From Sorangium cellulosum (lineage in GTDB: Bacteria; Myxococcota_A; Polyangia; Polyangiales; Polyangiaceae), in the NCBI GenBank assembly GCA_020720045.1, contig DYPH01000070.1, positions 1 through 32,450 on the forward strand: a DNA stretch of 32,450 nucleotides. Direction: 5' to 3'. Under the pieces are notes generated by a model. It worked only from the letters and a program-made list of their open reading frames with translations, ran no database searches and was not told the origin of the DNA. Below, piece after piece: positions 1-32,450 of the stretch (position 1 is its first letter; each line of letters begins with the position of its first letter). The position numbers and the translations under genes are program-made.

Positions 1-3000
1 TCTCTCGCGACGCCGCTTGCAGCAATTTCGCTGGCGGTCGCGAACGGACGGGCCCCTTCGAGCGCCCCGCGGAGATAGACGTAGTGGACGCCGCCAAAGC
101 GCTCCGCAAAGGTCGCTTCGTCGGTGAGGCCAAAAAGCCGGGCGGCGGCGAGCGTGTAGACGGCGACCTGGAGCGCGTAGTGCTCGGCGACGTTCGCTTC
201 GAGGGCGGCGGCGTCGTAGCGATCGAGGCGGTTCGTCTTCCAGTCGATGAGGTGGATCTTGCCGGCGTGCTCAAGGACGACGTCGATGCTCCCGAGGAGG
301 TGATCGCGGGACTCACCCAGCTGCTCGGCGAGCGCGTAGTGGAACTCGAGCTCGGGGAGCGTGCGCGCCGGGTCGACTTCTTTCAAGGAAAACAGGAGAT
401 TCTCCTCCGCGCGGAGCGGCGCGGTGAGCCCCGCGTAGGCGAGCGGGAGCGCTTCGGCGAGCGCATCCGCGTCGTAGCCGGCGGCGACGGCGAGCGGCAG
501 GAGCGGCGCGGCGAAGGCCTCCTGGAAGGCGGCCAAATCGCCGTAAACGCCAGGCAAACCAGGCACGCCAGGCATGCTCGTGAGCGTCGCTTCGAGGACC
601 TGGTGGACGAAATCGCCCCAGCGGGCGCCGGCCCGCGTAACGACCGGGCGCGCCGGGGCCCCTTCCGCAGGCGCTTCCGGCGTCGGGAGATCTTCGAGGG
701 TCAACGGCGGCATAAAGGCTTGCACTTCTTCCGCTTCCGGGGGCGCGTCGTCGACGTCTCCGCGGCTCTCCACGAGGAGCTCCGCCGACGTGCGGCTCGC
801 CAGCGAGGTGAACGAATGGGCCTTGCGCGGGCGGCAGGCGCGGAGGACCGCCTCGCGATCGAGGCGGGGGGCCGTCGGCGTCGGGAACACAAGCACTTCC
901 GGCACTTCCGTGGGCGTTGCAGCCGTCGGGACCGCGCCCGGGACCACAGGACGAAGAGGCGGCGCGTGTTGCGCAGCGAGCACCGAAATTCCGGGCACGC
1001 GATCGGCGATCGCCGCGAGGAGCGGCTTCGCGAAAGGGAGGTAACGCTTGCCGATTTCCTTGAGCGCCTCGCCGGCGGGCGCCTCTTCCTCGCGCCAGAG
1101 GGGGAGGATCGTCCGATGGCGGGCACGCGTCAGCGCCACGTAGGCGACGCGCTCCGCCTCCTCGGCCTCTTCCTTGGCGACGCTCGCTTCAATCGCCGCA
1201 GGGAGCGCTTTTGCGATCCATTGACGACGCCCGGTCGGGCTCCGATAGACGGTCGTCGGCCCCGTGGGGGGCTTCTTCGATCCGAGGGAAACAATCGCGA
1301 CAACCGGCCGCTCGAGCCCCTTGGAGGCGTGCATCGTCAGGATCTGGGCGGCGTCCCCCCGCTCGGAGAGGCGCATCACGAGATCGCGGCCGCCCGGCGG
1401 AGAGGCCTCGCCGCGGACCCAGGTCCCGAGGAGGCGGACGGCCCCTTCGAGGTCGGAAGAACGGGCCTCCTTCGCGAGAACTTCCAACAAATGCTCGAGG
1501 TTCACGAGACGACGCGCGCCGGCTTCTGCGAGGAGGAGCCGGGCCCGCGCGCCGGTCATCGCGAGGAGTTCGGCCACGAGCGCCGCCACCCCACGCCCGG
1601 CGAGCGCCCGGAGACGGCTGCGGAGCTCGGCGAGCGGGTGCCCTTCGTCGAGGGCGGCGAGCGCTTCGAGATCGTCGGCGTTGCAGCCGAAGAAGAGCGT
1701 TTGATAGGCGCGGATTTCCCGATTGCGATCGGTGGGGTGGGCGAGCGAATCGAGGAGATCGTAGAGGTCGGCCGCTTCCGCGGTCTGGAAGAGCCCCTCT
1801 TCTTTGTAGCGGGTCGCCGGGATCCCGTAGCGGCGGAAGGCCTTCGCGACGGAGGCGCCGTCGGACTTGCTGGCGACGAGGACGAAGACGTCGCTCCAGC
1901 GGAGGGGGCGCGTCTGCGTCGGATCGCGCTCGTCGTCGATGAAGCCGTGCTCGACGGTGGCGCGGAGCGCTTCGGCGACGGCGGCGAGGATCTTCCGGCG
2001 CTTGGCCGAACTGCTGATTTTTTTAGGGCCTTCCGCGGTCGGGACGAGGATCGGCGGGAGCGGGTTCCCGGCGGCGTCGACGAGGCGGCGCTCCCGGCGA
2101 CCGGCGGTGACCGGGTGGCGGTAGCGGTTGTCGCCGTGGAAGAAATCGCGGGCGAGGAGGGCGTTCGTCGCTTCGAGGAGGGGCGCCGTCGAGCGGAAAT
2201 TGACCGTCAGCGGGATCGGCGCGAGGCCGCTCATCGCCTCGATGCGGGCGACGGCGGCGAGGTAGGTCGGGAGGTCGCCGCCGCGGAACCGGTAGATCGC
2301 CTGCTTCGGGTCGCCGACGAGGTAGAGGCGCTTGTCGGCGCGGAGGAAGAGCGTCTCAAAGATCTTCCATTGTTTTTCGTCGGTATCTTGGAATTCATCG
2401 AGGAGGGCGACGTCATGACGGGCGCGGAGCGTCTCGGCGGCGCTCGCCGCAGCGGGGCCGCGGGCCGGGTCGAGGGCTTCGGCGACGAGGCCGATGAGAT
2501 CGTCGAAATCGACAAACCCTTCCTCCTGTTTCACCGCGGCGACCCGGGCGGCGATCGGCGGGAGCATCCGCGTGAGGGCCATGAATCGGGGATCGCTCTT
2601 CGCGGCGAGGTAGGGGAGCGCGCGGCCGACGGCGCCGCCGAAGACGAGATCGTCGACTTTTTCAAAGAACGATTTCTGGGCCTTTGTGAGTTCGCCCCAG
2701 CCATCGATCGCCTCCACGCCGCTTGTCGCGAACGCTTCGAAGGCCCGGGCAACGGCGTCACGGGTCGGCTTCGTTTCGCGACCGCCGGCGGTATAGGCGG
2801 CGGTCATGGCGCGGCGGAGGGCGGCCGGCTCGGGGAGTGTGGCGGCGTCGATCTCCTCGGCAGTCGGCGCGATCGGGATTCCGCGGGCGCGGACCCCTTC
2901 CAGCTCGGCGGCGAGGGCGAGCGGGCCGCAGTCGGCGAAGGGGGCTTTGAGCTCGGGATCGCTGGCGAAAGTCGTCCGAAAGAGCTCGCGGAAAGCCTGG

Positions 3001-3428
3001 GCGACGAGCGGCGCCGTCGTCGTGAGCTCCAACGCGAAGGGGCGGCCGGCGTCGAAGGCGATCTCGCGGAGGGCCCGCTGGCAGTAGCTGTGGATGGTGC
3101 CGATGGTCGCCGCATCGAAGGCGCGCAACGCCGCGTCAATACGGGTGTTTTCCTCGCTCGCCGCTTCTTTGGGAACGCCGCTCTGCACGCGCTCTTCGAG
3201 GAGCCGCCGGACGCGGACGCGGAGCTCTTTGGCCGCCTTCTCGGTGAAGGTGACGACGAGGATCCGTTCGAGGGGGATCCCCTTGTCGACGACGAGATCG
3301 AGGACGAGGTGCTCGAGGGTGTAGGTCTTCCCGGTGCCGGCGCTCGCCTCGATGACGGCGTGGTTCGCGGTGATCTTCTCGAGAATTTCTGGGCGCTTGT
3401 AGGCGCGAGCATAGGTGTCAGTGCTCAT
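1..3428 (-). CDS. recB: Exodeoxyribonuclease V beta subunit RecB (3' end beyond window)
   Basis: RecB is the 3'-5' helicase and nuclease subunit of RecBCD, which resects double-strand breaks and loads RecA. The visible 1142 residues show a UvrD-type Walker A motif (ASAGTGKT, residues about 26-33), a Walker B/motif II DEFQDTD at about 345, and the C-terminal RecB nuclease motif GSIDVVLEHAG...LIDWKTNR at about 1045-1066, followed by HYVYLRG. That is the order and length expected of RecB (about 1180 aa in E. coli), so only the last few dozen residues are missing at the left edge. The ATG at 3428 overlaps the recC stop (ATGA), which implies translational coupling. recD would be expected further downstream, outside the window. 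AddA is the alternative, but the partner gene reads as RecC rather than AddB. Long open frames on the opposite strand are shadows. Confidence 0.95.
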   Translation of the reverse strand, partial: MSTDTYARAYKRPEILEKITANHAVIEASAGTGKTYTLEHLVLDLVVDKGIPLERILVVTFTEKAAKELRVRVRRLLEERVQSGVPKEAASEENTRIDAALRAFDAATIGTIHSYCQRALREIAFDAGRPFALELTTTAPLVAQAFRELFRTTFASDPELKAPFADCGPLALAAELEGVRARGIPIAPTAEEIDAATLPEPAALRRAMTAAYTAGGRETKPTRDAVARAFEAFATSGVEAIDGWGELTKAQKSFFEKVDDLVFGGAVGRALPYLAAKSDPRFMALTRMLPPIAARVAAVKQEEGFVDFDDLIGLVAEALDPARGPAAASAAETLRARHDVALLDEFQDTDEKQWKIFETLFLRADKRLYLVGDPKQAIYRFRGGDLPTYLAAVARIEAMSGLAPIPLTVNFRSTAPLLEATNALLARDFFHGDNRYRHPVTAGRRERRLVDAAGNPLPPILVPTAEGPKKISSSAKRRKILAAVAEALRATVEHGFIDDERDPTQTRPLRWSDVFVLVASKSDGASVAKAFRRYGIPATRYKEEGLFQTAEAADLYDLLDSLAHPTDRNREIRAYQTLFFGCNADDLEALAALDEGHPLAELRSRLRALAGRGVAALVAELLAMTGARARLLLAEAGARRLVNLEHLLEVLAKEARSSDLEGAVRLLGTWVRGEASPPGGRDLVMRLSERGDAAQILTMHASKGLERPVVAIVSLGSKKPPTGPTTVYRSPTGRRQWIAKALPAAIEASVAKEEAEEAERVAYVALTRARHRTILPLWREEEAPAGEALKEIGKRYLPFAKPLLAAIADRVPGISVLAAQHAPPLRPVVPGAVPTAATPTEVPEVLVFPTPTAPRLDREAVLRACRPRKAHSFTSLASRTSAELLVESRGDVDDAPPEAEEVQAFMPPLTLEDLPTPEAPAEGAPARPVVTRAGARWGDFVHQVLEATLTSMPGVPGLPGVYGDLAAFQEAFAAPLLPLAVAAGYDADALAEALPLAYAGLTAPLRAEENLLFSLKEVDPARTLPELEFHYALAEQLGESRDHLLGSIDVVLEHAGKIHLIDWKTNRLDRYDAAALEANVAEHYALQVAVYTLAAARLFGLTDEATFAERFGGVHYVYLRGALEGARPFATASEIAASGVAR

Positions 3429-6400
3429 CCCGGAAACTCCTTGTCGCGGATCAAGGCGGCGTGGATGCCGAGGCGCTCGTCGAGCTCGCGGGCGAGGTCG
3501 TCCTCCTCGGGGACCGGCCAGTCGCGCCACCCGGGGACCGGCCCCTTGGCGGCGTAGGGGGGGAAACGGCCGCTGGTCTCCCGGTATTCTTCGAAGGCGC
3601 GGACGCTGCGGGCGCCGTTGACGAAGGCCTCCAGCGGGGCAAAACGGGGGCGAATCGGGGCGCTTGCGTGGCCGATGAGATCCTGGAGAAAGAGCTCGGC
3701 CTCGTAGAAATCCCACTCGGGGAGCTGCTGGGTGTCCCCCTTGGCGGTCAGGTCTTCGCCGAGGGCGAGGACGCGGACGGCGGTGACCGGCTCCTGGAAA
3801 CAGGTCATCAGGATCGCGCGGGCGACGACGAGCTCGGCGATCCGGAAGGCGCTGAGGTGCTTCACGATGTCGTCGGGGTTCTTGCGCGGGTGGCCGGGGA
3901 GGATGATCGCGCCGTCGATGACCGGCGGGAGCGCCCCCTGGAGGAGCCGTCCGCCGAAGGGCTGGGCCGGTCGGGCTTCGCGCCCATCGCGACCGCCGCG
4001 GCCGTCGCGATCGTCGCGACTCGCGCGACCAGGGCCCAGCTCAAAGAAGGTGATCGGCGCGCCATCTCCGCGAAAACGCTCGATGAGGGGGCCGAGTTCC
4101 GCCTCCGCCTTTTCGATGCGCGCGCTGGCGTAGGGGGCCGTCGGCAGGCGGGAGGCGACGCGATCGGCCTCCACGCGGGCGCGGAAGAGGGCGGTGGTGG
4201 CGGCGACGTCGCCAGGGCCGGCGAAGAGGGCCTCCACGACCAGGTTATCGAGGCGAAAGGCTTCGAATTCGAGGGGATCGCCGTCGCGGCCGTCGTCGTC
4301 GACCTCCTCCAACCGGAGGCGGAGGCGGGCGCGGGCCGCCCCTTGGACCGGGCAGCGGACGTAGGCGACGAGATCGGCGATGGCGAGCGGGGCGGCGGCG
4401 GCCCCTTCGCGGACGATCGGCGGAAATGACGGGAGATGCAGGAGTTTTTGCGCCGCCTCCCGGGCCGGTTCCAAGAGCGGGGCGTGGTGGAGGGCGAGCG
4501 GGAGGTCCTCCTCGGCGCTGCGGAGCACCTCGCCGAGGGCGCGGGCGTCGGCGCTGCGGATCGCCTCCGGGGAGAGGTCCTCCGGTTGGAGCTCCTGCCA
4601 GGCCGGCTCGAGGATCTCCCGGCGCGGTAGCTCGTCCGCCCGGAACCGCCCCTGGCGGTGAGGAACCGGCGAGCTCAGAGGGAGCTGGTCGTTGGAGTTG
4701 GCCAGCAGGGCGCGCTCGAAGGGGGCGAGGAGCGGCGACGGCGGGAGGGGATCGCCGCTGGTGGCGTCGGTCGCCGGCCAGGAGAGGGCGATCGCCGTCT
4801 CTACCGCACAGAAAAGCTCAAGAAAGGCGGCACGATCGCGGTCGTCGGTCAGGATGTCGCCGGGGCGGCGCTCGCCGCGGCGGAGATCGAGGGGGTCTTC
4901 GCTCGCCCGCTGGGGGAAGATCCCCTCGCCGAAGCCGACGAAGGCGACCGCCGCCAACGGAAGCCCCCGAAAGGCGGCGAGGGGGCCGCAAAGCACGCCG
5001 GGGGCGCCGGCGCGGGTCGTCGTCGGGATCGACGCGAGGGCCGCCTCGGCGAGGCGGAGGGCGTCGGCGTAGCGGTAGGTCGGCGCTGGCGCGGTCCCAA
5101 GATCCAAGCGGCGGAGCGTGGCGAGAGCGCTGAGGACCGTCGACGAGGCGCGCACGTCGAACTCGGTCTTTTCGAAGAAATACTTGCGGATCCAGGTGGA
5201 GAGCTCGTCGGCCCAGGTGGCGAGGGGCGCTTCGAGGGCGGCGAGGCGGTCGGCCTCGGTGAGCAGCTCGGAAATGCGGGCGAGCGCCGGGAGCGCCCCC
5301 GCGGGGATCGGGCGGAGGGGGCGGCGGTGCCCCTGGAGTGGAACGTCGCCGGCGGGGCGGAAGAGGGAGAGGGCGATGCGGTCGAAGCCCTGGTCGAAGG
5401 TGTGGAGGCTCGAATCGAGGTAGGTGCCGGCGAGATCCCGGGGGCGGTGGCCGAGGGCGATGCCGGCGTCGTCGAGGATTTTCGCGAGTTCTTCCGGGGT
5501 GGTGCCCCCTGCCCCTTCCCCAGCAGCGAAGGCAAAATCCAAGGCCGGCTCGCGGAGGAGGGCGACGACCGAGGCGGGGGTGCGCGCCTGCCGGGGGAAG
5601 GCGAGGAGGGCGGCGGCGCCGGCGATCCGTTGGGCGATCGCGTCGGCGTGGACGCCGTAGCCGCGGAGCGGGAGGCCGAGCTCGGCGAAGGCGCTCCGGA
5701 GGGCGGGAAGGTAGACCTCTTCGGCGCCGTCTCCGGAAGACGGCACGACAATCGCGAGTCGATCCAAGGGGATCTGGCGGTCGCGGGCCTGGGCGGTGAT
5801 CCAGGAGGCGGCGAGTTCGGCTTCGCGGGCCGGGGAGCCGGCGGCGAGGAGGACGAAGCTCTCGTCGGGCGTTTCGGCGGCGTCGGCTTCGCGGGCGGCG
5901 AGGCGCTGCTGAAGGCGGCCGAGGGTCGTCGGCGGGTAGGCGGTTTCTTCGCGAAAGGCGTCGATGAAGTCGCTGTCGACGGTCTCGTTCCAGAGGCGGA
6001 CCTGCTCGCGGAGGGGGCGGCCGAGGCGCACGAGGAGCTCGGGATCGCCGGCCTCTTCGAAGAGCGAAGAGCCGTACTCCTCGGTTTCCCCCGAGAAAAT
6101 CGGCATCCCCTCGTCGTCGAAGAGCACCTCGTCAGCGGCTGGGCCCGCCTCCGGCGTGTTCACACGCGCGCGCGCCGTCTTGAGGTCGTCCCAGAGCTCC
6201 CGGCACGGGTTGAAGGCAAAGACGACGGTCGGCCGGTGGCGGCCGAGGGCAGCGATGAGCTGACGCGTCGCCTCGGGGACGAGGCCGGGGGCATAGAAGA
6301 AGAGGGCCGGCGGGAGGGCGGCGAGGCCGGGATCGCGGTCGGAGCCGACCGGGAGGCTCCGGAGGCGCGCGGCGAGGGCGGCGACCGAGTGGTGGTGAGG

Positions 6401-7030
6401 GAGCCGCGAAAGGACGCGGGCGAGGAGCGGGACCTGCCAACGGCCCGGTCCGTTCGCGACGGCAGTCGCGAGAGAGGGCGGGCCGACTTCGAAACGGGCG
6501 GGGCCGTCGCCGGTGGCGAGGGCGGCGAGCGTGGCCGGCTGGAGGATCCAGTCGGGGCGGTTCTGGGCGTAGCCATCGAAGAGCGGCGCGAGGCGCCCGG
6601 CGAGCTCGATGCGGGCCCGCGCAGATGCGTTCGTGCGCGCCGTTTCCTCACCGCCTACGGCGGTTCCGGGCGGACGCGCACCGGCGACGTAGCGGGTGAC
6701 TGGTGCCGGGAGCCCGTCTTCGGCGAGGACGGCGAGGAGCCCCGCCTGAAAGGCGAGCCGATCGAGGCGAGCCGCCCGCGGTTCTCCGGGGAAAAACGCA
6801 GGAAAGAGCGGTTCGAGGAAGGCGTCGAAGGTCGGCGTGGCGACGTTGGCGACGATCCCGTTCTGGGCGGCGAGGGTGGCGAGCGCGTCTTCCCGGAGGG
6901 TGCTGTTCCCAAAGAGGAGCACCGGTCGGGCGAAAGGGTCGGTCGCCGCGCGAAAGGCCGCCAATTCCCCGGCGAGCGCGAGGAGCAGCTCCTGGGGACG
7001 ATTGCCAAAGACGACGCGAAGCCCGCTCAT
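3425..7030 (-). CDS. recC: Exodeoxyribonuclease V gamma subunit RecC
   Basis: RecC (1201 aa; E. coli 1122) recognises Chi and holds the DNA fork within RecBCD. The N-terminus has the RecC pattern (VVFGNRPQELLLALAGEL, then NGIVANVATPTFDAFL). There is no Walker A and no AddB-type Fe-S cysteine set, so it reads as RecC. The motif LAPLFDGYAQNRPDWIL at about 140-156 matches the conserved RecC 'LFDQYxxYRPDW' region. The C-terminal third has the inactive nuclease-like fold (ADLVAYVRCPVQGAARARLRLRLEE). The ATG at 7030 is chosen because conserved sequence starts there; open sequence further upstream has no RecC character and overlaps the next gene. The gene carries three extra segments in likely surface loops: two copies of a 47-nt palindromic element (4629-4675, 6634-6680) and an Arg/Asp/Gly simple repeat (3977-4030). 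These may account for its extra length. Confidence 0.93.
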   Translation of the reverse strand: MSGLRVVFGNRPQELLLALAGELAAFRAATDPFARPVLLFGNSTLREDALATLAAQNGIVANVATPTFDAFLEPLFPAFFPGEPRAARLDRLAFQAGLLAVLAEDGLPAPVTRYVAGARPPGTAVGGEETARTNASARARIELAGRLAPLFDGYAQNRPDWILQPATLAALATGDGPARFEVGPPSLATAVANGPGRWQVPLLARVLSRLPHHHSVAALAARLRSLPVGSDRDPGLAALPPALFFYAPGLVPEATRQLIAALGRHRPTVVFAFNPCRELWDDLKTARARVNTPEAGPAADEVLFDDEGMPIFSGETEEYGSSLFEEAGDPELLVRLGRPLREQVRLWNETVDSDFIDAFREETAYPPTTLGRLQQRLAAREADAAETPDESFVLLAAGSPAREAELAASWITAQARDRQIPLDRLAIVVPSSGDGAEEVYLPALRSAFAELGLPLRGYGVHADAIAQRIAGAAALLAFPRQARTPASVVALLREPALDFAFAAGEGAGGTTPEELAKILDDAGIALGHRPRDLAGTYLDSSLHTFDQGFDRIALSLFRPAGDVPLQGHRRPLRPIPAGALPALARISELLTEADRLAALEAPLATWADELSTWIRKYFFEKTEFDVRASSTVLSALATLRRLDLGTAPAPTYRYADALRLAEAALASIPTTTRAGAPGVLCGPLAAFRGLPLAAVAFVGFGEGIFPQRASEDPLDLRRGERRPGDILTDDRDRAAFLELFCAVETAIALSWPATDATSGDPLPPSPLLAPFERALLANSNDQLPLSSPVPHRQGRFRADELPRREILEPAWQELQPEDLSPEAIRSADARALGEVLRSAEEDLPLALHHAPLLEPAREAAQKLLHLPSFPPIVREGAAAAPLAIADLVAYVRCPVQGAARARLRLRLEEVDDDGRDGDPLEFEAFRLDNLVVEALFAGPGDVAATTALFRARVEADRVASRLPTAPYASARIEKAEAELGPLIERFRGDGAPITFFELGPGRASRDDRDGRGGRDGREARPAQPFGGRLLQGALPPVIDGAIILPGHPRKNPDDIVKHLSAFRIAELVVARAILMTCFQEPVTAVRVLALGEDLTAKGDTQQLPEWDFYEAELFLQDLIGHASAPIRPRFAPLEAFVNGARSVRAFEEYRETSGRFPPYAAKGPVPGWRDWPVPEEDDLARELDERLGIHAALIRDKEFPG
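3977..4030. repeat. GC-rich simple repeat/palindrome inside recC
   Basis: A run built from CGCGA, CGCGGC and TCGCGA words includes the perfect dyad TCGCGA-TCG-TCGCGA and the hairpin arms CGCGAC/GTCGCG around CCGCGG. Read in recC it encodes an Arg/Asp/Gly-rich stretch (RASRDDRDGRGGRDGRE) at about residues 1000-1018. It lies just before GGRLLQGALPP, the point where the nuclease-like C-terminal domain resumes recognisable RecC sequence, so it looks like a loop expansion. Confidence 0.6.
4629..4675 (+). repeat. Intragenic 47-nt palindromic element, copy 3
   Basis: This is a hairpin inside recC, in plus orientation (opposite to the copy at 6634-6680). Outer stem AGCTCG/CGAGCT, bulged T, CCG/CGG, internal loop CCCGGA/GAGGAAC, inner stem ACCGCC/GGCGGT, loop CCT. 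It matches the 6634-6680 copy at 39 of 47 positions. The outer-stem differences are two compensatory base-pair swaps, so pairing is kept. In recC it encodes SSPVPHRQGRFRADEL at about residues 785-801. Confidence 0.8.
6634..6680 (-). repeat. Intragenic 47-nt palindromic element, copy 1
   Basis: Read on the minus strand: outer stem TGCGCG/CGCGCA, bulged T, CCG/CGG, internal loop CCCGGA/GAGGAAA, inner stem ACCGCC/GGCGGT, loop GTA. Identity with the 12634-12680 copy continues 8 nt further (to 6626), giving 50 identical bases of 55. In recC it encodes ARPPGTAVGGEETARTNA at about residues 117-135, just before the conserved RIELAGRLAPLFDGY segment, consistent with an expanded surface loop. Confidence 0.85.
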
Positions 7031-7101
7031 GAGGCCCCGGAAGCTAGAACAATTAGAGCCCCTTCGGGGGGATGACCGGCGGGAACCGGTGCAAGCGGAT
7101 G

Positions 7102-7793
7102 TCAGATCGCGGGTGGGGCCCCGATGGTGCCAGACGTGGGACAGAACATCCCCTTGGTGCGGTCGGCGCTCACTGGGGCGTGGAACGTGAATTTCGTTCG
7201 GCAACCTGCGCAGTCGCCCCGCCCTTCCACCATGCTCGGCTTCATCCCGGCGACGTATTGAACGACGGTGTTGCGGTTCACCTTCGCCTCCGAGCAGGCG
7301 TATTCGACCGCTGTTTTCAGGTCGTTCACGGAAAGGTCGCGCAAGTCCTCGGACTTGACCCAACCAACGCTGACAGTGCCACGGAGCTCCTTCGCGTCGA
7401 TGCCTGTGGTCGACAGCGCGATCCCTGCCACCCGTCGGCGGATCTCTTCGAGACACGGCGTCGGCTCGGCCGCCGTCCACCCAAGCAGGAAGAACTCATC
7501 CCCGTGGGCGCGAAAGGGGGCCGCGTGTACCTCTTTGCTTGCCCCCTCGAGCACATCGGCGATCGCTTTCAGAAAGCTATCCGCCTGATCGTAGCCAAAA
7601 GCGTCATTGATGGCCTTAAAGCGGTCGACCTCGACAAACGCGAACCAAAAGGGAGCCTCGCCCTCGACCGCGTCGCATCGTTGCTCCCCAGCCCGGTGAG
7701 GCGATCGGTCATCCGTTCTGTGACGATGGCCTGTTCGACGTCGCTCTGAATCGCGCTGCGAAGGGCTTTCAGGGCCTCGTCGACCGCGCTCAC
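7102..7793 (-). pseudogene. GGDEF-domain protein, single-base frameshift near 7685
   Basis: The gene starts at GTG 7793, overlapping the upstream stop as GTGA. It reads MSAVDEAL... to TDRLTGLG, the start of a GGDEF (diguanylate cyclase) domain. It then loses frame near 7684-7689, beside a CCCC run. Restoring one base gives LTGLG(N)QRCDAVEG, followed in the other frame by FWFAFVEVDRFKAINDAFGY, FRAHGDEFFLLGW, GTVSVGW and AVEYACSEAKVNRNTVVQY, the usual order of GGDEF elements. The signature is HGDEF instead of GGDEF, and there is no RxxD I-site five residues upstream, so catalytic activity and product inhibition are both uncertain. The C-terminus adds a zinc-ribbon-like CAGC...FCPTSG stretch. 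It is either a recent pseudogene or a sequence error. The stop is 72 nt upstream of recC on the same strand. Confidence 0.75.
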
Positions 7794-8101
7794 GCAGCGA
7801 GCTCGCGCAGCACCGCTAGGAGTGCGTCGGAACCGTAGGGCTCCGTGGAGGGCGGGAGTTCGAGGCGCCGCGTTTGAAGAACGCCGCCCTTGGAAAACGT
7901 AACGTTCCAGACCGGTTTCTTTTGTTGGGTGCGCGCGAACGAGGTCGCCAACACCTTGATGCCCAGCGTTTCGCCACGCTCGGCGATGGCACGACGAAAC
8001 GCTTCGCGGGTGCGATCACTCGCGATGGAAATGCGGGCTGCTTCGACGAGGTTTCCCGCCACGAGGGCCTGATGAAAGCTGGTCGCCATGCGGAGGAGCA
8101 T
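7790..8101 (-). CDS. Hypothetical protein upstream of the GGDEF gene
   Basis: A protein of 103 aa (112 from a GTG at 8128, 99 from an ATG at 8089). It has no signal peptide or membrane segment. The N-terminal half is helical (SFHQALVAGNLVEAARISIASDRTREAFRRAIAERG) and the second half has beta-like stretches (PVWNVTFSKGGVLQTRRLELPP) before a helical end. I do not recognise the family. The stop overlaps the GTG start of the GGDEF gene by 4 nt, so the two were probably co-translated and may act together. None of the three start codons has a clear Shine-Dalgarno sequence, so the N-terminus is uncertain. Confidence 0.6.
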   Translation of the reverse strand: MLLRMATSFHQALVAGNLVEAARISIASDRTREAFRRAIAERGETLGIKVLATSFARTQQKKPVWNVTFSKGGVLQTRRLELPPSTEPYGSDALLAVLRELAA

Positions 8102-8345
8102 ACCACTGCGACGGGGCACTGCCACCACCGTCCGCGAAGCGGGGAAAGGCGCGGAGGTCTGGTGGGAGGAAAACGCCCTCGCTGGGTCCTAGGAAATTCA
8201 AGCCGCCTGCACTTTGCCCTTGCACGATGCAGCCCCTTCCGTAGCCTCCGCGCGCTCCGTTTGCGCAGCAAAGGGGGCGAAGAATGGTCCCCACAATGCC
8301 AGTACCGGGGGTGCTGGTGGGTCTTCGTTGAAGAAAGATGCTCTG

Positions 8346-9086
8346 ATGAATATTCGTACGTTGAGTGCAGCTCAAATGGTGCAACTGTCGGCTCCGTGGG
8401 TAGAGCCAGGCCCCGCGCGGACGGTGATTGAAGCGCAGCCGATGTTGGCCGCACTCCTTCCGACGGTGGAGGCGTGCCACGGGGCGCTGTACAAAACCCA
8501 GGTGATCAAGAACCCGACGGCGACCGCCGAGGCACTCCTTGCGGAGGGGGCGACCTGCGACGAACGCCACGACGGCGCAATCCGGGGGACGTTCGCGCTG
8601 CTCGGCGCGCTTTCCGATCTTACGGCGTCTACCGCGTACGCGGAGCTCCGCGATTTTCTGCTCCCGCGCGGCATGATGCACACGCGTCTTCGCTACGATG
8701 AAGAAGCCGGAGAAGCGGGCTTGCTTGCGGCACGCCTCGCCGCCGATCCGGCAAAGAAGAAGGCGCTGAAAGAGATCTCCGTCGGCCCCAAAACGCTATT
8801 GAGCGTCGTCGAAGGGTGGATCGCCGACGCCAAGCGCCTCGGCGAAATCGAGCGCGAAAAGGCGGCCCTCGCAACCACGGACAGCGGCCCAACCCCCAGC
8901 GAAGTCCGCGATCTCCGCAATCGCTGGGCGCGCGCCGTTCGAAGCCTTGAGGCGGTCGCGGAACTCGCCGACCTCGACGAGGCGACGACGGAGCTGCTCT
9001 TTGGCCGGCTCTACGCCGTCGCCAAAGCGAACCGCCCGCGCAAAGGGACGGCGCCGGTCGACGGAGCCGACGAAGGGGACGCCTGA
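8346..9086 (+). CDS. Hypothetical all-helical protein
   Basis: A protein of 246 aa predicted to be almost wholly alpha-helical, soluble and without a signal peptide. Leu/Ala heptad-like stretches run throughout (MLAALLPTVEACHGALYKTQ, TFALLGALSDL, WARAVRSLEAVAELADLDEATTELLFGRLYAVAK), ending in a basic/acidic tail. The ATG at 8346 is preceded by GAAGAAAG about 9 nt upstream, which supports this start over the longer open frame from 8214. I do not recognise the family. Its size, helical pattern and start near residue 1 resemble the unknown gene at 25399, but I cannot show homology by eye. It is divergent from the gene at 8101 and is followed by a strongly structured 3' region. Confidence 0.75.
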   Translation: MNIRTLSAAQMVQLSAPWVEPGPARTVIEAQPMLAALLPTVEACHGALYKTQVIKNPTATAEALLAEGATCDERHDGAIRGTFALLGALSDLTASTAYAELRDFLLPRGMMHTRLRYDEEAGEAGLLAARLAADPAKKKALKEISVGPKTLLSVVEGWIADAKRLGEIEREKAALATTDSGPTPSEVRDLRNRWARAVRSLEAVAELADLDEATTELLFGRLYAVAKANRPRKGTAPVDGADEGDA

Positions 9087-9116
9087 CGAGAGCGCTCAAG
9101 GTTCGCCGATCAGCAA

Positions 9117-9181
9117 GGGCCCGTCCGTCGGCGTCGACCAGCAATTTTGCTGGCAGCGGCGACGCCGGAGACGGCGGGCCC
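9117..9181 (+). other. 65-nt multi-stem hairpin downstream of the helical gene
   Basis: Four nested stems are visible: GGGCCCG/CGGGCCC (9117-9123 with 9175-9181), CCGTC/GACGG (9125-9129 with 9170-9174), GGCGTC/GACGCC (9130-9135 with 9161-9166) and CCAGCAA/TTGCTGG (9138-9144 with 9147-9153) around a TT loop. That is 25 base pairs in 65 nt, 30 nt after the stop codon. It could be a 3'-UTR structure, a processed RNA or a DNA-level palindrome. Confidence 0.65.
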
Positions 9182-9191
9182 ACTTCGACAG

Positions 9192-9221
9192 GCCCCGGTC
9201 TTCGGACGCGGGGCTTTTTTT
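9192..9221 (+). terminator. Rho-independent terminator
   Basis: Stem GCCCCG (9192-9197) pairs with CGGGGC (9209-9214) and is followed at once by seven T residues (9215-9221). It is placed to end transcription of the 8346-9086 gene. Confidence 0.8.
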
Positions 9222-9414
9222 CACCCAAGACGCTTCTACCCCCACGCTTTCGGTGAAATTTTTCACCCAAAACGCTCCTACCCCACGCTTTCGGTGAAAT
9301 TTTTCACCCAAAACGCTCCTACCCCACGCTTTCGGTGAAATTTTTCACCCAAAACGCTCCTACCCCACGCTTTCGGTGAAATTTTTCACCCAAAACGCTC
9401 CTACCCCACGCTTT
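9222..9414. repeat. Five tandem 41-bp repeats, each with a perfect palindrome
   Basis: Copies begin (at CACCC) at 9222, 9264, 9305, 9346 and 9387. The period is 41 bp (42 for the first). Copies 2-4 are identical, the first has a few changes, and the last stops before its palindrome and gives way to unrelated sequence. Each junction carries GGTGAAATTTTTCACC, a 7-bp perfect stem with a TT loop. There are no variable spacers, so it is not CRISPR. Confidence 0.9.
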
Positions 9415-9667
9415 CCGCGATCCGTGATCGCACCCAACCGCTTCCGACCACGGGTTTCTGCGATCCGCGCTTGCGACAACCGCTCGCCGGGGCGCTTCGA
9501 CGGCTTCCAGACGACCGGAGCCGACGGTCGCCCAGTTCGATGGGATCTTTCCCCGGCTGGTACAAAGGCCGCACCAGCAGGCCGACGGCGCCCTCCTCGT
9601 CTGGAAGACGGTCACCGTTGGCTAGATTCGAGACGACGAGATCGGGACGCTTTGATATCGGTTACGG

Positions 9668-10042
9668 ATGCGCTTTCCGCTCCTCTTCGCGGCCGTTACC
9701 GTTGCGTGGACCGCCTGCAGCGAGGCCTCAGACCCGGATCGTCCCGACGCCGCCGCGGATGCTGCCGTCGCGACCGACGCCGGGCAAGACGCTGGCGCCG
9801 ACGCCGGTTGTTACCCCTGCGGCGAGGTGCTCCAGACGATCGTGCCGCCGGCACCTTCGGCCTGGTGCCCGACGACGGCAGCGCTCGTCTCTGCGGCAAA
9901 CGCTTGCCTTTGCGACAAATGCGCCAGCGATTGCGGCGCAACATGCAGCAAGAACGAACGACCGACCGGCGCCTGCTTGACGTGCTTTTCGACGACGTGC
10001 GGGACCGCATACAACGCGTGCCTGGCCGATCGAGGGCGCTGA
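9668..10042 (+). CDS. Small Cys-rich exported protein, probable lipoprotein
   Basis: A protein of 124 aa. The N-terminus MRFPLLFAAVTVAWTAC is a short signal sequence ending in a lipobox-like TAC, although the -3 residue is Trp instead of Leu. A low-complexity Asp/Ala linker (DRPDAAADAAVATDAGQDAGADAG) follows, then a compact domain with twelve cysteines (CYPC, WC, CLCDKC, DC, TC, AC, CLTCFSTTC, C), probably disulphide-bonded outside the cytoplasm. Asp/Ala linkers followed by Cys-rich domains are typical of Polyangia cell-envelope proteins of unknown role. The first 250 bp upstream hold no other gene. It is convergent with the MFS-like gene, 40 bp away. Confidence 0.7.
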   Translation: MRFPLLFAAVTVAWTACSEASDPDRPDAAADAAVATDAGQDAGADAGCYPCGEVLQTIVPPAPSAWCPTTAALVSAANACLCDKCASDCGATCSKNERPTGACLTCFSTTCGTAYNACLADRGR

Positions 10043-10082
10043 GCGGGGCGCAACGGCGGTCCGTCGGAAGGCCGGAAGGTCT

Positions 10083-11279
10083 TCACGAGGTGAGGTCGAA
10101 GCCGGAGCGCTCCTCGGTGCCGTTCCCGCTCACGAAGTAGAAGACGGCGATCGCCGCCGCGCCGAGGGCGCAGACGCCCAGCGTAACGAAGGGCGGCAAC
10201 AGGCGAGTGACCAACGGCGCGAGGAAATTCATGACGGTACCGACGGCGACGAAGCTCGAAAGGGCGATCGTCCCCTGGGTGCGGCCGTGGCCGAAAGAGG
10301 CGAGCGTAAACAGGCAGATCGTCGTGAACTGGCTGGCGAGTTCGACCAACAGGAGCGCCCCCGGGAGGAAGTTCATCACGACGCTGGCGACCGCGCAGAC
10401 GGCGAGACCGATCCCGGCGAGGCGGAAGAGGCCGGTGCGGCGCCCCTGGAGGGAAAACAGCGTGCCGGCGACGAGGGCGAGGGCGGCGGCGCCGAAGTCG
10501 GTCCCGAGGATGCGGCTCCATGAATAGGCGAGGTGGAGTTCGCTGTTCGTGTAGCCGGCGACGTCGAGCAGCGAGAGGAGGCCGCTGCCGACCAGCGCCA
10601 AAAGGACGATCGGCGCGACCTTGCGATCGATGGGGGCCTCTTCCTCGGTCGCGGGGACGTCGTTGAGGGCGGGGCCGCGCGCAAGGAACGCAAGGACGCC
10701 AGCTACGAGGAGCGGCACAAGGGCGACCAGCGCCCCGACCGACGAGGCGTGTTCGCCAACCATCTCGCGGAGGGGCGCCGCGAGGGCGGGGGCGATCACG
10801 CCGCTCAGCGTCGCGAGGCCGAAGAGGCCGGCGGTGCCGACGAGGCGCTCACCGATGGAGGCGCGGCTAAGCCGTTCGCCGACGGCGGCGAGGAGCGCCG
10901 ACTGGAGTCCGCCATGGGCGACCGCCCCGAGCAACAGCGCCCCTTTTGCGAGGGAAGGCTCCGGAACGACGGCGAGCAGCGTGGTGAGCGCCATCCCGGC
11001 GAGCGCAAACAGGATCGCGCGCCGGGTACCGACCGCGAAGGCGACGACGCCGAGGAGCACGGCGCCGGCAATGCCCGCAAACCCGATAAACTGCCACATC
11101 TGGCGGCCGTCCTCGAGGGGGACGGCCCGGAGGAGGTACCAAGCCCCCTGGGCGAGGGCGAAGGCTGCAATGAGCAGCAGGTAGGGCACACCGAGGGGCG
11201 CCGAACGGGGGGCGACCGGCGCGGCGGGGCCCGGCATCCGGTAGGCGAGATCGAAGGGGTCGAGGCCGCGGCGGTCCAT
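10083..11279 (-). CDS. MFS-like polytopic membrane transporter
   Basis: A protein of 398 aa with about 11-12 hydrophobic segments spread over the whole length (for example LGVPYLLLIAAFALAQGAWYLL, ILFALAGMALTTLLAVV, LVALVPLLVAGVLAFL, VTLGVCALGAAAIAVFYFV). A hydrophilic loop after the sixth segment (RGPALNDVPATEEEAPIDRKV) is the usual two-bundle layout of a major facilitator. No substrate-specific motif is visible, so the cargo is unknown. The ATG at 11279 is chosen because it begins a short hydrophilic leader before the first membrane segment; longer frames extend into the neighbouring gene in another frame. It lies 41 bp downstream of the glycosidase-like gene and may be cotranscribed with it. 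Confidence 0.7.
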   Translation of the reverse strand: MDRRGLDPFDLAYRMPGPAAPVAPRSAPLGVPYLLLIAAFALAQGAWYLLRAVPLEDGRQMWQFIGFAGIAGAVLLGVVAFAVGTRRAILFALAGMALTTLLAVVPEPSLAKGALLLGAVAHGGLQSALLAAVGERLSRASIGERLVGTAGLFGLATLSGVIAPALAAPLREMVGEHASSVGALVALVPLLVAGVLAFLARGPALNDVPATEEEAPIDRKVAPIVLLALVGSGLLSLLDVAGYTNSELHLAYSWSRILGTDFGAAALALVAGTLFSLQGRRTGLFRLAGIGLAVCAVASVVMNFLPGALLLVELASQFTTICLFTLASFGHGRTQGTIALSSFVAVGTVMNFLAPLVTRLLPPFVTLGVCALGAAAIAVFYFVSGNGTEERSGFDLTS

Positions 11280-11320
11280 GGGGCGCGAAGCTACCGGGGG
11301 GCGCGCCGCGAAGCGACCGT

Positions 11321-12772
11321 TCAGCGGCGCGTCACGTAGAAAAAGTCTCGGTACCAGGAGCGCTCGACGTACTCGGTCGGCTTGTACTCGGCGGGGATGA
11401 GGCTGCTCTTCGCGTGGGGCGGGTCGGTCGGGCCGCCGTCGTGGCTGTAGAAGAGGAAGCGGGGGAAGGCCTGGTTGACGTCGAGCATGGCGATGTCGAC
11501 GGCGCCCGCGGCGGTGAGCGCTTCGGCGATGCTCTTGGCGCTCTGGGAGTCGCCAACACCATAGAAGAGCACCTTTTTCTCTTTGTCGAGGCCGATGGCG
11601 CTCCGCCGGATGACCGTCTCCCCGTCGACGGAGACCCCCCAGCCGGTCGCGGCGTCGGCGAGGCGCGCGGAGGCCTGCCCCTCCTCGGCGAGGCAACGGG
11701 GTGTCTGCCGGAAGCTTTTCATCTCCGCGCGGCGGGCGGCGAGCTTGCTCCAGGTGCCGATGGCGAAGGTGCCGTCCTTGAACATCACGAAGGTGCAGGA
11801 GGCGTCCTTCGGCGGGAGGATCTCGACGCCGTCGGCCATCATTCCAAAGTGGCCATGGACCGCCTGCCAGCCGCCGTTAAAGGCAGCGATCATGCGGGTA
11901 TAGTCGGCGGGGGGCACCTTGCCGGGGCGCTGGGCGCGCTTGACGGTTTCGCTCTCCGGCTCCGAGGTGCCGGCGACGGCGTCGACACGGACCCGAAGGG
12001 CATCGAGGGCGAGGACGGCAACGACCGAAAAGGGGCGCTTCGGATCGGGGTGGACGAGCGCCTTGGCAAAGACCGGTTTTTCCGGCGGATTTGCCGTGGT
12101 CACGGCGACGTCGTCGGCGACCGGGTACCAGGTCCCATCCTGGGCGGCGGCGACCTTCGGGTAGGGCGCGGCAAACGACGGCGGCGGGAAATAGCTGGGG
12201 ACCGCCGAGGCGGAAGCCGATGCCGAAGGGGTCGGCACCGGGGCGCCACCCCCGGTATTTCCTGGGGTTCCGGCGCCACCGGCCCCCTCGGGCGGCGGCG
12301 TCCAGTATTCGGTCGGTTTGTCTTCGCCGTGCCGGTAGGTCTCCCAGCGGTCCTTCCAGCCGTAGACGGCGTCTTCGACGGCGGCGATCGCCTTCGGCCC
12401 GAGGATCGCGCGGACGCCATCGACGGTCGCCGGGACGACGGCGGGGATCGTCAGCGCGGCGATCCCGTAGGCGGCGCCGATCGCGAAAAGCGCTCCAAAT
12501 ACCCGACGTTTCGTGAAGCGACGCTTCGGTGCCGCCGGACGCAAATCAAGCGGGCGAAGCGCCTCCGGCGGGGCGCTTTCGGGGCCACTCTGGGTCTCCG
12601 TCCTGCTCGCCGTTTCTTGAACAGTTGCATCCGTGCGCGCCGTTTTCTCACCGCCGGCGGCGGTTCCGGGCGGACGCGCAGCCGGCCGCAGCGGCTTCTC
12701 CGAAACGGGGAACCGGGGCGAGCTGTCGGGGACGGTGGCCGGGGCGTCCGACGGAGGGGCGAAGTCGTTCAT
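11321..12772 (-). CDS. Membrane-anchored phosphodiester glycosidase-like (NAGPA/DUF2233) protein
   Basis: A protein of 483 aa. An N-terminal Pro/Ala-rich cytoplasmic region (about 1-88) is followed by one membrane segment (FGALFAIGAAYGIAALTIPAV, about 91-112), a Pro/Gly/Ser linker and an extracytoplasmic domain from about 200. This domain carries the blocks typical of PF09992 proteins: MIAAFNGGWQAVHGHFGMM, a later GWGVSVDGETVIRRSAIGLD, and VDIAMLDVNQAFPRFLFY near the end. The mammalian family member removes N-acetylglucosamine from phosphodiesters; bacterial members are little studied and often envelope-linked, so the substrate here is unknown. The N-terminal region contains copy 2 of the 47-nt palindromic element (residues about 31-49), in a region likely to be disordered. 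Confidence 0.75.
   Translation of the reverse strand: MNDFAPPSDAPATVPDSSPRFPVSEKPLRPAARPPGTAAGGEKTARTDATVQETASRTETQSGPESAPPEALRPLDLRPAAPKRRFTKRRVFGALFAIGAAYGIAALTIPAVVPATVDGVRAILGPKAIAAVEDAVYGWKDRWETYRHGEDKPTEYWTPPPEGAGGAGTPGNTGGGAPVPTPSASASASAVPSYFPPPSFAAPYPKVAAAQDGTWYPVADDVAVTTANPPEKPVFAKALVHPDPKRPFSVVAVLALDALRVRVDAVAGTSEPESETVKRAQRPGKVPPADYTRMIAAFNGGWQAVHGHFGMMADGVEILPPKDASCTFVMFKDGTFAIGTWSKLAARRAEMKSFRQTPRCLAEEGQASARLADAATGWGVSVDGETVIRRSAIGLDKEKKVLFYGVGDSQSAKSIAEALTAAGAVDIAMLDVNQAFPRFLFYSHDGGPTDPPHAKSSLIPAEYKPTEYVERSWYRDFFYVTRR
12634..12680 (-). repeat. Intragenic 47-nt palindromic element, copy 2
   Basis: Same hairpin as in recC: TGCGCG/CGCGCA, CCG/CGG and ACCGCC/GGCGGT with loop GCC or similar. 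Identity with the recC copy at 6634-6680 continues to 12626 (50 of 55 bases). It is read in the same orientation and frame as that copy and encodes ARPPGTAAGGEKTARTDA. It lies in the disordered N-terminal region, upstream of the membrane segment. Confidence 0.85.
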
Positions 12773-12876
12773 CGGTGGGGTGCGAGGGGAACGCGGACCG
12801 TCGCGTCGCTATTCGAAGCGCCCGCGAATCCGCGTCGCAGCCTCGCACACCGAGGGTCTGTTTGAGAAGAAGCCGC

Positions 12877-13856
12877 TCAGAAGACGCCACCGACCATGCC
12901 GCCGGTCGGCGTCGGCACGATGAAGGCGTTCGTCTTGGGGGCTTCCCCCTTTTTCTCGTTCGGTTTCCAGGAGATCAGCTTGTAGGCCGAGTAGCCGCCC
13001 GCCGCGATCGCCCCGACGATGCAGACGTCGGCGATGACGCTGTAGGTGCGCACCGTTGAGCGCTGATCGTCGAGCGCCTGCCGGCTGACCGGGAAGGTCT
13101 TCTTGAGATGCCAGTGACCGTCGCGCCAACGACGAAGACGCCGGTCGTCGCGAGGCCGACGAAGGGGATCGGGCGCGCCTCCTCCTTCACGACCTGAATT
13201 TCACGCGCATTTCGGAGCTCGACCTTCACCGAACTCGGCTCCCCGCCGACCATTTCGACGACGCGGCTCCACGGCGCCTTCTCCGGATAAACCGCGGAGA
13301 TTTTGCGGCGCCCGGCGTTCACGACGACGACGCCATCGAAAGGCGCTTTCCCAACGAGCACATCGTCGACGTAGATCTCGGCGCCGGCGACGTTTACATC
13401 AAAGGTCACTTTGGAGACACGACCGCGCAAAAGACCAATCTGATCCTTGACTTGGCGGGCCTGCTCCGGGCTGACGTCGGCGCCGCCTTCCTTGATGAAG
13501 CGGTCGTAGAATTCGAGCCCTTTTGCGTAATCTTTGAGGCGCTCGCTCGTGACGCCAAGGTTGTACAAAAGGCGAAAACTCGGGGAGAGTTCGTAGGCCT
13601 TTTTGAACTCGGTGAGCGCGGCGTCGTAGACCTCATCGTCGAAGAAATCGAGCGCCTTCTGGTAGTGCTCGCGCGCCTCTTTCTTCGAATCTTTCGCCTC
13701 ATCCCCCGGCTTGACGTCGGTCGGCTTGGCATCCCCGCTCTTCGCGTCGGCCGGCTTGCCATCGGCCGGCCCCTTCCCTTGCGCGAACGCGAGGTGGGGG
13801 GCACTGAGGAGGAGGAGGCCGGAGAGCGTCGCGCAGTGCGTTCGAGAAAGGCGCAT
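12877..13856 (-). CDS. TPR-PEGA periplasmic protein, apparent frameshift near 13110
   Basis: It has a signal peptide (MRLSRTHCATLSGLLLLSAPHLAFAQ), a Lys/Asp/Pro-rich linker, TPR-like repeats (EAREHYQKALDFFDDEVYDAALTEFKKAYELSPSFRLLYNLG, then a second), a PEGA domain (AEIYVDDVLVGKAPFDG) and a membrane segment (VGLATTGVFVVGATVTG). The frame then breaks between about 13100 and 13120. Restoring one base continues as WHLKKTFPVSRQALDDQRSTV, a second membrane helix (VIADVCIVGAIAAGGYSAY) and a natural end at 12877. Without correction the protein ends in Arg/Ser-rich nonsense at 12975. The start at 13856 has AGGA about 6 nt upstream; an ATG at 13862 is possible. These proteins are common in Myxococcota envelopes, with unknown partners. 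Confidence 0.75.
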
Positions 13857-13943
13857 GAACATCCTAAGGATTCGGGACAGTTGGCACGTGTGGCCGCCGA
13901 GGCCTCATCGTGTGCGCACGCAGGCAAGAAGCGCGCCGCAGGC

Positions 13944-15419
13944 TCAGGCGGCGGAGACGTAGGCGACGACGACGGTGACGTTGTCGCGACCGCCGCGGGC
14001 GTTGGCGAGGGCGACGAGCTCATCGACCGCGTATTCGGGGGTCGCGCCGAAGCTATCGAGGGCGTCGTGGATGAGCGCGTCCTCGAGCATTTTCGTAAGG
14101 CCGTCCGAACAGAGCAGATAGACGTCGTCCTCCTCCGGCCGGCCGCAGATGACGTCGATCTTGACCGACGGCGCGATCCCGACGGCGCGCGAGAGGTTGC
14201 CGCTCATCGGGCCGGTGAGGCCGAATTCGGCCATCGTGTGGTCTTGGGTGAGGCGCTCGAGGTGCCCTTTGCGGAGTCGGTAGCAGCGGCTGTCGCCGAC
14301 GTGACCGAGGTAAAGGCGCCCAATCTCGGGAACAAAGTGGGTGACGACCATCGTCGTACCCATCTTCGCGAGGCTCGGATCGCTCTGCGCGCGCTGGAAG
14401 ATGGCGGCGTTCGCTTTGGCGATGCCGATGGCGACGGTCGCCGAGCGGCTCGGAATCTCGGCGACCGCCCCCGAGAGCGATTTCCCCTGCTGGCGGAACA
14501 CCGTCTCCAAGGTCTCCGTCGCCATCTGGCTCGCCTCGGCGCCGCCCTTGTGGCCGCCCATGCCGTCGGCGACCGCATAGCAGGTGAGATCTTCCATGAG
14601 ATTCACCGAGTCTTCGTTGCGCTTGCGGCGGCGTCCGCGGTCGGTGTTGGCGCAGGCGATCACGCGGAAGGCAGGGAGCCCCTCGCGCGGTTCGTCGTCG
14701 GCCCCTGCATCACAGAGTTTGGCGATGAATTCGTCAGGAATCCCGCCTGAATAGCCCTCATCGTCGTCCTCGCCACCGCGGTCGTTGCCTGGGTCGTCGA
14801 AGGCGGGCGGAAACGCGTTGGAGGGGACGACCGCCTGGACGCGCGCAGTCGCGTTCGGATCGACCATCGCGACCGGCGGCGTGAGCGGCGTCGGCATTTC
14901 GAGGATGCTCGAAGGCATCGAGGCTGCCGTCGTCACCACGGGGTGGGAAGGGTCCCGAGGGCGCGGCGACTGAGGGAGCGAGAGCGGCGCCTCGATGGGG
15001 CTTGACGGCGCGTCAAGGGTCATCGGGCGGGTGGAGGCGCGGGGCGGCGACTCAAAAAGCGCATGCAAATCGGTCACTTGCGGGGCCGCACCAAAAGAAC
15101 CGGGCGCCGGCGACAGCGAGCGCGGCGGCGGCGCGGGGGCGTCCAGGGTCCGCGCCGTCGCCCCACTGGCGGAGGGCGGCACCCCGAGTTCCGGATCGTG
15201 GGTCGCCAGCGGAAGCTCGAAGTCGATCGCCCCCATCGGAACAACCGCTTTCGGCGGCGCAATCGGCTGGTGGTTCATCGAGCCAGGGAGGTCCTCGGCC
15301 GTCAAAGCACGCGGCGGCGCCTCCGAAAGGACCACAGGCGCCTTCGGACGGAGGACGAACCAGGCGATCGCTGCGAAAAAGGCGACGACGAGCAGGAGGG
15401 CAAGAATCGGAACGACCAT
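13944..15419 (-). CDS. Membrane-anchored PP2C-type Ser/Thr protein phosphatase
   Basis: A protein of 491 aa. An N-terminal membrane anchor (ILALLLVVAFFAAIAWFVL, residues about 5-23) is followed by a Pro/Ala/Ser-rich linker of about 210 residues and a C-terminal PP2C (PPM) domain from about 250. Metal-binding and catalytic motifs are all present: RNEDS, ADGMGGHKGG, MGTTMV, GHVGDSRCYRL, LCSDGLTKML and GGRDNVTVVV. It should remove phosphate from Ser/Thr in a cytoplasmic domain tethered to the membrane, opposing Hanks-type kinases that are abundant in Myxococcota; no kinase lies in this window. The long linker may carry phosphosites or FHA targets (inference). It has its own upstream region of about 370 bp containing inverted repeats. 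Confidence 0.92.
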   Translation of the reverse strand: MVVPILALLLVVAFFAAIAWFVLRPKAPVVLSEAPPRALTAEDLPGSMNHQPIAPPKAVVPMGAIDFELPLATHDPELGVPPSASGATARTLDAPAPPPRSLSPAPGSFGAAPQVTDLHALFESPPRASTRPMTLDAPSSPIEAPLSLPQSPRPRDPSHPVVTTAASMPSSILEMPTPLTPPVAMVDPNATARVQAVVPSNAFPPAFDDPGNDRGGEDDDEGYSGGIPDEFIAKLCDAGADDEPREGLPAFRVIACANTDRGRRRKRNEDSVNLMEDLTCYAVADGMGGHKGGAEASQMATETLETVFRQQGKSLSGAVAEIPSRSATVAIGIAKANAAIFQRAQSDPSLAKMGTTMVVTHFVPEIGRLYLGHVGDSRCYRLRKGHLERLTQDHTMAEFGLTGPMSGNLSRAVGIAPSVKIDVICGRPEEDDVYLLCSDGLTKMLEDALIHDALDSFGATPEYAVDELVALANARGGRDNVTVVVAYVSAA

Positions 15420-15445
15420 AGGTACGTGCGGGGGCGACCGGAACC

Positions 15446-15460
15446 GTCACAGAACGTGAC
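15446..15460. promoter_or_regulatory. Inverted repeat upstream of PP2C, possible operator
   Basis: GTCAC-AGAAC-GTGAC is a perfect 5-bp dyad with a 5-nt spacer, centred about 34 nt upstream of the PP2C start codon. It could be an operator or a 5'-leader hairpin. No regulator is identified. Confidence 0.3.
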
Positions 15461-15737
15461 CCTGCGGCTGGGCCCCTACGTTGCTGAAAGAGTACTGTGC
15501 TTTCCCTTGCGTTGACTATCGGATCTTCGCGGGGCGCTTGCAGGAAGCACCAAGCGGCACACGGTGCCGACAACACTCGCCGAAAAGGTGAAACCGTGTG
15601 GTGTAGAGCCCGGAACGCTCTCGTTCGATGGCGCGGAGAGTCCGAGAAAAGCCGTTCATTCCGTCGAGAAGAGTACACCGCGGAACGGGCGATCGACGGG
15701 AGAAATTGCGAAAATCGCTGGGAATTGCAGGGCTTTT

Positions 15738-15777
15738 TGTGGCAAAGCCGGCCACACTTGTGGCACGGACGGCCACA
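15738..15777. repeat. Two tandem 19-bp TGTGGC...GCCACA dyads
   Basis: The dyads are TGTGGCAAAGCCGGCCACA at 15738-15756 and TGTGGCACGGACGGCCACA at 15759-15777, repeating with a 21-bp period, two helical turns. Each has 6-bp perfect arms. They lie 16 nt downstream of the EamA stop and could act as tandem protein sites or RNA hairpins; no T-run follows on the minus strand. A related site occurs at 27022-27040. Confidence 0.5.
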
Positions 15778-15792
15778 GGTCAATCGCGGCAC

Positions 15793-16791
15793 TCAGTCGC
15801 GCTTCCCCGCGAGTGCGACGGCCGGGGGGCGACCAGCTTTTCCGGCGACGCCGACAACAAGGAGGACGCCGGTGAGGATGAACGCTCCGGCGAGTACCAG
15901 CGAGGGGCTGAGCGGCTGACCGAGCTGGACCCACGCGAGCAGTCCCGCGAGGACCGGCTGGAGGGGGATGTAGGCGGTCACCGTCGACGCTTGGCTGCGA
16001 CCGAGGGCCCACGCGTTCGCCACGTAGGCGAAAATCGTTGGAACTGCGATGACATAGACCACGAAGAGCCAGCCGCGCGCCGTGAAGTTCGGCAGGTCAC
16101 GGAGGAGCGTCGGAAGCCCGAGCGGCGCGAAGGTGATCGCTCCCCAGGTGAAGATCCAGGTCGCTACTGTGACGGCACTCAATCGCTGGACTGCGCTACG
16201 GCTGAACACGACATACGCCGCGTACGAAAGGCAATTTACGACAACGAGCACCGCCCCCGCGTCGATCGACCGGAGGCCCGTGAGCGTGACAACGCCGATG
16301 CTGGCGACGCCAAGCCCCAAGAAAACTCGCAAATTCGGCTTCTCACGACCGAAGAGTACCGCGAGCCCCGTCGAGAAGACCGGGATCGCCACCGCGAGCA
16401 GGGCGACGACCGTTGGAGAAGTACGTTTGAGTCCCATCAGAAATAGCATCTGATTGAGCGTAATTCCGAGGAGCGAAAGCCCAAAGAGGGTCCGATGCTC
16501 CTTCCCGGGGACGCGGTGGGGGTGGACCTCGCCGGGTACCGCCGCCCGGCGATCGCGGAACAGGGCCCAGACGTGGAAGAAGAGGGCGGCGCCGACCATG
16601 CGCACCATCGCGACCGACCATGGGTCGATCCCCTCCCCGCCCTCGGCGCGCGGCGCCATCGCAAGCTTCGACTCGACCGCCTGCGAAGCGAACGCGAGCT
16701 GGACGAAGAAAAGTGCAAGGTGCACCTTTAGGCCGACCGAGCCACGTCTGTGGGGGTCTTCAATGGGCGATGTCGTCTCCTGGGCAGGCAC
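15793..16791 (-). CDS. EamA/DMT-family inner-membrane exporter
   Basis: A protein of 332 aa from the GTG at 16791, with about ten hydrophobic segments in two repeats, the usual EamA (drug/metabolite transporter) layout. The first repeat starts KVHLALFFVQLAFASQAVESKLAM; the second includes AVLVVVNCLSYAAYVVFSR. The ending is NAWALGRSQASTVTAYIPLQPVLAGLLAWVQLGQPL, which matches the conserved second-repeat end of the family. Substrates range from amino acids to metabolites and cannot be assigned here. The frame is open further upstream to 16968, but that leader is hydrophilic and Arg/Gly-rich without transporter character, so the GTG is preferred. Codon use is less GC3-biased than in the neighbours. 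It is divergent from the ccmF operon. Confidence 0.8.
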   Translation of the reverse strand: MPAQETTSPIEDPHRRGSVGLKVHLALFFVQLAFASQAVESKLAMAPRAEGGEGIDPWSVAMVRMVGAALFFHVWALFRDRRAAVPGEVHPHRVPGKEHRTLFGLSLLGITLNQMLFLMGLKRTSPTVVALLAVAIPVFSTGLAVLFGREKPNLRVFLGLGVASIGVVTLTGLRSIDAGAVLVVVNCLSYAAYVVFSRSAVQRLSAVTVATWIFTWGAITFAPLGLPTLLRDLPNFTARGWLFVVYVIAVPTIFAYVANAWALGRSQASTVTAYIPLQPVLAGLLAWVQLGQPLSPSLVLAGAFILTGVLLVVGVAGKAGRPPAVALAGKRD

Positions 16792-17018
16792 AGTGCGCCC
16801 GTAGCGGGCGGCGACCCCGGCGAAAAGCCCGAACTCGCAGTGCCATCGGTCAAACAGGTGGGCTAGAGCACCCGTGGATCCTAGGAAGGCGTCGGCCCCC
16901 GCTCGGATTGCGCCCTTTTTCAAGGACGTAGCCCCGCGGCCGCCGAAACCAACCCCCGGATCTCCCACCGCCGCACCGCATCCCCGGCGCGGATGGCCCT
17001 TTGTCGAAGCGATCCACC

Positions 17019-19850
17019 ATGTTCTGGTCCTCCCTCCCCCATCTCGGAAGCGCCCTGATCCTCCTGATCATGGCCGCGGCCACGTACACGTTCGTCGTTT
17101 CACTCCGCGCGGGGACGACCGGCAGCGTACGGACCCTGCAAGCGGCCCGCACCGGCGCCTATGGCACGGTCACGCTCGTGGCGGTCACCGTGCTTGCGCT
17201 CGCGTATGCGTTCGTAAGTCACGATTTTCGCATCCGTTACGTGGCCCACTACTCGGACCGGAGCATGCCGCTCCCCTACCTCTTCACCGCCCTCTGGGGC
17301 GGCCAGGATGGGTCGATCCTCTGGTGGCTGTTCCTCCTGTCCCTCTACGTGGGGGCCTGCGTCAAATGGCTCGGGAAGAAGTACGTCGAGCTCCAGCCTT
17401 ACGTGATTGCCACGTTTATGGCGGTGTTCCTCTTCTTCACGATGTTGATGGCCTTCGCCGCGAATCCCTTCGGAACGGCGATTGGTGGTGCCAAAGTAGA
17501 CGGTGAGGGGCTGAACCCGCTCCTCCAGAATTTCTATATGATCATCCACCCGCCGAGCCTTTATACCGGCTTTGTCGGGTGCACGGTCCCCTTTGCGTTC
17601 GCCGTCGCGGCGCTCGTCACGGGCCGCCTCGACACCGAGTGGATCAAGGCGTCCCGCAAATGGATGCTCTTCGCCTGGATGTTCCTAAGCATCGGAAATG
17701 TGCTCGGAATGCTCTGGGCCTACGAAGAGCTCGGCTGGGGTGGCTATTGGGCCTGGGACCCGGTCGAGAACGCCGCCTTCATGCCCTGGCTGGTCGCCAC
17801 CGCCTACCTTCATTCGGTGATGATCCAGGAGCGCCGCGGCCTCTTCAAAGTCTGGAACTTCGCGCTCGTCACGTTCACCTTCTTCATGACGATCTTCGGG
17901 ACGTTCCTCACGCGTTCCGGGATGATCGCGAGCGTCCACTCCTTTGCTCAGTCGAGCATCGGTACCTATTTCGTCGGCGCGCTCGGCGTCATCTTCGTCG
18001 CGGCGCTGGCGCTCATTCTCTACCGGTGGCCCGAACTCCGCGGCTACCCGAAGGAGCCACGTGTCCGCAACGCCGCCCTCGGTGCCGGCCTTGTCGTGGT
18101 GCTCCTCCTCGGTCCCGGCATCTGGGCGCTCAGCTTTGTGCTCACCGGCAACAAGGTGCTCTATGCGCTCCCGATCGTGGCGGCGTTCGCCCTCTTCGCC
18201 GCCGTCGAGCTCGTCTTCCGTCGCATGAGCGGCGGCGCACGCCCCGCAGCGAACGAGCCACGCATCGAGTCGCTCGCCTCCCGCGAGTTCACCTTCGTGA
18301 TGAACAACTGGGCGCTATTGACGTTCCTCCTGTTCGTCCTCGCCGGCACGACCTGGCCCCTCTTTTCCGAGAAATTCCTTGGGGAAAAGGTCTCCGTCGG
18401 CCCCCCGATGTACAACCAACTGATCCAGCCGCTCGCGCTGATCATCTACATCCTGATGGGGGTCGGGACGCTCTTCGGCTGGAAAAAGACCAGCGCCGAC
18501 GCCTTCAAGAAAATGGCGGTCGCCCCCGTCGTGGCGGCCATCGTCGTCGCCGTGCTCCACGTCGCCTTGGGGGCCCGTTTCGGCTACGGCGCCTTCGTCT
18601 GGTCGCCGGCGGTATACCCGGGCGCTTTCGGCAGCTTTTTCCGCGCGTTGAACGCCGTTTCCCCCCTCCTCGGTACGACGGTAGCCGCCTTCAACGCCGC
18701 GATCGTGATTCAGGAATTCGTCATCCTGATCAAAGCGCGCATCAAGTCGGGTTCAAACACCACTCCGATGGCGCTCTTCTATGCGGGTGGCATTCTTGGC
18801 ATTGTCCACACGCTCTTCACGCTCCCGACGACCGGCCGTCGCCGCTACGGCGGCTACACGATCCATTTCGCGCTCGTCGTCATGCTCCTCGGTTTCACCG
18901 GTCAATCGTGGAACCGCTCGGAAGAAGCCTCCCTCGCGCCCGGTCAATCGATGGAAGTCGAGGACTATCGCCTCGAGTACCAGAAGCCGCGGATGGACGT
19001 CGACGCCGAAAAGCGCGCTGTTTCCGCGGAGGTGAACGTCTACAAGAAGGGGAAGTTCATCGGTTCCGTCGACCCAGCCAAGTACATCTACAAGAAGATG
19101 CCGGGCAATCCGACGACGGAAGTCCGGATGCTGCACTCGATCCGTGACGATCTCTACGTGATTGTCGGCAGCATCAACCCGCAGACGAAAGTCGCGGCGC
19201 TCCAAGTACATGTGAACCCGCTCGTGAGCTGGATCTGGCTCGGTTGCCTGATTCTGATGTTCGGTTCGGCGGTTTGTCTCTGGCCGGATCCGCGCACCGA
19301 CGAATCCCGCGTCTTCCGCTTTGCGCGCGGCATGGCAGCGACGGCGGCCGCCACCTTCTTCGGGATCCTCCTCGCGACGCTCCCGGTCAACGCCTACGCC
19401 CAGGGGAGCTCACTCCACTCGGGGACGGTGAAGATCGAAAACGACAAAGAACGCGAGATCTTTACCTCTCTCCGCTGCATGTGCGGGACCTGCGCTCGTG
19501 ACCTCCTCTCCACCTGCGCGTGTGGCACCGCCGAAGAGGCGCGTGCGCGCATCCGCTCGAAGATGGAAGCGGGCGAAACCAAAGACCAAATCGTCCTCGC
19601 GTACAAAGCCCAGTACGGCGTCGAGGCGCTCTCGGTGCCGCCAAACGAGGGGGCTCAGCGCGGCATTTACCTCGTGCCGGCGGTCACCGCCGTCGCCGCG
19701 ACGGTGGCGGTTGGCGTGATGCTCCGCCGCTGGAAGACGGCCCCGAAGCCGGAACCGGCGAAGGCGACGCCGACGGACAAAGCCGACACCGATCAGAGCG
19801 ACAAACTCGACGCCCGTCTCGATGACGAGCTCTCCAACCTCGACGAGTGA
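17019..19850 (+). CDS. CcmF-CcmH fusion, cytochrome c maturation heme lyase
   Basis: A protein of 943 aa. Residues 1 to about 780 are CcmF, with many membrane helices, GGQDGSILWW at about 91 and the WWD heme-handling motif WGGYWAWDPVENAAFMPWL at about 240-258, plus a large periplasmic loop near 640-730. A further membrane helix (AAATFFGILLATLPVNAYAQ) leads into a CcmH-like domain with EREIFTSLRCMCGTC at about 811-824 and a final membrane helix at about 881-903. CcmF joins heme to apocytochrome c; CcmH normally carries LRCxxC to reduce the apocytochrome thiols. Fusion puts both steps in one polypeptide. Here the motif is LRCMCGTC with four more cysteines nearby (ARDLLSTCAC), differing from the usual LRCxVCQ. 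ATG 17019 is favoured; a TTG at 17001 is possible. It is the first gene of a coupled three-gene operon. Confidence 0.9.
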   Translation: MFWSSLPHLGSALILLIMAAATYTFVVSLRAGTTGSVRTLQAARTGAYGTVTLVAVTVLALAYAFVSHDFRIRYVAHYSDRSMPLPYLFTALWGGQDGSILWWLFLLSLYVGACVKWLGKKYVELQPYVIATFMAVFLFFTMLMAFAANPFGTAIGGAKVDGEGLNPLLQNFYMIIHPPSLYTGFVGCTVPFAFAVAALVTGRLDTEWIKASRKWMLFAWMFLSIGNVLGMLWAYEELGWGGYWAWDPVENAAFMPWLVATAYLHSVMIQERRGLFKVWNFALVTFTFFMTIFGTFLTRSGMIASVHSFAQSSIGTYFVGALGVIFVAALALILYRWPELRGYPKEPRVRNAALGAGLVVVLLLGPGIWALSFVLTGNKVLYALPIVAAFALFAAVELVFRRMSGGARPAANEPRIESLASREFTFVMNNWALLTFLLFVLAGTTWPLFSEKFLGEKVSVGPPMYNQLIQPLALIIYILMGVGTLFGWKKTSADAFKKMAVAPVVAAIVVAVLHVALGARFGYGAFVWSPAVYPGAFGSFFRALNAVSPLLGTTVAAFNAAIVIQEFVILIKARIKSGSNTTPMALFYAGGILGIVHTLFTLPTTGRRRYGGYTIHFALVVMLLGFTGQSWNRSEEASLAPGQSMEVEDYRLEYQKPRMDVDAEKRAVSAEVNVYKKGKFIGSVDPAKYIYKKMPGNPTTEVRMLHSIRDDLYVIVGSINPQTKVAALQVHVNPLVSWIWLGCLILMFGSAVCLWPDPRTDESRVFRFARGMAATAAATFFGILLATLPVNAYAQGSSLHSGTVKIENDKEREIFTSLRCMCGTCARDLLSTCACGTAEEARARIRSKMEAGETKDQIVLAYKAQYGVEALSVPPNEGAQRGIYLVPAVTAVAATVAVGVMLRRWKTAPKPEPAKATPTDKADTDQSDKLDARLDDELSNLDE

Positions 19851-19855
19851 GCCCC

Positions 19856-20722
19856 ATGAGCGAAGAGACGCGTGGGGCTACTGTCCCGAAAAATAAGAAG
19901 AAAAAAGCCAAGGCGCCCGCCTCTGCCAAAGGGCCGACCCTCGAAGCGAGCGGCGAGAGCGACGGCGGCGAAAGCACCACCAAAGCCGACGCCCTGGATC
20001 CCCGCGACTCGAAGGACGAGCGGGACGCCAAGAGCGCCGACGAACGCCAAAACGCGGTGCGGCTCGGCTACGGGACGGCGCTCGCCGCAGGCGTCCTCGG
20101 CACCGGGATGGCCGTCACCCTCGGCCCGGCGCCGGCGGTAATGACCGTCGCCGGGATCGGGCTCCTCGGCGCCATCGGCTTCTTCTGGGCGAGCGTGCGG
20201 ACCCTCGCCGGCGACGCCCCGCTCCCCGAGGACTTTGAGGAGCTCGAAAGGAACGGCTCCGCGCGACTCGCCTCCCCTGCGGAGGCTCGCAAAGCGACGA
20301 TTCTCTTGCAATTGAAGGATCTTGAGCGGGAACGCGCCCTCGGCAAGCTCAACGACGAAGACTACGCGGAGCTCCGCGAGTCCTACCGGGAGCAGGCGAA
20401 GGCGGCGATCGCCGAAGTCGAAGCGGAAACGGCCGCCAAGATGAGCGAGGCCGAGCAGCTCGCCGCCGATCACCTCGCCCGCCGCGGCGTGAAGGACGAC
20501 TATCGGCAACCAGCCCCACGGCCCGCTGCAGAGACGCGCCCGAGGTCGGAGGTTGAAGTGAAGGCAAAGAAGTGCCCCGTTTGTGGCACTGAAAATGACG
20601 CCGACGCACGTTTCTGCAAGGCCTGCGCGCACACGCTGACGGAACCGACCGAAAAGGGGACCGACGACGGCGCAGCCGACGAAAAGACCAAAGATGCCGC
20701 CGAAAAGGATGAAGCATCGTGA
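19856..20722 (+). CDS. CcmI-like membrane protein with C-terminal zinc ribbon
   Basis: A protein of 288 aa. A charged, Lys/Ala-rich N-terminus is followed by a membrane hairpin (TALAAGVLGTGMAVTL and VAGIGLLGAIGFFWASV, about 75-117). A coiled-coil-forming block, ILLQLKDLERERALGKLNDEDYAELRESYREQ, resembles the N-terminal helical hairpin of CcmI. The protein ends with a zinc ribbon, CPVCGTENDADARFCKAC. CcmI helps present apocytochrome c to the CcmF/H module, and the position directly after ccmF-ccmH supports such a role; the zinc ribbon is not part of classical CcmI. ATG 19856 follows the ccmF stop by 5 nt; a GTG at 19847 would overlap that stop as GTGA. The family assignment is by motif only. 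Confidence 0.75.
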   Translation: MSEETRGATVPKNKKKKAKAPASAKGPTLEASGESDGGESTTKADALDPRDSKDERDAKSADERQNAVRLGYGTALAAGVLGTGMAVTLGPAPAVMTVAGIGLLGAIGFFWASVRTLAGDAPLPEDFEELERNGSARLASPAEARKATILLQLKDLERERALGKLNDEDYAELRESYREQAKAAIAEVEAETAAKMSEAEQLAADHLARRGVKDDYRQPAPRPAAETRPRSEVEVKAKKCPVCGTENDADARFCKACAHTLTEPTEKGTDDGAADEKTKDAAEKDEAS

Positions 20723-22224
20723 GCACTGCACGGAAGATCATGAAGACGCAGGGGGCGCTTCGGCGCTGGGTCGCCTATCTCGGTGCGGCAAGTACAATCA
20801 CCGTTTCGACGGCTGCACTTGCTCAGGACAATCCGGGATTTAAGCCTCCGCCGACGCCGACTTCGGCGAACGGTCACGTCGAGCAGGCGGCCAAGGAGGC
20901 GGCCGAGGCCCGTTCCGCAAAGCCGACGGCGAACGCTTCGGCGGCCCCGGCGGCAAGCGGTTCCGCGAAGCCGGCAAGCTCCATTGGGCCCGTCGATCCA
21001 AACGCGCCGCTGCCCGCGAATCATCCCGGGGGCGATCCGAGTGATCCTCATGGCCACGGCGATCACGACAGCGACGGAATGAGCGCATTGAACGGCGTGT
21101 TCAAGCCGCCGCCGGATGCGGTGAAAGAAGACCTTACGCTGCCTACCGGGACCCTTATTCTTAGCTTTGAAGATGCGAAGAAGAAGCCGATTGGTGGCTT
21201 TGAAATGAAGCTCGCGATCGTCGAAAACTCGATTGCGAATGGTGATTCCCGCAGCTATCTCAACCGCGCGGTGGGCGCCGACGGCACCGTCCGTTTCGAC
21301 GGTCTCGGTACAAAATCGAACCTCGCCTATCGAGTGAGTGTCCTTCGCGACGGGGCGACCTACGCGCTCCCCCCCTTCCGAATGCCTGAAAAAGGCGGCA
21401 TGGATGGCGTCCTTCACGTCTACCCGGTTTCCCGTGAACTCTCGGGCAGCGGCGCCATCGTAGCGTCCAAAGCGGACGTCTACCTTGAACTCAAAGACGA
21501 TCGCGTCCAGTTCGAGGAGAACATCAGTATCTATAACTTCGGGGAAGTTACCTGGGTTCCCCAGGAAGTAGTCATTGCCCTCCCCGAAGGATTTACCGCC
21601 GTCAGCGCTGGCGAGCAGATGAGCGATATCGGCATCGATCCCGTCGAAGGGAAAGGGGTGCGACTCAAAGGGACCTTCGGCCCTGGCCCCCACGACCTGA
21701 CCTTCCGCTATCAAATGCCCTACAGCGGCGGAACGACCCTCAGCGCCCACACAGGGCTGCCACCCCACGCCGTCTCGGCGCGCGTAATTACTCCGTCGGG
21801 CGGCGGACTTACACTCGACGTCCGCGGCTACCCGCGGCCCCAGGTCGTCACCGGCGACGAGGGGCTCAAGTTCCTCGTCACCGAAAAGGAATTCCAGCAG
21901 GGGGAGCCGCTCGATGAGGGCGTGGAACTCACCGTCGGAGGCCTCCCCGGCGACAGCCTCGCCGCAAAGATCGTGACCGGCGTCTCGATGCTGCTCGTCG
22001 TCGCCGCCGCGATCGCGTTTCGGCGCCGCGGCGACAAAGCGATCGATCCCCGGCAGCTGGCCTCGGAAAAAGCGCGTATTCTCGACGACTTGGTCGCCCT
22101 CGAGGCGGCTCGCCGGGAAGGTGTCGTCGGTCCGAAGAACTACGAACGCGAGCGTAGGGAACGCCTCTCGACCCTCGCGCGCATCCTCGCCCTCCTCGAC
22201 GCGACCGCCCCAGCGAAGCCCTAA
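20719..22224 (+). CDS. Exported membrane protein with CcmI-like C-terminal hairpin
   Basis: A protein of 501 aa from a GTG overlapping the previous stop (GTGA). It has a signal peptide (WVAYLGAASTITVSTAALAQ) and a Pro/Ala linker with a His/Asp patch (HPGGDPSDPHGHGDHDSDG), which could bind metal or heme (inference). Two beta-rich extracytoplasmic regions follow, then one membrane helix (IVTGVSMLLVVAAAIAF, about 415-431) and a cytoplasmic helical pair (ARILDDLVALEAARREGVVGPKNYERERRERLSTLARILALL). This last block again resembles the CcmI helical hairpin. I do not recognise the beta-rich domain. Tight coupling to the two upstream genes implies a role in cytochrome c maturation or heme handling at the membrane. 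The operon probably ends here, before the island at 22287. Confidence 0.75.
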   Translation: MSTARKIMKTQGALRRWVAYLGAASTITVSTAALAQDNPGFKPPPTPTSANGHVEQAAKEAAEARSAKPTANASAAPAASGSAKPASSIGPVDPNAPLPANHPGGDPSDPHGHGDHDSDGMSALNGVFKPPPDAVKEDLTLPTGTLILSFEDAKKKPIGGFEMKLAIVENSIANGDSRSYLNRAVGADGTVRFDGLGTKSNLAYRVSVLRDGATYALPPFRMPEKGGMDGVLHVYPVSRELSGSGAIVASKADVYLELKDDRVQFEENISIYNFGEVTWVPQEVVIALPEGFTAVSAGEQMSDIGIDPVEGKGVRLKGTFGPGPHDLTFRYQMPYSGGTTLSAHTGLPPHAVSARVITPSGGGLTLDVRGYPRPQVVTGDEGLKFLVTEKEFQQGEPLDEGVELTVGGLPGDSLAAKIVTGVSMLLVVAAAIAFRRRGDKAIDPRQLASEKARILDDLVALEAARREGVVGPKNYERERRERLSTLARILALLDATAPAKP

Positions 22225-22286
22225 GCGCGCCGCTCGCCCGCGGTTCCCCCTTGCGGCCTGCGCGCGACTGGCGCGATCGTGGAGGG

Positions 22287-23480
22287 ATGCAGTCTTTCTC
22301 CTTCACGCAGGCCAACGGCGCTCCAAAAACCGTCCAAGGCTACCGCTATGCGCCACCTCGGGCCGGATCACGGCGCTTCGTAGCGGCCACTCCGCGGACG
22401 CCCCGCCAGGTCGACCTGCGCCCTTTCCTCACGCCCGTCGAGGATCAATCTGCGACCAATAGTTGCGCGGCGAACGCCGTCGCAGGGGCCGTTGAGTATC
22501 TGATCAAGCGAGCCCATGGCGATGAGGGCTACGACGTAAGTCGTTTGTTTATCTACTACAATGGGCGCGCAGCAGACGGGGAAGAGATCGAAGATGAAGG
22601 CTGCGTCCTCCAGTCGGCGATCGCCGGACTGGAAGAATCCGGAGCCTGCTCGGAGGAGACCTGGCCCTTTGACGAGGAGAACGTCAACGAGCCTCCGGAC
22701 GACGATGCCTTCGCGGAGGCCGAGAGCTTTTCTATCGAGGGTGCCGAACAAGTTCCAACAAACTTGAACGCTTGGCGTGCGGCCCTCGCCGACGGTCATC
22801 CGATCATTTTTGGGTTGAAGCTCTTCGGATCGTTCGACAAGCACCGAAAACCGGGCCTCGTACCGATGCCTACGTCGAGCGACCTCGGCCGGGAAGGTCA
22901 CGGCGGTCACGCCATGCTTTGCGTCGGATACTCGGACGTCGACGAGGTATTTATCGTTCGGAATTCTTGGGGCGAAGAGTGGGGTGATCGGGGGTATTGT
23001 TACCTCCCCTATCGCTACGTGATGAATCCCGACTATAACTTCGATGATTCCTGGATCATCCGGAGCGTCGACGTCACCGAACCCGACGAGTCGACCTGGT
23101 CCGACGACGAGGAGTCGCTCCTCACGGCGATCGGCGACGCGGTTGCCGGCCTCGACGAAGAGGGGCACGCGGCGTTGCTTGAACGCCTCGGGGAAGTGCC
23201 TGTGGACGTCCGTGTCGGCCTCCTCTTCCTGGCCGCCGCAGGGGCCGACGGCGCGCTCGAAGACGACGAAATCGCCGAGGGGGCGAGCCAGCTCGCCGAG
23301 ATCCTCACCGCCAGGACGCCTTGCGCAAACTGCGGGTGGTCGACCCGGCCTGCGGCTCGGGCGCCTTCCTCGTCGCCGCCTTTGATGCGCTCGCCCAGGA
23401 GTTTGAACAGGTCAACCGCACCCTCGCCGAACTTCAGGGGGGGAGCTTCAGCCTCTTCGATCTCACGAAGACCGTGCTGA
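22287..23480 (+). CDS. Papain-like (C1A) cysteine peptidase, C-terminus disrupted
   Basis: A protein of 397 aa as read. No signal peptide. The papain-fold catalytic elements are all present: Gln and Cys in DQSATNSCAANAVAGAVEYL (about 52-72), His in GHGGHAMLCVGYSD (about 208) and Asn in VRNSWGEEWGDRGY (about 228). After the peptidase comes an acidic linker and a helical TerB-like segment (DVRVGLLFLAAAGADGALEDDEIAEGASQLAEILTA, about 307-342). From about 23310 the frame runs, out of register, through a methyltransferase gene, giving an Arg/Ser-rich tail with no real homology. The native C-terminus is therefore missing. GGAGGG abuts the ATG too closely for a good ribosome site. Codon use is more AT-rich than in the ccm operon, suggesting separate ancestry. 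Confidence 0.8.
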   Translation: MQSFSFTQANGAPKTVQGYRYAPPRAGSRRFVAATPRTPRQVDLRPFLTPVEDQSATNSCAANAVAGAVEYLIKRAHGDEGYDVSRLFIYYNGRAADGEEIEDEGCVLQSAIAGLEESGACSEETWPFDEENVNEPPDDDAFAEAESFSIEGAEQVPTNLNAWRAALADGHPIIFGLKLFGSFDKHRKPGLVPMPTSSDLGREGHGGHAMLCVGYSDVDEVFIVRNSWGEEWGDRGYCYLPYRYVMNPDYNFDDSWIIRSVDVTEPDESTWSDDEESLLTAIGDAVAGLDEEGHAALLERLGEVPVDVRVGLLFLAAAGADGALEDDEIAEGASQLAEILTARTPCANCGWSTRPAARAPSSSPPLMRSPRSLNRSTAPSPNFRGGASASSISRRPC

Positions 23481-25285
23481 ACGAGAACCTCTTCGGCATC
23501 GACCTCAACGGCGAGTCGGTCGAGATCGCACGGCTCTCCCTCTGGCTCAAGACCGCCGAGCGCGGGAAGAAGCTGACCTACCTCGACCGAAACATCCGCC
23601 GCGGCAACAGCGTCGTGAGCGATCCGCGCGTCGACCCCCACGCCTTTGATTGGGGGAAGGGGCGAACGGCGCAAGCCTTCCTCGAAGACGCCGGGAACTA
23701 CGCTGGCGAGGCCGAGGAGATCGACGCGCGCTGGCGGGAGGGCTTCGACGTCGTGCTCGGGAACCCGCCCTACGTGCGCCAAGAACTCCTGACCGCCTTC
23801 AAAGACCACTGGAAAGAGAAGTTCTCGGTCTTCGACGGCACCGCCGACCTCTTTGTCTACTTCTTCCAGCGGAGTCTTCAGGTCCTGAAGCCGGGGGGCC
23901 GGATGGCCTTCATCGTCTCCAACAAATGGATGAAGGGGGGCTACGCGGAGCGCCTTCGTGAGCTGCTCGCGCGCGAAGTCGTGATCGAGACCATCGTCGA
24001 TTTCGGCCACGCGCCGATCTTCCCGGACGCCGATGCGTTCCCCTGCGTGATCGTGTTGAAAAAGGAGGCACCGGCCGCCACCCACGACGTTCATGTGACG
24101 AAGTTCCCGCGGGAAGAACTCGGAAAGGAACTGATCCCGAGCTACGTCGACCAGCACCGGTTCCCACTCCCCCAAACGAGCCTCGACCGCGCCGGATGGC
24201 CCCTCGATCCGCCGGCAGTCGCTGCATTGATGGAGAAGCTGCGCCGCGTCGGGACGCCGCTCGCCGAGTACGCGAACGCGAAGCCCTATTACGGAATTAA
24301 GACCGGTTGCAACGAGGCGTTCCTCGTTGATCAGGCGACCCGTGATCGTCTCGTGCGCGAGGACCCGCGTTCCGCCGAGATCTTGAAAAAATACCTGCGC
24401 GGCCAGGACGTCACCCGCTGGGCCCCTGCCTGGGACGGCCTCTGGATGCTCGTGGTGCGCTCCAGCGAAAACCAGCCGTGGGCGTGGAGTGCCTCACCGA
24501 CGGAGCGCGATGCGGAGAAGGTTTTCGCGTCCGAGTTCCCGGCGATTTACGCCCATCTCAAGCCACTCGAAGACCGCCTTCGCAAGCGGAGCGACCAGGG
24601 GCGCTATTGGTGGGAGCTTCGGTCGTGCGCCTACTACGATCTGTTTGAGAAGCCGAAACTTCTATACCCAGACATCATTTGGAGCCCCTCATTCTCATTT
24701 GAGCTGCAGGAATCGTTCCCAAATAACACGTCATATTTCGTCCCAACGAGCGACCTCTGGCTTATGGCGTGCCTAAACTCACCCGTTCTCTGGAGCTACA
24801 TGTGGCGCACAGCGCAACACGGCAAGGACGACGCGCTTCGGATGTTCGGCGAGTACGTTTCAACGCTGCCAATTGCCCCGCGCCCGGCAGAGTTCTCGAG
24901 AATCCAGAGTTGGATGGAGACTGCAGGCGCGTTGGTAACGACGAATCACTCACAACAAACCGCACTTTCGGACCTGCTTCAGGTCCAGTACGAGGTCGAG
25001 AAGATCGGCAATACGCTCTCGGACCCGGGGAAGCTGAACCAGGACCTCTTTATGGACGAGATCCTGAAGCGCCGGCCCAAGAAGTCGCCGCTGAGCCCCG
25101 CCGGCCTCAAGCAGCTCCGCGCCCTCTACGCGAGCGAGGTCGAGCCGATGCAGGCGCGCTTGGCTGCACTCGCCAAGTTGGAGCGCGCGATCGCCGACGA
25201 GGTTCACAAGGCCTACGGGCTGACCGCCGCCGACGAGCAACTCCTCTGGGAGACGGCTCCGCCGCGCATGCCGGTCGGCCGCTGA
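23312..25285 (+). pseudogene. Eco57I-type restriction-modification methyltransferase, N-terminus missing
   Basis: About 655 residues remain. They begin at DALRKLRVVDPACGSGAFL (SAM-binding motif I), followed by the N6-adenine catalytic motif NPPY in VVLGNPPYVRQELL and a TaqI-like specificity region (YYGIKTGCNEAFLVD; then LLYPDIIWSPSFSFEL...FPNNTSYFVP; then CLNSPVLWSYMWR). Full-length relatives are 1000-1300 aa, with several hundred residues (often a nuclease and helical domain) before motif I, so the 5' part has been lost. No ATG precedes motif I in frame; only a TTG at 23321. The upstream sequence is the tail of the peptidase gene in another frame, implying a deletion or misjoin at about 23300-23312. 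Bases 24661-24780 are 48% GC against about 73% at 25081-25140, suggesting a separate origin for the DNA-recognition part. Confidence 0.8.
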
Positions 25286-25296
25286 GCGGCGAAAAC

Positions 25297-25324
25297 CGGG
25301 GGGCTCTTTTTTTCGAGCCCCCCC
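25297..25324. terminator. Strong hairpin with T-rich loop after the methyltransferase
   Basis: GGGGGGCTC (25297-25305) pairs with GAGCCCCCC (25314-25322) around a loop of seven T and a C. The T-run is inside the loop and not after the stem, so it is not a canonical intrinsic terminator, but it should impede RNA polymerase and it separates the methyltransferase from the next gene. Confidence 0.5.
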
Positions 25325-25398
25325 ACTTTCCGCTTGCCGAGCCCCCGCGCTTTCAGCGACCGTTTCGCCGCAAATTCCAACCCAGAGCGGGGGATCTC

Positions 25399-26142
25399 AT
25401 GGCGAAGAAAGTAAACGAAAAGAGCCTCTTGCAGGCGTACCTGGCCGGCGTGACCGCCGAGCGGGTGAACGCCCCCATCGATGCGACGGCGGAAGCGGCG
25501 CTGCGCCTCGCTGCGTTGCTGGAAGAGCCGGCGATCGCCGCCCGCTTCGCGACGCTTGGCGCCGGTTGGGAACCGAATACCGCGGCGATCCTTCGTGAGG
25601 GGGCCGCCCGCCTCCACGCGCTCAACGACCTCCTCAAGACCGAGAAGGCGACGTCGAACGACGCGAAGGTCCCGGCCCACCTCGTCCAGGAGGCGCTCGT
25701 GCTCCGCGCGCGGCTGCGGGCGCTTCTCGAATACTGGCTCTCCGACGACCCCGTCGAAGCCCCCGAACTCGAAGATATCCGTGGCGGCGCTGGCTACGAA
25801 GACCTCGCCTCGGACCTGGTCCGCTACGCAGCGATGATCCGCCGGCACCTCGAGCTCCTCGCCGGCGATCGGAAGAATTACCGGGAAGAAGACCCCGCCG
25901 ACGCCGACCGCGTCGCCGCCGACCTGCGTGGAGCCCTGGCCGAAGGCGAGAGCAACAGCGCCGTCGCCGCCGAGCTTCGGCTTACGTTCACCGGCGTCCG
26001 CCTCCTCTATGGAAAGGCGATCGCCGCCGCCCACTTCGTCTTCTACGGCGAGCCGGAAGCTTCCCGCTTTTTCGGCCTCACCGCCGAGATCCGACGCAGC
26101 GCCAAGCCGAAGAAGAAGCCGAAGCCGGCGCAACCGGCCTGA
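25399..26142 (+). CDS. Hypothetical all-helical protein between R-M genes
   Basis: A protein of 247 aa, predicted almost entirely alpha-helical, soluble, ending in a Lys/Pro-rich tail (KPKKKPKPAQPA). No signal peptide or known motif. The ATG at 25399 follows a G-rich stretch (GCGGGGG) about 6 nt upstream. It lies 113 bp after the methyltransferase and 3 nt before the Mrr-like nuclease, so it was probably part of the same defence cassette. However, helical proteins of this size and composition also occur elsewhere in the window (8346-9086), so it could be an unrelated housekeeping gene. Codon use is strongly GC3-biased like the core genome. Confidence 0.75.
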   Translation: MAKKVNEKSLLQAYLAGVTAERVNAPIDATAEAALRLAALLEEPAIAARFATLGAGWEPNTAAILREGAARLHALNDLLKTEKATSNDAKVPAHLVQEALVLRARLRALLEYWLSDDPVEAPELEDIRGGAGYEDLASDLVRYAAMIRRHLELLAGDRKNYREEDPADADRVAADLRGALAEGESNSAVAAELRLTFTGVRLLYGKAIAAAHFVFYGEPEASRFFGLTAEIRRSAKPKKKPKPAQPA

Positions 26143-26145
26143 TTC

Positions 26146-26955
26146 GTGGCAGCAAGCACGCGGACATCGGGCACCGGCAGCGCCGCTGGACTGTCCGGCG
26201 ACGCGCAAATTCAGCTCGTCCTTCGTGAGTTGATTCGCCGTGGGGGAAGAGCGAAGACGGGGGATCTCTATCCCACGGTTGAGTCCACCCTAAACGCCAA
26301 GGGCTTCACTCTGTCCGAGCAGGGGAAGGCGAGCCTACGCTTCTTTATCAATAAGGTCGCGGTAGACGCAGGATACGTCCATCCGCACGACAAAGCGGCC
26401 CCAGGGTGGCGGATTACCGAAAGAGGGCGAGAGTTTGCCTCGGCGGATGGCTCAAGCGAAGAACGAGCCATCGACACCGATACAGGGAAGGAAACACTCG
26501 TCCTTCCGAACGTCGCCCGCGGTGATGCATTCGAGCAATACGTGTTGAAACTGCTGAAGGCGGCGTACCCAGACTACGCTTGGTATCACCAGGGGCGCGA
26601 TAAGCGACGAGAGCGCGGCGTGGATTTCGTCGGCCACCGCTTTGGCGACAAGAATGGCGAAAAAGCCAACATCGGCGTGCAGGTTAAGTTCCACCAACCC
26701 CACAATGCGCCGACAGAAATCGAGTGGCTCAAGTTTCTGTCGGGCTGCTTCGCGCGACGTGTGGACGCGGCGATGTTTGTCACGACAGGGAAGCTTACGG
26801 GCGAGCAGCGGCGCGAGGCGCAGGAAGCCAACGTCGTTGTCGTGGAGGGGCGGGCGGAGATCTCACGCCTCGCGAAGCGATACGGTCTTGCGGAGTTTGA
26901 ACTCTTCACGCCCTCTCACGAGGGCCGTTCGGGAGCCTGCGAGCCTGGCCAGTAG
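26146..26955 (+). CDS. Mrr-like restriction endonuclease
   Basis: A protein of 269 aa from a GTG at 26146, 3 nt after the previous stop. The N-terminal part (about 20-105) resembles the Mrr winged-helix DNA-binding domain (IQLVLRELIRRGGRAKTGDLYP ... GWRITERGREFA). The C-terminal part (about 125-255) has the PD-(D/E)xK Mrr catalytic layout: GDAFEQYVLKLLKAAYPDY, GVDFVGHRFG with the catalytic Asp, and GVQVKFHQ with the Q-x-K end, then VDAAMFVTTGKLTGEQR and VVVVEGRAEISRLAKRYGL. Mrr-type enzymes cut modified DNA or act as partners of methyltransferases. Next to a truncated methyltransferase it may be an orphan, so its own cleavage could be restricted to methylated DNA (inference). Base composition is less GC-rich than its neighbours. 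Confidence 0.85.
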   Translation: MAASTRTSGTGSAAGLSGDAQIQLVLRELIRRGGRAKTGDLYPTVESTLNAKGFTLSEQGKASLRFFINKVAVDAGYVHPHDKAAPGWRITERGREFASADGSSEERAIDTDTGKETLVLPNVARGDAFEQYVLKLLKAAYPDYAWYHQGRDKRRERGVDFVGHRFGDKNGEKANIGVQVKFHQPHNAPTEIEWLKFLSGCFARRVDAAMFVTTGKLTGEQRREAQEANVVVVEGRAEISRLAKRYGLAEFELFTPSHEGRSGACEPGQ

Positions 26956-27021
26956 ACTCAGGCGGCCGGTTGGCGACGAGCACGAGGCCATGAGGGACTC
27001 GCTTCGCCGGGGATGCCAGTC

Positions 27022-27040
27022 TGTGCCACGTTCGGCCACA
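27022..27040. promoter_or_regulatory. Dyad related to the 15738-15777 sites
   Basis: TGTGCCACGTTCGGCCACA is 19 nt long and shares TGTG..CACG..CGGCCACA with the site at 15759-15777. It lies 88 nt upstream of the lipoprotein pair, where it could be an operator, and 67 nt after the Mrr stop. Only one arm is perfect. Confidence 0.3.
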
Positions 27041-27127
27041 GATCCGACTCACCGCGTGGGCGTCGAACGAATTTCTCATGGAAGTGCACCTCTGCTTTCT
27101 GGCACTCTCCCTGCTTACCGACTACCG

Positions 27128-27310
27128 ATGAGCCGAACCTTCCCCCTCGCCCTCCTGATGGCCATCCTGGCTGCTGCGGTCGGGGCTGCATGTTCGCTCA
27201 ACCCGCAGCCGTTCCCGCCAGAAGAGGGGAATGGGCCTCCGCTCTCCGATGGCACCTGTGCCACCGACGCCGGAGACGCTGGCTGCAACGACGGAGGCGC
27301 CGACCGATGA
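27128..27310 (+). CDS. Small lipoprotein with CSLNPQPFPPE motif (first of pair)
   Basis: A protein of 60 aa. It has a hydrophobic signal (FPLALLMAILAAAVGAAC), a lipobox-like GAAC, and mature sequence CSLNPQPFPPEEG, then a short Gly/Asp/Cys-rich tail (GTCATDAGDAGCNDGGADR). Its stop overlaps the next ATG as ATGA. Motifs of the LNPQPxPP type after the lipidated Cys recur in Polyangia lipoproteins of unknown role (recollection, not searched). No function can be assigned. Confidence 0.7.
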   Translation: MSRTFPLALLMAILAAAVGAACSLNPQPFPPEEGNGPPLSDGTCATDAGDAGCNDGGADR

Positions 27311-27684
27311 AACCGACCGAACACCTTCACGCAGGCCCGCCCGCCGTCGCTTCGCGAAACTTCCTCGTGGTGCTCGCGTTCCTGTTTGCCCCGGCGATCG
27401 CCTGTTCGCTGAATCCGCAGCCGTTTCCGCCGGAAAACGACACAACCGCCGAGTTCGATGCCGGCGGCCGCGGTCAAGACGCCGCGAACGGCGCAAGGGA
27501 CGCCGGCGCGAACGACAGCGTCGACGCCGCAGCCAGCGCCCCCGACGCCGGCAGCATGTTTGGCAATGACGGCAGCGTCGACGGATCCCTGGAGACGCCC
27601 GACGGCCCGAGCGATGCCGCCACCGACGCTGCAACCGACTCTGCGACCGACGCCGCTTCGAGCGACGCCAGCGTCCGCGACTGA
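27307..27684 (+). CDS. Lipoprotein with CSLNPQPFPPE motif (second of pair)
   Basis: A protein of 125 aa, translationally coupled to the preceding gene. It has a signal region (FLVVLAFLFAPAIAC) with a lipobox-like AIAC, then the same CSLNPQPFPPE as its neighbour. The rest is an Asp/Ala/Ser-rich low-complexity tail (DAATDAATDSATDAASSDAS) without Cys or catalytic motifs, probably a flexible surface linker. The shared motif points to tandem duplication of the export and lipidation segment followed by divergence of the tail. Confidence 0.7.
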   Translation: MKPTEHLHAGPPAVASRNFLVVLAFLFAPAIACSLNPQPFPPENDTTAEFDAGGRGQDAANGARDAGANDSVDAAASAPDAGSMFGNDGSVDGSLETPDGPSDAATDAATDSATDAASSDASVRD

Positions 27685-27710
27685 CCCACACCGCGCGCTC
27701 CCGACGCAGG

Positions 27711-27752
27711 AACGCCCCGCCGATCGCCGTTCTCGCGATCTTCGGGGCGTTT
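27711..27752. terminator. Bidirectional terminator hairpin
   Basis: AACGCCCCG (27711-27719) pairs with CGGGGCGTT, with an inner GATCGC/GCGATC stem, and is followed by TTGGTTTTT. It separates the lipoprotein pair from the convergent cyclic-nucleotide-binding gene. Confidence 0.75.
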
Positions 27753-27775
27753 GGTTTTTCGCGGCGGCGTTTCGG

Positions 27776-28321
27776 CTAGGTACGGCCGGCGCCCGCCTTG
27801 TTGTCGACGTAGTCTTCCATCAAATTCGCGGTCATCGTCGCGAGGAGACCGTCGGTCACGCGGAGCCGCCGGGACATGTCGCGGGCGATGTTGAGGACGA
27901 AGATCGCGTAGGAGCGGAGGTCGAAGCGGTAGAGGGCGTCGAGGTCTTCGGCGCCGAGGCGGAAGAGCCGCGCCGACGCGAGGGCGCGGACGGTGGCGCT
28001 GCGCGGCTGGAGGTCGATCAGCGACATTTCGCCAAAGGAATCACCGGGACCGAGCATCGCGACGCGCGTCTCGCGGCCGGTGCGCGAGCGTTTGAGGACC
28101 TCAAGCTCGCCATCGAGGAGCACGAAGAGCTCGCGGGCGTTGTCCCCCTCTTTGAAGACGACGTCGCCGACGGTCATCGGCACGACAGCGCCGCGTCCGA
28201 GAAGGAAATCGAGGGTTTCGTCCGGGAGGGCGCCAAAGAGACCGACGTCGCGGAGGCGATCGGCGGTGACCGGACGGGGGGCCGTCTTGAGGCGAGAGTC
28301 GCTGGCACGCGGTTCGGTCAT
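27776..28321 (-). CDS. Cyclic-nucleotide-binding (Crp/cNMP) domain protein
   Basis: A protein of 181 aa with a cNMP-binding beta-roll (about 20-140): VGLFGALPDETLDFLLGRGAVVPMTVGDVVFKEGDNARELFVLLDGELEVL, then GPGDSFGEMSLIDLQPRSATVRALASARLFRL. The last block matches the phosphate-binding cassette (FGEMSLID...RSATV) of cAMP-binding folds. It ends with about 40 helical residues and no DNA-binding helix-turn-helix, so it is probably a sensor or partner protein, not a Crp-type transcription factor. The ATG at 28321 overlaps the stop of the upstream acetyltransferase (ATGA), suggesting that cNMP level regulates a protein-acetylation or GNAT activity, as in fused cNMP-GNAT acetyltransferases of other bacteria (inference). 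Confidence 0.85.
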   Translation of the reverse strand: MTEPRASDSRLKTAPRPVTADRLRDVGLFGALPDETLDFLLGRGAVVPMTVGDVVFKEGDNARELFVLLDGELEVLKRSRTGRETRVAMLGPGDSFGEMSLIDLQPRSATVRALASARLFRLGAEDLDALYRFDLRSYAIFVLNIARDMSRRLRVTDGLLATMTANLMEDYVDNKAGAGRT

Positions 28322-28767
28322 GGGGTGAGTTCCTTTAGGAAAACGATGCGTTTGCGGCTCGGGCCCGCGTAATCTTCGATCTCGTGGGCGACAAAACCGA
28401 GCCCTTCGTGGAAGCGAATGGCGGCGTCGTTGCCGAGCGTGGCGATCGCCTTGAGGCGCCGGCAGCCCTGCTCGGTGCAGCGTGCGAGGAATTCCTCGTA
28501 GAGCAAGCGGCCGACGGCACGACGACGGAAATCGGGATGGATCCCGACAAGATGAACGTAGCCCGTCTTGTCGACCCCGGTCGTTGTGGAGATGAACCCG
28601 AAGAGGAAGCCGACGATGCGGCCGTCCTCCTCGGCGACCGTCGCCAGCTCGCCGAGTTCGTAGAAGAACATCGGATGGGCGAGGGTGCCGCCGGGGCCGC
28701 CCCACCAGTGGTCGATCACTTCGACGACGTGGTCGAAATCGCTCTTCCGCATCGGCCGGGTTTCCAT
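28318..28767 (-). CDS. GNAT-family N-acetyltransferase
   Basis: A protein of 149 aa covering a single GNAT fold. The N-terminal [24 protein letters not shown] is the usual first helix region. Motif A is [24 protein letters not shown], with acetyl-CoA pyrophosphate loop RRRAVG (the second Gly of the classical RxxGxG/A is Gly here after Val). The final part [22 protein letters not shown] is motif B. The acceptor is unknown. It is cotranslated with the downstream cNMP-binding gene, which makes a cNMP-regulated acetyltransferase pair plausible. It is divergent from rpe with 59 bp between them. Confidence 0.85.
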
Positions 28768-28826
28768 CCTGGGAGGGTCGCCGAAGGGCGCAGAATCCGC
28801 AATGGAAAGTGCTAAAGCGCCCGCTC

Positions 28827-29567
28827 ATGGATCGCGAAATGATGCGTCTGCAGAGCACTCCGCGCCCTCTCCCGCTTCGTGGAGGGACGCTTCTCGCCCC
28901 GTCGATTCTCAGCGCCGATTTTGCCCGCCTCGGCGAGGAGGTGGCGGCGCTGGAAGCGGCAGGCGCCGATTGGATCCACGTCGACGTGATGGACGGGCGC
29001 TTCGTCCCGAACCTGACCTTCGGCCCCCCGGTGGTAAAGGCGCTCCGGAAGGTCACGAAATTGCCGCTCGATGTGCATTTGATGATCGTCGAGCCCGACC
29101 GCTGGATCGACGCCTACGCCGATGCCGGCGCCGATAGCATCACCGTCCACGCGGAGGCCTGCACCCACCTTTCGCGGGTCCTCCAGGCGATTCGTGCCCG
29201 CGGAAAACGGGCCGGCGTCGCCCTCAATCCGCACACGCCCGAGCACGTGCTTGAGTACGTGATGCAGGGCCTCGATCTCGTCCTCGTGATGAGCGTCAAT
29301 CCCGGTTTCGGCGGCCAGAGCTTCCTCGGAAGTGTGCTCCCGAAGGTCCGAAAGATTCGTGAAATGGCCGCTGCCCACGGCGTGCAGATCGACCTCGAAA
29401 TCGACGGCGGCATCGCCCCGGAGACAATCGGTGCCGCCGCTGAAGCGGGGGTGGGGGTGTTCGTCGCTGGAAACGCGGTCTTTTCCGGCGCCCCCCCAAG
29501 CGGTCAAGCCGACCACTACCGGAGCCGCATCGAGGAGCTCCGTGGCCTCGCGGAGGCGAAGCGATGA
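28827..29567 (+). CDS. rpe: Ribulose-phosphate 3-epimerase
   Basis: Interconverts ribulose-5-phosphate and xylulose-5-phosphate in the pentose phosphate and Calvin pathways. TIM-barrel motifs are all present: [15 protein letters not shown] (substrate Ser), [19 protein letters not shown] (metal His and catalytic Asp), LPLDVHLMI (metal His), [12 protein letters not shown] (phosphate-binding) and IDLEIDGGI (second catalytic Asp). At 246 aa it is about 25 residues longer than typical Rpe because of an N-terminal extension; ATGs at 28839 and 28842 would shorten it by 4-5 residues only. Its stop overlaps the next ATG (ATGA). No Calvin-cycle genes are nearby, so a housekeeping role is likely. Confidence 0.95.
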
Positions 29568-31024
29568 GCCGGCGTAGTTTCCCGTTTTTTTTCGTCATTT
29601 TCCAGCTATCAGCTTGTGCTGGCGCCGCCAAACCGTCGCCCGATCTGGCCACTGCGTCGAGCGCCGTCGCGGTGGCGACCGGATCGGCCAGCGCCCCGGC
29701 AACCGCTCCGCCGGCCCCCTCGGACCCGCGCATCGCGAAGGCCCAAAAACGGATGTCGCGGGTGCGTGCGCTTGCGTCGAAGAAGGAGGTCCCCGGCGTC
29801 GTCCTCACTCGCGAGGCGATGCTCGCCAAAGTGCGCGCCCACGTCGCCACCGAGATCCCGAAAGAGGCGATTGTTCGCGAAGGGCAAGACCTAATCCTCG
29901 CCGATCTGATCCCCGAGCAGACCGACTATTTGGCGACGACGTTTGCCCTTCTAGAAGAGGAACTCGCTGGATTTTATTCGCCGGAAGACGGGACGATGTA
30001 CGTCGCAGACGACCTCAAAGGGGAGCTCGCGAGCGCCACCCTCAATCATGAGATCGTCCACGCCCTCCAGGACCAGCACTTTGGCCTCAAAGACCGCATG
30101 AAGTACGGGGAAGGGGCGAGCGACCACGCGGAGGCGACGAGCGCCCTCGCCGAAGGGGACGCGACGAGCGCGATGTTCGACGCGATGTTCACCGAGCGCG
30201 GCATGCTCGCGACCGACGTCCCCGACGAGCAGACGATCTCGATGATGTCGTCGTCCCTCGGGGCGACCGGAAAGACCGATATTCCGCCTTTGTTGCGCGT
30301 CGGTCTCGTCGCGCCCTACCTCCATGGTCTCCTCTTTGTAAATGGACTTCGGCGCTCCGCTGGCGACGGGAAAGATCCGAAGGCCGGCTGGGCCGCCGTC
30401 GACGCCGCGTGGAGCAATCCGCCGGCGACGACCGAGCAGATCCTTCATGTTTCCAAGTACCTGGCCCACGAGCCGGCGCTGAACGTCCCCGCGCCGACCT
30501 TCGCCGCCCTCGGGCCAACCACGAAGCGCGTCGCCGGCGATCAAATCGGGGAACTCGGCCTCGGTCTGCTCGCCCAGGGATGGCTTGGCGCGCCGTCGCC
30601 GTCGGCCCCCCTGGATGACAGCACGCGCACAAAAGCCCGCCAGCTCTTCGTCGGCTGGGGGGGCGGCGCGAGCAGTTTCCTGGAGATCCCGTCTTCGACG
30701 CCAAACGGAAAGCCGGCAGTCGCGACCGCCTACGACGTCGCCTTCGACGCCGACCGCCCGAAGGGGGCCGCCGAAGCCTTCACCGCCCTCGCGCCGGCGC
30801 TCACACGGCGCGGTACCGCTGCAGGTAAAGGCTCGAATTCGTTCCGCTGTGTCGAGCGCACCACGAAGGGGCCCCTCGCCATCGGCCACGCCAACGGGCA
30901 TTTCTACCTGCTCGCCGGCCCGGCGGTGCCCGGAGCGAGCTGGACGTCCGCCGGCGACTGCGCCCTTGCCAAGCGCTGGTTCGACGAGCTCGCTGGCGCC
31001 GCACCGAAACCGGCGAAGCGCTAG
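29564..31024 (+). CDS. Zinc-metallopeptidase-like lipoprotein (HEIVH)
   Basis: A protein of 486 aa. Signal sequence [13 protein letters not shown] with lipobox LSAC, so it is predicted to be a lipoprotein. An Ala/Ser/Pro linker follows, then from about 85 a domain with [24 protein letters not shown] and the zinc site [16 protein letters not shown] (about 158-173), HExxH with the conserved ALQDQHF that marks a widespread putative gluzincin-like family. A third ligand Glu may lie in [16 protein letters not shown] about 30 residues later (inference). A C-terminal domain after about 330 is not recognised. Its substrate is unknown. It is translationally coupled to rpe, an odd pairing of an envelope protein with a cytosolic enzyme, probably reflecting shared transcription only. 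Confidence 0.8.
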
Positions 31025-31037
31025 AAGATCCGGGTGG

Positions 31038-32288
31038 TTACAGGACTGCGCGGCGGACGAAATCGAGGGCCGTGTAGGCGGCGATCGTCTGGATCATGTC
31101 CCGGTTCGGCCAGCGGAAGAGGCGGTGCTCGGTGCGCGTCCCTTCCGCGCTCGCGATGGCGAAATGCACGGTACCGACCGGCTTTTCGTCGCTGCCGCCG
31201 TCGGGCCCGGCGACGCCGGTGATGGCGACCGCATAATCGGCCCCCGAGACCTTCCGCGCCCCTTCGGCCATGGCGGCGGCGGTCGCCGGGGAGACGGCTC
31301 CGTGGGCGGCGATCGTCGCCGCGGGGACGCCAAGAACCGCCTGCTTGACTTCGTTGGCGTAGGTGACGGCGCCGAGCAAAAATGCAGCGCTTGCGCCACG
31401 TTCCCGGGTGATCAGGCTGCTCGCGAGGCCGCCGGTACACGACTCGGCGAGGGCGAGCGTCTTCTTGCGGGCGGCGAGGGCGTCGACGACGACGCGGCCG
31501 ATCGAGGAGGTCCCCCGCGTGTAGATCACGTCCCCAAGGCGCTCGGCGACGACGGCGGCGGCCTGCTCGGCGAGGGCGGCAGCGGCGCTGGCATCCACGG
31601 CGGTCGCCAAGACTTTCACTTCAATTTCGGGGAAATGCGCCCGGTAACCGAGGATCACGCCGGGGAAGGCCGCTTCGACGCCGGCGAGCTTTTCGCCGAC
31701 GACGCTCTCCGGGAGGCCGAACGTCCGAAAGCGGATCTGGTGGGAGGTGTGCGTCGCGAGATCGGCGATCCGCGGGAGGACCTCTTCTTGAAACAAATGC
31801 TGCATTTCCCGGGGGACGCCGGGGAGGAAGAAGGCGCGGCACTCGTGGGAATCGCTCGTTTTCGCGAGGTTCACCGAGAAGCCGGGGGCGGTGCCGACCG
31901 GGTTTGGGAGGACGGTCGCCGCTTCCGGGAAATCGGCCTGTTTCGCGTTGCTCGGGCTCATCACGCGGCCAAACCGAGCGAAGCGCGCTTCGATGGCAGC
32001 TAGGGAGTCCGCATCGCGGCGCATGGGGACGCCGAGGTAGCGGGCGACCGTCTCGGTGGTGAGGTCGTCGGTCGTCGGACCGAGCCCCCCCGTGCAGACG
32101 ACGACGGAGACCGACGCGCCGAGGCGGGCGAGGGCGTCGATGATGCGCGCCTCATCGTCGTCGACAACGAGGTGCTCGGTGACGGTGAACCCTGCCTGCG
32201 TGAGCCGCTCCGAGAGCCACGCGGCGTTTCCGTTCACGAGCTCACCGCGGGTCAGTTCGGTCCCAATGCTCAGAATCGCGGATTTCAT
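31038..32288 (-). CDS. cinA: CinA: nucleotide pyrophosphatase plus nicotinamide-nucleotide amidase
   Basis: A full-length two-domain protein of 416 aa. The N-terminal MoCF/COG1058 domain (about 1-170) includes MKSAILSIGTELTRGELVNGN and CTGGLGPTTDDLTTE, and is followed by a linker and the C-terminal PncC amidase domain from about 255 (LALAESCTGGLASSLI, GAVTYANEVKQAVLGV, GVAGPDGGSDEKPVGTVHF). The protein acts in pyridine-nucleotide repair and recycling and in some bacteria is linked to competence and RecA. The last motif is GPDGGSDEKP where most relatives have GPGGGTPEKP, a modest change. ATG 32288 matches the family start. It is convergent with the metallopeptidase gene, 13 bp apart. Confidence 0.95.
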   Translation of the reverse strand: MKSAILSIGTELTRGELVNGNAAWLSERLTQAGFTVTEHLVVDDDEARIIDALARLGASVSVVVCTGGLGPTTDDLTTETVARYLGVPMRRDADSLAAIEARFARFGRVMSPSNAKQADFPEAATVLPNPVGTAPGFSVNLAKTSDSHECRAFFLPGVPREMQHLFQEEVLPRIADLATHTSHQIRFRTFGLPESVVGEKLAGVEAAFPGVILGYRAHFPEIEVKVLATAVDASAAAALAEQAAAVVAERLGDVIYTRGTSSIGRVVVDALAARKKTLALAESCTGGLASSLITRERGASAAFLLGAVTYANEVKQAVLGVPAATIAAHGAVSPATAAAMAEGARKVSGADYAVAITGVAGPDGGSDEKPVGTVHFAIASAEGTRTEHRLFRWPNRDMIQTIAAYTALDFVRRAVL

Positions 32289-32370
32289 GGTTTGCGGCAG
32301 ATGCCCTAGGGCCCAAGACGGTTGCGCGGCAAGGGGAACCGCGACCGTAACGCCCCTCGGGCGGCGTGGC

Positions 32371-32450
32371 GTGGCCGATCCGGCCGCGTGGCCCGGCCGA
32401 TCCTCGGCCGATCCGGCACCGTCCGATCCGGCGGCCCCGGCCGATCCGGC
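32371..32450. repeat. Short degenerate repeats of CCGATCCGGC upstream of cinA
   Basis: GGCCGATCCGGCC and close variants recur at about 32373, 32407, 32423 and 32440, running into the right edge, in a very GC-rich stretch with no gene. Word length is about 10-13 bp with uneven spacing. The array may continue beyond the window. Confidence 0.6.

Follow-up and report, generated by a model that had tools for sequence, protein, structure and literature searches.

Three imperfect palindromes lying within open reading frames of an uncultured myxobacterium are copies of a 57-nt repeat, which we consider, with a probability of roughly 0.77, to be a non-autonomous mobile palindromic element. The mobile unit consists of a 47-nt imperfect hairpin followed by a 10-nt tail, and the family is restricted to one genus of uncultured Myxococcota. 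The three copies were identified in the window, i.e. the whole stretch of 32,450 nt that was analysed, which is contig C125 of a 6.34-Mb MAG composed of 357 contigs. All three hairpins are present at the coordinates and on the strands given by the original prediction (Table 1). A pattern search of the window with TCCGCCCGGAACCGCCNNNGGCGGTGAGGAANCGG matched positions 4635-4669 (+), 6640-6674 (−) and 12640-12674 (−) with 0, 0 and 1 mismatches, respectively, and 100 dinucleotide shuffles of the window yielded no match. When folded as single-stranded DNA, each copy is predicted to form the architecture that had been proposed, with a 6-bp outer, a 3-bp middle and a 6-bp inner stem plus an asymmetric internal loop (fold z about −2.4 to −3.1 for the window copies). 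The compensatory changes that had been claimed at two base pairs are also there: where copies 2 and 3 have T-A at pair 1-47 and G-C at pair 4-44, copy 1 has A-T and T-A, respectively, both sides being changed in each case. While the 47-nt hairpin stands as it was drawn, the length of the mobile unit does not, since empty sites and arrays define it as 57 nt.

Table 1. Palindromic elements and host open reading frames in the window.
Feature	Coordinates	Strand	Remarks
recC ORF	3425..7480	−	TIGR01450 4e-48; PF04257 1.5e-27; 1w36 chain C
Copy 1, 47-nt hairpin	4629..4675	+	Arms AGCTCG...CGAGCT; antisense in recC ORF
Copy 1, 10-nt tail CAGAGGGAGC	4676..4685	+	Hairpin plus tail form the 57-nt unit; length from empty sites
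Degenerate family C copy in recC	6443..6501 (about)	+	GGCCCGGTCCGTTCGCGA...TCGCGAGAGAGGGCGGGCC; peptide EVGPPSLATAVANGPGR
Copy 2, 10-nt tail CGAACGCATC	6624..6633	−	Next comes TGCGCG, with which another unit begins
Copy 2, 47-nt hairpin	6634..6680	−	Sense in recC ORF; encodes ARPPGTAVGGEETART
Family C element (75-nt class)	9117..9191	+	GGGCCCGTCCG...CGGCGGGCCC plus tail
ORF hosting copy 3	11321..12772	−	No match in Pfam or NCBIfam
Putative second-unit remnant behind copy 3, TGTTC AAGAAACGGCGAGCA	12604..12623	−	As read from the sequence
Copy 3, 10-nt tail CGGATGCAAC	12624..12633	−	As read from the sequence
Copy 3, 47-nt hairpin	12634..12680	−	Sense, same frame as copy 2; ARPPGTAAGGEKTART
Family B-like element (45-nt class)	28863..28889	−	3 mismatches

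The unit is highly repeated in its host. Allowing up to 2 mismatches, its left half matched the host MAG 196 times and its right half 211 times, and the reversed-pattern controls gave 5 and 0 matches, respectively. A sister MAG of the same genus had 75 matches (up to 1 mismatch), and 37 other related genomes had 0 to 4 each. The search for further copies in the genome and its relatives that had been suggested therefore revealed about 200 copies in the host MAG and a distribution limited to the genus. A search of 84,980 species genomes for the exact core found it in a single one, JAAFHJ01 ('Myxococcales bacterium bin76'), presumably the same sister species as the second genus member; no Rickettsia genome contained it. 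Viral contigs had no match to the element, and a virus origin was rejected on these grounds. The consensus of the unit with its flanks, obtained from the 128 full copies present at 96 loci in 1.29 Mb of host DNA, is GCAGC-TGC(G/T)CGTCCGCCCGGAACCGCCGAAGGCGGTGAGGAAACGGCG(C/A)GCA-CGGATGCAGC-TGC, where hyphens mark the boundaries. The genomic contexts described below rest on these 1.29 Mb, which are made up of stretches partly chosen for holding copies.

The existence of empty sites in related genomes, another expectation of the original prediction, was borne out by pairs of filled and empty orthologous loci in the two species. The net insertion is exactly 57 nt in four pairs (L123/L073, L077/L206, L091/L207 and L062/L209) and 55, 54 and 63 nt in L081/L204, L096/L205 and L059/L208, respectively, the 63-nt insertion being the 57-nt unit plus a TGCGCA restart. 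In most empty sites the sequence (C/T/G)AG(C/G) already precedes the insertion point. Many copies are not shared with the sister species; others are found at the identical position in both MAGs, which argues against assembly artefacts. The units are also found in head-to-tail arrays, in which the spacing between units is 57 nt in 26 of 32 cases. Within a given array the units differ little from one another and share a 10-nt spacer that varies between loci. The length of an array can vary between orthologues of the two species (2 versus 4 and 3 versus 1 units). The putative remnant located behind copy 3 suggests that a decayed tandem array followed this copy. A CRISPR array was rejected as an explanation because the 10-nt spacers are repeated within each array rather than being unique, and the idea that half-elements are the ends of a larger transposon was discarded because the adjoining sequences vary by locus.

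A Y1 (HUH, RAYT-like) transposase acting on the folded, single-stranded 57-nt unit may be responsible for its movement. We regard this as the likeliest enzyme, at somewhat less than even odds. The presence of a Y1/RAYT-type transposase elsewhere in the genome had been anticipated, and such genes were indeed detected and are amplified in the genus: a 314-aa Y1 query had 12 and 14 matches in the two genus members, most of them more than 60% identical and some of them fragments, and other genera of the family had either none or distant matches only (about 30-36% identical). The Y1 proteins matched the NCBIfam model REP_Tyr_transpos with values of 5.5e-9 and 1.7e-10, below its curated cut-off, and as read from the sequence they retain the HIH and IAYxxxNPVxAGLV motifs. 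The Y1 genes constitute their own repeated unit with end hairpins other than those of the 57-nt element. No 57-nt copy was found within 1.5 kb of 22 Y1 genes, compared to about 5 expected by density, and a REPtron arrangement was consequently rejected. Matches to two of the related families described below are found near these genes at 0.219 per kb against a background of 0.049 (family D) and 0.119 against 0.046 (family B). At the genus level, the co-occurrence of Y1 genes and element amounts to a single evolutionary event. Insertion of the Y1 type, 3' of a short target and without a long duplication, fits the empty sites; the short matches between flank and tail remain. The right end of the unit, GCAG(C/G), resembles the target, so a new copy would insert beside an old one, and this would explain the head-to-tail arrays. 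Recombination or slippage could likewise lengthen and shorten arrays. Two separate observations that stand against the Y1 step are that the 57-nt element does not have the GTAG tag found unpaired in RAYT substrates and that its orientation shows no bias with GC skew.

The variation in array copy number between species and the near identity of units within an array are also compatible with spread and expansion that need no transposase, through hairpin-induced replication slippage, template switching or gene conversion at microhomology. Short locus-specific matches between the left flank and the tail, as well as the insertion in L077/L206, which occurred at a related family B element, point in the same direction. 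We nevertheless think this explanation unlikely, as it has to account for more than 90 dispersed loci in 1.29 Mb with a constant 57-nt boundary and for a target preference that is already present in the empty sites. Somewhat less probable is a MITE mobilized by a different enzyme, either a DDE transposase, which would leave a short duplication of the target, or a site-specific recombinase (IS607, IS110 or tyrosine type) acting through a circle. In its favour, the left flank ends in 4-5 nt that agree with the tail at the individual loci (z 3.3-5.5), as a short target duplication would leave them, and related families have GGGCCC or ACGCGT, short palindromes identical to their termini, as insertion targets. 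On the other hand, the terminal inverted repeat is just 6 nt long and coincides with the foot of the hairpin, the empty site of L123/L073 shows only an imperfect duplication (GTAGC versus GTAAC), and no larger element with the same ends was seen.

Three further palindrome families, named B (45 nt), C (75 nt) and D (39 nt), are confined to the same genus. Family B (AACGCGTCCGTCCGCGAAGCGGGAGACGGCGCGG...) has 242 matches in the host and 91 in the sister MAG, family C (GGGCCCGTCCG...GAGACGGCGGGCCC) has 141 and 110, and family D (GTCTCCGCCCGGCGAGACGCCGGATCGGAGA) has 131 and 66. The 57-nt family (family A), B and C have in common CGTCCG near one end and GA(G/A)ACGGCG near the other. Families C and D have as targets GGGCCC and ACGCGT, respectively, short palindromes identical to their own ends. 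The tandem periods of the four families (57, 45, 75 and 39) are all divisible by three, which with only four families is merely suggestive. Where stretches of the two species were compared, 44 indels of 25-400 bp were counted, and a member of family A, B or C is present in 28 of them, although this sample is enriched for repeat loci and some of its rows represent one event seen in overlapping loci. It is conceivable, if rather improbable, that at least four hairpin families form a superfamily moved by one Y1 enzyme, with lengths selected as multiples of three for intragenic life and outer arms that guide them to the targets GCAGCTGC, ACGCGT and GGGCCC.

Covariation of the stems is significant over 86 distinct cores, with 43 compensatory cells against a mean of 17.8 and a maximum of 29 in 1000 shuffles; as the shuffles ignore the relatedness of the copies, the number of independent events is uncertain. 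The changes seen in the window are part of this real pattern, which comes mostly from pair 4-44 (43 G-C, 31 T-A and 7 G-A). Together with a deficit of copies between divergent genes (12 of 85, compared to 79 of 243 expected), covariation speaks for a functional RNA or DNA structure under selection, such as a terminator, an mRNA stabiliser or a nucleoid site. This possibility is very unlikely, considering that copies occupy both strands and lie antisense to genes as well as within coding sequence, that other genera do not have the element and that many copies are unshared even with the sister species. A known RNA family was rejected since the Rfam search gave no credible match, one hit to CRISPR-DR29 with 22.8 bits falling under the cut-off of 39 for that family.

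The 57-nt element was compared with known systems by their published descriptions, and we file it as REP/RPE-like in manner but new, belonging to neither group. No description of this or the related repeats was found in the literature searched, the kind itself being known (REP, RPE). Like RPEs, the element is palindromic, limited to a genus, accompanied by several families and found both between and within genes, where RPEs occur in frame in conserved proteins (PMC2229807, PMC10969869); here, as judged by predicted translation, a palindrome lies in frame inside recC and other ORFs. Classical RPEs are 105-150 bp long, whereas the repeats described here are 39-75 nt, GC-rich, arranged in head-to-tail arrays and found in Myxococcota. 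If the mobile reading is correct, a bacterial lineage remote from Rickettsia is the second clear case of mobile palindromes that enter working genes and yet keep frames open; the host gene is in this case the core repair gene recC. With two sister species, sites both filled and empty, and a set of related families at hand, hairpin movement and protein tolerance become testable. The likeness to REP/REPIN sequences and their RAYT (TnpA-REP) includes short imperfect hairpins in high copy number (196-211 matches of a dispersed palindrome), partly intragenic and found in recBCD (PMC3733652), and RAYT-like Y1 proteins are encoded in the genome. In contrast, there is no unpaired GTAG/GTGG tag at the 5' foot, where positions −5 to −1 have the consensus GCAGC outside the unit and GTAGC occurs in a minority; a 10-nt 3' tail is present; and the arrangement is head to tail rather than head to head. 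The resemblance to REP and RPE sequences that had been pointed out holds overall, except that the Y1 genes are not flanked by the 57-nt element. Intragenic location, which the original prediction took as a contrast with REPs, is no such contrast, because REP-like repeats inside recBCD and other repair genes have been reported in other bacteria (PMC3733652). The CGTC REPs, which include RPE-4 and RPE-6, share with the element a CGTC near the 5' end, intragenic copies and the lack of a known dedicated transposase. They have 8-9 bp stems, 4-5 nt loops and a CCA tail and are mostly head-to-head dimers (PMC3733652), whereas in the 57-nt element the first two bases of CGTC are paired within the outer stem, and its fold shows neither the unpaired terminal CGTC nor stems, loops or tail of that kind. 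Palindromes derived from IS200/IS605 are similar in the imperfect hairpin, the insertion 3' of a short target and the target-like right end, but no autonomous element with the ends of the 57-nt unit was found and the end hairpins of the Y1 units differ.

Coding context was assigned by codon usage, with a classifier that had been trained on this same DNA. In the host, 17 of 77 loci (about 22%) lie inside an open frame that continues on both sides, compared to 60% of random positions, and 5 of 33 loci do so in the sister genome; genes are avoided by the element, not excluded. Its description as intragenic is accurate for the window copies and some others, most genome copies being intergenic. There is no orientation bias of the copies with GC skew, as examined in a lagging-strand test. 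The consensus has no stop in five of the six frames and 57 is a multiple of three, so a host protein can accommodate an insertion as 19 additional residues. Of the 15 intragenic copies in sense orientation, 13 use the frame ARPPGTAxGGEETARTDA out of two that are open (about 0.004 in a one-sided binomial test), the bias to be expected where tolerable peptides alone survive. The classifier assigned another twelve loci to same-strand frameshifts, some of which may be damaged genes or its own errors. Although several copies are translated in one frame, ordinary protein sequence or protein homology is refuted by about 200 copies, mostly outside genes and on both strands, and by the empty sites of the sister species, in agreement with the earlier argument from two unrelated host genes.

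Copies 1 and 2 are both within the recC ORF, as had been proposed, which together with the degenerate family C copy hosts three palindromes. The RecC match begins near residue 154 of this ORF, so that the true start is probably near 7027. The sister MAG yielded no recC region, and the recC sites were compared with distant homologues only. At the site of copy 2 the G004 homologue reads YLAGDRQGARRIELAARLADVFDQY in the alignment and the protein encoded here reads YVAGA-RPPGTAVGGEETARTNASARA-RIELAGRLAPLFDGY; since RecC homologues lack the segment, copy 2 is, as judged from this alignment, an insertion in a RecC loop, the outcome that had been predicted for recC alignments with and without the segments. 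RecC homologues are also shorter at 6443-6501, where they do not have the family C segment, and copy 1 is located in a poorly conserved stretch of RecC. The glycosidase-like label previously given to the ORF hosting copy 3 could not be confirmed. Copy 3 is located in the 5' part of this ORF, in a low-complexity segment ahead of a hydrophobic stretch.

Several copies of the Y1 transposase gene (RAYT-like) have a palindrome of the 39-nt family D located about 15–90 nt from one gene end (genome stretches L040, L240, L241, L242, L250, and L251), an arrangement that could tie family D to Y1 in the manner of a REPtron. Among the relatives searched, high-identity amplification of the Y1 unit was found in this genus only. 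The left end of the multi-copy unit is conserved, CCCCCTGGCCCGGGCCAGGC, and the right end includes a hairpin, AAATCTAGCTGTCAGCTAGATTT.

Within recC, a degenerate family C palindrome is a third palindrome-derived insert, in addition to those of the original prediction. Family C, for which 141 matches were found in the host genome, is also represented in the window by an element of the 75-nt class. The repeat of a nearby tandem array, TTTTTCACCCAAAACGCTCCTACCCCACGCTTTCGGTGAAA (41-nt period, 4.8 copies, 98% matches), itself contains a TTTCACC/GGTGAAA palindrome. Elsewhere in the window, an ORF encoding a papain-family protease adjoins the methyltransferase gene.

Locations of repeats and genes
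Feature	Location	Strand	Remarks
Degenerate family C palindrome	window 6443-6501	+	in recC
Family C element	window 9117-9191	+	exact GAGACGGCGGGCCCACTTCGACA
Tandem array	window 9217-9415		
CcmF and CcmH cytochrome c biogenesis domains	window 17001-19850	+	single 949-aa ORF
Papain-family protease	window 22251-23480		
DNA methyltransferase, Eco57I/MmeI-type	window 23321-25285	+	PF07669, 3.3e-38
Y1 unit copies, among others	L039 2540-3481; L040 4624-5571; L054 3988-4947; L186 7703-8638
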